DNA from: Amnibacterium kyonggiense
Lineage (GTDB): Bacteria > Actinomycetota > Actinomycetes > Actinomycetales > Microbacteriaceae
DNA length: 64,000 bases
Direction of reading: 5' to 3'
Assembly (NCBI RefSeq): GCF_004364555.1
Contig: NZ_SOAM01000003.1
Location: 434,001 to 498,000, forward strand
Numbering within the stretch: position 1 is the first letter of the stretch; every line of letters begins with the position of its first letter. The translations under genes and the position numbers were made by a program. This document shows positions 1-64,000 of this stretch, one piece after another. A model generated the notes under the pieces. It searched no databases. It was given only the letters and a program-made list of their open reading frames with translations, and was not told the DNA's origin.

Positions 1-774
1 CTTGTTCCGCGTGAAGACGACCTCCTTCTTCGGCGTGTAGCTGGAGATCTGGAACGGACCGGAGGCGACCGGGGCCTTCGTGTAGTTCGCGCCGGTGTCC
101 TTGTCCTTCGGGACCGGGGCCGAGGTCGGCAGCGCGAGGAGGTAGTTGAAGTCGGCGAACGGCTTCTTCAGGTAGAAGGTGATCTTGTTGCCGTCGGCCT
201 TGATGGCCGTGTCGGGCAGGTCACCGCTCTTGTAGGGGCCCTTGTAGGAGGACGGCGCGTTGATGATCGCCGTGAAGTAGAAGCCCGGGCCGCCCGTGAT
301 GACGTCGGTCGCGTAGCTGCGCTCGACGGCGTACTTGACGTCCTGCGCGGTGATCGCGCTGCCGTCGGAGAACTTCAGCCCGTCCTTCAGCGTGTAGGAC
401 CACTCGGTGTAGTCGGCGTTGTGATCCCCGACCGTCGTCGCCAGGTCGGGCGCGAGCGTGAACTTCGTGCCGTTGACCTTCGAGTAGTTGACGAGCGTGC
501 GCGAGAAGACGCGCTGCATGTTGAGGCACCAGCCGTAGTAGGTGCGCGCCGGGTCCCACGAGTCGCAGTCGTCGGTCGCGAGCAGCTTCAGCGTGCCGCC
601 CGTCTTCGTGGACGGGTTGATGACCTTGTCGACCGCGGCGTTGAAGCCGCCGGTGCTGGTGGAGCCGGAGCCTCCGCCCGACGGCGAGTTGCTGCCGCTG
701 GTGCAGCCGGCGAGCGCGAGCGCGCCCACCACCGCGACGCTGGCGAGCGCCAGCGTCTTCCTCTTGAACCTCAT
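1..774 (-). CDS. ABC transporter substrate-binding lipoprotein, family 5 (peptide/nickel), partial
   Basis: N-terminal 258 codons; the C-terminus lies beyond the left edge. The ATG at 774 opens a lipoprotein signal: basic n-region (RFKRK), hydrophobic core and lipobox LAGC with the lipidated cysteine at residue 24, then a Ser/Gly linker. The following sequence (GGTLKLLATDDCDSWDPARTYYGWC) has the GGTL and D-x-x-DPA pattern that opens family 5 solute-binding proteins. It would capture oligopeptides or a similar ligand at the outer membrane face and deliver it to the permease encoded upstream. A GAGAGGG ribosome site precedes the start. It lies 139 bases after the permease in the same direction, so the two are probably co-transcribed. 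The ligand cannot be told from sequence. Confidence 0.88.
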   Translation of the reverse strand, partial: MRFKRKTLALASVAVVGALALAGCTSGSNSPSGGGSGSTSTGGFNAAVDKVINPSTKTGGTLKLLATDDCDSWDPARTYYGWCLNMQRVFSRTLVNYSKVNGTKFTLAPDLATTVGDHNADYTEWSYTLKDGLKFSDGSAITAQDVKYAVERSYATDVITGGPGFYFTAIINAPSSYKGPYKSGDLPDTAIKADGNKITFYLKKPFADFNYLLALPTSAPVPKDKDTGANYTKAPVASGPFQISSYTPKKEVVFTRNK

Positions 775-913
775 CGAGAATCCCTCTCGTTCAGTGTGCT
801 GTGACGAGCGGCGGTGCGGCCGCCCGCTGGGTGGGCCGGAGCCCGGCGCCGGGAGACGGGTGGCAGCCCGCCTCCGACGCACGACTGTGGGGCGCGATGC
901 GCGCCGGGACGGC

Positions 914-1972
914 TCATCGGCCGCCCGCCTTCGGGTCGAGCGCGTCGCGCAGCCCGTCGCCGAAGAGGTTGAACGCCAGCACCGTGATGAAGATCGCGAG
1001 GCCGGGCAGGAAGATGTAGAAGGGGTCGACCTGGATGTACCCGCCCGCGTCGGAGAGCATCTGGCCCCAGGAGGGCGTCGGGGGGATGACGCCGACGCCG
1101 AGGAACGACAGGCCCGCCTCGCCGAGGATGTTGTTCGGGATCGAGAGGGTCGCGTAGACGAGGATCGGCCCGACGAGGTTCGGCGCGATCTCGCGGAACA
1201 TGATCCGCGCGTTGCCGGCGCCGAGGCTCCGAGCGGCCTCGACGAACTCCTTCTCGCGCAGCGACAGCACCTGGCCGCGCACGATGCGGCCGATGTAGGG
1301 GAACGCGAAGAAGCCGAGCACGAAGACGATCACCGCGTACCGCAGGAACGACGACGTGCTGATGATGCCGGAGACCGACACGAGCGCGAGCGAGAAGAGC
1401 AGCGTCGGGAAGGACAGCAGGACGTCCATGATCCGCGACAGCACCGTGTCGACCCAGCCGCGGTAGAACCCGGAGATCACGCCGGCGAGGACGCCGAGGA
1501 CGAGCGAGAGCACGGTCGCGAGCCCGGCGATGACGAGCGAGGTGCGGGCGCCGTACAGGAGGTTGGTCAGCATGTCCTGACCGGACAGCGGGATGACGCC
1601 GAGCCAGTACTTGCCGCTCACGCCGCTGAAGTCGCCGACGGGCAGACCGGTCAGGGTGTCCAGGACGTCGTTCGGCGGCGTGTTGTGCGCGGTCGCGTAG
1701 GTGTCGCCGGCGCGGCCCGTGATGTTCGCGTAGGCGGTCGCGATCGGATCGGCGAACACGGCGAGGAGGATGAACAGGACGATCACGACGCCGCCCGCGA
1801 GTGCGAGCTTGTCCCGCTTGAGGTGGCTCCACGCGATCGCCCAGAGGGACCGGCCGGCGATGTCGGACGAGGTGGCGTCGGGCGACGGCTCGCCGTCGCC
1901 CTGCAGACCGGAGCCCGACAGCCCGTCGTCGGCCGCGACGGCCTCGAACTCGGTCGGTCCGCTCAGTGACAC
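914..1972 (-). CDS. ABC transporter permease, DppC/OppC family
   Basis: 352-residue inner-membrane subunit of a peptide-type importer. A cytoplasmic N-terminal tail of about 45 residues is followed by a first membrane helix (LALAGGVVIVLFILLAVFADP), a long external segment and a C-terminal BPD_transp_1 domain. The coupling loop EAARSLGAGNARIMFREIAP lies near residue 245, and the family-typical GLSFLGVGVIPPTPSWGQM follows. The GTG at 1972 has a GGAGG site just upstream. It is the first gene of a minus-strand unit with the lipoprotein gene. The usual DppB partner does not precede it because the next gene is divergent, so DppB and the ATPases probably lie left of the window. Confidence 0.9.
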   Translation of the reverse strand: MSLSGPTEFEAVAADDGLSGSGLQGDGEPSPDATSSDIAGRSLWAIAWSHLKRDKLALAGGVVIVLFILLAVFADPIATAYANITGRAGDTYATAHNTPPNDVLDTLTGLPVGDFSGVSGKYWLGVIPLSGQDMLTNLLYGARTSLVIAGLATVLSLVLGVLAGVISGFYRGWVDTVLSRIMDVLLSFPTLLFSLALVSVSGIISTSSFLRYAVIVFVLGFFAFPYIGRIVRGQVLSLREKEFVEAARSLGAGNARIMFREIAPNLVGPILVYATLSIPNNILGEAGLSFLGVGVIPPTPSWGQMLSDAGGYIQVDPFYIFLPGLAIFITVLAFNLFGDGLRDALDPKAGGR

Positions 1973-2209
1973 GCCTGATCCTCCCGAGGTGGATTCGCGG
2001 CACTCGTCGCCGCGCCCCCGGATGGGGACGCAGGTAGCGTACGTACGACGGGTCCCCCTACAAAACCGGTGAAGAATTCGTTACATGTCGGAAATGGTTC
2101 GGGTCGCCCATCGGCACTTCGGCGACACATCCGTGCCCGGAGCGCCCGGATCACGCATGATCGTTGCGTCCGGCCGCCGCTGCGGCGCCCTCCCGAACCT
2201 GACCACACG

Positions 2210-2986
2210 ATGACCGGCCGTCCGATCGCGGTCCCGGTCGAGCGGTCCCTCCGACCCGCGCGGCCCGGTGTCGAGCTGCTGCTCGTGCTCGGGGTCAGCC
2301 TCGGGCAGTCCGCCGTCTACTCCGTGCTCTCGCTCGCGGACGCCCTCACCCGCGGACCGCTGAACCAGCAGACGCAGACCCTGAACCCGCAGCAGAACGA
2401 CCGCGTCGTGTTCGACCTCATCGAGCAGGTGCTGGCGATCGCCTTCCCGCTCGTGCCCGTCGCGCTCGCCCTCTACCTGATGGGGCCGGGCGTCCTGCGG
2501 CGAATCGGCCTCGACGCCCGGCACCCCGGCTTCGACCTCGGCGGCGGCATGCTGCTCGCAGCATGCATCGGGATCCCCGGGCTCGCCCTCTACTTCGGCG
2601 CCGTCGCGCTGAACCTCAACAGCAACGTCGATACCTCGGGCATCGGGCCGCAGTGGTACGCCGTCCCGGTCCTCGTCCTCTCGGCGCTCCGCGCGGCCCT
2701 GCAGGAGGAGGTGATCGTCGTCGCCTTCCTCGTCGACCGCCTCGGCATGAAGGGCTGGCGGTTCTGGGCGGTGGTGCTGACGAGCGCGCTGCTCCGCGGT
2801 TCGTACCACCTGTACCAGGGCTTCGGCGGCTTCGTCGGCAACGCGGTGATGGGCGTCGTCTTCGTGCTCGTGTACCGGCGCTGGGGGCGCCTCGGGCCCC
2901 TCGTGGTCGCGCACTTCCTCCTCGACCTCGTGAGCTTCGTGGGGTACGACCTGCTCAAGCAGCTCGCCCCCGGCCTGCTGCCGTGA
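2210..2986 (+). CDS. CPBP family intramembrane protease (CAAX protease/bacteriocin-processing)
   Basis: 258-residue multi-pass membrane protein of the Abi/CPBP family. The three family motifs are present: the glutamate pair E166-E167 (EEVIVVAFL), a histidine in the SYHLYQG segment (H200), and HFLLDLVSF near the C-terminus. These side chains form the intramembrane glutamyl-protease site in characterised relatives; the substrate here is unknown. The ATG at 2210 gives a normal-length N-terminus. An in-frame GTG at 2069 would add 47 Arg-rich residues that do not look like part of the fold, so it was not chosen. No clear ribosome site is visible, so the start is uncertain. Its stop overlaps the next gene in GTGA, implying translational coupling. 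Confidence 0.82.
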   Translation: MTGRPIAVPVERSLRPARPGVELLLVLGVSLGQSAVYSVLSLADALTRGPLNQQTQTLNPQQNDRVVFDLIEQVLAIAFPLVPVALALYLMGPGVLRRIGLDARHPGFDLGGGMLLAACIGIPGLALYFGAVALNLNSNVDTSGIGPQWYAVPVLVLSALRAALQEEVIVVAFLVDRLGMKGWRFWAVVLTSALLRGSYHLYQGFGGFVGNAVMGVVFVLVYRRWGRLGPLVVAHFLLDLVSFVGYDLLKQLAPGLLP

Positions 2987-3780
2987 ACCGCTCCCTCGCC
3001 TTCGCGACCGACGTCGCGCTCCGGGCCGCAGAGGGCGCCGAGGTGGAGCGCACGACGGCGGGCGTCGTGGTCCGGATGGGGTCGAACCCCGGGTTCCGCT
3101 GGGGCAACTTCCTCCTCGTCGACCGGGCGGGCTCGCCCGGGGCCCGCACCGCCGAGCACGCCGCGGCCTTCCCCGGCGCGGGCTTCACCACGATCGGCGT
3201 CGACGCCCCCCACGCCGCGCTCGACGAGGGCGCGTGGCTGTCGGCCGGCTTCACGATCGAGCGCCTCGCGGTGCTGACCTCCCGCGGCGCGATCAGCGCT
3301 CCCGCGGCCGGCGTGCGGCCGCTCGTGTCGGACGAGGACTGGGCGGCCGAGCAGCGGATCGCGCTCGCGCTGGAGGACGCCCCGGACGAGGATCACCTCG
3401 CCTTCGTCCGTCGTCGCACGGCGGAGCGGCGCCGCGCGGTCGAGGCCGGCCGCATCGTCTGGCTCGGGGTGGAGGTCGCGGGTGCCGTCGTCGCGACCGC
3501 CGGGATCGCCGACGCGGGCGATCGCATCGCGCGGTTCCAAGACGTGCAGACCGACGCCGCCCACCGGCGGCGCGGCCACGCCTCCGCCCTGATCGCCGCC
3601 GGTGTCCGCATCGCGGCCGACGCCTTTGGCAGCGCCCTCTTCGTCCTCGTCGCGGAGCGGGCCGGCCCCGCGATCGGCCTCTACCGCCGCCTCGGGTTCG
3701 GCGAGGTCGAGACCCAGCTGCAGCTGAGCCGGGTCGATCCGCCCTCCGCCTCCCTGGGCGCTGTCGGGGGCGCCGCGTAG
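2983..3780 (+). CDS. GNAT family N-acetyltransferase
   Basis: 265 residues with a C-terminal Gcn5-like domain. The acetyl-CoA loop is VQTDAAHRRRGHASALI, matching the Q/R-x-x-G-x-A/G motif A, followed by the classical GLYRRLGFGEVE C-terminal strand. The N-terminal half is less conserved and may be a degenerate second GNAT-like fold. The start GTG overlaps the CAAX protease stop by four bases; no other start fits the reading frame without running far into the upstream gene. The substrate is unknown. The stop codon TAG doubles as the first bases of a probable -10 hexamer (TAGCGT) for the next gene. Confidence 0.8.
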   Translation: MNRSLAFATDVALRAAEGAEVERTTAGVVVRMGSNPGFRWGNFLLVDRAGSPGARTAEHAAAFPGAGFTTIGVDAPHAALDEGAWLSAGFTIERLAVLTSRGAISAPAAGVRPLVSDEDWAAEQRIALALEDAPDEDHLAFVRRRTAERRRAVEAGRIVWLGVEVAGAVVATAGIADAGDRIARFQDVQTDAAHRRRGHASALIAAGVRIAADAFGSALFVLVAERAGPAIGLYRRLGFGEVETQLQLSRVDPPSASLGAVGGAA

Positions 3781-3791
3781 CGTCGAGCCCG

Positions 3792-4337
3792 ATGGTGCAG
3801 AGCATCGAGCTGCTGGTCGACGAGGACGCGGAGTCGGCGCTCCGCGGGTCCTGGGCGGCGCTCGCGGACGCGGGCCTGCCGAGTCTCGCGACGCACGCCG
3901 GCGACTCGAACCGCCCGCACGTCACCGTCGCGGTGACGGACGGCACGGGCTTCGAGGCCGCGGTGGACGCGCTCCGCGCCGTCGTCGAGGGCTGGGACCT
4001 CGCGCGGGCGGGGCTCGCGGCGGTGGTCGGCTCGCCGGTGCTGTTCGGCGGGCACCGGCACCGCTGGGTGCTCGCCCGGCAGATCGTGCCGAGCCGGCCG
4101 CTCCTGACCCTGCACGCCGCCGTGCACCGGGCGCTCGCGCGACACGCGGCGGACGCGCCGGTGGTCGAGCAGACGCTGCCGGACCGCTGGACGCCGCACG
4201 TCACCCTCGCCCGCCGCGTCCCCGCCGACCGCCTCGGCGAGGCGCTGGCCGCGGTCGAGATGGAGCCGCTGCCAGTCCGGTTCACCGGCGCCCGGCTCTG
4301 GGACTCGGTCGAGAAGACCGTCACGCCCCTGGTCTGA
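3792..4337 (+). CDS. 2'-5' RNA ligase / 2H phosphoesterase family protein
   Basis: 181 residues with the two His-x-Thr motifs that define the 2H superfamily: HVTV near residue 39 and HVTL near residue 138, about 100 residues apart as usual. Family members hydrolyse or form 2',5'- or cyclic phosphodiester bonds in RNA or nucleotides; the actual substrate is not inferable. The ATG at 3792 lies 8 bases after TAGCGT (3778-3783), which includes the stop codon of the preceding gene, so it may be transcribed as its own leaderless message. A strong palindromic terminator follows at 4343. Confidence 0.83.
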   Translation: MVQSIELLVDEDAESALRGSWAALADAGLPSLATHAGDSNRPHVTVAVTDGTGFEAAVDALRAVVEGWDLARAGLAAVVGSPVLFGGHRHRWVLARQIVPSRPLLTLHAAVHRALARHAADAPVVEQTLPDRWTPHVTLARRVPADRLGEALAAVEMEPLPVRFTGARLWDSVEKTVTPLV

Positions 4338-4342
4338 CGCCT

Positions 4343-4403
4343 CGGTTCACGGATACGGAGATACGGGACGCTTCGCGCCGCCGATCTCCGTATCCGTGAA
4401 CCG
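4343..4403. terminator. Bidirectional palindromic terminator between convergent genes
   Basis: Perfect 20-base inverted repeat (4343-4362 and 4384-4403) around a 21-base loop, lying exactly between the ends of the convergent 2H and gcvP genes. Its core GGTTCA-NN-GATACGGAGAT recurs at 35386-35433, so it belongs to a repeat family. No U-tract follows. The terminator role is inferred from position and symmetry. Confidence 0.75.
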
Positions 4404-4405
4404 GG

Positions 4406-7321
4406 CTACTCGAAGGCGCCGGGCGGCGGGCAGGCGCAGACGAGGTTGCGGTCGCCGTACGCCTGGTCGATGCGGCGCACCGGCGGCCAGTACTTGCCGC
4501 GGACCGCGCGGAGCCGCCCCTCGCCGTGCGTCGCCGCCTCGAACGGGTACGCCGCCGTCTCCCGGGAGTAGGCGTGCGGCCACACCGTGTCCGTCACCGC
4601 CCGCGCCGTGTGCGGCGCGCCCTGGAGCGGATTGTCGTCCGCCGGCCACTCCCCCGCCGCGACGCGGTCCGCCTCCGCCCGGATCGCGAGCATCGCGTCG
4701 ACGAAGCGGTCGATCTCCGCGAGGTCCTCGCTCTCCGTCGGCTCGACCATGAGCGTGCCCGGAACCGGGAACGACATCGTCGGGGCGTGGAACCCGTAGT
4801 CGATGAGCCGCTTCGCAACGTCGTCGACCGTGACCCCGGTCTCCGCGGTCAGCGGGCGGAGGTCGAGGATGCACTCGTGGGCGACGAGGCCGCCGTCGCC
4901 CCGGTACAGGACCGGGAAGGCGTCGCCGAGCCGGGCCGCGACGTAGTTCGCGGCGAGCACCGCGGCGTCGGTCGCGTCGCGCAGGCCGTCGGCGCCCATC
5001 ATGCGGACGTACGCCCACGAGATCGGCAGGATGCCTGGCGACCCGAACGGCGCCGCCGAGACCGGCGCGCCCCCGAACCGGCCGGGGCCGCCCTGCACCG
5101 CCTGCTGCGCGAACGGGTGGCTCGGCAGGTGCGCCGCGAGGTGCGCCTTCGCCGCCACCGGACCGACGCCCGGGCCGCCGCCGCCGTGCGGGATGCAGAA
5201 CGTCTTGTGGAGGTTCAGGTGGCTGACGTCCCCGCCGAAGTCGCCGAAGCGGGCCCGGCCGACGAGCGCGTTGAGGTTCGCGCCGTCGATGTACACCTGG
5301 CCGCCGGCCGCGTGCACCGCGTCGGTGACGGCCCGGATCTCGTGCTCGTAGACGCCGTGCGTCGACGGGTACGTGATCATCAGCGCGGCGAGGTGCTCCG
5401 CGTGCGCCGCCACCTTCGCGCGCAGGTCGTCGAGGTCGACGTTGCCGAGCTCGTCGCACGCGACGACGACGACCTTCAGCCCGGCGAGCACCGCCGACGC
5501 GGCGTTCGTGCCGTGCGCGGAGGACGGGATGAGGCAGACCGTGCGGGCCTCGTCGCCGTTCGCGCGGTGGTAGCCGCGGATCGCGAGCAGCCCCGCGAGC
5601 TCGCCCTGGCTGCCGGCGTTCGGCTGGAGGCTGACCGCGTCGTAGCCGGTCAGGTCGGCGAGCCACCCCTCGAGCTGCCCGATGAGCTCGAGCGAGCCGG
5701 CGACGTCCTCGGCGGGCGCGAACGGGTGGAGGTCCGCGAACTCCGGCCACGTCACGGCCGCCATCTCGGTCGCCGCGTTCAGCTTCATCGTGCAGGAGCC
5801 GAGCGGGATCATGCCGCGGTCCAGCGCGTAGTCGAGGTCGGCGAGGTACTTGAGGTACCGCATCATGCCGGTCTCGGAATGGAACGTGTTGAACACGGGG
5901 TGCGTGAGGTACTCGGAGGTGCGCTCGAGGCCCTCCGGCACGTGCCGGAACTTCGCGAGCGCGAAGCCGGACGACTCCTCGAGCGGCAGCCCGAAGGCCG
6001 ACAGCAGGGCGTTGAACGGCGCGTTCGCCGTCGTCTCGTCGAACGAGACCGCGACGGCCGTGTCGTCGACCTTGCGCAGCCAGAGGCCGGCGTCCCGTCC
6101 GCGGGCGAGCACGAGGTCGGCGTCCTCGACGTCCGCGACGAACGTGTCGAAGAAGGATCCCTTCCGGACCCGGACGCCCTTGCTCTCGAGCACCGTCGCC
6201 GCCCGATGAGCCGCCGTGTCCACCCGCTCCGCGATCCGCCGCAGCCCGGACGGCCCGTGGTAGACGGCGTACATCGACGCCATCACCGCGAGCAGCACCT
6301 GTGCGGTGCAGATGTTCGAGGTCGCCTTCTCGCGGCGGATGTGCTGCTCCCGCGCCTGCAGGCTCAGCCGGTAGGCGGGCTGGCCGTCCGCGTCCTTGGA
6401 GACGCCGACGAGCCGGCCGGGCAGCTGCCGCTCGAGGCCGGCGCGCACGGCCATGAAGCCGGCGTGCGGACCGCCCATCGCCATCGGGACGCCGAATCGC
6501 TGGGAGGAGCCCACGGCGACGTCCGCGCCGAGCTCGCCCGGCGGGGTCAGCAGCGTCATCGCGAGCAGGTCGGCCGCGACGACCGCGAGGCCGCCGCGCT
6601 CCTTCGCGCCCGCGAGCACCGCGGACGGGTCCCACACGCGCCCGGACGCGCCGGGGTACTGCACGAGCACGCCGAACAGGTCGCCCTCCGGCAGCCCGTC
6701 GGCGGCGAGGTCCGCCTCGACGAGCTCGATGCCGACGGCCTCGGCGCGGCCCGCGAGGACCGCCTTCGTCTGCGGCAGGGCGTCCGCGTCGACGACGAAC
6801 CGCGCCGTCTTCGCGCGGGAGGCGCGCCGGGCGAGCAGCATGCCCTCGACGACGGCGGTCGCCTCGTCGAGCATCGAGGCGTTCGCCGTCGTGAGGCCGG
6901 TGAGGTCCGCGACCATCGTCTGGAAGTTGAGGAGCGCCTCCAGGCGGCCCTGCGAGATCTCGGGCTGGTACGGCGTGTACGCCGTGTACCAGGAGGGGTT
7001 CTCGAGCACGTTCCGCTGGATCACGGCCGGCGTGATCGTGCCGGAGTACCCGAGGCCGATCATCGAGGTGCGGACCGTGTTGCGGGCGGCGAGCGCCCGC
7101 AGCTCGGCGATCGCCCGCCGCTCCGTCGCGGCGGGCGGCAGGGCCGAGGGCGCGTCGTCGGCGAGCGCGATCGCGGACGGCACGGCGCGGGCCATCAGCT
7201 CGTCGGTCGAGTCGACGCCGACCGCGGCGAGCATGGCCGCCTGCGCATCGGGCGTCGTGCCGATGTGCCGCCGCTGGAACGCGTCGTGCTGGACGACGCG
7301 GCGGGTCACGAGGTCGGTCAT
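4406..7321 (-). CDS. gcvP: Glycine dehydrogenase (aminomethyl-transferring), P protein
   Basis: 971 residues, the usual length of the single-chain P protein. It decarboxylates glycine with pyridoxal phosphate and passes the aminomethyl group to lipoylated GcvH. The N-terminal half has the RHIGT opening and the GYSGT segment. The C-terminal half has [11 protein letters not shown] and the cofactor site [16 protein letters not shown], with the Schiff-base lysine at about residue 706. The ATG at 7321 overlaps the gcvH stop in ATGA; longer in-frame extensions would run through gcvH. Last gene of the riboswitch-controlled gcvTHP operon. No lipoamide dehydrogenase gene accompanies it. Confidence 0.97.
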
Positions 7322-7692
7322 GCGGCTCCCGTCAGGGCGTCGTACGCGGCCTTGTCGAGGAGGTCGGGGAGCTCGGTGAAGCGCACCTTCAGCAGCCAGC
7401 CGGCCCCGGTCGGGTCGCTGTTCACGATCTCGGGCGAGGACGACACGGCCTCGTTCACCTCCACGACCTCGCCGGAGACCGGGCAGAACAGCTCGCCCAC
7501 CGACTTCGTGGACTCGAGCTCGCCGACGACCTGGCCGGCCTCGACCGTGTCGCCGACCGCCGGCAGCTCCGCGTAGACGATGTCGCCGAGCTGGTCGGCG
7601 GCGTAGCCGGTGATGCCGACGGTCGCCACGTCGCCGTCCGCGTCGACCCACTCGTGGTCGGACGTGTACTTGAGGTCCTGCTCGCTGGTCAT
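7318..7692 (-). CDS. gcvH: Glycine cleavage system H protein
   Basis: 124 residues, full length. This is the lipoyl carrier that shuttles the aminomethyl intermediate between P, T and L proteins. The lipoylation site is K63 in [12 protein letters not shown], with the expected two-fold-symmetric beta sandwich around it and the conserved YTSDHEW near the N-terminus. It is coupled to both neighbours by four-base ATGA overlaps (gcvT stop at its start, gcvP start at its stop), so all three are translated as a block in fixed order. Confidence 0.97.
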
Positions 7693-8861
7693 GCGCGGGC
7701 CTTTCGGGAGTAGAAGGGCAGGGGGACGGTGGTCGCGGGCAGCGCGGTGCCGCGGACGTCGATGGCCAGTCGGCCGTCGACGGCGTCGCGGTCGACGTAC
7801 GCCATCGCGATGGGGTGGCCGAGGGTCGGGCTGAGGGCGCCGCTCGTGACGACGCCGACCTCGCGGCCGGGGCCGGATCCGTCGGGGTCGGGGTCGAGGG
7901 CGAGCACGCGGTAGCCCGCGCGGCCGGCGCGGCGTCCCTCGGCCTGCAGGCCGACGAGGACGCGGGTGCCGGCGGCGTCCGGAGACTCCACGGCGGCCCG
8001 GCCGACGTAGTCGGCGGCCTTCTCGGCGCGGACCAGCCGGCCGAGGCCCGCCTGCTGCGGGGTGGTGAGCGCGGTGAGCTCGTGCCCGTAGAGCGGCATG
8101 CCGGCTTCGAGCCGGAGGGTGTCGCGGGCGGCGAGGCCCGCGGGCACGAGCCCGGAGCCGCGGCCCGTGCTCATCAGCACGTCCCAGAGCCGGGGCAGGA
8201 GGGCGGGCGCGGCGTAGAGCTCGAAGCCGTCCTCCCCCGTGTAGCCGGTGCGGGCGACGAGGACGGGGTGGCCGTCCCACTTCGCGCGGAGGAACCGGTA
8301 GTTCCGCAGCTCGGCGAGCAGGCCGCGGAACCGCGCCTCCGTCGGGTCGTCGTCGTCCGCCGCGAAGCCGGGGACCTCGAGGAGGATCTCCCGCGCCTTC
8401 GGCCCCTGGATCGCGATGAGGCCGATGTCGTCGGTCTCGTCCTGGACCTCCGCATCGAACCCGACGACCCGGTCGCGGAGGTGCTGGACGACGACCTCGC
8501 GGTTCGCCGCGTTCGCGACGACGAGGTAGCGGTCGTCGCCGGTGCGGTACACGACGAGGTCGTCCTCCACCCCGCCGCCGCCGTTCAGGAGGAGCGTGTA
8601 CTTCGCGCGGCCGATCGCGAGCGTCGACAGCTCGCCGAGGAGCGCGGCGTCGAGCGCGGCCGCGGCGTCGGGGCCGAGCACGAGGATCTCCGCCATGTGC
8701 GAGAGGTCGAACAGGCCGGCCGCGCGGCGGACGGCGTGGTGCTCGGCGAGATCGCCGCTGTAGCGCACCGGCATGGTCCAGCCGGCGAACTCGGTGAACG
8801 CGGCGCCCGCGGCGACGTGGACGTCGTGGAGCGGGGACGGAGTCGGGGTGGAGTCGGGCAC
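7689..8861 (-). CDS. gcvT: Glycine cleavage system aminomethyltransferase, T protein
   Basis: 390 residues. It transfers the one-carbon unit from GcvH to tetrahydrofolate, releasing ammonia. GCV_T family signatures are visible: the [24 protein letters not shown] opening, the [13 protein letters not shown] segment, [14 protein letters not shown] in the folate domain, and a C-terminal barrel ending before YSRKARA. The GTG at 8861 has GAGGAG just upstream. It is the first gene of the operon and directly follows the tandem glycine riboswitch, so expression should rise with glycine. Confidence 0.96.
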
Positions 8862-8914
8862 ACGGGCTCCTCGCGGATCGTGGACCGGGCCGACGGCGTC
8901 GGACCGGCTGGTGC

Positions 8915-9122
8915 TCCCCCTCTGTCATGGCGCCTGAGAGATTCGGCCGCTGCGGCCTTTCCCCGTCGGCGGGAGCCCCGCGTCCGGTGGACGCGGCTCC
9001 GCTCTCCAGAGCGGCCTGCCGATGCGGTGCGTGGACCTGAGAGATTCCGGGGCGGTTGCTCCTACGGTGCCGTCACAGCGGTGGACCACTGCTCGATCCC
9101 ACGCTGCGCCGACTCTCCCGCA
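8915..9122 (-). promoter_or_regulatory. Tandem glycine riboswitch
   Basis: Two aptamers in the gcvT leader. Read on the minus strand, each has GGAGAG at its 5' side (9113-9118 and 9002-9007) and the diagnostic CTCTCAGG at its 3' side (9036-9043 and 8933-8940). The first also has the GGAGCAA core near 9055-9061. The second ends about 55 bases before the gcvT start. In known cases glycine binding switches on gcv expression. No clear intrinsic terminator is seen between the aptamers and gcvT, so control may act on translation. Confidence 0.92.
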
Positions 9123-9158
9123 TCGGCCGTACGGCCGGTGTGTTCGGTTGTGGGCGCC

Positions 9159-9180
9159 ATGCTACCGACCCCTCCGACAG
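9159..9180 (-). promoter_or_regulatory. Probable gcv operon promoter with TGTCGGAG element
   Basis: On the minus strand TGTCGGAG lies 7 bases before a -10-like TAGCAT (9159-9164), about 37 bases upstream of the riboswitch. The element resembles the PafBC-type motif seen before the exonuclease and rmuC genes, but its spacer is one base shorter. Promoter function fits its position; PafBC control of gcv is only a possibility. Confidence 0.5.
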
Positions 9181-9220
9181 CCGCACCTCCCGCATCGCCT
9201 CGGAAGTCGATGCACCGCGC

Positions 9221-9826
9221 TCAGACGCCGTAGAGGGTCTCCGCGTCCTCCACGAGGTCGATCGTGCGGGACAGGAGGCGCTCGATGGACGGCGAGCGCA
9301 GGAGGTCGAGCTGGTCGAGCGGGCCGAACGGCGCGATCGCGGCGAGCTGCCACGCGGCGGCGGCCGGGTCGTCGTCGAGCACGATGTCGGGCGGCCAGCG
9401 GAGCTCCTCCCCCGCCTCCTCCGCGAGCTTCAGGACCCGCCGCACGAGCAGGTCGGCGCGCGCCAGCAGCGGTGCGAGGTCGTCGGACCACGCGGGCTCC
9501 TCGAGGTCCGTGACCTCGGCCCGCGGGTAGGGCGCGTCCTCGAGCCAGCGGTCGACCCGGATGCGTCGGACCCCCTGCGCGATGAGGAGGATCGCCTCCC
9601 CCGAGGTGTCGAGGCTGCCGACCTGCGCGACCGTGCCGATGTCGGTGCGCACGTCGCCGCCGCCGACCTCCTGCCCCCGCTCGATCAGCGTGACGCCGAA
9701 CTCCGCGGGCTCGTCCGGGAGGATGTCGCGGAGCATCGCGAGGTAGCGCGGCTCGAAGACCCGCAGCGGCAGCGGCATGTGCGGCAGCAGCACGGAGCCG
9801 AGCGGGAACATCGGGATCGCGGTCAT
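9221..9826 (-). CDS. Lon N-terminal (substrate-binding) domain protein
   Basis: 201 residues consisting of a stand-alone Lon N-terminal/LonSB domain (IPMFPLGSVLLPHMPLPLRVFEPRYLAML), with no AAA ATPase or protease part. The domain binds unfolded protein segments in Lon; the role of isolated bacterial copies is not established. The ATG at 9826 puts IPMFPLG at the N-terminus as in relatives; the frame continues 16 codons upstream, but those residues look non-coding. It lies upstream of the gcv leader in the same direction, separated by the promoter near 9160. Confidence 0.85.
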   Translation of the reverse strand: MTAIPMFPLGSVLLPHMPLPLRVFEPRYLAMLRDILPDEPAEFGVTLIERGQEVGGGDVRTDIGTVAQVGSLDTSGEAILLIAQGVRRIRVDRWLEDAPYPRAEVTDLEEPAWSDDLAPLLARADLLVRRVLKLAEEAGEELRWPPDIVLDDDPAAAAWQLAAIAPFGPLDQLDLLRSPSIERLLSRTIDLVEDAETLYGV

Positions 9827-10017
9827 CGGGTCAAGTGCAGCACGGATCCGCGGCCCCGGCTGCCCTGCGTCCAACGGATCACCTCCGGCGGTCGCGCCCG
9901 CTGAGGCGCCTCCGCGAGCGAGCCGTGCGAGGTCCGTATATACGCAGGGAGCGACCCGCGAAGCGCGACACGCGCTCCGCGTGCACGGATCGTGGTGCGG
10001 CTGTGCACACTGGCGGC

Positions 10018-10614
10018 GTGTCCTCGACCGCTCCGCTCGGCGCGTTCTTCGCCCACCGCTGCGCGGAGGACGTCGATCTGGTGCTGCGCGAGCTGTTCAC
10101 CACGGTCGAGATGCACGAGCTGGTCGTCGCGAACCTCGAACGGCTCCGCCGCTGGGAGGAGTGGGCGCAGCCCGAGCCCACCCTGCCCCGCACCTTCGAG
10201 TACACGCGACGACGGCTCGACGACTTCGTCGCCGGCCGGGCGCTCCCCTGCGCGATCCGGTTCCGGGGCGAGCTCGTGGGCGCGGTGGAGCTCGACATCG
10301 ACCCGGTCGCGTCCACCGGGGCGATCGGCGTGTGGGTCTCGGCGGACGCGGAGGGCCGCGGTGTCGCCCGGAGCGCCTGCGAGGCGGTGCTCGACCACGC
10401 CTTCGGATCCGCCCGTCTCACGCGGGTCGAGGCGCGCATCGCGACCGCGAACACGCGGAGCCGTCGCCTCGCGGAGCAGCTCGGGTTCACGCTCGAGGGC
10501 ACACTGCGGCGCGCCCATCAGCTCGGCGGCGAGCACCACGACCTCGCCGTCTACGGGATGCTGGCCGAGGATCGGGAGGCGGTGCGCAGCGGCGCCCGCC
10601 GCACGGCGGCCTGA
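10018..10614 (+). CDS. GNAT family N-acetyltransferase, RimJ/RimL type
   Basis: 198 residues of the ribosomal-protein-acetyltransferase-like subgroup. RCAEDVDLVLRELFTTVEMHELVVANLERLRRW is the typical RimL opening; the acetyl-CoA loop is SADAEGRGVARSACEAV; NTRSRRLAEQLGFTLEGTLR is the conserved C-terminal block. The substrate may be a protein N-terminus or a small amine; it is not decidable. The GTG at 10018 gives the correct N-terminus. The 190 bases upstream hold no gene, only a small AT-rich patch near 9935 that may serve as promoter for this gene or the divergent Lon-N gene. Confidence 0.83.
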   Translation: MSSTAPLGAFFAHRCAEDVDLVLRELFTTVEMHELVVANLERLRRWEEWAQPEPTLPRTFEYTRRRLDDFVAGRALPCAIRFRGELVGAVELDIDPVASTGAIGVWVSADAEGRGVARSACEAVLDHAFGSARLTRVEARIATANTRSRRLAEQLGFTLEGTLRRAHQLGGEHHDLAVYGMLAEDREAVRSGARRTAA

Positions 10615-10649
10615 GCGACCACCCCGCACCGCGTCGGGCCCGGCGCCGG

Positions 10650-10799
10650 TCAGGGACGCGGCTTGTCGGGGACCCAGATCACTATCCGCGTGCCGCCCTC
10701 GAAGCGCTCGAACTGCTCCACGCGCGCGATGTCGGTCTCGGGGTCCGGGCGCTCGGGGAACAGCCGGCGGACCTTCGAGTCCTCGTCGTCATCAGCCAC
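10650..10799 (-). CDS. Small hypothetical acidic protein (49 residues)
   Basis: Short ORF starting at GTG (10799) and running through DDEDSKVRRLFPERPDP to GGTRIVIWVPDKPRP. A GGGAG ribosome site lies 9 bases upstream, and it follows ychF in the same direction, which supports a real gene. No recognised domain: acidic N-terminus, then a short strand-like C-terminus. It faces the end of the GNAT gene. Coding status is moderate; a conserved homologue would settle it. Confidence 0.5.
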   Translation of the reverse strand: MADDDEDSKVRRLFPERPDPETDIARVEQFERFEGGTRIVIWVPDKPRP

Positions 10800-10915
10800 G
10801 GATTCATGCTCCCGCCAGGGGAAACACGCCGTGCACGATCTGTGGCCCCAGTCCGGGGCGCACGCCGGCGCGTCGGACCGCCGCCGGTCGAGCGGCGTGC
10901 TGGGTCGGGCGGCGA

Positions 10916-11986
10916 TCAGCCGTGGCGCCACTCCACGACGTCGCCGTCCTGCATCACGTACTCCTTGCCCTCGATGCGGGCGCGGCCGCGGGCGCGTGCC
11001 TCTGCGATCGATCCGGCGTCGACGAGGTCGTCGAAGCCGATCACCTCGGCCTTGATGAACTTCTTCTCGAAGTCGGTGTGGATGACGCCCGCCGCCTCCG
11101 GCGCGAGGGCGCCGCGGCGGATCGTCCACGCCCGCGACTCCTCCGGTCCCGCCGTCAGGTAGGTCTGGAGGCCGAGGGTGTCGAAGCCGATGCGGGCGAG
11201 CTGGTCGAGCCCGCTCTCCTCCTGGCCGGTGGAGGCGAGCAGCTCGGCCGCGTCCGCCGGGTCGAGGTCGATGAGCTCGCTCTCGATCTTCGCGTCGAGG
11301 AAGACGGCGGGCGCCGGCGCGACGAGCTGTGCGAGCGCGGCCTTGCGGGCCTCGTCGGTGAGGACCGCCTCGTCGACGTTGAAGACGTAGAGCACCGGCT
11401 TCGCGGTGAGCAGGCCGAGGTCCTTGATCGGCGCGGTGTCGATGCCGGAGGCGCTGAGCCGCACGCCCCTGTCGAGCGCCGCCCGCGCGGCGCGGATGGT
11501 GTCGAGCACCTCCTGCGGCGTCTTCCTGCCCCGCACCTCCTTCTCGACCCGCGCCTCGGCGCGCTCGAGCGTCTGGAGGTCCGCGAGGATCAGCTCGGTG
11601 CCGATCGTCTCGAGGTCGCCGGCCGGGTCCACGCCGCCCGCGACGTGGACGACGTCCGGGTCGGCGAAGCCGCGGACCACCTCGGCGATCGCGTCCGCCT
11701 CGCGGATGTTCGCGAGGAACTGGTTCCCGAGGCCCTCGCCCTCGCTCGCGCCCTTCACGATCCCGGCGATGTCGACGAAGGACACCGCCGCGGGCACGAC
11801 CTTCTTCGAGTCGAACAGTCCCGCGAGCACGGCGAGCCGCGGGTCCGGCAGGTCGACCACGCCGACGTTCGGCTCGATCGTCGCGAACGGGTAGTTCGCC
11901 GCGAGCACGGTGTTCTTCGTCAACGCGTTGAAGAGCGTCGACTTGCCGACGTTGGGCAGGCCGACGATGCCGATGGTGAGAGCCAC
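10916..11986 (-). CDS. ychF: Redox-regulated ATPase YchF (OLA1 family GTPase fold)
   Basis: 356 residues. P-loop GLPNVGKST at the N-terminus, the switch region NYPFATIEPNVG, G3-like DIAG, and the C-terminal TGS domain (EVIGFDDLVDAGSIAEARARGRARIEGKEYVMQDGDVVEWRHG). It binds ribosomes and prefers ATP over GTP in studied relatives. The GTG at 11986 gives the family-standard opening ALTIGIVG; an in-frame TTG three codons earlier is unlikely. The start lies 8 bases after a TACGGT -10 element, so the mRNA may be leaderless. It shares a 44-base divergent promoter with the MATE pump. Confidence 0.95.
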   Translation of the reverse strand: MALTIGIVGLPNVGKSTLFNALTKNTVLAANYPFATIEPNVGVVDLPDPRLAVLAGLFDSKKVVPAAVSFVDIAGIVKGASEGEGLGNQFLANIREADAIAEVVRGFADPDVVHVAGGVDPAGDLETIGTELILADLQTLERAEARVEKEVRGRKTPQEVLDTIRAARAALDRGVRLSASGIDTAPIKDLGLLTAKPVLYVFNVDEAVLTDEARKAALAQLVAPAPAVFLDAKIESELIDLDPADAAELLASTGQEESGLDQLARIGFDTLGLQTYLTAGPEESRAWTIRRGALAPEAAGVIHTDFEKKFIKAEVIGFDDLVDAGSIAEARARGRARIEGKEYVMQDGDVVEWRHG

Positions 11987-12030
11987 GGCCGACAACCGTA
12001 GTTGCGCCCGCGGCTCGCTACGGTCGGAGG
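11987..12030. promoter_or_regulatory. Compact divergent promoter ychF / MATE
   Basis: The whole intergenic region is 44 bases. Two outward-facing -10 hexamers, both TACGGT, occupy 11995-12000 (minus strand) and 12019-12024 (plus strand), separated by 18 bases. Each hexamer sits roughly where the other promoter would have its -35 element. Starts follow after 8 and 6 bases, implying leaderless transcripts. The same geometry recurs at 29494-29535. Confidence 0.65.
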
Positions 12031-13359
12031 ATGGTCGCGCTGCGCTCCCGCCACGACCGCGCGATCGCCTCGCTCGCGATCCCGAGCCTCGGCGCCCTGC
12101 TCGCCGAGCCGCTCTTCGTCGCGACGGACACGGCGCTCGTCGGCCACCTCGGCGCGACCGCGCTCGGCGGCCTCGGGGTGGCGGGCACGATCCTGCAGAC
12201 CGCGGTCGGCCTGCTGATCTTCCTGGCCTACGCCACGACGCCGGCGGTGGCCCGGCGAATCGGTGCGGGCGACCGGCGGGGCGCGGCGCGCGCCGGCGTC
12301 GACGGGCTCTGGCTGGCGCTCGTCATCGGCCTCGTGCTCGCGGTCGGCGGGACGCTGCTCGGGCCGACGCTGATCGGGCTGTTCGGCGCGGCGCCGGCCG
12401 TGGAGGACGCGGCGGTCGCCTACCTGACGATCGCGGTCTGGGGGCTGCCCGGCATGCTCGTCGTGGTCGCAGCGACCGGGTTCCTGCGCGGCCTCCGCGA
12501 CGCCCGGACGCCGCTCGTCGTGGCCGTCGCCGGGTTCGCGGTGAACGCCGCGCTGAACGCGGTCCTGATCTACGGGCTCGGCTGGGGCGTGTGCGGGTCC
12601 GCGGCGGGGACGGTCGTCGCGCAGACCGCGATGGCCGTCGTCCTCGTCGCCGCCTGCGCGGGGCACGCGCGCCGAGCGGACGCCTCCGTCCGGCCCGGGC
12701 TCTCCGGGGTGGTGGGCGCGGCGCGGGCGGGCGGCTGGCTCCTCCTCCGCACCCTCACCCTGCGCATCGCGATGGTCGGGACGGTGGTCGCGGCGACCGC
12801 GCACGGCACCGTCGCGCTCGGAGCGACGCAGATCGTGTTCTCGCTCTTCGCGATCGTCTGGCTCGCCCTCGACGCGCTCGCGATCGCCGGGCAGGCGATG
12901 ATCGGGCACGCGCTGGGCGCGGCCGACGTGCCGGAGGCGCGCGAGGTCCTCCGCCGCCTCCTCGAGCTCGCCGTCGCCGCGGGCGCCGTCCTCGGCGTCG
13001 TCGTCGCGACGCTCGCGCCGGTGCTCGGGCACGTCTTCACCGCGGACCCCGCGGTGCTCGCCGCCGTGCCGGGCGCCGTGCTCGTGATGGCGCTCTCCCT
13101 GCCGCTCGGCGCGGTGGTCTTCGCGCTCGACGGGATCCTCATCGGCGCCGGCGACGGGCGGTACCTCGCGCTCGCGGGCGTGCTCAACCTCGTCGTCGCG
13201 CTCCCGCTGCTCGTCCTGGTCGCCGTCTCGCCGCTGCCGGCCGCCGCCGCGGTCGCCGCCGTGCAGGCGGTGTTCGGCGTCGCGTACATGGCGATGCGCG
13301 CGCTCACGCTCGGCCTGCGGATCCGCACCGGGCGCTGGGCCCGGGCGGGTGCGGCCTGA
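12031..13359 (+). CDS. MATE family efflux transporter (DinF-like)
   Basis: 442 residues with about 12 membrane helices arranged as two repeats. The opening IASLAIPSLGALLAEPLFVATDTALVGHLG is typical of the DinF branch; the second repeat begins near residue 240 (GGWLLLRTLTLRIAMVGTVVAA). Family members export cationic drugs or metabolites using sodium or proton gradients; the substrate here is unknown. The ATG at 12031 lies 6 bases after TACGGT. A GGAGG directly abuts the ATG, too close to act as a normal ribosome site, which also fits leaderless initiation. Confidence 0.9.
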   Translation: MVALRSRHDRAIASLAIPSLGALLAEPLFVATDTALVGHLGATALGGLGVAGTILQTAVGLLIFLAYATTPAVARRIGAGDRRGAARAGVDGLWLALVIGLVLAVGGTLLGPTLIGLFGAAPAVEDAAVAYLTIAVWGLPGMLVVVAATGFLRGLRDARTPLVVAVAGFAVNAALNAVLIYGLGWGVCGSAAGTVVAQTAMAVVLVAACAGHARRADASVRPGLSGVVGAARAGGWLLLRTLTLRIAMVGTVVAATAHGTVALGATQIVFSLFAIVWLALDALAIAGQAMIGHALGAADVPEAREVLRRLLELAVAAGAVLGVVVATLAPVLGHVFTADPAVLAAVPGAVLVMALSLPLGAVVFALDGILIGAGDGRYLALAGVLNLVVALPLLVLVAVSPLPAAAAVAAVQAVFGVAYMAMRALTLGLRIRTGRWARAGAA

Positions 13360-13400
13360 CGGCCGGCCCGCCGCGGGGAATCACACCGGTGTCGGACGCG

Positions 13401-13423
13401 GTGTCGGAGGGCGCTGCGAGCAT
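13401..13423 (+). promoter_or_regulatory. PafBC-like (RecA-independent DNA-damage) promoter of exonuclease gene
   Basis: GTGTCGGAG (13401-13409), 8 bases, then GAGCAT (13418-13423), followed 7 bases later by the GTG start. The layout matches the actinobacterial motif TTGTCRGTG-N8-TANNNT in spacing and in most positions; the first T of the -10 is not kept. It would give a leaderless transcript. Confidence 0.5.
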
Positions 13424-13430
13424 CCCGTCC

Positions 13431-14036
13431 GTGCCACTGGACTTCGCCGCGATCGACTTCGAGACGGCGGGTCCCTCCGCCGCGTCCGCCTGCTCCGTCG
13501 GGGTGGTCACGGTGGTCGACGGGCGGGTCGTCGACCGCGCCGGCTGGCTGATCCGGCCGCCGGCGGGCCACGACCTGTTCAGCGAGTGGAACATCCGCAT
13601 CCACGGGATCACGCCGGATCGCGTCGTCGGGGCGCTCGGCTGGGCGGAGCAGCTCGACGACCTGCTCGAGGTGATCGGCGACCTGCCCGTCGTCGCGCAC
13701 AACGCCCGCTTCGACATGGGCGTCGTGCGCGCCGCGTGCTTCGCATCCGGGGTGCGGACGCCGCCGCTCGACTACTTCTGCAGCCTCCGCGTCGCCCGCC
13801 GCACCTACGCGCTGACCTCGTACCGGCTGCCCGTCGCTGCCATGGCGGCGGGCTTCGAGGACTTCCGGCACCACGACGCCCTCGCGGACGCGGAGGCGTG
13901 CGCGGCGATCGTCGTGCACGCGGCGAAGCGGCACGGCGCGGAGGACGTGCCCGGCCTGCTCGACGCGGTGGGCGACCGCCTCACCCGGCTCGAGCCCCAG
14001 GCGCCGCAGACGCGCGTGCCGATGGCGTTCGCCTGA
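13431..14036 (+). CDS. DnaQ-like 3'-5' exonuclease (DNA polymerase III epsilon family)
   Basis: 201 residues. RNase T/DEDD-fold motifs: ExoI DFETA near residue 8 (catalytic D and E), ExoII AHNARFDMGV near residue 90, and ExoIII HHDALADAEACA near residue 146, with the DEDDh histidine in the HDALADAE block. It removes 3' nucleotides from DNA or RNA, probably in repair because no polymerase subunit context is present. The GTG at 13431 is chosen because it puts the DFAAIDFETA strand at the N-terminus and lies 7 bases after a -10-like hexamer; a GTG at 13389 is the alternative. It is followed by rmuC, which has an almost identical upstream element. Confidence 0.87.
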   Translation: MPLDFAAIDFETAGPSAASACSVGVVTVVDGRVVDRAGWLIRPPAGHDLFSEWNIRIHGITPDRVVGALGWAEQLDDLLEVIGDLPVVAHNARFDMGVVRAACFASGVRTPPLDYFCSLRVARRTYALTSYRLPVAAMAAGFEDFRHHDALADAEACAAIVVHAAKRHGAEDVPGLLDAVGDRLTRLEPQAPQTRVPMAFA

Positions 14037-14051
14037 CGAGCGAGCGCGGCG

Positions 14052-14074
14052 GTGTCGGACGCCGCTGCCACCAT
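14052..14074 (+). promoter_or_regulatory. PafBC-like promoter of rmuC
   Basis: GTGTCGGAC (14052-14060), 8 bases, then CACCAT (14069-14074), then 7 bases to the ATG. Spacing and sequence closely parallel the element upstream of the preceding exonuclease gene, although the -10 again lacks its first T. Confidence 0.5.
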
Positions 14075-14081
14075 CCGGGAC

Positions 14082-15428
14082 ATGGATGCACTGCTCCCCG
14101 TCGGCGCCCTGCTCGTGGGCGTCCTGCTCGGCGCGCTGCTCGCCGGCGCGCTGCGCGGGCGGCGCCCCGCCGGCGAGGACCCGGCCGTGGTCGCCGGCCG
14201 GCACGAGGCCGAGCTGCTCCGGGCGCGGGCCGAAGGCGATGCGATCGCGGCGGACCTCCGCACGGAGCTCGCCGCGTACGAGGCGACGATCGACGGGCTG
14301 CAGCGCGCGCTCACCGTCGCCGAGCGCCGGGCGCAGGAGGACCGCACCGCGCGCTCGGCCGAGGCGGAGCAGCGCCGGCTGCGGGAGCAGGAGGAGGCTC
14401 GGGTGCTGCAGGCGCTCGCGCCCGTGCAGGAGACCCTCCGCACCGTCCAGAGCAAGGTCGACACCCTCGAGCAGCAGCGCGCGGCGCAGTACGGGGCGCT
14501 CGAGCAGCAGCTGCTCGCGACGCGGGAGTCGTCCGACCGTGTGCGCTCGACCGCGGAGTCGCTCGCGTCGGCGCTGCGGCACAACTCGATGCGCGGCGCA
14601 TGGGGCGAGACGCAGCTGCGGCGCCTGGTCGAGAGCGCCGGGCTGACGAACCGGGTCGACTTCGACCTGCAGGTCACGACGCGCTCCGCCGACGGCACCA
14701 GGCGGCCGGACCTCGTGGTGCGGCTGCCGGAGGGCAAGAGCATCGCGGTCGACGCGAAGGTGCCGCTCGCGGCCTTCATCGAGGCGAACGAGATCCCCGA
14801 GACGGCGGTGGGCGCGGAGGCCGCGCGCCGCGACACCCTGATGAAGGAGCACGTCAAGGCCGTCCGGGCGCACATCGACGCGCTCGCCGCGAAGGGGTAC
14901 TGGACGGACTTCCACTCCCCCGAGTTCGTCGTCGCGTTCCTGCCGAGCGAGTCGCTGCTGTCCGCGGCCCTCGCCGCCGATCCCTCGCTGCTCGACCACG
15001 CGTTCTCGAAGCGGGTCGCGCTCGCCTCGCCCGTGAACCTCTGGGCGGTGCTGAAGACGGTCGCCTACACGTGGACGCAGCAGGAGCTGACCGAGGACGC
15101 GCACCGCCTGTTCACGCTGAGCCGGACGCTCTACGAGCGGCTCTCCGTGCTCGCGCAGCGGGCCGAGAAGCTGCGCGGTGCGATTGAGCGGACCGTGACG
15201 ACGTACAACGAGTTCGCGGCGTCGCTCGAGACCCGCGTGCTCGTGACGGGCCGCCAGATCAACCGGATGGACGAGTCGCGCATCCTCGGCGAGGCCGCGC
15301 CGGTCGACACCGTCCCGCGCCCCTTCACCGCGCCGGAGCTCGCCGTCCCCGAGCCCACCGTCGCGGACCTGGTCGCAGGCGACCCCGGAACGGCGAGCAG
15401 CGCGGCCGCGCGCGAGGACGCCGCCTGA
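14082..15428 (+). CDS. rmuC: DNA recombination protein RmuC
   Basis: 448 residues. An N-terminal membrane helix (LLPVGALLVGVLLGALLAGAL) is followed by a long coiled-coil (about residues 40-165, rich in Glu/Arg/Ala with EQQR repeats), then the RmuC nuclease-like domain (NSMRGAWGETQLRRLVE through RRPDLVVRLPEGKSIAVDAKVPL). It limits inversions at short inverted repeats in E. coli; the PD-(D/E)xK-like core suggests nuclease activity. The ATG at 14082 is preferred over the GTG at 14052 because that GTG lies inside the putative promoter element. Its pairing with the exonuclease and shared promoter type point to DNA repair. Confidence 0.92.
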   Translation: MDALLPVGALLVGVLLGALLAGALRGRRPAGEDPAVVAGRHEAELLRARAEGDAIAADLRTELAAYEATIDGLQRALTVAERRAQEDRTARSAEAEQRRLREQEEARVLQALAPVQETLRTVQSKVDTLEQQRAAQYGALEQQLLATRESSDRVRSTAESLASALRHNSMRGAWGETQLRRLVESAGLTNRVDFDLQVTTRSADGTRRPDLVVRLPEGKSIAVDAKVPLAAFIEANEIPETAVGAEAARRDTLMKEHVKAVRAHIDALAAKGYWTDFHSPEFVVAFLPSESLLSAALAADPSLLDHAFSKRVALASPVNLWAVLKTVAYTWTQQELTEDAHRLFTLSRTLYERLSVLAQRAEKLRGAIERTVTTYNEFAASLETRVLVTGRQINRMDESRILGEAAPVDTVPRPFTAPELAVPEPTVADLVAGDPGTASSAAAREDAA

Positions 15429-15437
15429 CAACGGACC

Positions 15438-16019
15438 TCAGGACCCGGTCCGGAGGTCGCGGCGCATCAGGACCCGCGGGAACCCGTCGAGCGTGGAGGT
15501 GGTGTCGGCGGCCTTCGTGAAGCCCGCCGCCTCGAACCAGCGCCGCAGGCCGACGAACGCCATCGTGAGATCGACCCGCGCGTCGCCGTTGTCGACCGGG
15601 TACGCCTCCACGGCGGGCGCACCGTGCTCGCGGGCGAACGCGACGGCGCCCTCGATCAGGGCGCCGGTCATCCCGGCGCGGCGATGCCCCGGCCGCACGC
15701 GGACGCACCACACGCTCCAGACGGGCAGGTCGTCGATGTGCGGGATCCGGGTGCTCCGATCGAACTGGGTCGCGGAGCGCGGAGCGACGCCCGCCCAGCC
15801 CACCGGCTCGTCGCCGTCGTAGGCGAGGACGCCGGGCGCCGGGTCCTCTGCGCAGAGCCGGCGGACGTACTCGCCGCGCGCGGGTCCGGACAGCGCCTGG
15901 TTCTCCTTCGCCGGGATCCGATGGCTCAGGCAGAAGCAGACCGACGCGTTCGGACGCTTCGGACCGATGACCGCCGCGACGTCGTCGAAGACCGTCGCCG
16001 GCCGCACCTCTACGGTCAT
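15438..16019 (-). CDS. GNAT family N-acetyltransferase
   Basis: 193 residues. The acetyl-CoA loop region is VWCVRVRPGHRRAGMTGALIEGAVAFA, with a late RRWFEAAGFTKAADT strand as in GNAT proteins. The N-terminal VCFCLSHRIP segment with two cysteines is seen in a Cys-containing GNAT subgroup of actinobacteria. The ATG at 16019 has GGAGG 9 bases upstream. It lies 16 bases after glpX in the same direction, so it is probably co-transcribed with it, although a metabolic link is not evident. Confidence 0.85.
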   Translation of the reverse strand: MTVEVRPATVFDDVAAVIGPKRPNASVCFCLSHRIPAKENQALSGPARGEYVRRLCAEDPAPGVLAYDGDEPVGWAGVAPRSATQFDRSTRIPHIDDLPVWSVWCVRVRPGHRRAGMTGALIEGAVAFAREHGAPAVEAYPVDNGDARVDLTMAFVGLRRWFEAAGFTKAADTTSTLDGFPRVLMRRDLRTGS

Positions 16020-16035
16020 GGCGCGACGCCTCCGG

Positions 16036-17013
16036 CTACAGCCAGCGTTCGGCGAGGTGGTCCGAGCTGATCCGGCGGAGCGTGCCGGACCGCGAGCGGA
16101 GGACGATCGACTCCGTCCGGATGATCGGGCCCTTGCGGCGGACGCCCTCGACGAGGCCGCCGTCGGTCACGCCGGTGGCGATGAACATGGTGTTGTCGCC
16201 CGCGACCAGCCCGTCCGCGTCGTAGATGCGGTCGAGGTCGAGACCGGCGGCCCGGCCGCGCTCGGCCTCCGCCTCGTCCTTCGGCGCGAGCCGGCCCTCG
16301 ATGAACCCGCCGAGCGCCTTGATCGCGCAGGCCGTCACGACGCCCTCCGGGCTGCCCCCCGTGCCGACGCACAGGTCGATCCTCGTCTCGTACCGCGCGG
16401 CGTTGATGCCGCCCGCGACGTCGCCGTCCAGCAGCATCCGGGTGCCGGCGCCCGCGGCGCGGATCTCCTCGATCAGGCCCTCGTGCCGCGGCCGGTCGAG
16501 CACCGCCACGACCATCTCGCCCACGGGCTTGCCCTTCGCCTTCGCGAGCTCGCGGATGTTGTCGCCGATCGACTGCTCGAGCGAGAGCACCCCGACGCCG
16601 TGGTGATCGGCGACGAGCTTCTCCATGTAGAAGACGCTCGAGGCGTCGAGCATCGTGCCGCGGTCGGACGCCGCGATCATCGACAGCGCGTTCTGCCGGC
16701 CCTGCGCGGTCATCGACGTGCCGTCGATCGGGTCGACGGCGATGTCCGTCATCGGGCCGCGACCCGTGCCCACGTGCTCCCCGTTGAAGAGCATCGGGGC
16801 GCGGTCCTTCTCGCCCTCGCCGATCACGACGACGCCGTCGAACTCGACGGTGGACAGGAACGCGCGCATCGCGTCCACCGCGGCGCCGTCGGCGGCGAGC
16901 TTGTCGCCCTTGCCGATGAACGGCACCGCGCGGATCGCGGCCGCCTCGGTCGCGCGCACCAGCTCCATCGCCAGGTTCCGACTCGGATGGGTCACCAGGT
17001 TCGTCTCGGCCAC
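16036..17013 (-). CDS. glpX: Fructose-1,6-bisphosphatase class II
   Basis: 325 residues. Li-sensitive metal-dependent phosphatase fold with GEGEKDRAPMLFNGE and the metal-binding DPIDGTS, the usual signatures of GlpX. It converts fructose 1,6-bisphosphate to fructose 6-phosphate and is the main gluconeogenic FBPase in most actinobacteria. The GTG at 17013 has a GGAGGG site upstream and a possible -10 TAGGTT at 17039-17044. It is divergent from fbaA, which makes or splits the same metabolite, so the 114-base shared region may coordinate the two. Confidence 0.95.
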   Translation of the reverse strand: MAETNLVTHPSRNLAMELVRATEAAAIRAVPFIGKGDKLAADGAAVDAMRAFLSTVEFDGVVVIGEGEKDRAPMLFNGEHVGTGRGPMTDIAVDPIDGTSMTAQGRQNALSMIAASDRGTMLDASSVFYMEKLVADHHGVGVLSLEQSIGDNIRELAKAKGKPVGEMVVAVLDRPRHEGLIEEIRAAGAGTRMLLDGDVAGGINAARYETRIDLCVGTGGSPEGVVTACAIKALGGFIEGRLAPKDEAEAERGRAAGLDLDRIYDADGLVAGDNTMFIATGVTDGGLVEGVRRKGPIIRTESIVLRSRSGTLRRISSDHLAERWL

Positions 17014-17127
17014 AGCGGGCTCCCTCCGTCGTCCGCCGAACCTACTCGGAGCCGCGCCGGGTCGCCTCAGTAGAGTGATCGGCGGCCCGCCGCGGGGCAC
17101 CGCGGCCCGATCGATGCAGGAGCGCAG

Positions 17128-18156
<1,029 letters not shown>

Positions 18157-18157
18157 C

Positions 18158-18260
18158 CTCGCGGATCCGCAGTTCCGCCGTGACACGCCGTGTCAGGAGC
18201 CCCTCGAGCGGCGTGTCGAGCAGGAATTGCGGATCCGCGGAGGAACTGCGGATCCGCGAG
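18158..18260. repeat. Complex palindromic intergenic repeat / terminator
   Basis: Perfect 19-base inverted repeat (18158-18176 with 18242-18260) whose arm contains GCGGATCCGC. A third, diverged copy of the arm lies inside at about 18223-18239. The central part carries a second palindrome around TGACACGCCGTGTCA. It lies between the convergent fbaA and membrane-protein genes, so it probably terminates both. It is more elaborate than a simple terminator and looks like a REP-type element. Confidence 0.7.
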
Positions 18261-18264
18261 CGGC

Positions 18265-18648
18265 TCAGCCCCGGGTGAGCTTCGCCGTGAAGGACGGGTC
18301 GGCGAGCGCGGCGCCGAGGGTGAGCCCGACCGTCAGCAGGAGGCAGGCGACGCCGATCGTGATCGGCACGAAGAACGCCATGCGGTGGTCCCGCAGCCGC
18401 GGCACCGACAGGGCGATGGCGAGCACGAGCCCGACCACGTTCACGGCGATGACGACCCAGCCGACGGTCTCGGCGACGTCGTTGCGCGTGTAGACCCCGG
18501 CCCCGGTCTGGGCGAAGAGCGCCTGGAGCACGATCGGGAAGTCGCGGGCGATCGTGACCGTCCGGGTGGTGTCGATCAGCCCGAGGATCAGCAGCCCGAC
18601 CGTGATGACCGGGTCCCACTGCGGAGCCCGGCGCGGCTCCCCGCTCAG
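18265..18648 (-). CDS. Small multi-spanning membrane protein (possibly DUF6264 family), CTG start
   Basis: 127 residues with four predicted membrane helices: [54 protein letters not shown], and a weaker one near [10 protein letters not shown]. No catalytic motif. No ATG, GTG or TTG exists in frame before the first helix. The only sensible start is CTG at 18648, overlapping the ispH stop in CTGA and mirroring the ATGA/GTGA couplings elsewhere in the window. Membrane proteins of the DUF6264 type are known in Microbacteriaceae, but that family call is tentative. Confidence 0.65.
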
Positions 18649-19712
18649 CTGCGGCCGCCGAGCGCCCGGGGGTCCGTGGCGCCGGAGGCGGTGCGGCGCA
18701 GCTCGCGCGGCAGCGAGAACACGAGGTCCTCCTCCGCCGTCCGGACCTCCTCGACGGTGCCGAAGCCGCGCTCGGCGAGCACGGACAGCAGGTCCTGGAC
18801 GAGCCGCTCCGGCACGCTCGCGCCGCTCGTCACGCCCACGGTCGCCGCGCCCTCGAGCCAGGCGGGGTCGAGCTCGCCGGCGTCGTCGATGCGGTGCGCG
18901 GCGCGGGCGCCGTGGTCGAGCGCCACCTCCACGAGGCGGACGGAGTTGGAGGAGTTCGCGCTGCCGACGACGAGCACGACGTCCGACTGCCCCGCGATCT
19001 TCTTCACGGCGACCTGGCGGTTCTGGGTCGCGTAGCAGATGTCGTCCGACGGCGGATCGGCGAGGTTCGGGAACCGGACGCGCAGGCGGCGCACCGTCTC
19101 CATCGTCTCGTCGACCGACAGCGTCGTCTGCGAGAGCCAGACGAGGTTGTCCGGATCCGCGACCTCGACGGTGTCGGCCTCCTCGGGCGAGCCGACGAGG
19201 GTCGTGCGCTCGGGCGCCTCGCCCATCGTGCCCTCGACCTCCTCGTGGCCGTGGTGCCCGATGAGGAGGATCTGGCGGTCGTCCCGCGCGAACCGGACGG
19301 CCTCCCGGTGGACCTTCGTGACGAGCGGGCACGTCGCGTCGATCGCCTGCAGCCCGCGGTCCGCGGCCGCGCGGACGACCGCGGGCGAGACGCCGTGGGC
19401 GCTGAACACGACATGGCTCCCCTGCGGCACCTCGTCGACCTCGTCGACGAAGACCGCCCCCTGCTCCTCGAGCCGCTGCACCACGTGGACGTTGTGGACG
19501 ATCTGCTTGCGGACGTAGACGGGCGAGCCGTAGCGCTCGAGCGCCTTCTCCACAGCCACCACGGCACGGTCGACGCCCGCGCAGTACCCTCGCGGCGCCG
19601 CGAGCAGCACCCGGCCGCGGGCGGGGTCCCCGCTGCCGCTGACGGACCCGTCGGCTACCGTGGAAACGGTCGACGGGCGCCGGGGAAGACCGAGCTCGAC
19701 CGGGGTGACCAC
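18645..19712 (-). CDS. ispH: 4-hydroxy-3-methylbut-2-enyl diphosphate reductase
   Basis: 355 residues. Last enzyme of the MEP isoprenoid pathway; reduces HMBPP to IPP and DMAPP with a [4Fe-4S] cluster. The three cluster cysteines are C44 (PRGYCAGV), C128 ([10 protein letters not shown]) and C226 ([11 protein letters not shown]). The GTG at 19712 gives a 33-residue N-terminal extension before [15 protein letters not shown], common in actinobacteria, and lies 7 bases after TAGACT (19720-19725), so translation may be leaderless. It is divergent from xseA. Confidence 0.95.
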
Positions 19713-19736
19713 GGGGGAAAGTCTAGGAGCGCGGGC

Positions 19737-20990
19737 ATGAGCGACGGTGCGGCGACCATGGAGTCGCCCTGGGGCGTCGGCGTCCTCGGCGACAAGCTGA
19801 AGGGCTGGATCGACCGCCTCGGCCAGGTCTGGGTCGAGGGCGAGATCACCCAGTGGGGCGTCCGCGGCGCGAACGTCTACGGGAAGCTGAAGGACCTCGA
19901 GCGCGACGTCACCGTCTCCTTCCAGATCTGGTCGAGCGTGAAGTCGCGGCTGCCCGCGGACCTGAAGCAGGGCGACCGCGTCGTCGCGCTCGTGAAGCCG
20001 GACTACTGGGTCAAGGGCGGCTCGCTCTCGATGCAGGTGTTCCAGATGAAGCACGTCGGGCTCGGCGACCTGCTGGAGCGGCTCGAGCTGCTGCGCCGCA
20101 CGCTCGCAGCGGAGGGCCTGTTCGATCGGTCGCGGAAGCGGCGGCTGCCGTTCCTCCCGAACCGCATCGGGCTGATCACGGGCAAGGACTCCGACGCCGA
20201 GAAGGACGTGATCCGGAACGCGCAGCTCCGCTGGCCGAGCGTCGACTTCCGGGTCGTGCACGCGGCGGTGCAGGGCGACCGCACGGTGCCGGAGGTGCTC
20301 GCCGCGCTCGCGACGCTGGAGGCGGACCCGGAGGTCGACGTCATCGTCATCGCGCGCGGCGGCGGCGACTTCCAGAACCTGCTCGGCTTCAGCGACGAGC
20401 GGCTGCTCCGTGCCGTCGCCGCGGCGACGACGCCGGTCGTCAGCGCCATCGGGCACGACAACGACCGGCCGCTGCTCGACGAGGTCGCGGACCTCCGCGC
20501 CTCGACGCCGACGGATGCGGCGAAGCGCGTCGTCCCGGACGTGACGGAGGAGCTGAACGGCGTCAGCCAGGCCCGCGCGCGGATCCGGAACCGGCTCACG
20601 CAGCTCGTGCGGCAGGAGGCGGACCGCATCGCCGGGCTGCGCGCGCGCCGGGTGCTCGCGGACGGCAGCTGGATCATCGAGTCGCGGGCGGACGAGCTGA
20701 CCCGCTGGGCGGCGCGGTCCGCGGAGCTGATCGACCGGTTCGTCGACCTCGAGCAGCGGCGGCTCGCCGAGTCGCGCGGGCACCTCCGGGCCCTCTCCCC
20801 CCTCCGCACCCTCGAGCGCGGGTACGCCATCGTCCTCGGCGGCGACGGCACGGCGCTGCGGCGCACGGCGGACGCGCCGGCCGGTACCCAGCTGACCGTC
20901 CGGGTGGTCGACGGCGCGGTCGCCGCGACGAGCGAGGGGGTCGTCCACAGCGACGCCGCTCTCGCCGATACGGTCGGCGCCCGCTCGTAG
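19737..20990 (+). CDS. xseA: Exodeoxyribonuclease VII large subunit
   Basis: 417 residues. N-terminal OB-fold ([23 protein letters not shown]), then the catalytic domain with the conserved [11 protein letters not shown] and [27 protein letters not shown] blocks, and a C-terminal coiled-coil that binds XseB. It degrades single-stranded DNA from both ends. The ATG at 19737 has AGGAG upstream. The stop TAG is also the first half of a probable -10 (TAGAAT) for xseB. Confidence 0.96.
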
Positions 20991-21000
20991 AATCCTGCGC

Positions 21001-21228
21001 ATGACCGAGCCCACCCCCGCCGGCACCGCCGAGCCCGACGTCGACGACCTGTCCTACGAGGCCGCGCGCGACGCGCTCGTCGCGGTCGTCGACGAGCTCG
21101 AGCGCGGCGGTGCGACGCTCGAGCAGTCGCTCGCGCTCTGGCAGCGCGGGGAGGCCCTCGCGGCCCGATGCGAGACGTGGCTGACGGGGGCGCGGGCGAA
21201 GCTCGACGCCGCCCGCGCCGAGCCGTGA
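21001..21228 (+). CDS. xseB: Exodeoxyribonuclease VII small subunit
   Basis: 75 residues, full length for this helical subunit ([45 protein letters not shown]). It forms the multimeric partner of XseA. The ATG at 21001 follows TAGAAT (20988-20993) by 7 bases, suggesting an internal leaderless promoter that overlaps the xseA stop; extra small subunit would suit the excess of XseB over XseA known for the enzyme. It overlaps the next gene in GTGA. Confidence 0.95.
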
Positions 21229-21893
21229 GCACGCCCGACGGGTCGTCGGGCCGGGTCGTCGCGGAGCTCGGCCGCCCGGAGACGCCGCTCGAGACGGCCG
21301 AGCGCAAGGCCTGGGACCGCGCGCTGCGCCGTTCCCGCCAGAACTTCCGCAACCTCATCGCGAGCCTCGTCGTCTGCGTCGCCGCCGTCGTGCTCATCGT
21401 CCTGCTCGTCCCCCGCGGGGACGGCGTGCAGCAGCCCGCGATCGACGTCCGGTCCGCCGCGCAGCAGTACGGCGACACCGCGGGGCAGCCGCTGCTCGCC
21501 CCGAAGGTGCCCGCGTCGTGGCGCTCGAACGCCGCACAGCTGCGGGGGTCCGGCGACACCGCGTCCTGGTACGTCGGCTGGGTGATCGACGGGACCGACT
21601 ACGCCGGCCTCACCGAGGGCCTGCCGGGCGACTCGACAGTGCTCGCGACCGCGCTGGACGGCGCGAAGGCGACGGGGACCACGACGATCGGCGGCCTGCC
21701 CTGGCGCGTCTACGACCGGCGCGACCAGGGGCAGGACGCGGGGAACGTCGCCTACGGACTCGCGACGAGGATCGGCACGGTCGTCGTCGCCGTCTACGGC
21801 ACCGCTGCACCGACGGAGGTCCGCTCGCTCGCGGCCGCCGTCGCCACCGACGCCGCCGAGCGCGGCCTGAAGGGAACGGGATCGCTGCCGTGA
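21225..21893 (+). CDS. DUF4245 domain membrane-anchored protein
   Basis: 222 residues: N-terminal cytoplasmic tail with basic cluster RRSRQNFRN, a single membrane helix (LIASLVVCVAAVVLIVLLVP, about residues 46-65), and an extracytoplasmic DUF4245 domain including the conserved VPASWRSN and WYVGWV stretches. Function unknown; the family commonly sits beside xseB in actinobacteria, as here. The GTG at 21225 overlaps the xseB stop by four bases, which fixes the start. Confidence 0.88.
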   Translation: MSTPDGSSGRVVAELGRPETPLETAERKAWDRALRRSRQNFRNLIASLVVCVAAVVLIVLLVPRGDGVQQPAIDVRSAAQQYGDTAGQPLLAPKVPASWRSNAAQLRGSGDTASWYVGWVIDGTDYAGLTEGLPGDSTVLATALDGAKATGTTTIGGLPWRVYDRRDQGQDAGNVAYGLATRIGTVVVAVYGTAAPTEVRSLAAAVATDAAERGLKGTGSLP

Positions 21894-22501
21894 ACACGAC
21901 TCGACCGGCGACCGACGCGTGGCGGCGACTGGCGGAGGGGAACGAGCGCTTCGTCGGCGACCGTCCCGAGCACCCGCGGCAGGACGCGCACCGGCGGGCG
22001 GCGCTCGCCGAGGGCCAGGCGCCGGTCGCCGCCGTCCTCGGGTGCAGCGACTCCCGCGTCGCGGCCGAGGTGCTGTTCGACCAGGGCCTCGGCGACCTGT
22101 TCGTCATCCGGAACGCGGGCCAGATCGCGAGCGCCTCCGCGCTCGCGTCGATCGAGTACGCGGTCGCGGTGCTCGGCGTCTCGCTCGTTGTCGTGCTCGC
22201 GCACGACCGGTGCGGCGCGGTGCAGGCGGCGATCGATGCGGAGCAGCCGGATGCGCCGCTCCTCCCGCCGCTCATCGAGGCGCACATCGACCGGATCCGG
22301 CCGGCGGTCCGGGCCGCCTCGTCGACGGACGCGTTCGCGGTCGGCGAGTCCCACCTCGAGGCCACCGTCGCCGACCTGCTCGCCCAGTCGGAGCTGCTGG
22401 CGGCCGCCGTCGCGGACGGTAGCGTGGACGTCGTCGGCGCCAACTACCGCCTCGCGGAGGGTCGCGTCGAGCGCCGCTTCGCCGTGGGCGACGGCCGCTG
22501 A
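21890..22501 (+). CDS. Beta-class carbonic anhydrase
   Basis: 203 residues. Zinc ligands and catalytic dyad of beta carbonic anhydrase: CSDSR near residue 53 (Cys and Asp-Arg pair) and HDRCG near residue 106 (His and Cys). It interconverts CO2 and bicarbonate, supplying carboxylases. The GTG at 21890 overlaps the DUF4245 stop in GTGA, so it is part of an xseA-xseB-DUF4245-CA-fumC run. Hydrophobic-core signatures [10 protein letters not shown] and [10 protein letters not shown] are typical. Confidence 0.93.
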
Positions 22502-22524
22502 ACCCTCCCCGGCGAAGGAGCCTG

Positions 22525-23922
22525 ATGACGTCCGACGACGCCTACCGCATCGAGCACGACACGATGGGCGAGGTGCGGGTCCCGCGCGACGCCCTCTGGG
22601 CGGCGCAGACGCAGCGCGCGGTCGAGAACTTCCCGATCTCCGGCTCGCGGCTCGAGGACGCGCAGATCGTCGCCCTGGCGCGGATCAAGCGCGGCGCGGC
22701 GATCGTGAACGGCGAGCTCGGGGTGCTCCCGGCGGACGTCGTGGACGCGATCGTCGGTGCGGCGGACGAGATCATCGGCGGGCAGCACCTCGACCAGTTC
22801 CCGATCGACGTGTACCAGACGGGCAGCGGCACCTCCTCGAACATGAACATGAACGAGGTGCTCGGCTCGCTCGCCTCGCAGCGCCTCGGGCGGACGGTGC
22901 ACCCGAACGACGAGGTGAACGCCTCCCAGTCGTCGAACGACGTGTTCCCGACGTCCGTGCACCTCGCCGCGACCGAGGCGGTGCAGACCGTGCTCGTGCC
23001 GGCCCTCGAGCACCTCGCGGGCGCCCTCGAGGAGAAGGCGACGGCGTGGGCGCAGCTGGTGAAGGCCGGCCGTACCCACCTGATGGACGCGACCCCGGTG
23101 ACCTTCGGGCAGGAGTTCGGCGGCTACGCCCGCCAGATCCGGCTCGCCCTCGACCGCATCGCGGCGATGGTGCCCCGGCTCGCGGAGGTGCCGCTCGGCG
23201 GCACCGCGACCGGCACCGGCATCAACACCCCGAACGGCTTCTCCCCCGCGGTGATCCGGATCCTCGCGGAGACGACCGGCCTGCCGATCGTCGAGGCCGC
23301 CGACCACTTCGAGGCCCAGGGCGCCCGCGACGGGCTCGTGGAGGCCTCGGGCGCGCTGAAGGTGCTCGCCGTCAGCCTCACGAAGATCTCGAACGACCTC
23401 CGCTGGATGGGGTCCGGACCGAACGCCGGCCTCGGCGAGCTGCACATCCCGGACCTCCAGCCGGGCTCGTCGATCATGCCGGGCAAGGTGAACCCGGTCA
23501 TCCCGGAGGCGACGCTGATGGTCGCCGCGCGGGTGATCGGCAACGACGCGACGATCACCTGGGCGGGCGCCTCCGGCGTCTTCGAGCTGAACGTCGCGAT
23601 CCCCGTCATGGGCACCGCGCTGCTCGAGTCCGTCCGCCTGCTCGCCGCCGTCTCGCGGCTGCTCGCCGACAAGGTGCTCGACGGCCTCGAGGTGAACGAG
23701 GAGCGCGCCCGCGCGCTCGCCGAGTCGTCGCCGTCGATCGTCACGAAGCTGAACCGCGCCATCGGCTACGAGGCCGCGGCGAAGGTCGCGAAGTACAGCG
23801 TCGCCCAGGGCATCACGGTGAAGCAGGCCGTGATCGCGCTCGGCTTCGTCGAGCGCGGCGAGGTCACGGAGGAGCAGCTCGACGCCGCCCTCGACGTGCT
23901 CTCGATGACCCGCCCCGGCTGA
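22525..23922 (+). CDS. fumC: Fumarate hydratase class II
   Basis: 465 residues, full-length class II fumarase/aspartase superfamily. Iron-independent TCA cycle enzyme converting fumarate to malate. Signatures: [14 protein letters not shown], the active-site histidine block [17 protein letters not shown], and the mobile signature loop [11 protein letters not shown] (residues 314-324). The GTG-coupled run upstream ends 23 bases earlier, and AAGGAG precedes the ATG. A long nested hairpin follows the stop. Confidence 0.97.
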
Positions 23923-23929
23923 GCCCCCA

Positions 23930-23997
23930 CTGCGGGGGCTCTCCGCGGCTGATGGGGCGGCGCGCTCCGCCCCATCAGCCGCTGGGAGCCCCCGCAG
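23930..23997. terminator. Long nested bidirectional hairpin
   Basis: Outer 12-base arms (23930-23941 and 23986-23997) enclose inner 16-base arms (23945-23960 and 23967-23982) around a 6-base loop, all perfectly paired except short 3-base bulges on both sides. It lies right after fumC and before the convergent prepilin peptidase gene, so it should terminate both. Confidence 0.8.
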
Positions 23998-24035
23998 CCG
24001 GTGGTGGCGTGATCGGCGAGTCGGTCGAGCGGTCG

Positions 24036-24563
24036 TCAGACCGCGACGGCGAGGACGAGCCAGGCGGCCAGCAGCATCGGCGGCCCTAACGGGAGCCGGG
24101 CGCCGAGCCCGCGCCGGACCAGCACGACCACCGCGCCGACGCCGCCGAGGAGGAAGGCCGCGACGAGCCAGAGCAGCGCGCCGCCGGGCACCGCCACGGC
24201 GGCCAGCGCGCCGAGCAGCGGCGCGAGCTTCACGTCGCCGAACCCCATCCCGCCCGCGACGTGCAGGAGGAGGAACACGAGCCCGCAGGCCGCGCCGGCG
24301 AGCACCGCGTCGAGCGGCGCGACGCCCGTCGACCAGGCGTGGAGCAGGACGGCGCCGAGCACGACCGGGTAGCCGGGCAGGACGACGGCGTCCGGGAGGC
24401 GGTGCTCGGCGAGGTCGGTCTCGACGAGCCGCGGCGTCACGAGCGCGAGCCAAGCGAACCCGATCAGGGCCGGCCGCGGACCGAGCGCGAGCACGGTGAC
24501 GGCGAGGAGCCCCACGACGGGCAGCGCCGCCGCCGGCGGGACACGACGGACGACCGCGAGCAC
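24036..24563 (-). CDS. A24 family prepilin peptidase-like membrane protein
   Basis: 175 residues, almost entirely membrane helices. Two aspartates expected for type IV prepilin peptidases are present: VETDLAEHRLPD and GMGFGDVKL. The N-methyltransferase/zinc domain of full-length PilD is absent, as in the short archaeal and actinobacterial (TadV/CpaA-like) enzymes. No pilin or Tad genes are in the window. The GTG at 24563 lies 6 bases after TAGCCT (24570-24575), so it is probably leaderless. Confidence 0.85.
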   Translation of the reverse strand: MLAVVRRVPPAAALPVVGLLAVTVLALGPRPALIGFAWLALVTPRLVETDLAEHRLPDAVVLPGYPVVLGAVLLHAWSTGVAPLDAVLAGAACGLVFLLLHVAGGMGFGDVKLAPLLGALAAVAVPGGALLWLVAAFLLGGVGAVVVLVRRGLGARLPLGPPMLLAAWLVLAVAV

Positions 24564-24595
24564 CCGCGCAGGCTAGGCGCGTCCACGACCATGCG

Positions 24596-25108
24596 TCAGG
24601 CGTTGTCCACAGGTCGGGGCGAGACCAGGGCCGACCGCTTCCGCGTGAGTGCGGCGACGAGGCCCAGGGCGCCGGCGACGACCATGAGGAGCAGCCCGCC
24701 CAGCACGATGACGACGCCGAGCGGGGTCGTGCCGCCGACGCCCGGCGGCAGCTCGTCCGAGACGGAGTTGCCCATCGCGAAGGCGCTCCACCACTGGAAG
24801 AAGCCGGCCCCGCCGAGGAGCGCGGCTCCGAGGGCGGCCGCCGTGACAGGACGCGCGGTCACGACGAACGCGCGATGCAGCAGGACCAGGACGTAGACCG
24901 AGCCCAAGGCGCCCCAGAACAGGAACCAGATCACGGGCGAGAGCAGGCAGGCGAGCAGATCGCCCGAGCCGCTGAGCGTGCGGTAGATCGTCGGGAGCGG
25001 GATCCCCGGCGCCAGGTACTGCGGCATCCACACGAGCGAGTCGAGCGTGCCGAGCACCAGCACCGCCACGAGCAGCACGCCGACGACCACCCCGACGACC
25101 TTCAGCAC
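24596..25108 (-). CDS. Hypothetical membrane protein
   Basis: 170 residues with four membrane helices: VVGVVVGVLLVAVLVLG at the start, LSPVIWFLFWGALGSVYVLVLLH, TAAALGAALLGGAGFFQWWSAF, and LGVVIVLGGLLLMVVAGALGLVAAL. No known domain recognised. The first GTG in frame that keeps the N-terminal helix is at 25108, 17 bases after the end of the PhoH gene, so it is likely co-transcribed with it. The external loops carry proline-rich segments but no motif. Confidence 0.65.
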   Translation of the reverse strand: MLKVVGVVVGVLLVAVLVLGTLDSLVWMPQYLAPGIPLPTIYRTLSGSGDLLACLLSPVIWFLFWGALGSVYVLVLLHRAFVVTARPVTAAALGAALLGGAGFFQWWSAFAMGNSVSDELPPGVGGTTPLGVVIVLGGLLLMVVAGALGLVAALTRKRSALVSPRPVDNA

Positions 25109-25125
25109 GCGTCGAGTCTCGCGGA

Positions 25126-26484
25126 TCAGGCGAGCTCGTTCGACTCCAGCATCTCCGTGACGAGGGCCGCGATCGCGCTCCGCTCCGAGCGGGTGAGCGT
25201 CACGTGCCCGAACAGCGGATGGCCCTTCAGCGTCTCGATCACGCTGGCGACGCCGTCGTGCCGCCCCACGCGGAGGTTGTCGCGCTGCGCGACGTCGTGG
25301 GTCAGCACGACGCGGGAGTTCTGCCCGATCCGGGACAGCACCGTGAGCAGCACGTTCCGCTCGAGGGACTGCGCCTCGTCCACGATCACGAACGCGTCGT
25401 GCAGGGAACGGCCGCGGATGTGCGTGAGCGGCAGCACCTCGAGGGTGCCGTTCTCCACGACCTCGTCGATCACGTTCTGCGAGACGACCGCGCCGAGGGT
25501 GTCGAACACCGCCTGGCCCCACGGGTTCATCTTCTCGGCGGCGTCGCCGGGGAGGTAGCCGAGCTCCTGGCCGCCGACCGCGTACAGCGGGCGGAACACC
25601 ATGATGCGCCGGTGCTGCTGCCGCTCGAGGACGGCCTCGAGCGCGGCGCAGAGGGCGAGCGCGCTCTTGCCGGTGCCGGCGCGGCCGCCGAGCGAGACGA
25701 TCCCGACCTCGTGGTCGAGCAGCAGGTCGATCGCGAGGCGCTGCTCGGCGCTGCGGCCGTGCAGCCCGAACACGTCGCGGTCGCCGCGCACGAGCTTCAG
25801 CTCGCCCTGCTGCACGACCCGCGCGAGGGCGCTCCCCCGGTCGGAGTGCAGGACGACGCCGGTGTTGATCGGCAGCCCCTCGACCGCCGCGGTGCGGACG
25901 TGGTGGTCGTCGTACAGCGCATCGAGCGTGGCGGCGTCGAGGTCGACCTCCGCGACGCCGGTGTACCCGGTGTCCGCGGCGAGCTCGTGCCGGTACTCCT
26001 CCGCCGTGAGGCCGATGGAGGCGGCCTTCACGCGCATCGGCAGGTCCTTGGAGACGACCGTCACCTCGAGGCCGTCGTTGGCGAGGTTCTGCGCGACGGC
26101 GAGGATGCGGGCGTCGTTGCCGCCGAGCTGCAGCCCGTTCGGCAGGACGCTCATGTTCGAGTGGTTCAGCTCGACGCGGAGCGAGCCGCCGTCCCCGACC
26201 GGGACCGGGAAGTCGAGGCGCTCGTGCTGCACCCGCAGCTCGTCCAGGTTCCGGAGCGCCTGCCGCGCGAAGTAGCCGATCTCCGGGTCGTTCCGCTTGC
26301 CCTCGAGCTCCGAGATCACGACGACGGGGAGCACGACCGCGTGCTCCGCGAATCGGAACGGCGCCTTCGGATCCGAGAGCAGGACCGAGGTGTCGAGCAC
26401 GAACGTGCGCGTGCCGGTGCGCGGTTCGGACGTCGACGCGGGACGCTCGGACTCGGACTGACGGGCGGACAGCGCTTCAGGCAC
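25126..26484 (-). CDS. PhoH family protein with N-terminal PIN domain (PhoH2-type)
   Basis: 452 residues in two parts. Residues about 27-155 form a PIN ribonuclease domain ([12 protein letters not shown], with acidic residues in [14 protein letters not shown] and [12 protein letters not shown]). Residues about 240-450 form the PhoH helicase/ATPase domain with Walker [13 protein letters not shown], Walker [10 protein letters not shown] and the motif [10 protein letters not shown]. Such fusions are ATP-dependent RNA-unwinding RNases in mycobacteria. Initiates at GTG (26484) after GAAAGAGG. The 183 bases upstream hold no gene, only nested hairpin-forming sequence near 26614-26653 that could end the HAD gene transcript. 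Confidence 0.92.
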
Positions 26485-26667
26485 GCGGCCTCTTTCCCCC
26501 GCGGCGGTTCAGCGAACCCCCGTGGATCTCGTTGACGCCGGGTCCATGCGTGCCCCTTCCGTCGCGAGCCGCATGCGTCCCGGACCGGGTGGAGTACCCG
26601 ATGCGCACACGGTACGTCACGGGTGTGACAGGCCCGTGTCGCGCGCGTGACGTGTCGGCGCGGCCGG

Positions 26668-27522
26668 TCAGACCTCCGCGCGCGCCGCCTGCTCGGCGAG
26701 GAAGTGCACGACCGCGTCCTCGCGGTCGTCGAGCACCGCGGTCGCCGCGGCCTTCACCTCGTCCGAAGCCCCCGCGGTGGCGTAGGACTCGTCGGCCTCC
26801 GCGAAGAGCGGCAGGTCGTTCGCGCCGTCGCCGAACGCGACGATCCGGGTGAACCCGTGATCCTCCGCGAGCCGACGGACGCCCGAGCCCTTCGTCGCGC
26901 CGGCGGCGGTCACGTCGAGCACGCCCACGCCGCTCTCGCGGGTGCCCGCGAGCGCGAGGGAGCAGCCGGTGCCCCAGGAGATCGCCCGGATCATCCGGGA
27001 CAGCCGCCGGACCACGGGGTACTCGCCGCGGATCGACACGAAGAAGCCGGTGTCGTGGTCGACCTCGTCCCAGCCGTCGACGGGCGCGAGGCGCGGGTCG
27101 CCCTGCCGGGACTCGAGGAAGGTGTCGACGCCGCTCGTCTCGGCGCCCCGGACCCAGCTGATCCGGTCCTCCGCGCCGTCGAGCCAGAACACGAGCGGGG
27201 TCACCCCGGCGGCGAGCGCCGCGCCGACGAGCGGCTTCAGCGCACGGGCGTCGAAGTGCTCCCACCAGAGGGGCTCGGCCCCGTCGGGGTGCACGGCGGT
27301 CGCCCCGCTGTAGGCGACGAACGGGAGGGACAGGGGCAGGTCGCCGAGCGCGCGCCGGGTCGTCAGCGGCGAGCGCGCCGTGGCGACGGTGAACTGCGTC
27401 CCCTCGGCCAGCAGTCGCGTCAGCGTCGAGCGGGCGGTTCCGGAGAGCTCGCCGTCGGCGCCGAGCAGGGTGTCGTCGAGGTCGCTGACGTACAGCGTGC
27501 GACCCGGGCCGGTCATCGTCAT
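26668..27522 (-). CDS. HAD family hydrolase (Cof-type sugar-phosphate phosphatase)
   Basis: 284 residues. HAD motif I SDLDDTLLG with the nucleophile aspartate near residue 14, motif II ATARS, a C2-type cap domain in the middle, and motif IV VAFGDGANDLPLF. It probably dephosphorylates a sugar phosphate or similar small substrate. The start overlaps the stop of the class V aminotransferase in ATGA, so the two are translated together; what links them is not clear. Confidence 0.88.
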   Translation of the reverse strand: MTMTGPGRTLYVSDLDDTLLGADGELSGTARSTLTRLLAEGTQFTVATARSPLTTRRALGDLPLSLPFVAYSGATAVHPDGAEPLWWEHFDARALKPLVGAALAAGVTPLVFWLDGAEDRISWVRGAETSGVDTFLESRQGDPRLAPVDGWDEVDHDTGFFVSIRGEYPVVRRLSRMIRAISWGTGCSLALAGTRESGVGVLDVTAAGATKGSGVRRLAEDHGFTRIVAFGDGANDLPLFAEADESYATAGASDEVKAAATAVLDDREDAVVHFLAEQAARAEV

Positions 27523-28646
27523 CGGACCGGCCGGACCGCGGTCGCGTAGGCGGACAGGGCTGAGCGGAGCATGGCGATCGTCTCCTCCGTGGTTCCCGCG
27601 TGCGGCGAGAGCCGCACGCGCCCGTCTCGGATGGTCACCGAGACGCCGTGGTTGAACAGGGCGGCCGTGAGGGCGGTGAGCCGGTCGGGCAGCGGCTCGA
27701 CCACGACGACGCCGGCGCGCTCGGCCTCCGCGCGCGGGGACGTGACCGGCAGCCCGAACTCGTCCGCGAGCGCGATCACCCGCGCGACGCGGTCGGCGAT
27801 CCGGGCCGCGACGGCGGCGGGGCCGGCGTGTGCGAGCTCCTCCAGCCCAGCGGCGAGCCGCGCGGCGGCCACCTGGTCCGGCTGGGAGATCTGCATGCCC
27901 GGCGCCCCGTCGACGGGCGGCGGCACGTGATCCCAGCCGTCGTCGTCACCGATGCCCGCGTGCCCCGACAGCACGGGCGTCAGGCGGTTCGCGGCGCGGT
28001 CGGAGACGGCGAGGAACGCGGCGCCCCACCCGGCGCGGAGCCACTTCTGACCGCCGCACGCGATGACGTCCGCCGCGCCCCACGGCAGGTCGACCGCGCC
28101 GAGCGCCTGCACCGCGTCGACGATCAGCAGCCGGTCGCCGATCACCTGGCGGATGCCGTCGAGGTCGACGACGGCGCCCGTGCGGCCGTCGACCGCGCTC
28201 ACGAGCACGGCCATCGTCGTGCTGGTCAGCGCGTCGCGGACGCCGCTCGGCGTGACGCGGCCGCCGTCCGCCTCGAGCCACACGGGTGTGACGACCTGCA
28301 TCGCCTCCGCGGCCCGCGCGGCCGCGATCGGCAGGGCCGGGTAGTCGGCGGGCGACACGAGCAGCCCGCCGGCGAGGCCGTAGACCGCCTGCGTGATGCC
28401 CTGCGCGGTGCTCGGCTGGAACACGATCTGGTCCGAGCGGAAGCCCGTGAGCACCGCCGCGGCGTCCTGCAGGCGCCCCGCGTTCCGCTCGAGCCGCTCG
28501 CGGGCGCCGTGGCGCGCCCGGCGCACGAGGTCCTCCTGCGCGGCGCTCTCCGCGACGACCGCGGCGGAGAGCGGGCCGAACGCGGCGAAGTCGAGATAGC
28601 CGGGATCCTCACCGAATCCGGCGAGGTAGTCGTTCAGGGCGTCCAT
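27519..28646 (-). CDS. Aminotransferase class V-fold PLP enzyme
   Basis: 375 residues. Class V fold with the cofactor lysine in ACGGQKWLRAGWG (near residue 201) and the aspartate of VDAVQALGAVDLPWGAADV. Closest in pattern to isopenicillin-N-epimerase/cysteine-desulfurase-like proteins, but the desulfurase active-site cysteine loop is not evident, so an aminotransferase, lyase or epimerase role is equally possible. The ATG at 28646 gives the expected N-terminus (YLDFAAFGPLSAAV). Forms a two-gene unit with the HAD hydrolase. Confidence 0.83.
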   Translation of the reverse strand: MDALNDYLAGFGEDPGYLDFAAFGPLSAAVVAESAAQEDLVRRARHGARERLERNAGRLQDAAAVLTGFRSDQIVFQPSTAQGITQAVYGLAGGLLVSPADYPALPIAAARAAEAMQVVTPVWLEADGGRVTPSGVRDALTSTTMAVLVSAVDGRTGAVVDLDGIRQVIGDRLLIVDAVQALGAVDLPWGAADVIACGGQKWLRAGWGAAFLAVSDRAANRLTPVLSGHAGIGDDDGWDHVPPPVDGAPGMQISQPDQVAAARLAAGLEELAHAGPAAVAARIADRVARVIALADEFGLPVTSPRAEAERAGVVVVEPLPDRLTALTAALFNHGVSVTIRDGRVRLSPHAGTTEETIAMLRSALSAYATAVRPVR

Positions 28647-28716
28647 GGCTGCCTGGAAGCGTAGCGGCGTGCAGGGACGCCCCGTGCCCCGTGCAGTCCG
28701 GGTCCGCGCGGGTGCG

Positions 28717-29493
28717 TCAGGCGCCGTAGCGGCGCTGCCGCTGGGCGTAGGAGCGGAGCGCGCGGAGGAAGTCGACCTCGCGGAGGTCCGGGCCGAGCGC
28801 CTCCACGAAGTAGAACTCGCTGTGCGCGCTCTGCCACAGCATGAAGTCCGAGAGCCGCTGCTCCCCCGACGTCCGGATGACGAGGTCCGGGTCGGGCTGG
28901 CCGCCGGTGTAGAGGTGCGCCGCGATCAGCTCGGGGTCGAGGTGCTCGGTGAGCTCCGCGAGGGTGCCGCCCGCGGCCGCGTGCTCGGTGACGATGCTCC
29001 GCATCGCGTGGGCGATCTCGGTGCGCCCGCCGTAGCCGACGGCGAGGTTGATGTGGAGGCCCGACCGCCCGGCGCCCCGCTCCTGCGCGGTCGAGAGCGC
29101 GGCGAGCAGCGACGCCGGCAGGCCCTCCGTCGTCCCCACGTGCTGTACCCGCCAGCGCGTGGAGAGGTCGAGCGCGAGCGTGCCGATGATGTCGAACAGC
29201 GCCGTCAGCTCGCCGCTCGTCCGCCCGACGAGGTTGTCGCTGGACAGCAGGTAGAACGTGACGTGCGGGATGCGGAGGCCGTCGACCCAGCCCGCGAACT
29301 CGAGGAGCTTGTCCGCGCCCGCCCGGTGCCCGTGCTCCGCGGACTCGAGCCCCGCGAGCTTCGCCCAGCGGCGGTTGCCGTCGAGGATCATCGCGACGTG
29401 CTTCGGCAGCGGGCCGGCCTCGAGGTTGTGGCGCAACCGGCGCTGGTAGACGGCGTAGAACGGCCGGCGCAGCCGGACTCCTCTTCCCCGCAC
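28717..29493 (-). CDS. Isoprenyl transferase (cis-prenyl/undecaprenyl diphosphate synthase family)
   Basis: 258 residues. The catalytic aspartate D38 sits in HVAMILDGNRRWA; GHRAGADKLLE and the C-terminal PDPDLVIRTSGEQRLSDFMLWQSAHSEFYF give the diphosphate-binding and dimer regions. Actinobacteria often have several copies making short (C15) or long (C50) cis-prenyl diphosphates as glycan lipid carriers; which one this is cannot be told. The GTG at 29493 lies 6 bases after TACGGT, implying a leaderless mRNA. Confidence 0.9.
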   Translation of the reverse strand: MRGRGVRLRRPFYAVYQRRLRHNLEAGPLPKHVAMILDGNRRWAKLAGLESAEHGHRAGADKLLEFAGWVDGLRIPHVTFYLLSSDNLVGRTSGELTALFDIIGTLALDLSTRWRVQHVGTTEGLPASLLAALSTAQERGAGRSGLHINLAVGYGGRTEIAHAMRSIVTEHAAAGGTLAELTEHLDPELIAAHLYTGGQPDPDLVIRTSGEQRLSDFMLWQSAHSEFYFVEALGPDLREVDFLRALRSYAQRQRRYGA

Positions 29494-29535
29494 GCGGTAA
29501 CCGTACGCCTCGGGCGTCCCGGCTACCCTCGCCCC
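29494..29535. promoter_or_regulatory. Compact divergent promoter uppS-like / hemolysin III
   Basis: 42-base intergenic region with outward -10 hexamers TACGGT (29500-29505, minus) and TACCCT (29524-29529, plus), 18 bases apart, each 6 bases from its start codon. The arrangement is the same as at 11987-12030. Confidence 0.65.
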
Positions 29536-30288
29536 ATGCGGGAGACGAGGGGTGGCGGGCCGACGCCGACGGAGGTCCCGAGCCCGGGTGCGGAGACCGC
29601 TGAGCCGCCCCACCTCCCCCTCCTCGAGGAGGCGGAGGACGCCGCGCACCTCGAGCGGAAGCCGACGTGGCGCGGCTGGATCCACGCGATCACCGCGCCG
29701 GTCGCCGCGGTGGCGGGGCTCGTCCTCGTCGCGCTCGCGAACGGCCCGGAGGCGCGCTGGGCGTGCGTCGTGTTCGTGCTGACGTCGATCCTGCTGTTCG
29801 GCAACTCGGCGCTGTACCACCGCATCGACTGGTCGCCGAGAGTGAAGCGCGCGCTGAAGCGCGTCGACCACGCGAACATCTTCCTGCTCATCGCGGGCAC
29901 CTATACGCCGCTCGCCCTGCTCGCCCTGCCGCCCGGGCAGGGCATCGTGCTGCTCTGCGTCGTCTGGGGCGGCGCCCTGCTCGGGGTCGTCTTCCGCGTC
30001 TTCTGGATCGGGGCGCCGCGCTGGCTGTACGTCGCGCTCTACCTGGCGCTCGGCTGGGCCGCCGTCTTCTACTTCGTGCCGCTGTTCGAGGCGAACCCGG
30101 CGATGATGCTGCTCGTCGCGATCGGCGGCCTCTTCTACACGGCGGGTGCGGTCTGCTACGCGCTGAAGCGACCGAACCCGTTCCCGGACCGGTTCGGCTT
30201 CCACGAGATCTTCCACACCTGCACGGTGCTGGCGTTCCTCTGCCACTGGACGGCGACGCTGCTCATCGCGCTGCACCCCGTGGCCTGA
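29536..30288 (+). CDS. Hemolysin III / PAQR family membrane protein
   Basis: 250 residues with seven predicted membrane helices. PAQR metal-site pattern: SALYHRIDWS after the second helix, DHANIFLLIAGTYTPLALL, and the C-terminal FGFHEIFHTCTVLAFLCHW containing the paired histidines. Relatives include YqfA/HlyIII and eukaryotic adiponectin receptors; bacterial function is uncertain, possibly lipid hydrolysis. The ATG at 29536 follows TACCCT by 6 bases. The N-terminal 45 residues are hydrophilic and proline-rich. Confidence 0.9.
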   Translation: MRETRGGGPTPTEVPSPGAETAEPPHLPLLEEAEDAAHLERKPTWRGWIHAITAPVAAVAGLVLVALANGPEARWACVVFVLTSILLFGNSALYHRIDWSPRVKRALKRVDHANIFLLIAGTYTPLALLALPPGQGIVLLCVVWGGALLGVVFRVFWIGAPRWLYVALYLALGWAAVFYFVPLFEANPAMMLLVAIGGLFYTAGAVCYALKRPNPFPDRFGFHEIFHTCTVLAFLCHWTATLLIALHPVA

Positions 30289-30307
30289 GCCCGGACGGCT
30301 CCGCGGG

Positions 30308-30538
30308 TCAGGGACGCGGCTGCTGCGCAGCGTCGCGGCGGGCCGCGAGCTCGGAGCGGTAGCGGACCCGGCGGATGCGCCGGATCATGTCGACGATCAG
30401 CCCGACCGTCGCGAGGGTGACGAGCAGGATCGCGAGGAAGCCGACGACGCCGGGCGTCACGGCGTTCTCGTTCACCACGAGCGACGGGGACGGCGACGGG
30501 GTGGGCACCGCGGCGGCGACCAGCAGCAGCACGGACAC
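30308..30538 (-). CDS. Small membrane protein (76 residues)
   Basis: Starts at GTG (30538) behind a very strong GGAGGAGGGA ribosome site. A short hydrophobic N-terminus (VLLLVAAAVPTPSPSPS) resembles a signal peptide or first helix; a second clear helix is GVVGFLAILLVTLATVGLIVDMI, followed by a basic cytoplasmic tail (RRIRRVRYRSELAARRD). No known domain. It is divergent from the DUF4307 gene, with a 64-base shared promoter region, and its end faces the hemolysin III gene. Confidence 0.75.
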   Translation of the reverse strand: MSVLLLVAAAVPTPSPSPSLVVNENAVTPGVVGFLAILLVTLATVGLIVDMIRRIRRVRYRSELAARRDAAQQPRP

Positions 30539-30602
30539 GTTCCCTCCTCCAGTACCCTCGGGGACCGCACGAGAGTACTTCACGAGGCGGGTGGGAGGAC
30601 GC

Positions 30603-31007
30603 GTGAGCACGCGCACCACGACGCTCGATGAGCGCTACGGGAGGACGCCCGATCGGCGTCGCCGCACGCGGATCGCCGCGATCGCGGCCGCCGCGGTCGT
30701 GCTGCTCGGGGTCGTCGTCTGGTCGCTGTGGACCGGGATCGGCGGCGCGACGACCGCCCTCGACGTCACGACGACCGGCATCACGGTGAGCTCGGACGAG
30801 GCCGCGGACGTGCAGTGGCTGGTCAGCGGGCGCGCCGACACGGCCCTCGTCTGCTCCATCGAGGCGACCGACGAGAGCGGCGTCGTGGTGGGGCTCGCGG
30901 AGGTCCGCGTCCCCGCCACCGGACAGGTGAACCGCACCGGCGAGACCCGGGTGCGGACCGTCCGGCGGGCGGCGAACGGCTTGATCGAGTCCTGCCGGGA
31001 CGCCTAA
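30603..31007 (+). CDS. DUF4307 domain-containing membrane protein
   Basis: 134 residues. The conserved DERYGRTPDRRRRTR opening, one membrane helix (IAAIAAAAVVLLGVVVWSLW), then a small extracytoplasmic beta domain with a pair of cysteines (LVCSIEA and ESCRDA) that could form a disulfide. Function unknown; the family typically lies next to greA in actinobacteria, as here. The GTG at 30603 has GGAGG 5 bases upstream. Confidence 0.87.
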   Translation: MSTRTTTLDERYGRTPDRRRRTRIAAIAAAAVVLLGVVVWSLWTGIGGATTALDVTTTGITVSSDEAADVQWLVSGRADTALVCSIEATDESGVVVGLAEVRVPATGQVNRTGETRVRTVRRAANGLIESCRDA

Positions 31008-31126
31008 ACTCCCCCGATCCGCGCCCGTGGTGCCGGCCGCCGAGTGCGCCGGCGCGGGCGCCCACCGGCAGCGGCCACGCCGCCAGCCGCTCCCGCGGAG
31101 CACGCGAACCGAGACGAGGAACCGTC

Positions 31127-31615
31127 ATGTCCGACCCCACCGCCACGAAGTGGCTGCCGCAGGCGGCGTACGACCGCCTCACCGCCGAGCTCGCCGACCT
31201 CTCCGGCCCCCGCCGCGAGGAGGTCGTCGCCCGCATCGCCGCGGCGCGCGAGGAGGGCGACCTGAAGGAGAACGGCGGCTACCACGCCGCCAAGGAGGAG
31301 CAGGGCAAGATCGAGGCCCGCATCCGCGAGCTCACCGTGCTGCTCCGCAACGCGGAGGTCGGCGAGGCGGCGGGCGCCACCGACGAGGTCGCCCCGGGCA
31401 ACGTCGTCACGGCGTCGGTGGCCGGCAACGAGATGCGCTTCCTGCTCGGCAGCCGCGAGATCGCCGGCGACTCCGAAATCGACGTCTACAGCGAGAGCAG
31501 CCCGCTCGGCCGCGCCGTGATCGGCGCGAAGGTCGGCTCGACGGTCAGCTACACCGCCCCGACGGGCCGCGCGATCGAGGTCACGGTCGAGAAGGTCGAG
31601 CCCTACGCGGGCTGA
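31127..31615 (+). CDS. greA: Transcription elongation factor GreA
   Basis: 162 residues. N-terminal coiled-coil that enters the RNA polymerase channel, with the acidic tip (AREEGDLKENGGYHAAKEEQGKIEARI), and a C-terminal FKBP-like domain (GSREIAGDSEIDVYSESSPLGRAVIGAKVG). It stimulates cleavage of backtracked RNA. The ATG at 31127 has GAGGA upstream; the family-conserved TKWLPQAAYDRL follows. It lies 119 bases after the DUF4307 gene and converges on ilvA. Confidence 0.96.
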   Translation: MSDPTATKWLPQAAYDRLTAELADLSGPRREEVVARIAAAREEGDLKENGGYHAAKEEQGKIEARIRELTVLLRNAEVGEAAGATDEVAPGNVVTASVAGNEMRFLLGSREIAGDSEIDVYSESSPLGRAVIGAKVGSTVSYTAPTGRAIEVTVEKVEPYAG

Positions 31616-31621
31616 TCGCCG

Positions 31622-32908
31622 TCAGGTGACGATGACCCTCGGTTCGTAGCCCGCCTCCTGGAGGCGCTGCATGAGCACCGCCTGGTGGGCGCGGCCGCGG
31701 GTCTCGACGCTGATGTCGATCTGCACCTCGCTGATCTGCGTGCCCGTGCCGTGGCGGGTGTGCAGCACCTCCACGACGTTGGCGCTCGCGTCGGCGATGA
31801 GCGCGGAGATCACCGCGAGCTGGCCGGGGCGGTCGGGCAGGCCGATGCGCAGCGTCATGTACCGGTCGGAGGCGACGAGCCCGCGGCTGATCACGCGCTC
31901 CATCATCAGCGGGTCGATGTTGCCGCCCGACAGCACGGCGACGGTCCGGCCGGGCGCGGTGATCTTGCCGGACAGCAGCGCCGCGACGCCGACGGCGCCG
32001 GCCGGCTCGACCACGAGCTTCGCCCGCTCGAGGAGGACGAGCAGGGCGCTCGCGGTCTCGTCGTCGGACACGGTCACGACGTCGTCGACGAGGTCGCGCA
32101 CGATCTCGAACGTGAGCCGCCCGGGCGTCCCCACCGCGATGCCGTCCGCGATCGTCGGCGTGGTGCGGACGGTCAGCACCTCGCCCGCGGCGAGCGACGG
32201 CGGGTAGGCGGCCGCGTTCTCGGCCTGCACCCCGATGATCCGCACGTGGGGCGCGAGCTGCTTGACGGCCGCCGCGACGCCCGAGATCAGGCCGCCGCCG
32301 CCGATCGGGACGATCACCGTCTCGACGTCGGGCACGTCCTCGAGGATCTCGAGCCCGACCGTCGCCTGGCCGGCGATGACGTCCGGGTGGTCGAACGGCG
32401 GGATGAACACCGCTCCGGTCTCCTCCGCGTACCGCTTCGCGGCCGCGAGCGACTCGTCGACGACGGAGCCGACCAGCTCCACGTTCGCGCCGTAGTCCCG
32501 GGTGGCCTCGAGCTTCGGGAGCGCGACGCCGATCGGCATGAAGATCGTCGCCGCGATGCCGAGCTGGCGCGCCGCGAAGGCGACGCCCTGCGCGTGGTTG
32601 CCGGCGGAGGCCGCGACGACGCCGCGCGCGCGCTCCTCCGCGCTCAGGCGCGACAGGCGGTAGGAGGCGCCGCGGATCTTGTACGAGCCGGTCCGCTGGA
32701 GGTTCTCGCATTTCAGGTGCACCGCGGCACCGGTGACCGAGGCGAGGAAGCGCGAGTGCTCCATCGGGGTGCGGGCGGCGAGCGGGGCGAGGACGCGCGC
32801 GGCGTCCCGGATCCGGTCGAGCGTCGGCACCGGGGTCGAGGGCCCCGCCTGGGACGCCTGCGCGGCGGCCTCCGGGGTCGTCGCGAGCGTGCTGTCCGAC
32901 TCAGGCAA
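31622..32908 (-). CDS. ilvA: Threonine ammonia-lyase
   Basis: 428 residues. PLP fold type II with the cofactor lysine in RTGSYKIRGA, phosphate-binding GGGGLISG, and a C-terminal ACT domain (LRIGLPDRPGQLAVISALIADASANVVEV) of the one-ACT type. It deaminates threonine to 2-oxobutanoate, for isoleucine synthesis or threonine breakdown. The TTG at 32908 overlaps the end of the AI-2E gene by 8 bases; this unusual start is supported by the tight coupling, but an internal start cannot be excluded. Confidence 0.92.
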   Translation of the reverse strand: MPESDSTLATTPEAAAQASQAGPSTPVPTLDRIRDAARVLAPLAARTPMEHSRFLASVTGAAVHLKCENLQRTGSYKIRGASYRLSRLSAEERARGVVAASAGNHAQGVAFAARQLGIAATIFMPIGVALPKLEATRDYGANVELVGSVVDESLAAAKRYAEETGAVFIPPFDHPDVIAGQATVGLEILEDVPDVETVIVPIGGGGLISGVAAAVKQLAPHVRIIGVQAENAAAYPPSLAAGEVLTVRTTPTIADGIAVGTPGRLTFEIVRDLVDDVVTVSDDETASALLVLLERAKLVVEPAGAVGVAALLSGKITAPGRTVAVLSGGNIDPLMMERVISRGLVASDRYMTLRIGLPDRPGQLAVISALIADASANVVEVLHTRHGTGTQISEVQIDISVETRGRAHQAVLMQRLQEAGYEPRVIVT

Positions 32909-34115
32909 CGGTCTTCACGTCCCCCGGCCGCGGCTTGCGGTCGCGGCGGCGGCTCGGCTTCGCGTCGCCGTCGCTCGGCACGTCCGTCGTGTCGGGCGGC
33001 GGCTGCCCCTTCCAGCTGCGACCGGCGAGGTACTTCACGGCGGAGTTGAGCGCGGCGGCGAACGGCACCGCGAAGACGGCGCCGGGGATGCCGGCGAGCA
33101 GCGAGCCGAGGGCCACGGAGACGACCACCGCCACGGGGTGCAGCCGCACCGCGTTGCCCATGAGCAGGGGCTGGAGGATGTGCGACTCCAGCTGGTTCAC
33201 CGCGATCACGCCGGCGAGCATGATGACCGCCTGCAGCACCGTGTTGTCGGGGATCAGGCCCGGGTAGACGAGGGCGATGAGGACGGCGAGCACGCCGGTC
33301 GTCACCGCGCCGACGACCGGGATGAACGCGGCGAGGAACACGAGCACGCCGATCGCGAAGACGAACGGCAGCTGCAGCACGAACGCGACGATCGAGATGC
33401 CGATCGCGTCGATGAGCGCGACGATGATCTGCACCCGCGCGTACTCGCCGACGGAGAGCCAGACCGCGCGGCCCGCGCCGTCGACCGCCGCTCGTGCGGG
33501 TCGCGGGGCGAGTCGGACGCACCAGCGCCAGATGCCCGCGCCGTCGAGCAGGAAGAACAGGGTCGTGAAGAGGGCGAGCAGGAGCCCGACCCCGATGTCG
33601 CCGACCGTCGAGGCGCCGGCCGCGACCCCGGAGGCGACCTTCCCCGAGTTGTTCTGGATCGTCTTCGTCACGCTCGCGATGAGGTTCTGCAGGTCCTGCT
33701 CGCTGAACCCGAACGGGCTCGTCTTCAGGAACTCCACGAACTTGTCGTACGACTTCGTGATCTGCGTCTCGAAGCCGGCGAACCCGCTGCGCAGCGTGAG
33801 CACGACGAGCGTGACGAGCCCGGCGATGACGATCAGCAGACCGAGGAACACGGTCACGACGGCGAGCCACCGCGGCCAGCCCCACCCCATGAGCCGGCGC
33901 TTCAGCGGCGTGAGGAGGGAGGACAGCAGCACGGCGACGGCGATCGGGATGACCACGATGTGCAGCTGGATCACCAGGAAGATCACGACCGCGATGAGGA
34001 CCAGCACGCCGATCAGGCGCCACGACCAGGCGCCGGCGATCTTCAGCCCGTCCGGCACGGTCCGCGCGACGAGCTCCTCCGTCGACGACGGCGCGTCGTC
34101 GGTGCGTCTGGCCAT
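32901..34115 (-). CDS. AI-2E family transporter (PF01594)
   Basis: 404 residues, about eight membrane helices in the TqsA/YdiK/PerM arrangement. The paired N-terminal helices WSWRLIGVLVLIAVVIFLVIQ and VIPIAVAVLLSSLLTPL are followed by an amphipathic region and the conserved PVVGAVTTGVLAVLIAL and MLAGVIAVNQLESHILQPLLMG segments. Relatives export small molecules or sodium; the substrate is unknown. The C-terminal tail is Arg/Pro-rich. The ATG at 34115 lies 6 bases after TAGAAT (34122-34127), so the ilvA transcript probably starts here as a leaderless message. Confidence 0.9.
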   Translation of the reverse strand: MARRTDDAPSSTEELVARTVPDGLKIAGAWSWRLIGVLVLIAVVIFLVIQLHIVVIPIAVAVLLSSLLTPLKRRLMGWGWPRWLAVVTVFLGLLIVIAGLVTLVVLTLRSGFAGFETQITKSYDKFVEFLKTSPFGFSEQDLQNLIASVTKTIQNNSGKVASGVAAGASTVGDIGVGLLLALFTTLFFLLDGAGIWRWCVRLAPRPARAAVDGAGRAVWLSVGEYARVQIIVALIDAIGISIVAFVLQLPFVFAIGVLVFLAAFIPVVGAVTTGVLAVLIALVYPGLIPDNTVLQAVIMLAGVIAVNQLESHILQPLLMGNAVRLHPVAVVVSVALGSLLAGIPGAVFAVPFAAALNSAVKYLAGRSWKGQPPPDTTDVPSDGDAKPSRRRDRKPRPGDVKTVA

Positions 34116-34191
34116 TCCGCGATTCTAGGGAGCGCCGCGACCCCGCCAGCCGCCCCCTCGTGACGTCCCCGCCCGCGGCTACGGTGCACGC

Positions 34192-35376
34192 GTGGAAGAG
34201 CTGTCCCCGCGGGAGGCGCGGCGCATCGCGCTCGCGGCGCAGGGCTTCGGCCGGGCGCACCCGCCCACGGCGGGCCGGGCGCGGCTGGAGGCGGCGCTCC
34301 ACCGCCTCCGCGTGCTGCAGATCGACTCGGTCAACGTCTTCGAGCGCAGCCACTACCTGCCGCTCTTCGCGCGGCTCGGGGTCTACGACCGGTCGCGGCT
34401 CGACCGCCTGCTGTTCGACCCCTCCGGCGACCGGATCGAATACTGGGCGCACGAGGCCGCCTTCATCCCGAAGGCCGACCTCGGGCTGTTCGCGTTCCGG
34501 ATGGAGGCGTACCGCGCGAAGTACGCGGAGGAGCTCGCAGCGAGCCGAGCCCTCGCCGCGGTGCTGGTCGCGGAGATCGCCGACCGCGGTCCGCTCGCGG
34601 CGAGCGAGGTCGAGCAGGAGCCGAGCGTGCGGCAGGGGCCGTGGTGGGGCTGGTCGGACACGAAGCGGACCCTCGAGCTGCTCTTCCGCACGGGCGACCT
34701 CGTGAGCGCGGGGCGGCGCGGCTTCGAGCGGCGCTACGGCCTGCCCGAGCAGGTGCTCGGCGGCCCGATCGAACCGGTGCCGCAGCAGGACGCGATCCGC
34801 GAGCTCGTGCGGCGCTCGGCGGTCGCGCACGGCGTCGCGGCGCTGCCCGACCTCGCCGACTACTACCGGCTCCGGTCGGACGACACCGCGGCGGCCGCGC
34901 GCGACCTGGAGGACGCCGGCGAGCTGATCCCGGTGACGGTGCCCGGCTGGACGCAGGCCGGCGGCCGGCCGCTCCGCACGTGGCGGCACGCGGAGGCCGC
35001 CCCGCCGACCCGCCTCAAGGCGGCCGCGGTGCTGTCGCCGTTCGACCCGGTCGTCTGGCAGCGGGACCGGGCGCTCCGCATGTTCGGCTTCCACTACCGG
35101 ATCTCGATCTACACGCCCGCGCCGCAGCGGGAGCACGGCTACTACGTGCTGCCGGTGCTCGTCGACGACCGCCTCGTCGGCCGGGTCGACCTGAAGTCGG
35201 ACCGGCAGGGCGGGCGGCTGCTCGTGCAGACGGCATTCACGGAGGCCTCGGCGTCGGACGGGGTCGCGGAGCGCCTCGCCCCGGTCCTGCGGAACGCCGC
35301 GACCTGGCAGGGCCTCGACGCGATCGAGGTGGTCGGGGTCGGCGACCTCGCGCCCGCCCTCGCCGCCGCCCTCTGA
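34192..35376 (+). CDS. Winged-helix DNA glycosylase, YcaQ/AlkX family
   Basis: 394 residues of the HTH_42 family. The Q-phi-D catalytic motif is visible as Q43-I44-D45 (LQIDSVNVFERSHYLPLFARLG), and EYWAHEAAFIP near residue 83 is also conserved. E. coli YcaQ unhooks interstrand DNA crosslinks, and Streptomyces relatives protect producers against DNA-alkylating antibiotics. The GTG at 34192 lies 6 bases after TACGGT (34180-34185). It ends nine bases before a perfect palindromic terminator. Confidence 0.88.
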   Translation: MEELSPREARRIALAAQGFGRAHPPTAGRARLEAALHRLRVLQIDSVNVFERSHYLPLFARLGVYDRSRLDRLLFDPSGDRIEYWAHEAAFIPKADLGLFAFRMEAYRAKYAEELAASRALAAVLVAEIADRGPLAASEVEQEPSVRQGPWWGWSDTKRTLELLFRTGDLVSAGRRGFERRYGLPEQVLGGPIEPVPQQDAIRELVRRSAVAHGVAALPDLADYYRLRSDDTAAAARDLEDAGELIPVTVPGWTQAGGRPLRTWRHAEAAPPTRLKAAAVLSPFDPVVWQRDRALRMFGFHYRISIYTPAPQREHGYYVLPVLVDDRLVGRVDLKSDRQGGRLLVQTAFTEASASDGVAERLAPVLRNAATWQGLDAIEVVGVGDLAPALAAAL

Positions 35377-35385
35377 CCCCGCTGC

Positions 35386-35433
35386 GGTTCATCGATACGG
35401 AGATCCGGGTCCGGATCTCCGTATCGATGAACC
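35386..35433. terminator. Perfect 23-base palindrome between convergent genes
   Basis: Arms 35386-35408 and 35411-35433 are perfectly complementary around a 2-base loop. The second arm abuts the stop codon of the GT9 gene, and the first lies 9 bases after the YcaQ stop. The core matches the palindrome at 4343-4403 except for two bases (TC for CG after GGTTCA). Confidence 0.78.
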
Positions 35434-36375
35434 TCAGAGCCGGGCGACCGCCGCGAGGACCTCGTCGACGGTGACGGCGGCGAGCGCCGGGTCCGGTCGG
35501 TCCGCGAACGCGTCGCCGTCGCGCACCTCCGCGTGGGTGAGCGCGACGTGCGGACCGGGCGGCGGCCCCCAGCGCTCGGGCGGCACCGGGCCGAAGAGGA
35601 CGACGGAGGGGACGCCGTAGGCGGACGCGAGGTGCCCTGCGCCCGTGTCGGCGGTGACGACGAGCGACGCCTCCGCGATCAGCGCGACGAATCCGAGGAG
35701 CGAGGTCTCCCCCGCGAGCACCCGGGACTCGGGGAGGCGCGCGAGCGCGGCGACCTCCAGCGCCCGCGGCCGCTCGGCGGCGCTGCCGCTGAAGACGACG
35801 CGCCGGCCCGCCGCCTCGAGGGCGGCTGCGACCGCGGCGAACCGGTCGACCTGCCACGCCCGGGACGGGAAGGCGGCGCCCACGTGGAGGACGGCCGACC
35901 CGGGCGCCGGCGAGGCGACCTCCGGTCGCGCGACGGACACGTCGTCCGGGTCGCCCGGCATCCCGAACGCGGCGGTGAGCCGCACCCAGCGCGCGCGCTC
36001 GTGCAGCTCCTCCATCCAGGCGGGGCCGGGTTCGCCCGGCCGGAGCGCGTGCCGCACCACGAGCCGGGCGCCGAGCGCGTCGACCACAGCCGCGGACTCC
36101 GGTCCCCCGCCGTGCAGGTTCACCGCGATGTCGACCGAGCCGGGCTCGACCGGCAGCGGCTCGCCGAGCGCGCCGGTCGGGATCAGGCCGTCGACCGCGT
36201 CGACGAGGTCGACGACCGGCGCGAGCCAGGCGGACGTCGCGAGCAGCAGCCGGTGGTCCGGCATGCTCGCCCGCAGCGCCTTCAGCGCCGGCACCGCGAC
36301 GAGCAGGTCGCCGAGCTGGAGCGCGCGGAACGCGAGCGCGACCGGCCTCGAGTCGGCGTCGATTCCCGCGTTCAC
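35434..36375 (-). CDS. Glycosyltransferase family 9 (heptosyltransferase-like)
   Basis: 313 residues, ADP-heptose:glycan heptosyltransferase fold. The N-terminal domain opens VALAFRALQLGDLLVAVPALKALRASMPDHRLLLATS (the GDLLV loop is the acceptor-side signature). The C-terminal nucleotide domain has VLHVGAAFPSRAWQVDRFAAVAAAL and the ADTGAGHLASAYGVPSVVLFGPVPPERWGPP motif. The GTG at 36375 has GGGAGG upstream. It faces the gmhB-hldE operon as a divergent gene, so it probably uses the ADP-heptose made there. The acceptor is unknown. Confidence 0.87.
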   Translation of the reverse strand: MNAGIDADSRPVALAFRALQLGDLLVAVPALKALRASMPDHRLLLATSAWLAPVVDLVDAVDGLIPTGALGEPLPVEPGSVDIAVNLHGGGPESAAVVDALGARLVVRHALRPGEPGPAWMEELHERARWVRLTAAFGMPGDPDDVSVARPEVASPAPGSAVLHVGAAFPSRAWQVDRFAAVAAALEAAGRRVVFSGSAAERPRALEVAALARLPESRVLAGETSLLGFVALIAEASLVVTADTGAGHLASAYGVPSVVLFGPVPPERWGPPPGPHVALTHAEVRDGDAFADRPDPALAAVTVDEVLAAVARL

Positions 36376-36458
36376 CAGGTGATCCTCCCAGTCCTGACCC
36401 GGAGGGTTGCCAGCGGGTTCCCAGGAGAACGGCTTCCCGTGGCGATAGTCCTTGCTCG

Positions 36459-36995
36459 ATGCCCACCTCGTCCGCCCCGCAGGCGGTGCTCTTCGACCGG
36501 GACAGCACGCTGGTCGTCGACGTGCCCTACAACGGCGATCCCGACCTCGTCCGCCCGATGCCCGGTGCGGTCGAGGCGGTGGCCGCCGTGCGCGCCGCCG
36601 GCGTCCCGACCGGCGTCGTGTCCAACCAGTCGGGCATCGCGCGCGGCCTCATCACCCGGGAGCAGGTCGACGCCGTGAACGCCCGCGTCGACGAGGTCTT
36701 CGGCGCCTTCGACACCTGGCAGGTCTGTCCGCACGGCCCGGAGGACGGCTGCGCCTGCCGCAAGCCCGCGCCCGGGATGGTGCTGCAGGCCGCGGCGGCG
36801 CTCGGCGTCGATCCGGCCCGCGTCGTCGTCATCGGCGACATCGGCGCCGACGTGGGCGCCGCGCACGCCGCGGGCGCGGCGGCGGTGCTCGTACCGACCC
36901 CGATCACGCGCGCCGAGGAGGTCGCCGCGGCATCCGTCGTGGCGCCCGACCTCGCGACCGCGGTGCGCATCGCCCTGGCCGGGGGCGCGGGATGA
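36459..36995 (+). CDS. gmhB: HAD-IIIA phosphatase, GmhB-like (heptose bisphosphate phosphatase)
   Basis: 178 residues. The nucleophile region is FDRDST (D13 and D15; most family members have DRDGT). SNQSGIARG supplies the motif II serine, a zinc loop CPHGPEDGCACRKP carries the cysteines and histidine, and motif IV is VVIGDIGADVGAA. It should remove the 7-phosphate (or 1,7-bisphosphate C7 group) from heptose bisphosphate. First gene of a tightly overlapping operon; a GATAGT hexamer lies 9 bases before the ATG. HisB-N or other HAD substrates are possible, but the neighbours favour heptose. Confidence 0.85.
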   Translation: MPTSSAPQAVLFDRDSTLVVDVPYNGDPDLVRPMPGAVEAVAAVRAAGVPTGVVSNQSGIARGLITREQVDAVNARVDEVFGAFDTWQVCPHGPEDGCACRKPAPGMVLQAAAALGVDPARVVVIGDIGADVGAAHAAGAAAVLVPTPITRAEEVAAASVVAPDLATAVRIALAGGAG

Positions 36996-38008
36996 GACGG
37001 GTGCTCGTCGCCCGGCTCGACAGCATGGGCGACGTCCTCGTGAGCGGCCCGGCCGTCCGCGCCGTCGCGCGGCAGGCGGAGGTCGTGCTCCTCGCCGGCC
37101 CGCAGGGCGCTCCCGCCGCCCGCCTGCTGCCCGGGGTCGCGGAGGTGCGGGTGCTCGCCGCCCCCTGGATCACCCCGGTCGACCGGCCCGTCGACGCCGA
37201 GCTCGTCGCGGAGGTGCAGCGGATCGTGACCGAGACGGGCGTGGACGAGGCGGTCGTGCTCACCTCGTTCCACCAGTCGCCGCTCCCCCTCGCGCTGCTC
37301 CTGCGCCTCGCGGGCGTCCGACGGATCGCCGGCGCCTCCGTCGACGCCGCTGGCGGGCTGCTCGACGTCCGGCTCATCCCGGGCGAGGGCCTGCCGGAGG
37401 ACCTCCCCGAGCCGGTCCGCGCGCTCCGCATCGCGGCGGCGGCCGGTTTCCCGCTGCCGGAGGACGACGAGGGCCGGCTCGCCTCCGAGCTGCCCGCCCG
37501 TCCTGCGGCGGCCGGCACGGGCCCCTACGTCGTCGTGCACCCGGGCGCCGCCGTGCCGGCCCGCGCCTACCCCGCGGAGCGTTGCGCCGACGTCGTGGCG
37601 CTGCTCGCCGCGCGCGGCCACCGCGTGCTCGTGACCGGCGGCCCCGACGAGCGCGCGCTGACCGCGGCCGTCGCCGGGACGGCCGGCGAGGACCTCGGCG
37701 GCGCGCTCGGCCTGGCCGACCTCGGCGCCGTGCTGCGCGACGCGGCGGTCGTCGTGGTCGGGAACACCGGTCCCGCCCACCTCGCGGCCGCGGCAGGCAC
37801 GCCGGTCGTCAGCCTGTTCGCCCCGGTGGTCCCGGCCGTCCGGTGGGCGCCGTACGGCGTGCCGGTCGAGCTGCTCGGCGACCAGCATGCCGCCTGCCGC
37901 GGCTCCCGAGCCCGGGTCTGCCCGGTCGCGGGCCACCCCTGCCTGGCGTCGGTGCCCCCGACCGCCGTCGTCGACGCCGCGGAGCGGCTGATCGGAGCGC
38001 GTTCGTGA
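36992..38008 (+). CDS. Glycosyltransferase family 9 (heptosyltransferase-like)
   Basis: 338 residues, second GT9 enzyme of the cluster. N-terminal [23 protein letters not shown] (GDVLV loop), C-terminal [31 protein letters not shown] and [34 protein letters not shown]. Four conserved cysteines near the end ([16 protein letters not shown]) recall the Cys-containing loop of other heptosyltransferases. The ATG overlaps the gmhB stop in ATGA. It probably transfers heptose onto a wall or secreted glycan on the cytoplasmic membrane face. Confidence 0.88.
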
Positions 38009-39030
38009 AGGTCCTGCTCTGGCACGTGCACGGCGGCTGGACGGACGCCTTCGTCCACGGCCGGCACGAGTACCTGCTGCCGACCACGCCGGCGCGCGAC
38101 GGCTGGGGCCTCGGCCGCGGCGGCCGGGACTGGCCGGCGCGCGAGGTCGCACCGGAGGCGATCCGGGCGGAGGACGTCGACGTCGTCGTCCTCCAGCGCC
38201 CGGAGGAGCTCGCGGAGGCCGAGCGGCTCACCGGCCGGCGCATCGGCGCCGACCTGCCCGCCGTGTACCTCGAGCACAACACGCCGAAGGGCGACGTGCC
38301 GACCTCCGTGCATCCGATGGCCGACCGGTCCGACCTCGACCTCGTGCACGTCACGCACACGAACGCGCTGCTGTGGGACACGGGCTCGACCCGCGCGCGC
38401 GTCGTCGAGCACGGCGTCCGGGACCCGGGCCTCCGCTACACCGGCGCGCTCGAGCGGCTCGCCGCTGTCATCAACGAGCCGGTGCGCCGCTGGCGCGTGA
38501 CCGGCACCGACCTCCTCCCCCGGTTCGCCGCCGAGGCGCCCGTCGACGTCTTCGGGATGAGGACGGAGCTGCTCGCGGGCGCCTTCGAGGGCTCGCCGGC
38601 GATCCACGCCGCGGGCGACCTGCCGCCGCAGCGCATGCACCCCGCGCTCGCCGAGCGCCGCGCGTACCTCCACCCGCACCGCTGGACGTCGCTCGGCCTC
38701 TCGCTCATCGAGGCGATGCAGCTCGGCATGCCGGTGATCGCGCTCGCGGCGACCGAGGCGCCGCGCGCGGTGCCGCCCGAGGCCGGTGCCATCTCGGCCG
38801 ACGTCGCGGAGCTGGTGCGGGAGGCCCGCCGCCTGCTCGACGACCCGGACGAAGCGGTCCGCCGGGGCCGCGTGGCCCGGGAGGTCGCGCTCGCGCGGTA
38901 CGGCCTCGACCGCTTCCTCGCCGACTGGGACGACGTGCTCGACGAGGCGGTAGCACGACGCTCGCGCTTCCGCCAAACGCCCCCGGGGGGGCTTGCGCCC
39001 CCGGGGGGCGCCGTGCAACAAGGGGTGTGA
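38005..39030 (+). CDS. Glycosyltransferase (GT-B, family 1/4-like)
   Basis: 341 residues. N-terminal [45 protein letters not shown] and [20 protein letters not shown] resemble GT1-like enzymes that read a nucleotide-sugar in the C-terminal domain ([37 protein letters not shown], the E-x7-E type signature). The last 20 residues ([16 protein letters not shown]) come from a GC-only repeat and are unlikely to be part of the enzyme. The GTG overlaps the previous stop in GTGA and the next ATG overlaps its stop in TGATG. Confidence 0.82.
38979..39009 (+). repeat. Duplicated G/C hairpin-forming tract at a gene end
   Basis: Two copies of a C5-G6/7 block (38979-38992 and 38997-39009), each a palindrome in itself, encode the Pro/Gly-rich tail of the glycosyltransferase just before the TGATG junction. 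The G7 and C5 runs are slip-prone, and the hairpin could attenuate expression of the downstream genes. Confidence 0.6.
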
Positions 39031-40277
39031 TGAGAATCGCACTGGTGTCCGAACACGCGAGCCCTCTGGCCGTCCTCGGCGGCGTCGACGCGGGCGGGCA
39101 GAACGTCCACGTGGCCGCGCTCGCGACCTCCCTCGCCGCGGCGGGGCACGTCGTCGACGTGTACACGCGGCGCGACGCCCCGGGCCTGCCCGAGCGGGTG
39201 CCGTTCGCCCCGGGCGTGACCGTGATCCCCGTGACGGCGGGACCGGAGGCGGTCGTGCCGAAGGACGACCTCCTCCCGCTCATGGGCGAGTTCGCGGACG
39301 CGCTGGCCGCGGCGTGGATCGCCGACCGGCCCGACGTGGTCCACGGCCACTTCTGGATGTCCGGGCTCGCGTCGCTCGACGCGGCCGGCCGGGTCGACCT
39401 CGCCCTCGGCGGCCACCTGCCGGTCGCCCAGACGTTCCACGCGCTCGGCGTCGTGAAGCGCCGGCAGCAGGGCGCGCGCGACACCTCGCCCGCCGAGCGC
39501 CGCTTCCTCGAACCCGACGTCGCCCGCCGGGCGGACACCGTCGTCGCGACCTGCTCGGACGAGGCGTTCGAGCTGAAGGGGTTCGCCGTGCCCTCCGCCC
39601 GCATCGCGGTCGTGCCGTGCGGGGTCGACACGGCCCACTTCACGCCGGACGGCCCCGTCGCGCCGCGGACCGAGCGCCTCCGGCTGCTCACCGTGAGCCG
39701 CCTCGTGCCGCGCAAGGGCGTCGGGAACGCGATCGAGGCGCTCGGCCGGCTCGTCCGCGCCGGGGTCGACGCGGAGCTCGTCGTCATCGGCGGGGCCGGG
39801 GACGCGGACCACCTCGAGACCGAGCCGGAGACCGAGCGCCTCCGCGCCGTGATCGACGCGGAGGGCCTCCAGGACCGGGTCGTGCTCGCGGGCAGCATCG
39901 AGCACGGCGAGCTGCCCGCCTGGTACCGCAGCGCGGACGTCGTGATCTGCGCGCCCTGGTACGAGCCCTTCGGCATCGTGCCGCTCGAGGCGATGTCGTG
40001 CGGCCGGCCGGTCGTCGCGACGAGCGTCGGCGGCCTCATCGACACCGTCGTCGAGGACGTCACCGGGCTGCACGTGCCGCCCCGCGATCCGGAGGCGCTG
40101 GCGGAGGCGGTCGGCGGGCTCCTGGCCGATCCGCAGCGACGCCGGCGCTACGGTCGGGCGGGGCGCTCGCGCGCCGCGACGCGGTACTCCTGGTCCAGGA
40201 TCGCCGCGGACACCCTGCGCGTCTACGGTCGTCTGACCGATCGCGAACGTCTCGCGCTGCGGACAGGAGAAGCATGA
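39030..40277 (+). CDS. Glycosyltransferase family 4 (retaining GT-B)
   Basis: 415 residues. Opens [30 protein letters not shown], with the GGQNVHV loop of sucrose-synthase/MshA-like GT4 enzymes. The C-terminal domain has [17 protein letters not shown] and the [29 protein letters not shown] signature (E-x7-E). Donor and acceptor are unknown; its place between gmhB and gmhA suggests assembly of the same glycan. Coupled to the previous gene by TGATG and to gmhA by ATGA. Confidence 0.87.
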
Positions 40278-40882
40278 CGACCACCGCTCATGGCATCGAT
40301 ACGGCCGCCGTCGCCGCGCGCCACGTCGCGGCGATCGCACCGACCCTGGCGGCCCTGGAGGCGGAGGCGCCCCGGCTGGCGGCCTGGGGCGAGCACCTCG
40401 CCGACCGCCTCCTCGACGGCGGGCGCCTGCTCGCCGCGGGCAACGGCGGCTCGGCAGCGGAGGCCCAGCACCTCACCGCCGAGCTGGTCGGCCGGTTCGA
40501 CGGCGATCGCCGCGCGTTCAGCGCCGTCTGCCTGCACGGCGACACCTCCGCGCTGACGGCGATCGCGAACGACTTCGGCTACGACGAGGCGTTCGCGCGC
40601 CAGGTGACCGCGCACGGCCGGCCGGGCGACGTGCTCGTCCTGCTCTCGACGAGCGGCACGAGCACGAACCTCGTCCGCGCCGCCGAGGCCGCCCGCGCGG
40701 CGGAGGTGACCGTCTGGGCGATGACCGGCCCCGGCCCGAACCCGCTCACCGACGCCGCCGACGACGCCCTCCTCCTGCCCGGGGTCGGGGCCAACGTGCA
40801 GGAGGCGCAGCTCGTCGCCGTACACGCGCTCTGCCGCGTGTTCGACGCGGTCGTGCGCGACCGGATCGGAGCGACCCGATGA
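40274..40882 (+). CDS. gmhA: SIS domain sedoheptulose-7-phosphate isomerase (GmhA-like)
   Basis: 202 residues. The SIS-fold sugar-phosphate site is [22 protein letters not shown] (near residue 55) followed by [13 protein letters not shown], exactly the two GmhA blocks, with a C-terminal [16 protein letters not shown] helix supplying the conserved catalytic histidine. It should isomerise sedoheptulose 7-phosphate to D-glycero-D-manno-heptose 7-phosphate, the first step of nucleotide-heptose synthesis. Four-base overlaps with both neighbours. An AGGAGA site lies upstream of its ATG. Confidence 0.9.
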
Positions 40883-42237
40883 ACGCCGTCGTGGTGGGCG
40901 ACCTGCTGCTCGACGTGGACGTGGAGGGCGACGTCGCGCGCCTCACGCCGTACGCCCCCGTGCCGGTGGTCGACGTGGTGTCCGAGACGAAGCGCGCCGG
41001 CGGCGCCGGGCTCGTCGCGACGTTCCTCAAGCGGGACGGGCACGACGTCACGCTCGTCACGGCGCTGTCGGAGGACGCCCGCGCGGCCGAGCTGCCGCCG
41101 CTGCTCGACGGCATCGCGCTCGTCGCGGGCCGCTCGCCCTCCGGCACGGTCGTGAAGACCCGCCTCCGGAGCCGTGAGCAGCCGATCGCGCGCATCGACG
41201 AGGGCTCCGCGACGCCGGAGGCCCCGGAGATCACGGACGCGATGCTCGCGGCGATCGCCGCAGCGGACCTCGTGGTGGTCGCGGACTACGGCCGCCGGCT
41301 CACCGAGCAGCCCGCGATCCGCGCCGCGCTCGAGGACGCGGCCGGCCGCGTGCCGGTCGTGTGGGATCCGCACCCCCGCGGCGCGGTCCCCGTGCCGGGC
41401 GTCGTCGTCACGCCGAACCTCGGCGAGGCGCACGGCTTCACCGGCGTCGAGGGCCGTGGCGTGCCGTTCGCCGACGAGGCCGCGCTGCGCCTGTTCACCG
41501 CGTGGCGCTCCGCCGCGGTCGTCGTGACGATGGGCGCGCACGGCGCACTGCTCCGCACCTCCGTCGACGGGCTGCCGCTCGTCGCCTCCGGCCCCGTCGT
41601 CAGGGACGCGGACGTGAACGGCGCCGGCGACCGGTTCGCGTCGGCGCTCGCCGTCGCGCTCGGCTCCGGCCGACTCCCGAGCGACGCCGTGCAGGACGCG
41701 GTGCTCGTGACCGCCGGCTTCCTCGCGGACGGCGGCGTCGCGATGCTCGAGGCGACCGCGCCCGTGCCGCTGCCCGGCGCGGACCACGAGGCCCTCGCCG
41801 TCGTCGAGCGCGTCCGCGCGTCCGGCGGCACGGTCGTCGCGACGGGCGGCGTGTTCGACCTCATCCACGCGGGGCACGCCCGCACGCTCTCCGCCGCCCG
41901 GGCGCTCGGCGACTGCCTGATCGTGCTGCTGAACTCGGACGAGTCCGTCAAGCGCCTGAAGGGGCCGGAGCGGCCGATCATGACCGCGGCCGACCGCGTC
42001 GACCTCCTCGAGGCCCTCGAGGTCGTCGACGGCGTCATCGTCTTCGGCGAGGACACCCCCGTCGAGGCGATCAAGCGCGTCCGCCCGGACATCTGGGTCA
42101 AGGGCGGCGACTACAACGCCGCGACCCTGCCCGAGGCGGCCGTCATCAAGGAATGGGGCGGCCGCGCCGTCACCGTCCCGTTCTTCCCCGGCCGCTCGAC
42201 CACGCGGCTCGCCGCCGCGATCCAGCGCGTCTCCTAG
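40879..42237 (+). CDS. Bifunctional heptose kinase/adenylyltransferase, HldE-like (first copy)
   Basis: 452 residues with both HldE modules. The N-terminal ribokinase-fold kinase (about 1-300) has the GAGD catalytic motif with D251; the C-terminal nucleotidyltransferase (about 318-452) has the HAGH motif at 330-333 and KGPERP/VKGGDYN signatures. It would phosphorylate heptose 7-phosphate at C1 and then add AMP. Compared with the second copy its kinase opening is divergent (VVVGDLLLDVDVEGDVARLTPYAPVPVV, missing the usual SREAP/R motif), so its substrate may differ. Coupled to gmhA by ATGA. Confidence 0.87.
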   Translation: MNAVVVGDLLLDVDVEGDVARLTPYAPVPVVDVVSETKRAGGAGLVATFLKRDGHDVTLVTALSEDARAAELPPLLDGIALVAGRSPSGTVVKTRLRSREQPIARIDEGSATPEAPEITDAMLAAIAAADLVVVADYGRRLTEQPAIRAALEDAAGRVPVVWDPHPRGAVPVPGVVVTPNLGEAHGFTGVEGRGVPFADEAALRLFTAWRSAAVVVTMGAHGALLRTSVDGLPLVASGPVVRDADVNGAGDRFASALAVALGSGRLPSDAVQDAVLVTAGFLADGGVAMLEATAPVPLPGADHEALAVVERVRASGGTVVATGGVFDLIHAGHARTLSAARALGDCLIVLLNSDESVKRLKGPERPIMTAADRVDLLEALEVVDGVIVFGEDTPVEAIKRVRPDIWVKGGDYNAATLPEAAVIKEWGGRAVTVPFFPGRSTTRLAAAIQRVS

Positions 42238-42286
42238 CTCCTCCCCCGCGTCCCCGACGCTCCGCTCCACCGATCGAAGGACACCC

Positions 42287-42994
42287 ATGCCCATCGCCTC
42301 CACCACGCCCACGCCGCTCGGCCGGACCCTGATCACGGGCGGCGCCTCCGGGCTCGGCCTGGCGGTCGCGGACGCGGTCGCCGCCGCCGGCGGCACCCCG
42401 ATCGTCGTCGACCTCGCGGTCGAGGGCAGCGCCTACACCGCCTACCAGGGCGACGTCACCGACACCCGCGGCGTGGAAGCGCTCGTCGCCCGGATCGCGG
42501 AGGAGCAGGGCGGCCTCGACGCCGTCGTCACCGCGGCCGGGATCGACAAGCCGGGCCGCCTCGACGAGATCCCGGGCGACGTCTGGGAGCGGGTCGTCGC
42601 CGTGAACCTGCTCGGCACCGTCGCGGTGGTCCGCGCCGCGCTGCCGGCGCTGTACGAGACCCACGGCCGCGTCGTCACGGTCTCGTCGTCGCTCGGCGTC
42701 CGCGCCGTGTCGGACGCGACCGCCTACTCCGCCTCCAAGTTCGGCGTGATCGGCTTCAGCCGCGCCCTCGCGGCGGAGACGCGCGGGCAGATCGGCGTGA
42801 CGACCCTCATCCCCGCCGGCATGAAGACGCGCTTCTTCGACGGCCGCACCGCCCAGTACGCGCCGGGCGAGGACGCGGACCTGAACGACCCGGCGAACGT
42901 CGCCGCGGCGGTCGTCTTCGCGCTGCAGAGCCCGCGCGGCTCGGAGATCCGCGAGATCTCCGTCATGCACGAGGCCGAGCCCAGCTGGCCCTGA
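42287..42994 (+). CDS. Short-chain dehydrogenase/reductase
   Basis: 235 residues. Classical SDR with the cofactor loop ITGGASGLGLAVA (TGxxxGxG), NNAG equivalent VTAAGID, and the catalytic Ser...YxxxK (SSSLGVR, YSASK). It oxidises or reduces a hydroxyl/keto group with NAD(P). It is 49 bases after hldE with GAAGGA upstream, so it may be the last gene of the glycan operon, but it is a short SDR and not an HldD-type epimerase, which is an extended SDR. Confidence 0.85.
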   Translation: MPIASTTPTPLGRTLITGGASGLGLAVADAVAAAGGTPIVVDLAVEGSAYTAYQGDVTDTRGVEALVARIAEEQGGLDAVVTAAGIDKPGRLDEIPGDVWERVVAVNLLGTVAVVRAALPALYETHGRVVTVSSSLGVRAVSDATAYSASKFGVIGFSRALAAETRGQIGVTTLIPAGMKTRFFDGRTAQYAPGEDADLNDPANVAAAVVFALQSPRGSEIREISVMHEAEPSWP

Positions 42995-43033
42995 CCCGCC
43001 CTGCGCGGCCGCCGCGGGCGGACGCTTGCGCCC

Positions 43034-43121
43034 TGAGCACTTCGGCAGGCTGATCCACCTCCGGCAGGCCGCGGGGCGCCCCTCAGCCTGCCGAAGCGCG
43101 CACAGCCTGCTCAAGTGCTCA
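43034..43121. repeat. 88-base palindromic repeat, copy 1
   Basis: Starts and ends with TGAGCAC/GTGCTCA-type ends and contains repeated GCAGGC modules, so either strand can fold onto itself: the first 20 bases match the reverse complement of the last 20 with few mismatches, and a perfect 14-base stem (43040-43053 with 43083-43096) lies inside. It is the same length as, and clearly related to, copy 2. Lies in the non-coding gap after the SDR gene. Confidence 0.75.
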
Positions 43122-43137
43122 GCCCGGCCCGCGCACG

Positions 43138-43225
43138 TGAGCACCTCAGCAGGCCGGTCCGCCTTCAGCAGGCCCTGTGGTGCCCCACAGCCCGCCGAGG
43201 TGCGGACGGCCTGCCGGAGTGCTCA
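43138..43225. repeat. 88-base palindromic repeat, copy 2
   Basis: Direct, diverged copy of the previous 88-base unit (roughly three quarters identical by eye, most differences being transitions), beginning 104 bases after it. Its 3' half is duplicated again just downstream. The stretch 42995-43277 contains no gene, only these repeats. Confidence 0.75.
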
Positions 43226-43303
43226 GGAGGAGGCGTGGGCGCCTCGCCTCCGAGGTGCGGACGGCCTGCCGGAGTGCTCAGGAGGAGGCGTGGGCGCCTC
43301 GCC
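43195..43303. repeat. Tandem 54-base direct repeat at the pnuC 3' end
   Basis: Copies at 43195-43248 and 43250-43303 are identical and separated by one base (period 55). They contain the 3' end of palindrome copy 2. The second copy runs into the end of pnuC, so the last residues of PnuC (through the stop at 43278) are encoded by the repeat. Confidence 0.85.
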
Positions 43304-43982
43304 GCGAAGCGAGGGCTAAGCCCTCGACGACGACCGCGGAGGACGGGCGCACGCGCTGGTTCCGCCAGACGAAGAACCCGGTCAGCGTGAAGGCGCCGTA
43401 GACGACGTACATGAGCCCCGTCGCGTAGTACCCCGCGGAGAACAGCAGGGGCACGCCGACGACGTCGACCGCGACCCAGATCAGCCAGAACTCGACCCAG
43501 CCCTTCGCCATGCCGTACGTGGCGAGGAGCGAGCCCATGAAGATCCACGCGTCGCTCCACTGCGGCGCGTAGGAGCCGAGCGCGGTGAACACCGGCGTGA
43601 GGATCGCGGTGCCGCCGACCATGCCGACGATCAGGCCGACCCGCTGGCGCCACGTCGCCCAGTGCGGCGTGATCGTCGTGACCTCGGCGTCGTTCCGGTG
43701 CGTCCACCGGTACCAGCCGTAGACGCTCACGACGATGAAGACGATCTGCCGCCCGGCCTGGCCGAGGAGGTTGACCGTGCTCGCGTCGCCGAAGGCGGAC
43801 CCGAGGAACACGGTGAAGAGCAGCACGTTGCCGGCGATGCCGACCGGCCACGCCCACACCTTGCGGCGCATCCCGCCGAGCGCGGACGCCAGGCCGAAGA
43901 GGTTGCCGAGCAGCTCCCGCCAGTAGATCGACTGCGCGCCGAAGTGGATCTGCGCGTCGAACAGCCACCGGATCACGTCCAC
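43278..43982 (-). CDS. pnuC: Nicotinamide riboside transporter PnuC
   Basis: 234 residues, seven-helix SWEET-like facilitator for nicotinamide riboside, an NAD precursor. Family signatures: YWRELLGNLFGLASALGGMRRKVWAWPVGIAGNVLLF, the conserved WxxW/N substrate residues in GWYRWTHRN, and GMAKGWVEFWLIWVAVDVVGVPL. The GTG at 43982 has AGGAGG upstream. The C-terminal tail (ALASRRGAHASS) is supplied by the tandem repeat. No NAD-regulatory gene is adjacent. Confidence 0.93.
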   Translation of the reverse strand: MDVIRWLFDAQIHFGAQSIYWRELLGNLFGLASALGGMRRKVWAWPVGIAGNVLLFTVFLGSAFGDASTVNLLGQAGRQIVFIVVSVYGWYRWTHRNDAEVTTITPHWATWRQRVGLIVGMVGGTAILTPVFTALGSYAPQWSDAWIFMGSLLATYGMAKGWVEFWLIWVAVDVVGVPLLFSAGYYATGLMYVVYGAFTLTGFFVWRNQRVRPSSAVVVEGLALASRRGAHASS

Positions 43983-44101
43983 GCGGGCCTCCTCAGGTCG
44001 ACCCGTGCAGCGCTCGGCGACGCCTGTGAATTCCCGGAGACGGCGAGCGGCGTGCGGAGGGCGTCCTCGACGGGTCCAGGGACCGCGCCTAGCCTCGCCG
44101 G

Positions 44102-44821
44102 ATGCTCCTCCAAGCAGCGCTGAACGGCAGGCGGACGAGGGCCGAGCACGCGGCCGTGCCGATCACCCCGGCCGAGCTGCAGGCCGATGCGCTGGCCTGC
44201 GGGGCCGCCGGCGCGCAGGGCTTCCACGTCCACCCGCGCGACACGGACGGCTTCGAGCGGCTCGACCCCGAGTGGGTCGACGCGGCCGCGACGGCCGTGC
44301 ACGACGTGAGCCGGTGGCCGGTCAGCGTCAGCACGGGCGCCTGGATCCAGGGCGAGCAGCGCCACCGCGCGGCGCTCCTCTCCCGCTGGACGGGACCGGA
44401 CGCCGCGAGCGTCAACCTGTCGGAGGACGAGGCGCTCGACACGATCCGCACGCTCCTCGGCCGCGGGATCCGCGTCGAGGCCGGCGTCTGGTCGGTGGAG
44501 GACGCCGAGCTGCTGCTCCGCAGCGGGCTCGCGGACCGCATCGAACGCGTGCTGGTCGAACTGCTCGATCCTCCGGGGACGGACGTCCTCGCGGTCGCCG
44601 AGGAGATCCACGCGCGCCTCGACCGCGGCGACCTGCTCGTGCCCCGGCTGCAGCACGGGGAGGGCGAGCACGCCTGGACGGCCCTCGAGGACGCGGTCCG
44701 CCGCGGCCTCGACACCCGGATCGGCCTGGAGGACGTGCTGGTGCTCCCGGACGGGTCGCCCGCACCGGACAACGCCGCGCTCGTCGCCGCGGCCCGGGAG
44801 CTCGGCGCCGGGGGCGACTGA
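44102..44821 (+). CDS. BKACE family protein (beta-keto acid cleavage enzyme, DUF849)
   Basis: 239 residues, shorter than the usual 270-310. TIM-barrel start QAALNGRRTRAEH and the zinc-binding HVHPRD (H42, H44) are clear, with SVSTGAWI and the acidic RIGLEDVLVLPDG near the C-terminus. The family condenses or cleaves beta-keto acids with acetyl-CoA; Kce of lysine fermentation is the prototype. No lysine-fermentation or acyl-CoA genes are nearby, so the substrate is unknown. Starts 6 bases after TAGCCT (44090-44095), probably leaderless. Confidence 0.82.
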   Translation: MLLQAALNGRRTRAEHAAVPITPAELQADALACGAAGAQGFHVHPRDTDGFERLDPEWVDAAATAVHDVSRWPVSVSTGAWIQGEQRHRAALLSRWTGPDAASVNLSEDEALDTIRTLLGRGIRVEAGVWSVEDAELLLRSGLADRIERVLVELLDPPGTDVLAVAEEIHARLDRGDLLVPRLQHGEGEHAWTALEDAVRRGLDTRIGLEDVLVLPDGSPAPDNAALVAAARELGAGGD

Positions 44822-44823
44822 GC

Positions 44824-44982
44824 TCAGGGCTCGCCGTCCCCCCGCGCCTCGCGCCGGGCGTTGGAGGCCTCGCCGGAGGACTGCTGCACGTTCCGGCTCC
44901 GGACCGTCCGCACCACGATCATCGTGCCGATGAGCAGGATCATCGCGACGAGCACGATCGGGAGGACGATGTCGATGGCCAC
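44824..44982 (-). CDS. Small single-helix membrane protein (52 residues)
   Basis: An uninterrupted short ORF from GTG 44982 encoding AIDIVLPIVLVAMILLIGTMIVVRTVR, a near-perfect membrane helix followed by a basic stop-transfer, then a polar tail (SRNVQQSSGEASNARREARGDGEP). Its end faces the BKACE gene. No family recognised. The helix-plus-charged-tail composition is unlikely by chance. Ribosome site weak. Confidence 0.6.
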   Translation of the reverse strand: MAIDIVLPIVLVAMILLIGTMIVVRTVRSRNVQQSSGEASNARREARGDGEP

Positions 44983-45072
44983 ACGCCAGCGTCCCCCGGC
45001 CCGCTCCTCGGGCCGACCCGATCCAGGCGACTGCCACCCACCGCGCCGCTGATCCTCAGGGCGCGAGCGGGT

Positions 45073-46167
45073 TCAGGGCGCGAGCAGGGCCCGCACGTCC
45101 TCGAGGACGTCCTCCACCGGGACGTCCGCGACGTAGGACGGGTCGTGCTCGCACCGCTCCGCGGTCCAGCCGACCTGCGTCGCGTCCCGACCGCACACCG
45201 GGCAGCGGGTGATCCGGCCGAGCCGGATGCGGTGCCGCCCGCGCCCGAACGGCATCGCGTTGATCGTGTTGCCGAACACGAAGATCCCGACCGTCCGCGC
45301 ACCGACGGCCTGCGCCAGGTGGCGCGGCCCGCTGTCGTTGGCGAGTACGACGTCCGCCGCGGCGAGGACGCCGAGCAGCTGCACGAGGTCGAGGGTCCCG
45401 GCGATGGATCGGACGAGCTCCTGCTCGCCGGCCCCGAGCACGGCGCGCGCGGCGGCGACGACCCGGTCGGCGAGCGCCGCCTCGGACGGGTCGCCGACGA
45501 CGACGGTGCGGACGCCCTCGGCGGCGACGGCCGCCGCGACCGCGCCGAAGCGCTCCGCCGGCCAGTGCCGGCGCGGGTCTGTCGCCCCGGGATGCAGCAC
45601 GACGACGGGCCGGTCGCCGAGCACGCGGCGGCCGGTCTCCCGCTCCGCCGCCGAGACCGGCAGGACGGGCTCGAGGTCCGCGGGCGCCGCGCCGGCGAGG
45701 CCCGCCACCTCGAGCCAGCGCAGGACCTCGTGCTGGAAGTAGTCGTAGTGGAGCGTCCGCTCGAGCGGTGTCGCGTCGGGCGTCGCGGTGCCGACGGTGT
45801 GCCGGGCGCCGAGCCGCAGGAGGAACGGGTTCGCGTGCCGCCCGCCGCCGTGCAGCTGCACCGCGAGGTCGACGGGTACGACCCGGGCGAGGAACGCCGC
45901 CACGGCCGCCTCGTCGGTCTCGTCGCCGCGTACGCCGACCGCCGGCGGCAGCACCACGACCTCGTCGACGAGGCCGCGGCCCTCGAGGAGCACCGCGTGC
46001 GCCGGGGAACCGAGCAGGGTCAGCTCGGCGTCGGGATGCGCGGCCCGGAGGGCGGCGATCGCCGGCAGCGCGAAGACGAGGTCGCCGAGCGCGCCGCCGC
46101 GGAGGACCGCGATCCGCCGCACGTCGGCGAACGGCTCGGCGAGCGGGGCGACGACCGGGGCGGGCAC
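45073..46167 (-). CDS. Glycosyltransferase family 9 (heptosyltransferase-like)
   Basis: 364 residues, third GT9 enzyme in the region. IAVLRGGALGDLVFALPAIAALRAAHPDAELTLLGS is the acceptor domain loop; VVVLHPGATDPRRHWPAERFGAVAAAV and LANDSGPRHLAQAVGARTVGIFVFGN form the nucleotide-sugar domain. A C-terminal block RCPVCGRDATQVGWTAERCEHD resembles a zinc- or cysteine-rich extension. The GTG at 46167 is the best start; the upstream frame lacks better codons. It is divergent from the aldehyde dehydrogenase-hldE2 operon. Confidence 0.85.
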   Translation of the reverse strand: MPAPVVAPLAEPFADVRRIAVLRGGALGDLVFALPAIAALRAAHPDAELTLLGSPAHAVLLEGRGLVDEVVVLPPAVGVRGDETDEAAVAAFLARVVPVDLAVQLHGGGRHANPFLLRLGARHTVGTATPDATPLERTLHYDYFQHEVLRWLEVAGLAGAAPADLEPVLPVSAAERETGRRVLGDRPVVVLHPGATDPRRHWPAERFGAVAAAVAAEGVRTVVVGDPSEAALADRVVAAARAVLGAGEQELVRSIAGTLDLVQLLGVLAAADVVLANDSGPRHLAQAVGARTVGIFVFGNTINAMPFGRGRHRIRLGRITRCPVCGRDATQVGWTAERCEHDPSYVADVPVEDVLEDVRALLAP

Positions 46168-46300
46168 GGCGACGATCCTGCCCGACCGTGCTCGGCCGTT
46201 TTCCGGTCGACACCCAGGTGCCCCCGGGGGCACGACCGCTAACCTCGCAGGGCCCCCGGACGCCCACCGGTGCGCACCGACCGGAGGGGGACCATCCCGC

Positions 46301-47680
46301 ATGCCCGCAGGCCTCAGCACGCGCACGATCGAGATCCTCGACCCCGCCACGGGTGAGCCGGTCGGCTCCCTCCCCGTCGCCGACGAGGCAGAGGCGGCGG
46401 CGGCCGTCCGCCGCGCCGCCGCCGCCTTCCCGGCGTGGGCGGCGACGCCGCCGGGCGAGCGCGGGCTCCGCCTCCGTGCCGCGGCGCAGGCGCTCGCCGC
46501 CCGCGCGGACGAGGTCGCCGCGATGAACACGCGTGAGACCGGCAAGTCGGCGGCCGATGCGGCCGGCGGCGTCGAGGCCGCGGTGAACACGCTCCTGCAG
46601 TACGCGGAGCTCGGACCGCTGCACCGCGGCAAGCGCCTCCGCGGCGGCTGGGACGCGGTGGACGTCGCGACGCCGCAGCCCCGCGGCGTGGTCCTCGCGC
46701 TCACCCCCTGGAACGACCCGGTCGCCGTCGCCGCGGGCCTGCTCGGCGCCGCGATCGTCTCCGGCGACACCGTCGTCCACAAGCCGAGCGAGCGGAGCCC
46801 GCACACGGGCGCGCTCGTCGACGCGATCCTCGCCGCCGAGCTGCCCGAGGGCGTGCTCGTGCACGTGACGGGCGACGGGACCACCGGCGCCGCGCTCGCC
46901 GACCAGCCGGGGCTCGGCGCGATCGCGCACGTCGGCTCGACCGCGACGGGCCGCGCGCTGGCGCTCGTCGGCGCCGCTCACGACGTGCACGTCATCCGCG
47001 AGAACGGCGGCAACGACCCGCTCGTCATCGACGCTGGCGTCGACCCGGTCTGGGCGGCCGGGCAGGCCGCGCTCGGGTCCTTCGCGAACGCGGGCCAGAT
47101 CTGCACCGCCGTCGAGCGCATCTACGTCCACCGCGCGATCGCGGAGCCGTTCCTCAGCGCCCTCGTCGCTGAGGCGGACACGTGGACGCGGGGCTCCGGT
47201 CAGCCGCTCGTCGACGCGCGGATGCGGGACGCGGTCGCCGCGCAGGTCGACCAGGCGGTCGCCGCGGGCGCGAAGGCGCTCGCCGGCGGCTCGGTGCCGG
47301 ACGGCCCGGGCACGCACTACCCGGCCACCGTGCTCGCCGACGTCCCGGCGGGCGTCCAGGTGCTGACCGAGGAGACGTTCGGCCCGGTGGCGCCGGTCGT
47401 CGTCGTGGACGACTTCGACGAGGGCCTCCGGCTCGCCGCCGCCGACGTCTACGGCCTCGCCGCGACCGTGCTCACGCCCGACATGGCGCACGCGCACCGC
47501 GCGGCCGCGCTGCTGCCCGTCGGCACGGTGAAGGTGAACGCTGTGTTCGGGGGCGCCCCCGGCGGCAGCGCCCAGCCTCGCGGTGCGAGCGGGTCCGGGT
47601 ACGGCTACGGCCCGGAGCTGCTCGACGAGATGACGACGACGACCGTGGTGCACTTCGGCCTGCCGGGCGGCTCCCGGTGA
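46301..47680 (+). CDS. Aldehyde dehydrogenase family protein
   Basis: 459 residues. NAD(P)-dependent ALDH with TPWNDPVAVAAGLLGAAIVSGDTVVHKPSE, catalytic glutamate E234 (RENGGNDP) and catalytic cysteine C268 (NAGQICTA). The substrate is not predictable. The ATG at 46301 has GGAGGGGG upstream, and a -10-like TAACCT lies near 46241, giving a leader of about 50 bases. Its stop overlaps hldE2 in GTGA, so it belongs to the heptose operon. Confidence 0.9.
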   Translation: MPAGLSTRTIEILDPATGEPVGSLPVADEAEAAAAVRRAAAAFPAWAATPPGERGLRLRAAAQALAARADEVAAMNTRETGKSAADAAGGVEAAVNTLLQYAELGPLHRGKRLRGGWDAVDVATPQPRGVVLALTPWNDPVAVAAGLLGAAIVSGDTVVHKPSERSPHTGALVDAILAAELPEGVLVHVTGDGTTGAALADQPGLGAIAHVGSTATGRALALVGAAHDVHVIRENGGNDPLVIDAGVDPVWAAGQAALGSFANAGQICTAVERIYVHRAIAEPFLSALVAEADTWTRGSGQPLVDARMRDAVAAQVDQAVAAGAKALAGGSVPDGPGTHYPATVLADVPAGVQVLTEETFGPVAPVVVVDDFDEGLRLAAADVYGLAATVLTPDMAHAHRAAALLPVGTVKVNAVFGGAPGGSAQPRGASGSGYGYGPELLDEMTTTTVVHFGLPGGSR

Positions 47681-49134
47681 GCGACGCGCAGGACGAGCTG
47701 CTCGTCGACCAGGTGCTCGAGTTCCGCGGCGGCCCGATCGTCGTGGTCGGCGACCTGCTCCTTGACCGGTGGATCTCCGGCACCGCGGACCGGCTCAGCC
47801 GGGAGGCGCCCGCGCCGGTCGTGCGCGTGCGCGGCCGGGAGGACGCCCCGGGCGGCGCCGCGAACACCGCGATGAACCTGGCCGCGCTCGGTGCGGCCGT
47901 GCGGCTCGTCGGGCTGGTCGGCGACGACGAGCCCGGGTCGGCGCTGCTCGCGCTCCTCGAGGCCGCCGGGGTCGACGTCTCCGGCGTCGTTCGGGGCAGC
48001 GGCCCGACGACGGTGAAGACCCGCGTCTCGGCCGCCGGCCAGGTGCTCATGCGCTTCGACGAGGGCGCGACGGCGGATGCCGCCGATGGGGACGCGGTGG
48101 CAGCCGCGCTCCGCGGCGCGCTGCCCGGCAGCGCCGCCGTGCTGGTCTGCGACTACGGCATGGACGCGGCGGGCGCGGCGGTGCGGACCGCGCTCGCCGA
48201 GGACCGGGGCGCCGTGCCGCTCGTCCTCGACGCGCACGACCTCGCCCCCTGGGCCGCCGTCCGGCCCGATGTGGTCACGCCGAACGCGGGCGAGACCGAG
48301 CGCCTGCTCGGCCGCGCGCTCGGCGACGACCGGGTCCGTTCGGCCACCGAGGCGGGCGCCGAGCTGCGCCAGCGCACCGGCGCCGCCGCCGTGATCGTCA
48401 CGCTGGACCGGGACGGCACCGTCGTCCACGCCGACGGCGGCCCGAGCCGCACGCTCGCCAAGCCCGCCCCCGACGCGAACGCGAACGGCGCCGGCGACAC
48501 CTTCGCGGCCGCCCTCGTGCTCGCCCTCGCGGCCGGGATGGACGTGCACCGGGCCGCCCGGCTCGGGCAGCTCGCGGCGGACGTCGTCACCCGCCTGCCC
48601 GGCACCTCCGTCTGCACCGCGAACGACCTCACCGCGTCGCTCGCGGGCGGCGCGCGGCTGCTCGACGAGCGCGCGCTCGTCGCCGCGCTCGGGGTCGCCC
48701 GTGCGGCCGGCAAGCGGATCGTGTTCACGAACGGCTGCTTCGACGTCCTCCACCGCGGCCACACCGCCTACCTGAAGCAGGCGCGGGCGCTCGGCGACCT
48801 GCTCGTCGTCGCGGTGAACGACGACGAGTCCACGCGTCGCCTCAAGGGCCCCGGCCGGCCGGTGAACCCGGTCGCCGATCGCGCGGGCGTCGTCGCGGAG
48901 CTCGCCTGCGTCGACTTCATCACCGTGTTCTCGACGGACACCCCGATCCCGCTGCTCGAGACCATTGCGCCCGACGTCTACGCGAAGGGCGGCGACTACC
49001 TGCCCGAGATGCTCGCGGAGACCCCGGTCGTGGAGGCGAACGGCGGCGTCGTGCGCATCCTCGACTACATCAGCCCGCACTCGACGAGCGACCTGATCGC
49101 CCGCGTGCGCGCCGCCGGGGTCGCCGGTGCCTAG
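47677..49134 (+). CDS. hldE: Bifunctional heptose kinase/adenylyltransferase, HldE-like (second copy)
   Basis: 485 residues, the more canonical of the two HldE-type proteins. The kinase module has VVVGDLLLDRWISGTADRLSREAPAPVV and the catalytic NGAGDTF (D274); the transferase module has HRGH at 359-362 and NDDESTRRLKGPGRPVNP. It would convert heptose 7-phosphate to the 1-phosphate and then ADP-heptose, together with the GmhB phosphatase. The start GTG overlaps the ALDH stop. The E. coli enzyme is about 477 residues, so this is full length. Confidence 0.92.
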   Translation: MSDAQDELLVDQVLEFRGGPIVVVGDLLLDRWISGTADRLSREAPAPVVRVRGREDAPGGAANTAMNLAALGAAVRLVGLVGDDEPGSALLALLEAAGVDVSGVVRGSGPTTVKTRVSAAGQVLMRFDEGATADAADGDAVAAALRGALPGSAAVLVCDYGMDAAGAAVRTALAEDRGAVPLVLDAHDLAPWAAVRPDVVTPNAGETERLLGRALGDDRVRSATEAGAELRQRTGAAAVIVTLDRDGTVVHADGGPSRTLAKPAPDANANGAGDTFAAALVLALAAGMDVHRAARLGQLAADVVTRLPGTSVCTANDLTASLAGGARLLDERALVAALGVARAAGKRIVFTNGCFDVLHRGHTAYLKQARALGDLLVVAVNDDESTRRLKGPGRPVNPVADRAGVVAELACVDFITVFSTDTPIPLLETIAPDVYAKGGDYLPEMLAETPVVEANGGVVRILDYISPHSTSDLIARVRAAGVAGA

Positions 49135-49999
49135 CCGGCGGACCGCCCGCGACTGGGCCCGGTCCGCCGAGCGGGCCCGGCCTGTCGTCGACGTGCTGCT
49201 GCCGACCTCCGGCCGCGTCGCGGAGCTCGCCGTGGTGCTCGCCGGCCTCGCCGCGCAGGACGACCCGCCCTTCCGCATCATCGTGAGCGACCAGTCCGAC
49301 GACCACGCGATGGCGGACACGCCCGCCGTGCAGGCGATGCTGCGCGTCCTCCGGGCGCAGGGCCGGGACGTCCGGGTCCTGCAGCACCTCCCCCGCCGCG
49401 GGATCGCCGAGCACCGCGCCTTCCTGCTCGAGCAGGCCACCGCCGAGTACGTGCTCTTCCTCGACGACGACGTGTGGCCGGAGCCGGGGCTGCTCGCGAC
49501 GCTGCACCGCGCGATCGAGGAGCTCGGCTGCGGCCTCGTGGGTTCCGCGCAGCAGGGGCTGTCGTACCTGGAGGACGTCCGCCCCCACGAGCAGGCGCCG
49601 TTCACGGCCTGGTCGGAGGGGGTGCGGCCGGAGCGGCTGCGCAAGGACTCCCCCGGTACGGAGCGCTGGACGCTGCACAACGCCGCGAACCTCACGCACA
49701 TCGCCGCGCGGACGGAGCTGCCCGAGGAGGGCTGGCTGCCGTACCGCGTCGCGTGGCTCGCGGGCTGCGTGCTCTACCGCCGCTCCGCGCTCGAGGAGGT
49801 CGGCGGCTTCGACTTCTGGCGCGACCTGCCCGCCACGATCGGCGGCGAGGACGTCGCCGCGCAGTGGAAGGTCATGGAGCGCTTCGGCGGGGCCGGCGTG
49901 CTGCCCTCCGGCGCCGTGCACCTGGAGGCGCCGACCTCCATCCCCGATCGATCCGTGGACGCGGCTGCGGCCGTGTTCGCGCACGAGACGGCCGGCTGA
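49127..49999 (+). CDS. Glycosyltransferase family 2
   Basis: 290 residues, GT-A fold: VDVLLPTSGRVAELAVVLAGLAAQDDPPFRIIVSDQSDD, the metal-binding DDDVW (D-x-D) at YVLFLDDDVWPEPGLL, and the late GCVLYRRSALEEVGGFDFWRDLPATIGGEDVAAQWKV acceptor region. The 8-base overlap with hldE indicates coupling, so it probably adds a sugar to the same glycan. The GTG at 49127 is the first start in frame. Confidence 0.88.
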   Translation: MPSRRTARDWARSAERARPVVDVLLPTSGRVAELAVVLAGLAAQDDPPFRIIVSDQSDDHAMADTPAVQAMLRVLRAQGRDVRVLQHLPRRGIAEHRAFLLEQATAEYVLFLDDDVWPEPGLLATLHRAIEELGCGLVGSAQQGLSYLEDVRPHEQAPFTAWSEGVRPERLRKDSPGTERWTLHNAANLTHIAARTELPEEGWLPYRVAWLAGCVLYRRSALEEVGGFDFWRDLPATIGGEDVAAQWKVMERFGGAGVLPSGAVHLEAPTSIPDRSVDAAAAVFAHETAG

Positions 50000-50028
50000 C
50001 CGCCGGTCCCGCGAGGAGAGGAACCACC

Positions 50029-50226
50029 ATGGCCGACATGCCGAACCCCATCGAGGTCCAGAAGCACCTGGGCGGGATGGACTACCCGGTGACGAAGGAC
50101 ACGATCCTGTCGACGGCGAAGGAGTCGGGCGCGGATCAGTCGATCCTCGACGCGCTGGGCAACATCCCGGACCGCGAGTACGACGGCCCGAACGCGATCA
50201 GCCACGAGCTCAGCGCCAACAACTGA
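50029..50226 (+). CDS. DUF2795 domain protein
   Basis: 65 residues. IEVQKHLGGMDYPVTKDTILSTAKESGADQSILDALGNIPDREYDGPNAISHEL matches the DUF2795 fold (helical, unknown function), widespread in actinobacteria. Preceded by GAGGAGAGG. It lies at the end of the heptose cluster but is not obviously related to it. A GC-rich hairpin terminator follows at 50239. Confidence 0.88.
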   Translation: MADMPNPIEVQKHLGGMDYPVTKDTILSTAKESGADQSILDALGNIPDREYDGPNAISHELSANN

Positions 50227-50238
50227 CGTCAGGACCTC

Positions 50239-50272
50239 GGCCCGCGTCCCGCTCTCGAGCGGGCCGCGGGCC
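50239..50272 (+). terminator. Intrinsic terminator after DUF2795
   Basis: Stem of 8 + 6 base pairs (50239-50246 with 50265-50272, and 50248-50253 with 50258-50263) with one internal mismatch and a CTCG loop, followed by TTCCTGTC. It probably ends the ALDH-hldE-GT2-DUF2795 transcript. Confidence 0.75.
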
Positions 50273-50292
50273 TTCCTGTCCCTCACCTCCGC

Positions 50293-50327
50293 TGGTCGAG
50301 GTGCGAGCGAAGCGAGCCTCGAGACCA
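50293..50327. repeat. Actinobacterial REP-like palindrome
   Basis: Imperfect inverted repeat beginning TGGTCGAGG and ending CTCGAGACCA around a GCGAGCGAAGCGAG centre. This composition is common at gene ends in Microbacteriaceae genomes, by recollection and not checked here. Lies between the DUF2795 and lemA stops. Confidence 0.6.
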
Positions 50328-50334
50328 CCCCGCC

Positions 50335-50907
50335 CTAGAACTGCACGCGGGGCGGCTCCGAAATCGCGGCGAGGTTCCCGACCTCGAAGAACTCGCGGCC
50401 GCCGAACCCGAGGCGCCGGGCGAACAGGTTGTTCGGGAACACCTGGATCTTCGTGTTGAACTCGCGAACGCCGCCGTTGTAGAAGCGCCGCGACGCCTGG
50501 ATCTTGTCCTCGGTGTCGACGAGGTCGGCCTGCAGCTGGAGGAAGTTCTGGCTCGCCTGCAGCTGCGGGTACGCCTCCGCCACCGCGAAGATCGACTTCA
50601 GCGCCTGCTGCATGTGGTTCTCCGCGGCGCTCGCCTCCGCCGGCGTCGTCGCGGCGAGCGATTCGGCACGGGCCGTCGTCACCGCCTCGAAGACCGTCTT
50701 CTCGTGGTCCGCGTACCCCTTCACCGTCTCGATGAGGTTCGGGATGAGGTCGGCCCGACGTTTGAGCTGCACGGTGATGTCGCTCCACGCCTCCTCGACG
50801 CGCACCCGCAGGGTGACGAGCGAGTTGTACGTCACCCACAGGTAGAGCGCGAGCAGGACGATCAGGACGACGACGACCGCGATGGCGATCCATGCCCCGG
50901 TTTGCAT
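50335..50907 (-). CDS. lemA: LemA family protein
   Basis: 190 residues: one N-terminal membrane helix (IAIAVVVVLIVLLALYLWV), then the helical-bundle LemA domain with the conserved YNSLVTLRVRVEEAWSDITVQLKRRADLIPNL and FNTKIQVFPNNLFARRLGF. Function unsettled; often linked to membrane or envelope stress. The ATG at 50907 lies 6 bases after TAGGCT (50914-50919), so it is probably leaderless. Confidence 0.93.
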   Translation of the reverse strand: MQTGAWIAIAVVVVLIVLLALYLWVTYNSLVTLRVRVEEAWSDITVQLKRRADLIPNLIETVKGYADHEKTVFEAVTTARAESLAATTPAEASAAENHMQQALKSIFAVAEAYPQLQASQNFLQLQADLVDTEDKIQASRRFYNGGVREFNTKIQVFPNNLFARRLGFGGREFFEVGNLAAISEPPRVQF

Positions 50908-51002
50908 GGGGGCAGCCTAGAGCGAGCGCTCGGGCCAGGAGCCGCGCGTTGGGCGGGCTCGCAGGGGCTCCGCAGCGGCCCGCGGCGGCGGGTGAACCGC
51001 GA

Positions 51003-51785
51003 TCAGGCGGCGCCGGCGACGCGGGCGAGCGAGACCGCGCTGCGGATCCCGCCCGTCCAGGCGTCGCCGTGCCCGGGGAGCACGATCCGCGCGAACGTCG
51101 TCTCGAGCACGTCGAGCGAGCGGAGGTTCGCCACGCTGTCGGCGGTCGCGGCGCCGGCGACAATGCGCGGGCCGAGCCGGCCCGTGTACGGGTCGAGGGT
51201 GACGAGCGCGTCCCCCGTGAGCACGATGTCGCGGTCGGGCAGGTGGAGCGCGCAGTGTCCGAAGGTGTGCCCCGGCACGAATAGCACCGTCGGTCGGCCG
51301 GGCACGTCGAGCGGCTCCCCCGGCGGCAGGTCGAGCACCTCGTCGATGCCCCTCACCTGCAGCGCGCCCGCCCGCGCCATCGCGGCGAGGGTCGGCAGCG
51401 CGGCGGGATGGAGGATCGGGTACGGCAGACGCGACCGCTCGTGCGCGTAGTCGTAGGGGTGCGCGGCGAGGTGGTGCTCGAGCCGGTGCGCGTAGACCGG
51501 GACGTCGTATTCAGCGGCGAGGCGCCGCGCGAACCCGACATGGTCGAAGTGGGCGTGGGTGAGCACGAGCGCGGCGACGTCCTCCGGCTGCCGACCGAGC
51601 ACGGCGAGCGCCTGCTGCAGCGGGCCCCAGGTGCGCGGCAGGGCGGCGTCGACGATCGTGACCCGGTCGTCCTCCTCGAGGAGGTAGCAGTTCACGCCGC
51701 CGTGGGTGAGCTGATGGACGCCGTCCGCGATGCGCGTCAGCCGCGCATCGGTCGAACGGTGGGGGTTCGAGCGCGTGCCGGGCAT
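51003..51785 (-). CDS. MBL fold metallo-hydrolase
   Basis: 260 residues. The metal-binding THAHFDH appears near residue 78, with later ligand blocks VPGHTFGHCALH, LTGDAL and LPGHGDAW, giving a complete binuclear site as in glyoxalase II-like hydrolases. Substrate unknown. The ATG at 51785 follows TAGCGT (51793-51798) by 7 bases and begins MPGTRSNPHRSTD; a longer frame would start at 51878 but adds non-typical sequence. Confidence 0.88.
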   Translation of the reverse strand: MPGTRSNPHRSTDARLTRIADGVHQLTHGGVNCYLLEEDDRVTIVDAALPRTWGPLQQALAVLGRQPEDVAALVLTHAHFDHVGFARRLAAEYDVPVYAHRLEHHLAAHPYDYAHERSRLPYPILHPAALPTLAAMARAGALQVRGIDEVLDLPPGEPLDVPGRPTVLFVPGHTFGHCALHLPDRDIVLTGDALVTLDPYTGRLGPRIVAGAATADSVANLRSLDVLETTFARIVLPGHGDAWTGGIRSAVSLARVAGAA

Positions 51786-51858
51786 CGAAGCGACGCTAGG
51801 CGGATCGGCCGCGTCGGGACACGGGGTTGACTTGGCGAGCCCGATCGGCGGCCGTCTG

Positions 51859-53070
51859 TCAGTAGTCGTGGAGCGCACCGGGGTTCAGGAACTGGTTCCC
51901 CCACAGCCGCGTGCGGTCGGCGGCGGACAGCCGGGCGGCGTCGGCGGCCTCGTCCCATCCGTCGTGGATCGCGGCGATGATGCGGTCGATGATCTCCCGC
52001 GCCCCGCGTCTCGTCAGCCCGTACAGGGATGCGGCCCCGAGCAGTTCGGCGAAGTTGCTGGTCCTGCGCCCGTCCCTGTCGTAGGCCATCGCCTGGGTCG
52101 CGGTCTCGCCGGAGCGGTTGCCGGGCGCGAGGTCGTAGGCCGGGGTGAGCCGCACCGTGCGACCGTCCCAGAAGGCGGCGTGGTTCCTGGCGTGGTCGTC
52201 GGAGTTCGAGATCGCGATGGAGAACGCGATCCGTCGGAACAGCTCCGCCGCATCGGCCGCGTAGTCGGCGCCGAGGCGCCGCAGCACGTCGAGCACATCG
52301 GGGTAGGTCGCATACCGGGCGACCTGCTCGTCGAGGCCGACCATCGTGAGCGCCGACACCGTGTGACGGCGCCGGCCTCCCGCGTCGCGATCGAATCGGC
52401 GCACGAGCAGCACGTCCCGTCCGTTCGACGTTGCCAGCCGGGTGTCGGCCACGTTCAGGCCGGCCGCCCGGGCGAGCCGCATCGCGGCGGCTTCGGCTCC
52501 GACGACCGAGTAGACGACGTCCGACGTCGAGGCCAGCTTCGCGATCCAGTGGTCGTCGCCGTCCTCCACGAGCACCTTGGGCCGAGCGCCGCCGATGGTC
52601 GTGCCGTGCAGCAGCGCGGCCTCGAGCGGCGCACTGAGCGCTCGGTGCTCCTGAAGGCGGGTCGCCGCCTCGGTCAACTCGTCCAGCGACGCCGTGTCAC
52701 CTCGCGGAACGTACGTGTTCCCCGCCGCCTGGAAGTCGAGCGCGCCGAAGCGGTTCGACCCGGACAGCAGCAGGTAGTCCAGCTCCTCGAGCGCGGAGTC
52801 GTCGACGCCGAGTTTCGCCTCGATGACTCGGCGACCCCAGGCGTCTGGAGCCCCGTCCCGGAGGGCCCCTGCGAGCACGAGGCCGTCGAGCGGCTCGATC
52901 CACCCCTCTCGGAGCGGCAGCTCGGGCGCCCACAGGCTGATGGCGTCCGTTCGCCGGAGGTAGGAGCGCGCGTAGAAGAAGGCCGAGACGCCGTTCCGCG
53001 GCTCGATCGCGCCGGCGACGACGGGCGTGGTGGCGCCGGGCAGCCAGGTCCAGACGTAGACCCGTTGCAC
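51859..53070 (-). CDS. HipA-like serine/threonine kinase toxin
   Basis: 403 residues with the HipA N-terminal and C-terminal domains. The catalytic loop is SNSDDHARNHAAFWDG (residues 288-303; the D and N of the kinase site), followed by YDLAPGNRSG, the DFG-like segment. Family kinases phosphorylate aminoacyl-tRNA synthetases and arrest growth. Start: a GTG at 53070 has AGGAG overlapping the antitoxin stop codon, better than an upstream ATG at 53091 with no ribosome site. Together with the next gene it forms a HipBA pair. Confidence 0.9.
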   Translation of the reverse strand: MQRVYVWTWLPGATTPVVAGAIEPRNGVSAFFYARSYLRRTDAISLWAPELPLREGWIEPLDGLVLAGALRDGAPDAWGRRVIEAKLGVDDSALEELDYLLLSGSNRFGALDFQAAGNTYVPRGDTASLDELTEAATRLQEHRALSAPLEAALLHGTTIGGARPKVLVEDGDDHWIAKLASTSDVVYSVVGAEAAAMRLARAAGLNVADTRLATSNGRDVLLVRRFDRDAGGRRRHTVSALTMVGLDEQVARYATYPDVLDVLRRLGADYAADAAELFRRIAFSIAISNSDDHARNHAAFWDGRTVRLTPAYDLAPGNRSGETATQAMAYDRDGRRTSNFAELLGAASLYGLTRRGAREIIDRIIAAIHDGWDEAADAARLSAADRTRLWGNQFLNPGALHDY

Positions 53071-53077
53071 CGCACTC

Positions 53078-53419
53078 CTAGAAGTCGGCATCGGGCTCGA
53101 CGTCCTGCCGATGCACCACTCGAGCCGGAAGGAGTGCCAGCTCACGCTCTCCCGTGCGCCGCAATCGCGCGAGCTCGACGGGATCGTCGATCTCGAAGAG
53201 CGGTACCCCGACCAGCCACGCGAGCGTGAAGAGCGTCCCACTGGCGGTACCAGGGCGACCCGCCTCTGCAGCCCGCACCGTCGGCGCGGTGACGCCGGCA
53301 CGAACGGCCAGCTCCGCGGCACTCCAGCCTCGCTCCTGCCGCCCGAGGCGCACGCGCTGCCCCAGCACCGCCAGCGCCTCCGCAACGACAGGAGGCGGCA
53401 CGATCTGCTGCTTGGCCAC
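53078..53419 (-). CDS. XRE-family helix-turn-helix antitoxin (HipB-like)
   Basis: 113 residues. HTH_XRE (VLGQRVRLGRQERGWSAAELAVRAGVTAPTVRAAEAGRPG), then a C-terminal tail ending ARVVHRQDVEPDADF. It should bind its own promoter and neutralise HipA. The GTG at 53419 is the best start; an upstream frame exists but crosses the AT-rich promoter. It lies 7 bases before HipA and in the same direction. Confidence 0.85.
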   Translation of the reverse strand: MAKQQIVPPPVVAEALAVLGQRVRLGRQERGWSAAELAVRAGVTAPTVRAAEAGRPGTASGTLFTLAWLVGVPLFEIDDPVELARLRRTGERELALLPARVVHRQDVEPDADF

Positions 53420-53424
53420 GCTCA

Positions 53425-53455
53425 AATATATTTTACTTGCAAGCCGTAAAGCAAG
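53425..53455 (-). promoter_or_regulatory. AT-rich hip operon promoter/operator
   Basis: In a very GC-rich window this stretch is AT-rich. Minus-strand -10-like TATATT (53425-53430) is 5 bases before the HipB GTG. Two overlapping inverted repeats cover the core: TTTAC-N9-GTAAA (53432-53450) and CTTGC-N10-GCAAG (53436-53455), likely antitoxin operators. The 192 bases from here to the tRNA carry no gene. Confidence 0.6.
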
Positions 53456-53611
53456 GTTTATTTTGCGCCCCTGAGTGCGAGCGCACTCTGAATCCGCCCA
53501 AGGCAAGCGCTTCGGCGGTCCGCGCTCGCTCCTTGAACCAGCACGCCGAGCGGTGTGAACCGCTCGCGACTCTCGCCGAGCCGCGCGGCCGCCCCGCTAC
53601 CGTGATGCCGC

Positions 53612-53685
53612 GCCCTCGTAGCCCAATCGGCAGAGGCAGGCGACTTAAAATCGCTTCAGTCAGGGTTCGAGTCCCTGCGGGGGCA
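53612..53685 (+). tRNA. tRNA with anticodon UAA (Leu-type codon) and short variable loop
   Basis: Acceptor GCCCTCG pairs with CGGGGGC, the T arm CAGGG-TTCGAGT-CCCTG is perfect, the D arm has GCC-GGC and G18-G19, and the anticodon stem GGCGA/TCGCT encloses CTTAAAA. The central bases T-A-A would read UUA. The variable loop is only 5 bases (TCAGT), so the tRNA is class I, unlike normal tRNA-Leu, which has a long variable arm. No CCA is encoded. Confidence 0.8.
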
Positions 53686-53787
53686 CGGACGGCCGGCCAT
53701 GACGCTGCCGACCGACCGCCCCTCGCTCAGTCCCCGCACCATCGCGGTATCCGGCGAGGACGCCTCCTGTCCCTCGCGCCGCCCGTA

Positions 53788-54531
53788 TCAGTCGATCCGC
53801 GCGTCGACCTTGGGCACGTCGTTGCAGTAGCTGCCGCGGGCCTGCTGCACCCGGATGTCCGAGGGCTTGAGGTTCGACCAGCGCACCTCCGTGCTGCCCG
53901 GACCGCTCTGCTGCCTGGCGGTCTTGCCGTCGGCGCTGACGTCGATGATCGTGCGGAGGATGTCGTAGTTGCCGTTGCTCCGCTTGCGCGCGGTCGCCCG
54001 CTCGAGCAGGACGCCGCCGTTCTCGTCGTTGCACGCGACGCCGGTGCCGGGCTTCGCCGTCCGGCCGATCTTCATCACGTAGGGCCCGCCACCGACGTGG
54101 TGCGGCTGGATCAGCTTGCAGCCGCGGAACGCGTACAGCGTCGCTGTCTCCGTGTCGTCGATGACGGCCACGAACCCCATCCCGTCCGTGGCGGAGAACC
54201 AGCCGCTGTGGACGCGGTCGCCCGTCATCCGATCCCGAACCTTGATGACACCGCCGGCAGCGGTGTGAATGCCGTAGTCGTAGTGCCCCTGCGCATCGGT
54301 GGTGCCGGGCACGGCCGCATAGAAGGCCGTGTCGGCCTTGCCGTCGTGGTCGACGTCGCCGATGCTCACCGTCCGCGCACCCTTGGGCACGGTGCCGCTG
54401 TTGGTGCAGCCCTTCGACGCCTGCTCGGTGCCGGCGGCGCGCGGCGCCGCCCACGCCGGACTGACCAGCCCCGCGGCCAGCAGCGCGGTCGCGCCGAACG
54501 TTCCCGCTGCCGCACGAACGCCTCTGTTCAT
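53788..54531 (-). CDS. Secreted hypothetical protein with FG-GAP/VCBS-like segment
   Basis: 247 residues. Signal peptide (basic start MNRGVRAAAGTFGATALLAAGLVSPAWA, cleavage near AWA-AP) predicts Sec export. A central IGDVDHDGKADTAFYA fits the calcium-binding D-x-D-x-D-G repeat of FG-GAP/VCBS proteins, and several cysteines (CTNSG, CKLI, CNDE, YCND) suggest disulfides. No enzyme motif. The ATG at 54531 has GGGAG upstream. Confidence 0.7.
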   Translation of the reverse strand: MNRGVRAAAGTFGATALLAAGLVSPAWAAPRAAGTEQASKGCTNSGTVPKGARTVSIGDVDHDGKADTAFYAAVPGTTDAQGHYDYGIHTAAGGVIKVRDRMTGDRVHSGWFSATDGMGFVAVIDDTETATLYAFRGCKLIQPHHVGGGPYVMKIGRTAKPGTGVACNDENGGVLLERATARKRSNGNYDILRTIIDVSADGKTARQQSGPGSTEVRWSNLKPSDIRVQQARGSYCNDVPKVDARID

Positions 54532-54759
54532 GATCCGCTCCCTCGCTCCGGCGGCCCGTCCTAGCGAGCCGGCCGCTCATGAAGGAGGTGTCCGGCCGGT
54601 ACTCATCGGTTCCCCCGCAGCGGAGCAGCCGATCCGAGCCGGCGCCCTGCGAGAACACGCGTCCGCGGCCTCCCGGGTGACGAGGGACGCGAGATCGAGA
54701 TGGTAGGAAGGCAGCCCTGATCGCCACGGGCTGTCGGGAGCGGTGAGTGGAGGGCGGCC

Positions 54760-55899
54760 ATGACCTCGAGCACGTTCCCCGGCCCTCTCGGACCGCTGCC
54801 GGACGCGATCCCACTCGGAGTGGCAGTGTTCCGCGCGCCGTCGGAACGCCCTGCGCCGGTCCGGTTCGCGAGCGGCTTCGAGCGGTTCGAGCAGTTCGTC
54901 CTCGATCAAGGGAACGACCCCGGTCGGCTCGCCCGCGACGTCTCGGCGCTCTGGACGTTCCTCGCCGAGCATCCGGAGGCCCTCGAGTCCCCGGAACTCG
55001 CTCGGGCAGCGGCGATCTTCGCGGGCAATGCCGTCGCGGTCGCGCACCCAGCGGCGACGTGGAAGGTGCGGGACGAGCCGGAGATCGGCACGAGGACGAG
55101 GTCGATCCCCGTCGAGAACCTCGTCCTCATGATGGTGGAGCATCCGGAGCGCCGCGATGGGTTCGTCGGGACGCTCGAGACGTGGGACCAGGAGGATCAG
55201 GACGAGGCGGAGCGCGAGGCGCTCGATCGCGACAGCAGGGAGCCGGTCCTCGTGCTGCCGCCGGAGGGGTTCGAGCGACCTCCCTTCCCGCAGCGGACGT
55301 ACGTCGACGAGCACGGGAACGTGATCGAGTACGGCACGCGGTGGCCGCTCGAGGGGCCGCCGCACGACGCCTACTCCCGGGTCTCGAACCCGGATCGGTT
55401 CGCGCCCCTGCTGCTCGACGTCGACGCGCTCGTCGACCACCTGCAGCGGTGGTACGAGGTGGACGTCCGACGGTCGACGGACGAGGACGGCACCAAGCGG
55501 GTGCACCTCCGGCCGTCGACAGGGTCGTCCCTGACCATCACGGGCACCGCCGAATACGTCCGGGTGACGGCGGGCGCGCTGTACGACGTCGTTCTCCCGG
55601 ACTGCTCCTGCGACGCCTGCGACGAGACCGCCGAGAGCGAAGCGGGTCGCCTCGAGGACACGGTGCTCGCGATCGCCGGCGGTGGCCTGCAGGAGCGCTA
55701 CCCGCTCGGTCGGCGCCGCTGGCTGCACACCCGCGTCGTGCACATCGACGGCGGCTGGAGCGGCGGCAGCGGTGCGCCCGGTCCCGACCGCTCCGCGGAG
55801 CAGCTCGAGCAGGCGGCGGCCACGCTCCGGTCCCTCGACGACGGCTGGTGGCCGGCCTGGACGCTGCGCGCCGGCGCCGAGTCGGTGGCCCGGCGGTAG
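54760..55899 (+). CDS. Hypothetical protein with C-terminal DUF6226-like domain
   Basis: 379 residues. The C-terminal half contains the PDCSCDACDET cluster (near residue 285) of DUF6226 actinobacterial proteins. The N-terminal half (RFASGFERFEQFVLDQGNDPGRLARDVSALWTFLAEHP) is a separate helical domain, so this may be a fusion. Three cysteines in CSCDAC could bind metal. The ATG at 54760 has GGAGGG upstream. Function unknown. Confidence 0.7.
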   Translation: MTSSTFPGPLGPLPDAIPLGVAVFRAPSERPAPVRFASGFERFEQFVLDQGNDPGRLARDVSALWTFLAEHPEALESPELARAAAIFAGNAVAVAHPAATWKVRDEPEIGTRTRSIPVENLVLMMVEHPERRDGFVGTLETWDQEDQDEAEREALDRDSREPVLVLPPEGFERPPFPQRTYVDEHGNVIEYGTRWPLEGPPHDAYSRVSNPDRFAPLLLDVDALVDHLQRWYEVDVRRSTDEDGTKRVHLRPSTGSSLTITGTAEYVRVTAGALYDVVLPDCSCDACDETAESEAGRLEDTVLAIAGGGLQERYPLGRRRWLHTRVVHIDGGWSGGSGAPGPDRSAEQLEQAAATLRSLDDGWWPAWTLRAGAESVARR

Positions 55900-55918
55900 C
55901 GGCCGCGCCTGCCGTGCC

Positions 55919-55946
55919 GATCGGCGATCGGCGATCGGCGATCGCC
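55919..55946. repeat. Four-copy 7-base tandem repeat
   Basis: GATCGGC repeated three times and then GATCGCC, directly after the DUF6226-like gene, in the 70-base gap before the convergent amidohydrolase. It is slip-prone and can pair with itself; no function known. Confidence 0.7.
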
Positions 55947-55969
55947 TGAAGGTGCGGCGTGAGCCTCCC

Positions 55970-56953
55970 CTACGCGACCCCGAGCAGCGTCCGAGCGTTC
56001 CCGCTCGTGAAAGCGATCCGGGACGCGTCGTCCGGGAACTCGGCCAGGAACGCGTCGATCTGCGCCCGGGTCGGGTGCTGGAACGGGTAGTCCGTCGAGA
56101 ACAGGAGCCGGTCCGGCGTCGTGATCGACAGCGCGTGCCGGAGCATCGCCGGGTCGAGCATGCCGGAGGCGGTGATCCACACGTTCTCGCGGAGGTACTC
56201 CGTGATCGAGCGCTGGAGCCCCGCGGCCCGGGCGAGCCCGTCGGCGCGGTCGTGCCAGAACAGCAGCAGCTCGCCCCAGTGGCCGAGCACGAGCCGCAGG
56301 CCGGGGTGCCGATCCAGCACGCCGGCCGCCATGAGCCGGAGCGCCGCCGTGCCCGCCTCGAGGTGCCAGCCCCACGCGAAGGTGGCGAGCGCGAGGTCCG
56401 GCAGCTCGTCGATCCCGGCGTAGGCCGTCTCCCGCACCGCCCGCGGCGGCACCTGCGGGTGGATGAAGATCGGGAGCCGGCGCTCCTCCGCGACCGCCCA
56501 GACGTCCTCGAACTGCGGACCGTCGAGCGGGACGTCGCCGGTCCTGCCGTAGACCATCGCCCCCACGACCCCGAGGGCGGCGGCGCGCTCGAGCTCCGCC
56601 GCCGCGGCGGCCGGATCGGCGAGGGGCAGCGTCGCGAATGCACGGAGCCGGTCCGGCGCAGCGGCGACCGCGGCCGCAGCGCGGTCGTTCGCGTCCCGGC
56701 TGAGCGGCACTGCGTCCGCGGCGTCGAGGCCGTGGGTCGCTGGCGGCGCGAGGGAGACGACCTGCACGGCGAGCCCCTGCTCGTCCATCGCGGCCAGGCG
56801 CCCGGCCCCGAGGTCGCCGAGCCGCTCGGCCGCGTCCCCGAAGTCGTTCAGCGCGAGGCTCGGGTCGCGCCGCTCGGGCGGGAGCGCGCGGGCGGCGCGG
56901 TCGATCCCGTCGAGCACCCAGTGCTCCTCCACGCCGATGAGCGCTGCGGACAT
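55970..56953 (-). CDS. Amidohydrolase family protein (ACMSD-like)
   Basis: 327 residues, amidohydrolase_2 fold: VEEHWV at the N-terminus (the first His pair is reduced to E-H), IFIHPQ, VLGHWGE and FSTDYPF with a likely metal aspartate. Closest pattern is the ACMSD/gamma-resorcylate decarboxylase group, which act on carboxylated aromatics. The substrate is not known. It is divergent from the TetR gene, whose operator probably controls it. Confidence 0.83.
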   Translation of the reverse strand: MSAALIGVEEHWVLDGIDRAARALPPERRDPSLALNDFGDAAERLGDLGAGRLAAMDEQGLAVQVVSLAPPATHGLDAADAVPLSRDANDRAAAAVAAAPDRLRAFATLPLADPAAAAAELERAAALGVVGAMVYGRTGDVPLDGPQFEDVWAVAEERRLPIFIHPQVPPRAVRETAYAGIDELPDLALATFAWGWHLEAGTAALRLMAAGVLDRHPGLRLVLGHWGELLLFWHDRADGLARAAGLQRSITEYLRENVWITASGMLDPAMLRHALSITTPDRLLFSTDYPFQHPTRAQIDAFLAEFPDDASRIAFTSGNARTLLGVA

Positions 56954-56971
56954 GCGAGCTCCTCCCCGCCG

Positions 56972-57017
56972 GAGCGCGTTCGCTCACCGACCGTGGAGCG
57001 AACGTAGCACTTCGCTC
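56972..57017. promoter_or_regulatory. Putative TetR operator (two inverted repeats)
   Basis: GAGCGAA-N8-TTCGCTC (56996-57017) and, just upstream, GAGCG-N4-CGCTC (56972-56985), all sharing the GAGCG half-site. They lie between the divergent amidohydrolase and TetR genes, with the tetR -10 at 57026-57031. A regulator binding here could control both. Confidence 0.6.
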
Positions 57018-57037
57018 AACGCTTGTAGAGTGAAGGG

Positions 57038-57580
57038 GTGAGCGACCCCCTGACCCGCGCGGAGCGGCGTGCGGCGACGGCCGCCCGCATCCTCGCGGCG
57101 GCCCAGGTCGAGTTCGGGCTGCACGGCTCGGACGGCGCCACGGTGCGCTCGATCGCCCGCCGAGCCGGGGTCGACCCGTCGCTCGTGCTGCAGCACTACG
57201 GCTCGAAGCAGGGGCTCTTCGCGCTCGCCGTCCGACCGGTGGACGAGGTCTCCCGCGCCGACGCCCCCGCGCATCTGAGCGAGGTGCTCGGCATGCGCCT
57301 CCGGGAGCTGCCGCCCGAGACGCGGGCGCTCATGCGCTCGATGCTCACCTCGCCGGAGGCGGCCGGCGTGATGCGGACCTATCTGCAGGACCGGGTCGAC
57401 GCCCTCGCGGGCGCGAGCGATGCGGAGGACGCCGAGCTCCGCGCAACCGTGCTCGTCTCCACGATCCTCGGGCTCACGATCGCGCGGCACTTCGTCGGTC
57501 TCGCGGCGCTCGAGGGCCTCGAGCAGGACCGGATCGAGGCCGTCGTCGAGCCCTGGCTCGCGTCGCTGCTCGACGCCTGA
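57038..57580 (+). CDS. TetR family transcriptional regulator
   Basis: 180 residues. N-terminal HTH (RILAAAQVEFGLHGSDGATVRSIARRAGVDPSLVLQHYGSKQGLF) and a helical C-terminal ligand domain. It probably represses the divergent amidohydrolase gene and itself through the inverted repeats upstream. The GTG at 57038 lies 6 bases after TAGAGT, consistent with leaderless initiation. Confidence 0.9.
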   Translation: MSDPLTRAERRAATAARILAAAQVEFGLHGSDGATVRSIARRAGVDPSLVLQHYGSKQGLFALAVRPVDEVSRADAPAHLSEVLGMRLRELPPETRALMRSMLTSPEAAGVMRTYLQDRVDALAGASDAEDAELRATVLVSTILGLTIARHFVGLAALEGLEQDRIEAVVEPWLASLLDA

Positions 57581-57586
57581 CCGGGC

Positions 57587-59278
57587 TCAGCCGGCTGCGG
57601 CGGGGATCGGATCGCCGATGCCGACGACCGCCAGCTGCATGTTGTGGTCCGACCCCTGGTACCGCTGGTCGAACCGCCCGTCCACGATCGGCGCGAGGTT
57701 GCGGTAGCTGCCCGGGTGCGGCGAGTTCTTCAGCATGATGTAGTCGATGCGGCTCGTCGGGTACGGATGCCGGACCACGTCGACGGGGTAGTCGGCGTCG
57801 ACGCCGCCCCGGCCGTTGCTGAAGTTGTCCGTGCTGAGGTCGAGGTTCGTCCGGTCCGCGGTCGCCGCCGAGTCGATGTAGCCGTCGGCGAGGAGCTGGA
57901 GGTCCCCCGCGTCGTCCTGCAGCGCCCCGTAGCTGTTGAAGTCGCCGACGAAGACGATCGGCAGCGCGGTGCCGTCTCTCTGCCGCGCCTTGGCGTCCAT
58001 GAAGCGGGCGATCGCGGTCGCCTCCGCCTTCCGTACCCGCCCGTTGTCGTCGCCGACCGGCAGGTGGATGGAGACCGCGAAGAAGCTGCGCCCCTGCCCG
58101 CCGGACGGGTCGACGAAGTGGAAGCGCGCCCAGGACCCGGCCTCGTTCCCCATCGAGGACGGCCAGGCCGACCCGGTCAGGTCGCGGGGCGAGATGAACC
58201 CGGCTTCGTCGACCGCGAGCTTCGCGGGGTCGTAGAACAGCTCCGAGTCGACGTACGAGTTCGCGTGCGCGTAGACCCACGCGTTCGCGTCCGGCCGCGC
58301 GATCGCGTACGGCACCGGAGCCTGCGCCAGGGCGCGCTGCAGGGTCTGGTACTGCTCGACGCACTGCAGCTTCCCGCTCGGGTTCAGGCAGTCCGGCACG
58401 ATCCGCGCCGTCGTCAGCTCCTGCACGCCGAGCAGCGCCGGCGCGTGCGCCTCGATGTTCGCGACGACCTTCGGCAGGCGCTGATCCCAGCGGTTCTGCG
58501 GGGCGTAGCCGGCGCTCGCGGTGACGCTCTGCACGTTCCAGGTCGCGACCGACAGGGAGGTCGTCGGGGCGGTGTCCGCGGCCATCCCCGCGAGGGACCA
58601 GGTGCCCGACGGGGTGAGCGTGTACTTGTCGGCCGCCGAGTACCGGTAGCCGTCGGGCAGGTCGGCGCGACGGGAGTTCGTCTGCGCCACCTTGACGAAC
58701 ACGACGTTGCCCGTGCCCGCGCCGATCACGCCGCGCAGGGACCGCGGGACGGTGAGCACGGCGGAGTGCACCGCGGCCGGCATCCACGGCGTGCTGAAGT
58801 GGTGGATGTCGGTCGTGGTGTCGGCGCCGGCGAGCACCTTCACGCTGCGCGCCTGACCGCCGCCCGTCCAGGACACAGCGATCCGGTCCGGGCCCGCGGG
58901 CACCGCCCGCACGGACGTGATGCGCGTCGGCATCCACTGGGCCGCTCGTGCGGTCCGCCGCGGACTCGTCGCGGACACCCCGCGCGCGGAGACGCGGACC
59001 GAGTAGGTCCTTCCGTTCACCGCGCGCGGGAGGCGGACCGAGGTCGAGCGCGTCGTCAGCGTGCGGTCGAGGCGCGTGCCCGTCCCCCAGCGCACCGCGT
59101 AGCCGGTCGCACCCGGGACGGCGGTCCACGCCGCGCTGATCTGCGCGTCGCCGCCGACGACCGAGAGCGCGATCGGCGCCGAGGGGGTCGCCGCGTGGGC
59201 GGTGCTGAGCGATCCGGCGATCCCGACCGCGGCGAGCGCGGTGACCAGGACCGCGGACAGCGAGCGACGGTGGCGCAC
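57587..59278 (-). CDS. Secreted endonuclease/exonuclease/phosphatase-fold protein with FN3-like N-terminus
   Basis: 563 residues. Sec signal (LSAVLVTALAAVGIAGSLSTAHAA), a fibronectin III-like domain (about 30-120), a spacer, then an EEP domain from about residue 285: WNVQSV, the GVQEL metal site, FVGDFNSY and the C-terminal QGSDHNMQLAVVG catalytic His. It could be a secreted DNase, phosphodiesterase or lipid phosphatase. GTG start at 59278 with GGGGGAGG upstream. Confidence 0.85.
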   Translation of the reverse strand: MRHRRSLSAVLVTALAAVGIAGSLSTAHAATPSAPIALSVVGGDAQISAAWTAVPGATGYAVRWGTGTRLDRTLTTRSTSVRLPRAVNGRTYSVRVSARGVSATSPRRTARAAQWMPTRITSVRAVPAGPDRIAVSWTGGGQARSVKVLAGADTTTDIHHFSTPWMPAAVHSAVLTVPRSLRGVIGAGTGNVVFVKVAQTNSRRADLPDGYRYSAADKYTLTPSGTWSLAGMAADTAPTTSLSVATWNVQSVTASAGYAPQNRWDQRLPKVVANIEAHAPALLGVQELTTARIVPDCLNPSGKLQCVEQYQTLQRALAQAPVPYAIARPDANAWVYAHANSYVDSELFYDPAKLAVDEAGFISPRDLTGSAWPSSMGNEAGSWARFHFVDPSGGQGRSFFAVSIHLPVGDDNGRVRKAEATAIARFMDAKARQRDGTALPIVFVGDFNSYGALQDDAGDLQLLADGYIDSAATADRTNLDLSTDNFSNGRGGVDADYPVDVVRHPYPTSRIDYIMLKNSPHPGSYRNLAPIVDGRFDQRYQGSDHNMQLAVVGIGDPIPAAAG

Positions 59279-59386
59279 AGGACCTCCCCCGGGACGGCGA
59301 CGTGCCGACGGTAGGCAGCCGGATTCCGGTCCGCTGCCCCCAGTCGGCGGGGCTCCCCGGCGTGTCACCCGGTCGGACGGGCCGAT

Positions 59387-60640
59387 TCAGCCCCTACGGG
59401 CGAACGCGAGCAGGCTGTTAACAGGTTTGACCGCCTGGTCGGGGTCGTTCGGCTGCGGCACCGCGTCGAGCGCGACCGCGTCGACGACCCCGGGGCGGAA
59501 GACGACGCAGTGGGTCGAGCCGCCGAACTGGAAGTGGCCGAGCTCCTCGCCCTTCGCCAGGTGGTACCCCGGCTGCAGCTCGGGGCGGATGCGGCAGGAG
59601 GAGACCTCCACCATCCCGATCGGCACGACCGCGACCAGGCCGATCGCCGGGTCGTCGGCGTCGATGACGATCACGGCTCGGGTGGCGACGTGCGCGAGGT
59701 AGCCCTGCGAGTCGATCGGCTCGACGGCCTCCGCGCCCGTGCTGTCGGCCTCGGAGAAGAACGTCCCCGGGACGACGAAGGCCCGCACGACCGTGCCGGC
59801 GACCGGGCTGTGCCACCGGTGGTAGTTGTTCGCGCTGAGGAAGGCCTGGTACACCGTGCCGCCCACGAAGGCCTCGACCGACGGGTCGCCGGCGAGCATG
59901 TCGGCGAGGGAGTAGGGCTGCCCCTTCAACCAGAAGCGATCGTGGGATCGCGCGCCCGCCGCGATCGCGTAGGGCCGGGACTCGCACGCGTTCACCACGA
60001 CCGCGTCGTCGTCCGGTGCGGCCACCGGCCGTGCGCCGGGCCGGAGGCGCCGGGTGAAGAAGTCGTTCCAGGAGCGGAAGCCGAAGTACTCGGCCTCCGG
60101 GTCGTGCTCGAACTGGTCGAGCCCGATCGTCTTCCGCGCCTGCTCCGACAGCCAGCCGGTCGGGCCGCTGTTCAGCACGTACCGCGAGTCCGGGCCGTCG
60201 AGGAACTCGCACCACGCGGTGAGGACGTCGTGCAGCGCCGCGTTGACGCGGGGGTCTCGGAAGAACGCGAAGCCGGAGGTGGTGGCGCTCGGCCAGTCGA
60301 GGATCGCGCCGAGCGGCGTCGCGGCCATGGAGTCGCCGAACTCGGGCGCGAGCGTCAGCACCTCGTTCATGAGGAGGAGCAGCTCGGACCAGGACTCGAT
60401 CGGCCGGTCGCCGTACTCCTTGCCCTGCGGCGCCTCGCGCACCATGCGCTCGGCGTCCATGCGGAGGATCGCGTCGCCCTCCACGAGGTCCTTGAACCGC
60501 TGGATCGACGGGTGCAGCGGGGCTGGCTCGTGCCCGTGCGCGCGCTCCCGGTGCCGCTGCAGCCAGTCCTCGAGATCGCCCTGCTCGGGCAGCCACCCGG
60601 CCAGACGCTTGACCTCGGACACGGCGGGATCGGTCGTCAC
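59387..60640 (-). CDS. Phosphatidylserine decarboxylase family protein
   Basis: 417 residues. The C-terminal half is a PSD domain whose autocleavage/pyruvoyl site appears as GHFQFGGSTHCVVF (the GST motif; cleavage would fall between G and S). The N-terminal half resembles the domain found with large PSD-like proteins. It may decarboxylate phosphatidylserine or a tryptophan-like substrate. The GTG at 60640 follows TAGGTT (60647-60652) by 6 bases, so leaderless. No phosphatidylserine synthase gene is adjacent. Confidence 0.85.
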   Translation of the reverse strand: MTTDPAVSEVKRLAGWLPEQGDLEDWLQRHRERAHGHEPAPLHPSIQRFKDLVEGDAILRMDAERMVREAPQGKEYGDRPIESWSELLLLMNEVLTLAPEFGDSMAATPLGAILDWPSATTSGFAFFRDPRVNAALHDVLTAWCEFLDGPDSRYVLNSGPTGWLSEQARKTIGLDQFEHDPEAEYFGFRSWNDFFTRRLRPGARPVAAPDDDAVVVNACESRPYAIAAGARSHDRFWLKGQPYSLADMLAGDPSVEAFVGGTVYQAFLSANNYHRWHSPVAGTVVRAFVVPGTFFSEADSTGAEAVEPIDSQGYLAHVATRAVIVIDADDPAIGLVAVVPIGMVEVSSCRIRPELQPGYHLAKGEELGHFQFGGSTHCVVFRPGVVDAVALDAVPQPNDPDQAVKPVNSLLAFARRG

Positions 60641-60716
60641 GCGTGCAACCTAGCCATGCCGGGGTCGGAGGAGTCCACGAATCCGGAGGCGTCCAGGTGG
60701 CCGACAGCCGCGGCGG

Positions 60717-61604
60717 TCAGCCGGTCGGCGGAGCGCCCCGGAGGTGCTCGGCGGCGAGCCGCTCGTACTCCTCATCGCTGAGGTCGTCGAAGCGCTGGGA
60801 CTCACGGCGGTCCGAGCGCAGCCAGCGCACGAACAGCAGCACGACCGCGGGGATGTCGGCGCCCTCCGCGATGCACCACAGCAGGTCGCCCGCGAGCTGC
60901 TGGTCGCGCAGCGGGGAGGGCGCCCAGGTCGGGGCGTGGAGGGCGACGTGCGTCATGCCGTCGACGACCGTCGTGGACAGCCGCAGGAGGATCGCCGGGA
61001 TCGCATCCGCGACGAGCTCCGCGAACGAGATCATGAACTCCGCCACGACGGCGGCGCCCGCGGTCGGGACGAGCGGTTCCGCGAGCGGGATCGCGACCGC
61101 CAGACCGGCCGCCGGGACGACCACGTCGACGAGCGCCGACCCCCACGGGGTCACGCGCAGCCATCCGGAGACCGGCGTGAGCAGCAGCGTGAACACGGCG
61201 AGCGGGACGAGCGGCGCGACGACGAGGTTGCCGAGTGCTCGCGCGGCCCGCGACCCGATCACGCGGTCGACGCGAGCGGTGCCCGCCGGTCCGGTCGCCG
61301 CACGGGCGAGCGTGATCGGTCGACCGAGGACGGCGAGCACCGGCACGACGGTCACGAGCACGACGAGCCGGGTGACGAAGGCGTAGCGGAGCACGGCGCT
61401 GTACACGCCGGTGAAGCCACAGGTGACGAGGAGGTAACCGCCCGCGCCGAGCAGCAGGAAGAGCAGCGTCCGGTGGAGCGGCCAGGCGGCGCCGCGGGCG
61501 CGGGCGCGCCGGACCCCGAGGAGGTAGGCGGCGATCGCCAGGCCCGCGACCACGAGCGCGACCGGGTCGATCCGGACCGCGAGCAGCGCGGCGACCGGGG
61601 GCAT
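60717..61604 (-). CDS. CtaG-type cytochrome c oxidase assembly protein
   Basis: 295 residues, integral membrane protein with about eight helices in the CtaG_caa3 (PF09678-like) pattern: LVVAGLAIAAYLLGVRRARARG, WPLHRTLLFLLLGAGGYLLVT, and the DQQLAGDLLWCIAEGADIPAVVLLFVRW segment. It is thought to help insert copper into oxidase. The ATG at 61604 has GGAG upstream; a longer frame to 61760 adds atypical residues. No oxidase genes are in the window. Confidence 0.82.
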   Translation of the reverse strand: MPPVAALLAVRIDPVALVVAGLAIAAYLLGVRRARARGAAWPLHRTLLFLLLGAGGYLLVTCGFTGVYSAVLRYAFVTRLVVLVTVVPVLAVLGRPITLARAATGPAGTARVDRVIGSRAARALGNLVVAPLVPLAVFTLLLTPVSGWLRVTPWGSALVDVVVPAAGLAVAIPLAEPLVPTAGAAVVAEFMISFAELVADAIPAILLRLSTTVVDGMTHVALHAPTWAPSPLRDQQLAGDLLWCIAEGADIPAVVLLFVRWLRSDRRESQRFDDLSDEEYERLAAEHLRGAPPTG

Positions 61605-61804
61605 CACCCGCTCCGATCGGCACGCACAGGCCGACGGTAGGTCGCCGCCCGTGGGCCGACGTGCGCTGAACCTTGGCGCTGCACTTCGACGTCTGACGGC
61701 TGCCTGAACGCCGGTCGCGCCGCAGCCGGGAGGCTGCGCGACGCCGTGCGACAGTCGCACCCGTCGGCGGACCGTCCGCAGCGACGAACCAGAACGGGGA
61801 GGCG

Positions 61805-63007
61805 ATGCAGCGCAGTCCTGGCCCGGTGCGGCACGCGAGACGGGGCTCCCCCGCGCGGTCCGCGGCGCGATCGGTGCTGCGGGTCATCGCGATCGGCGTC
61901 GCGGTGCTCGTCGCCAGCACCGCGAGCCTGGCGGCGATCTTCGTCCACTCGCTCGACGCGACCGTCGCCTCGAACTCGATCGCGCTCCACGCGCCGCACC
62001 CCGAGCCGCCGCAGCCCCTCGGCGGCGCCTTCAACGTCCTGCTCGTCGGCGCCGACAACGCGCCGAAGCAGCACGGGTTCGGCGCGGCGCGGCAATCGAC
62101 CCAGAACGACGTCGATATCCTCCTGCACGTCCCCGCCGACCATCGGAGCGCCGTCATCCTCAGCATGCCGCGCGACCTGATGGTCGAGCACCCGGCCTGC
62201 GTGGCATCGAACGGGACGAAGGTCCCCGACGGCGGCGAGCAGCCGTTGAACGTCGACCTCGACCGGGGCGGCCTCGGCTGCGTCGTCACGACGGTCGAGC
62301 ACCTGACCGGCCTCTCGATCCCCTACGCCGCGCAGTTCAGCTTCCAGGGCACGATCGCGATGGCGGACGCGGTCGGCGGCGTCCCGGTGTGCACGAACAA
62401 GGCGATCGACGACCCCGACTCCGGGCTCCGCCTGCCGAAGGGTCGCTCGGTCATCTCCGGCCGCACAGCGCTCGCGTACCTCCGCGACCGGCACGGCATC
62501 GGCGACGGCAGCGACCTGTCGCGGATCTCTTCGCAGCAGGCGTACATGTCGTCGCTGCTCCGTCAGTCGGTCAGCGCGGACACCTTCTCGAACCCCGCGC
62601 GGTTGATCGCGCTCGCCACCGCCGTCGCGCGGAACGTGTCGCTCTCCACCTCCATGTCGAAGCCCGACGTGCTCGTCGGGATGATGGTCGCGGTCCTGCA
62701 CATCCCGCTGCACTCGATCGCGCTCGTGCAGCTGCCGACCGAGCCCTACGCGCCGAACCCGAACAAGGTCGTCCCGGCGCCCGCGCTCACCGCGGTGCTG
62801 CTGCACCACCTGCAGGACGACACCCCGGTCGTCCTCGCCGCCGGCACGCACGGCTTCGCCACCTCCGTCAGCGGCGGCGGCACGACGCACCACGCGTCCT
62901 CGACGCCGAAGCCCACGGCGTCGACCCGGCACCACTCGAGCGGGATCAGCGGGCTGAACGGGCAGAACGCCGACCAGAGCAGCTGCTCCGTCGCGGCGGT
63001 GGGCTGA
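61805..63007 (+). CDS. LytR-CpsA-Psr (LCP) family protein
   Basis: 400 residues. Short cytoplasmic N-terminus, one membrane helix (VIAIGVAVLVASTASLAAIFVHSL), then an LCP domain with FNVLLVGAD, the QNDVDILLHV region and SMPRDLMV (retaining the catalytic Arg-Asp), plus YLRDRHG. LCP enzymes attach wall polymers such as arabinogalactan or teichoic acid to peptidoglycan. The R-x-D-T motif common in the first strand is altered. C-terminal tail Ser/Thr/His-rich. Confidence 0.85.
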   Translation: MQRSPGPVRHARRGSPARSAARSVLRVIAIGVAVLVASTASLAAIFVHSLDATVASNSIALHAPHPEPPQPLGGAFNVLLVGADNAPKQHGFGAARQSTQNDVDILLHVPADHRSAVILSMPRDLMVEHPACVASNGTKVPDGGEQPLNVDLDRGGLGCVVTTVEHLTGLSIPYAAQFSFQGTIAMADAVGGVPVCTNKAIDDPDSGLRLPKGRSVISGRTALAYLRDRHGIGDGSDLSRISSQQAYMSSLLRQSVSADTFSNPARLIALATAVARNVSLSTSMSKPDVLVGMMVAVLHIPLHSIALVQLPTEPYAPNPNKVVPAPALTAVLLHHLQDDTPVVLAAGTHGFATSVSGGGTTHHASSTPKPTASTRHHSSGISGLNGQNADQSSCSVAAVG

Positions 63008-63086
63008 TGCCGGCTGCTGCTGCACGGGACGTGATCAGGTGCCGGCGGTCCCGGCGGCGAGGGCATCCGCGACGGAGCGTCGGCGG

Positions 63087-63743
63087 ATGAGCCGGATCCT
63101 GTCCACGGTCGCCCTCGCGGGCGCCGCGCTGCTCCTGTCGGCCTGCTCGTCCCCCGCACCGACGCCCACCGCCACCGCGACGACCACCGTCACTGCGCCG
63201 GCTTCCTCGAGCGCAACCCCGACCTCGTCGACGCCCACCACGAGCTCCTCGTCGATGTCGTCCAGCGCCGCGACGACGGCCGATCCCGGTCGGCCGGCGG
63301 ACCAGTGCCCGGATGCCGACCTCCGCGTGACCTTCGGCGCGCTCGAGGGCGCCGCCGGGACGGGCTACGTGCCGATCGTCTTCACGAACACCGGGGCGCG
63401 GTCCTGCGCGCTCCGCGGGGCGCCCGGCGTCTCGGTCGTCGGGAACGGCGACGGCACCCAGCTCGGGAAGCCGGCGAACCGGGATCAGTCAGGCGCCCAG
63501 GACGTCCGGCTCGATGCGGATGGCGGGCAGGCGCACGCGACGCTCGCGCTCGTCGACTTCTCCCCCAGCGACGGGTCACCCATCAGCGGGTGCACCCCGA
63601 AGCGCGGCGACGGCTACCGGGTGTACCCGCCGCACTCGACGCGCGCGTTCTTCATCCGGAACTCGCAGGCGCTCGCGTGCGACCCGGGTCCCGTCTTCAT
63701 GCGCGTCGAGGTGGTCGCCAGCGGGGCGAGCGGCGCGAAATGA
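63087..63743 (+). CDS. DUF4232 domain lipoprotein
   Basis: 218 residues. Lipoprotein signal MSRILSTVALAGAALLLSACSS with the lipidated cysteine at about residue 20, a long Thr/Ser/Pro linker, then a DUF4232-type beta domain (VTFGALEGAAGTGYVPIVFTNTGARSCALRGAPGVSVV). The ATG at 63087 is chosen because it fits the signal; an in-frame start at 63039 would add 16 residues before it. Function unknown; it is anchored to the outer face of the membrane. Confidence 0.83.
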   Translation: MSRILSTVALAGAALLLSACSSPAPTPTATATTTVTAPASSSATPTSSTPTTSSSSMSSSAATTADPGRPADQCPDADLRVTFGALEGAAGTGYVPIVFTNTGARSCALRGAPGVSVVGNGDGTQLGKPANRDQSGAQDVRLDADGGQAHATLALVDFSPSDGSPISGCTPKRGDGYRVYPPHSTRAFFIRNSQALACDPGPVFMRVEVVASGASGAK

Positions 63744-63776
63744 GCCGGACCGGGAGGTCCGCCCGGCAAGCCCCGG

Positions 63777-64000
63777 TCAGAAGGGCGTGACGTCGGACTG
63801 GTCGATGGTGCGGATGCGGAAGGCGGTCTTCATCTTCTGGACCCCGCCCCATTTGTTCCGCCACTGCGGCACCCCGTCGTCACCGATGACCACGTCGGCG
63901 AATCCCGCGTCTTTGGCGAGGTGACTTCGCCGGCACAGGACCTGGAGGTTCTGGTGCCGGGTCCGGCCGTCGTGCTCGAACCGCTGCACGTGATCGATGT
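63777..64000 (-). CDS. HNH endonuclease, partial (C-terminal part)
   Basis: The N-terminus lies beyond the right edge; 74 codons are visible. IDHVQRFEHDGRTRHQNLQVLCRRSHLAKDAGF is the HNH core (first His in IDHV, N and C in NLQVLC, later H in RSHLAK). The C-terminal tail (WGGVQKMKTAFRIRTIDQSDVTPF) is unlike typical HNH proteins. Such genes are often carried by mobile elements. Confidence 0.8.
   Translation of the reverse strand, partial: IDHVQRFEHDGRTRHQNLQVLCRRSHLAKDAGFADVVIGDDGVPQWRNKWGGVQKMKTAFRIRTIDQSDVTPF

Follow-up and report, generated by a model that had tools for sequence, protein, structure and literature searches.

A conserved two-module cluster of heptose-pathway and glycosyltransferase genes without HldD in an actinobacterium

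Gene content and conservation of the cluster

Positions 35434-49999 of the window, the 64,000-nucleotide stretch of DNA analysed here, encode GmhA, GmhB, two HldE-type proteins, three GT9 glycosyltransferases and three other glycosyltransferases (Table 1), an inventory proposed in an earlier note and borne out by open frames and family profiles. Many of these genes share a few bases with a neighbour: the tight overlaps that had been described measure 1-8 bases within both plus-strand runs, including 4 bases shared by the aldehyde dehydrogenase (ALDH) and HldE2 genes. Gene A points away from the main operon.

Table 1 Features of the cluster, with positions in the window and the profile scores or occurrence in 80 loci of relatives that bear on each.
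Feature	Positions	Strand	Evidence or remark
A: GT9 glycosyltransferase, heptosyltransferase-like (GT9a)	35434-36375	-	PF01075 83 bits; 66/80 relative loci
A-B intergenic gap, 83 bases	36376-36458		SigB-type promoter site in relatives, none found in window
B: GmhB-like D,D-heptose 1,7-bisphosphate 7-phosphatase, HAD	36459-36995	+	NF006506 119.5 bits (cut-off 178)
C: GT9 glycosyltransferase (GT9b)	36992-38008	+	PF01075 73.5 bits
D: GT4-type glycosyltransferase, GT-B fold	38005-39030	+	77/80 relative loci
E: GT4, MshA / sucrose-phosphate-synthase type	39030-40277	+	TIGR03449 217.6 bits (cut-off 462.5)
F: GmhA, sedoheptulose 7-phosphate isomerase	40274-40882	+	TIGR00441 146 bits (cut-off 209)
G: HldE1, kinase-nucleotidyltransferase	40879-42237	+	244 bits (cut-off 521); residues and tree
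H: short-chain dehydrogenase (SDR)	42287-42994	+	75/80 relative loci
PnuC	43278-43982		Between modules; 2/80 relative loci
BKACE gene	44102-44821		Between modules; 3/80 relative loci
L: GT9 glycosyltransferase, module 2 (GT9c)	45073-46167	-	PF01075 93.8 bits
M: aldehyde dehydrogenase (ALDH)	46301-47680	+	54/80 relative loci; Cys and Glu motifs
N: HldE2, canonical bifunctional heptose kinase/nucleotidyltransferase	47677-49134	+	NF008454 364 bits (cut-off 521)
O: GT2-like glycosyltransferase	49127-49999	+	Weak NCBIfam matches, best 50.5 bits

The three GT9 proteins (A, C and L) exceed the PF01075 gathering score, and their heptose specificity is predicted; L was scanned as 45073-46170, one codon over length, its GTG start lying at 46167. 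GmhB carries a Zn-type motif, CPHGPEDGCAC. Neither the heptose enzymes nor the transferases reach the NCBIfam whole-protein equivalog cut-offs, and the two nucleotidyltransferase domains fall around their cut-off of 181.5 (178.8 and 179.2 in one scan, 181.4-181.7 and 182.1 in another).

The cluster, PnuC and BKACE aside, is conserved in 80 loci of relatives, which makes a chance assembly very unlikely. PnuC and BKACE were rejected as members of the system because of their rarity in the same loci (Table 1). In relatives, the other twelve genes fall into two conserved modules. Module 1 consists of the divergent GT9a and the run GmhB-GT9b-GT-GT4-GmhA-HldE1-SDR; genes B to G are complete in 75 of the 80 loci and collinear on one strand in 67 (25 genus labels). 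Module 2, the divergent GT9c with ALDH-HldE2-GT2, largely travels with HldE2: L occurs in 44 of 54 loci with HldE2 versus 2 of 26 without it, and O in 31 of 54 versus 0 of 26.

A probable heptose pathway without HldD and two kinds of HldE

In a profile search of the whole genome GmhA was matched once and full-length HldE twice, and a check of pathway completeness found GmhA, GmhB and bifunctional HldE encoded together, with scores below the equivalog cut-offs. HldD, which had not been seen beside the cluster, has no match over cut-off anywhere in the genome: all seven matches fell below it, the best reaching 95.6 of 274.6 bits. This best match, the only one to which an identity was assigned, was rejected as a true HldD because it is GalE (323 bits against a GalE cut-off of 262.3). 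The short SDR (H) is disfavoured as a stand-in for HldD, as its matches are to adh_short and to many FabG-like models, and the one to Epimerase is weak. The description of the host as an actinobacterium without LPS is also supported: its nearest named relative is Amnibacterium, and LpxC, of lipid A synthesis, had no match in the genome. The cluster is not an LPS pathway.

HldD was found at E<=1e-50 in 0 of 100 family genomes and 0 of 246 class genomes sampled, and a heptose nucleotidyltransferase at E<=1e-30 in 14 and 61 of them, respectively (54 of the 246 over cut-off). Heptose genes without HldD are not unusual among actinobacteria and occur across the class; NDP-heptose synthetases have reportedly been described in actinobacteria. 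It is very probable that the cluster produces an activated seven-carbon sugar and incorporates it into a glycan.

The divergent kinase opening noted earlier in the first HldE is correct and narrows to one residue: the sugar-pocket Asn of GGxxN is Leu in all 81 HldE1 sequences. Specialization of the two copies, as had been suggested, is supported by their separate clades in the tree, by residue differences and by module co-occurrence. The kinase GAGD Asp is intact in 81/81 HldE1 and 55/55 HldE2, the two His of HxGH are kept in 81/81 and 81/81 HldE1 and in 54/55 and 55/55 HldE2, and the Lys of KGGDY is kept in 81/81 HldE1. Of the positions compared, the HldE2 of the window agrees with Escherichia coli HldE at all 10 that lie outside the STTR motif and differs at the two within it. 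The window's HldE1 contains FFPGRSTT, the strict form of the NTP-promiscuity motif (F/L)XXGRSTT, which its HldE2 lacks; the strict form occurs in 18 and a looser form in 70 of the 81 HldE1 sequences, and neither in any of the 55 HldE2. As a clean divider of the two clades, STTR5 was rejected and is suggestive only, because Arg occupies that column in 17 of the 55 HldE2. The activated sugar may be ADP-heptose or another NDP-heptose.

Promoters, glycosyltransferases and the predicted product

SigB-type promoters before module 1 in relatives are new here. Using the consensus GTTTNN-N12-14-GGGWA, as given in an excerpt of PMC8346170, we found sites ahead of B in 24 of the 43 relative loci, plus one on the opposite strand, with 1.1 expected; the three patterns run, the last of them the published one, gave 26, 25 and 24 of the 43 regions. 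Of these 24 loci, 18 are Arthrobacter or Paenarthrobacter, so they are not independent. A SigB/F-type sigma gene often lies near promoter-bearing module 1 (20 of 24 versus 6 of 19 loci without the promoter; Fisher p 0.0013, without kinship correction). In the window, a looser pattern found no such promoter upstream of module 1; no sigma gene adjoins the cluster, and no SigB/F/G factor passes the cut-off in its genome. The cluster looks stress-controlled in related bacteria. According to excerpts of published work, salt induces cwgA in Streptomyces coelicolor (PMC13011467) and, in Frankia, a gene annotated as a heptosyltransferase (PMC5563000).

The structure model of D (pLDDT 92.4) resembled BshA, PimB', MshA and sucrose-phosphate synthase in Foldseek, at TM of about 0.7, and was set aside as a pointer to a specific function because this is a generic GT4 answer. 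For E, the best solved relative in the PDB is sucrose-phosphate synthase (6kih, 218 bits; MshA 3c4q, 159 bits), whereas by HMM it is closer to MshA (217.6 versus 102 bits). At the column of the MshA phosphate-site Lys, Lys is present in 76 of 81 sequences of E; a second residue of that site, Arg, is present in 10 of 81 only, and the pair was therefore rejected as proof of a phosphorylated acceptor. By family, none of the twelve conserved genes encodes an exporter, flippase, polymerase or lipid-carrier enzyme, and all twelve proteins belong to soluble-enzyme families. This statement rests on the families, because hydropathy scans separate poorly and were rejected as proof of solubility: the 19-residue mean is at most 1.9 in all twelve, with the membrane protein PnuC itself at only 2.00, and uncharged hydrophobic 19-mers number one or two in A, B, C and E, against 3, 7 and 7 in the PnuC, AI-2E and HlyIII-type controls.

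We consider it probable that the cluster is a cwg-type heptose-glycan system, with a D,D-heptose donor, a surface glycan or glycolipid headgroup as product and an optional HldE2 branch. Lacking HldD, the cell would keep the sugar in its D,D form; the GT9 (A, C and L), GT4 (D and E) and GT2-like (O) transferases would assemble a glycan that contains heptose. Its most likely form is a surface glycan or the headgroup of a glycolipid, which proteins encoded elsewhere would flip and anchor. HldE2, GT9c and GT2 could add an optional second branch, set apart by its donor or by its linkage, and in relatives module 1 would be expressed from the SigB-type stress promoter. The Streptomyces counterpart operon is a sigma-E envelope-stress target, according to excerpts of PMC5839063 and PMC6767563. 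Of the heptosylated wall or secreted polymer made from ADP-heptose that the earlier note envisaged, the heptose part agrees with the genes, but the ADP form is one candidate among the NDP-heptoses and the polymer is less secure, as the twelve include no exporter, polymerase or lipid-carrier enzyme. That the conserved genes encode no flippase, polymerase or lipid-carrier enzyme also counts against our own reading, as do the enzyme scores below the equivalog cut-offs, the altered kinase pocket of HldE1, which may mean another sugar, and the window's lack of a SigB-type promoter, adjacent sigma gene and SigB/F/G factor over cut-off. A further count against it is that GT9 activities beyond heptosyltransfer are known (PMC12113805, in part). 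Among the titles and abstract openings found, in a search of mostly open-access literature, none gave a heptose-glycan structure for these genes.

It is unlikely that the product is a soluble cytosolic heptose oligosaccharide or glycoside, serving as stress solute or storage glycan, in which an SPS-like GT4 acts on a small phosphorylated acceptor, GT9 enzymes extend it and the SDR and ALDH oxidize an alcohol on the product to an acid. The soluble families and low hydropathy means of the twelve proteins, the PDB ranking and conserved Lys of E, the SigB-type promoters, the salt induction and the frequency of SDR and ALDH (Table 1) speak for it, but the HMM ranking of E, its rarely kept Arg, the weakness of the hydropathy scan and the CsaB-like pyruvyltransferase beside the Streptomyces version argue the other way. 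LPS-core clusters likewise consist largely of soluble transferases, which also counts against it. Less likely still is that the cluster is no wall-polymer operon and instead a stress-switched, wholly cytosolic factory with two separate nucleotide-heptose donors, CDP-, UDP- or ADP-heptose from HldE1 and ADP-heptose from HldE2. Starting from a small phosphorylated acceptor, it would build a soluble heptose oligosaccharide that the SDR and ALDH oxidize; if true, many actinobacteria, and the Streptomyces cwg operon, would hide a new class of bacterial stress glycan.

The sub-cut-off scores and the Leu that replaces Asn in every HldE1 would fit kinase/nucleotidyltransferases that use another sugar phosphate, so that no heptose is made. 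We give this a slim chance, given the co-location of GmhA, Zn-type GmhB and three GT9 proteins, the agreement of the window's HldE2 with E. coli HldE and the catalytic residues kept throughout HldE1. Heptosylation of a protein, autotransporter- or S-layer-like, by GT9 or GT2 is very improbable: families present in at least 8 of the 80 loci (flanks up to 10 kb) include no evident acceptor protein, and six transferases exceed the need of a single-sugar modification, although ADP-heptose is known in this role in bacteria (PMC10948575 and PMC11573728, in part). Most remote is a heptose-bearing secondary metabolite. Pathways of the septacidin and hygromycin type do exist, but the cluster spans many genera and families in at least 8 loci include no evident scaffold-forming gene.

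Relation to known heptose systems

A quarter of the sampled class genomes (61/246) have a heptose nucleotidyltransferase, and for the best-known version, the Streptomyces cwg operon, an excerpt of PMC6767563 gives the product only as a predicted cell-wall glycan. Together with the conserved 12-gene layout and the SigB-type promoters, the division into two HldE clades, each with transferases of its own, supplies a knock-out list and a growth condition in which to seek heptose. Because NDP-heptoses are immune agonists (PMC11573728, in part), it is of wider interest which actinobacteria can make them.

Of the Gram-negative ADP-heptose pathway for LPS (GmhA, HldE, GmhB, HldD), the window encodes the first four steps, but in its genome no match reaches the HldD cut-off, LpxC is missing and there are two HldE paralogues. 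Like the tridomain NDP-heptose synthetases of actinobacteria (Tang 2022, by its title), the window provides isomerase, kinase and nucleotidyltransferase functions, but its GmhA and HldE1 lie in two separate genes that share 4 bases. The window's HldE1 shares its strict motif with the NTP-promiscuous heptose nucleotidyltransferases (STTR5; PMC11573728, in part); unlike in that system, only 18 of 81 HldE1 and no HldE2 have it.

The closest likeness is to the S. coelicolor cwg operon (SCO6179-SCO6190), which excerpts of PMC5839063 and PMC6767563 describe as a sigma-E target with a predicted cell-wall glycan product and in which SCO6186 is named phosphoheptose isomerase and SCO6187 bifunctional. 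We made the match through other Streptomyces loci and published gene names. Streptomyces locus L087 is a 12-gene run with the window's core, as is L086 (11 genes called); both have the order GmhB-GT9-D-E-GmhA-HldE1-GT9, which fits the names seen for SCO6182, 6183 and 6185-6188, the 'dehydratase' SCO6182 probably being GmhB. The core order GmhB-GT9-GT-GT4-GmhA-HldE1 on one strand is thus common to the window, L086/L087 and 67/80 loci. Beside L087 lie genes for a carbamoyltransferase of the NodU type and for a CsaB-like pyruvyltransferase (172 of 213 bits), which fits a decorated surface glycan. In contrast to cwg, the window has no upstream epimerase and carbamoyltransferase, searched for beside the cluster; its GT9a is divergent, whereas the Streptomyces GT9 lies downstream; it has the SDR, ALDH and HldE2 module; and its relatives have SigB-type promoters. 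In conclusion, the cluster of the window is a variant of a cwg-type system whose product is only predicted.

Two modules of heptose-enzyme and glycosyltransferase genes

The feature proposed in the earlier note is real: both the families and the coordinates bear out GmhA, GmhB, two HldE, three GT9 and three other glycosyltransferases in overlapping genes, and the stretch comprises 12 conserved genes and two intruders, PnuC and a BKACE gene (see table). Because whole-protein scores of the heptose enzymes and transferases fall below the NCBIfam equivalog cut-offs, these names are homology calls. The genes from GmhB-like to HldE1 share a strand and overlap by 1–4 bases; the short SDR starts 49 bases after HldE1, and GT9a lies upstream, facing away. 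Beyond the intruders, a second unit has GT9c running leftward and ALDH, HldE2 and GT2-like rightward, with overlaps of 4–8 bases. An AlkZ-like DNA glycosylase gene adjoins GT9a, and a DUF2795 gene lies beside the cluster.

Features of the cluster and of related loci (L numbers), with occurrence in 80 loci around HldE1 homologues
Feature	Coordinates	Loci
Whole cluster	35434–49999	24/80 (all 12 genes)
GT9a		66/80
GmhB-like		77/80
GT9		75/80
GT4-type		77/80
GT4 (MshA/sucrose-phosphate-synthase type)		78/80
GmhA		79/80
HldE1		80/80
Short SDR		75/80
PnuC; BKACE gene	43278–44821	2/80; 3/80
GT9c		46/80
ALDH		54/80
HldE2		54/80
GT2-like		31/80
AlkZ-like gene	34192–35376	
DUF2795 gene	50029–50226	10 members, window included
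GT9 pair elsewhere in genome	L102:6954–9746	
Carbamoyltransferase-type gene (examples)	L086:2982–4616; L041:14158–15753	12
Recurring neighbours in relatives (examples)	L067:6520–6915; L038:18823–19398; L039:1277–2227	

The 80 loci are the best of at least 486 confirmed HldE1 relatives, with flanks of up to 10 kb, which tilts the sample towards close relatives; a gene counted as absent may lie beyond the end of a contig. The complete GmhB-to-HldE1 set occurs in 75/80 loci and is collinear on one strand in 67/80, with 25 genus labels. GT9c and GT2-like go with HldE2: GT9c is found in 44 of the 54 loci with HldE2 and 2 of the 26 without, and GT2-like in 31/54 and 0/26. The corresponding counts are 39/54 and 15/26 for ALDH, and 54/54 and 21/26 for the SDR. 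PnuC and the BKACE gene, between the modules, are confined to Amnibacterium-like loci. One contig labelled as an Acidobacteria MAG (L009) encodes Amnibacterium-like proteins (HldE1 78% and PnuC 95% identical to the window) but lacks any match to module 2; its label is probably a binning error.

HldD and the two HldE clades

The source genome (3.7 Mb, six contigs, 99.99% complete; nearest named relatives Amnibacterium) has one GmhA match, two full-length HldE, six partial HldE matches of lower score, and six GT9, three of which lie in the cluster. Two further GT9 genes lie at about C1:277–280 kb, separated by one small gene, with no HldE called nearby. The lack of HldD noted earlier extends to the whole genome, where none of seven matches exceeded the model's cut-off (best 95.6 of 274.6 bits; the other six at most 68.5 each). 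The best match was rejected as HldD, as the same protein scores 323 bits as GalE (cut-off 262.3). LpxC had no match in the genome.

Across the family, heptose nucleotidyltransferase was found in 14/100 genomes (E≤1e-30), 11 of these 14 carrying two copies as read from the table; across the class, it was found in 61/246 (54 over cut-off), 19 of the 61 with at least two copies. HldD was found in 0/100 family and 0/246 class genomes (E≤1e-50), in searches that scored no more than 19 first-look candidates per genome for the family and 8 for the class; among 14 control genomes, three were positive (E. coli, Caulobacter and Haloferax), two of them over cut-off. Its absence therefore looks like the rule among these actinobacteria, not a peculiarity of this genome.

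The two HldE copies do differ, as had been suggested. A tree rooted on E. coli HldE separates the 81 HldE1 (80 loci plus window; support 0.905) from the 55 HldE2 (0.994), each group being a clade of its own. All retain the GAGD catalytic Asp. The Asn of GGxxN, presumably a sugar-pocket motif as in ribokinase, is present in 55/55 HldE2 and E. coli HldE, and is Leu in 81/81 HldE1. The motif (F/L)XXGRSTT, found in enzymes accepting several NTPs according to excerpts of PMC11573728, is present in the window's HldE1, in 18/81 HldE1 strictly and 70/81 loosely, and in 0/55 HldE2, 17 of which nonetheless have Arg in the corresponding column.

Promoters and sigma genes in relatives

We searched for GTTTNN-N12-14-GGGWA, the consensus given for SigB (PMC8346170, in part), against a background of 651 other intergenic regions from the same loci. 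In the divergent gap between GT9a and GmhB-like, it occurred on the GmhB strand in 24/43 loci (eight genus labels; 1.1 expected) and on the opposite strand in 1/43; in the gap between GT9c and ALDH or HldE2, it occurred on the GT9c strand in 13/43 (1.6 expected) and never on the other. Sigma genes of one protein cluster occur in 36/80 loci spanning 13 genus labels; in 33 of these the gene precedes the operon on the plus strand. Four members scanned all matched a SigB/F/G-type model best, one over cut-off. Kinship ignored, 20/24 loci with the promoter have this neighbour versus 6/19 without. Both promoter and sigma neighbour are missing from the window, and no SigB/F/G factor in its genome exceeds the cut-off (best 129.8 of 234.35); stress control can accordingly be proposed for the relatives, not for the window. 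Other recurring neighbours in relatives, possibly stress-linked, are ChaB (16 loci), DUF3618 (8), topoisomerase IB (8) and a putative hemerythrin-like gene (10). Excerpted reports describe salt induction of cwgA (PMC13011467) and of a Frankia gene annotated as a heptosyltransferase (PMC5563000).

The product and the Streptomyces cwg operon

The cluster's first four pathway steps would yield D,D-heptose nucleotides, from which the GT9 and GT4/GT2 enzymes would build a heptose glycan, likely located at the cell surface. All 12 conserved proteins fall into soluble-enzyme families, and a 19-residue Kyte–Doolittle scan puts none of them above 1.9, which would count against an export system complete in itself. 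The scan discriminates weakly, given that the membrane protein PnuC reaches only 2.00 and ALDH 1.89, and that 4/12 proteins contain one or two hydrophobic stretches without charged residues. The solved structures closest to the GT4 protein are sucrose-phosphate synthase and MshA, which act on small soluble acceptors; the product may instead be cytosolic. The core idea of the earlier note, a nucleotide-heptose and glycosyltransferase locus with two differing HldE and no HldD, is right.

Two Streptomyces loci (L086 and L087) carry epimerase/dehydratase, NodU-type carbamoyltransferase, GT2-like, GmhB, GT9, GT4-type, GT4, GmhA, HldE1 and GT9 genes, then one (L086) or two (L087) putative GT2-like genes, making a run of 12 in L087; a CsaB-like pyruvyltransferase lies downstream. 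The epimerase, carbamoyltransferase and pyruvyltransferase were HMM-tested in L087, and the GT2-like label is putative. Carbamoyltransferase-type genes recur in the HldE1 set, the L087 copy being the member tested; a parallel is the carbamoylated heptose of the Pseudomonas LPS core. We compared these loci with the S. coelicolor cwg operon (SCO6179–SCO6190) by its published gene names: excerpts of PMC5839063 list transferases (SCO6180, 6181, 6183, 6185 and 6188), a 'dehydratase' (6182), a phosphoheptose isomerase (SCO6186) and a bifunctional protein (SCO6187). The operon is described as 12 genes, a sigma-E target predicted to synthesize cell wall glycan (PMC6767563, a paper with no word that starts with 'heptos'). 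The cluster is a form of an actinobacterial system already known, though chemically unsolved; what is new is the second HldE module and, in relatives, the stress-type promoter.
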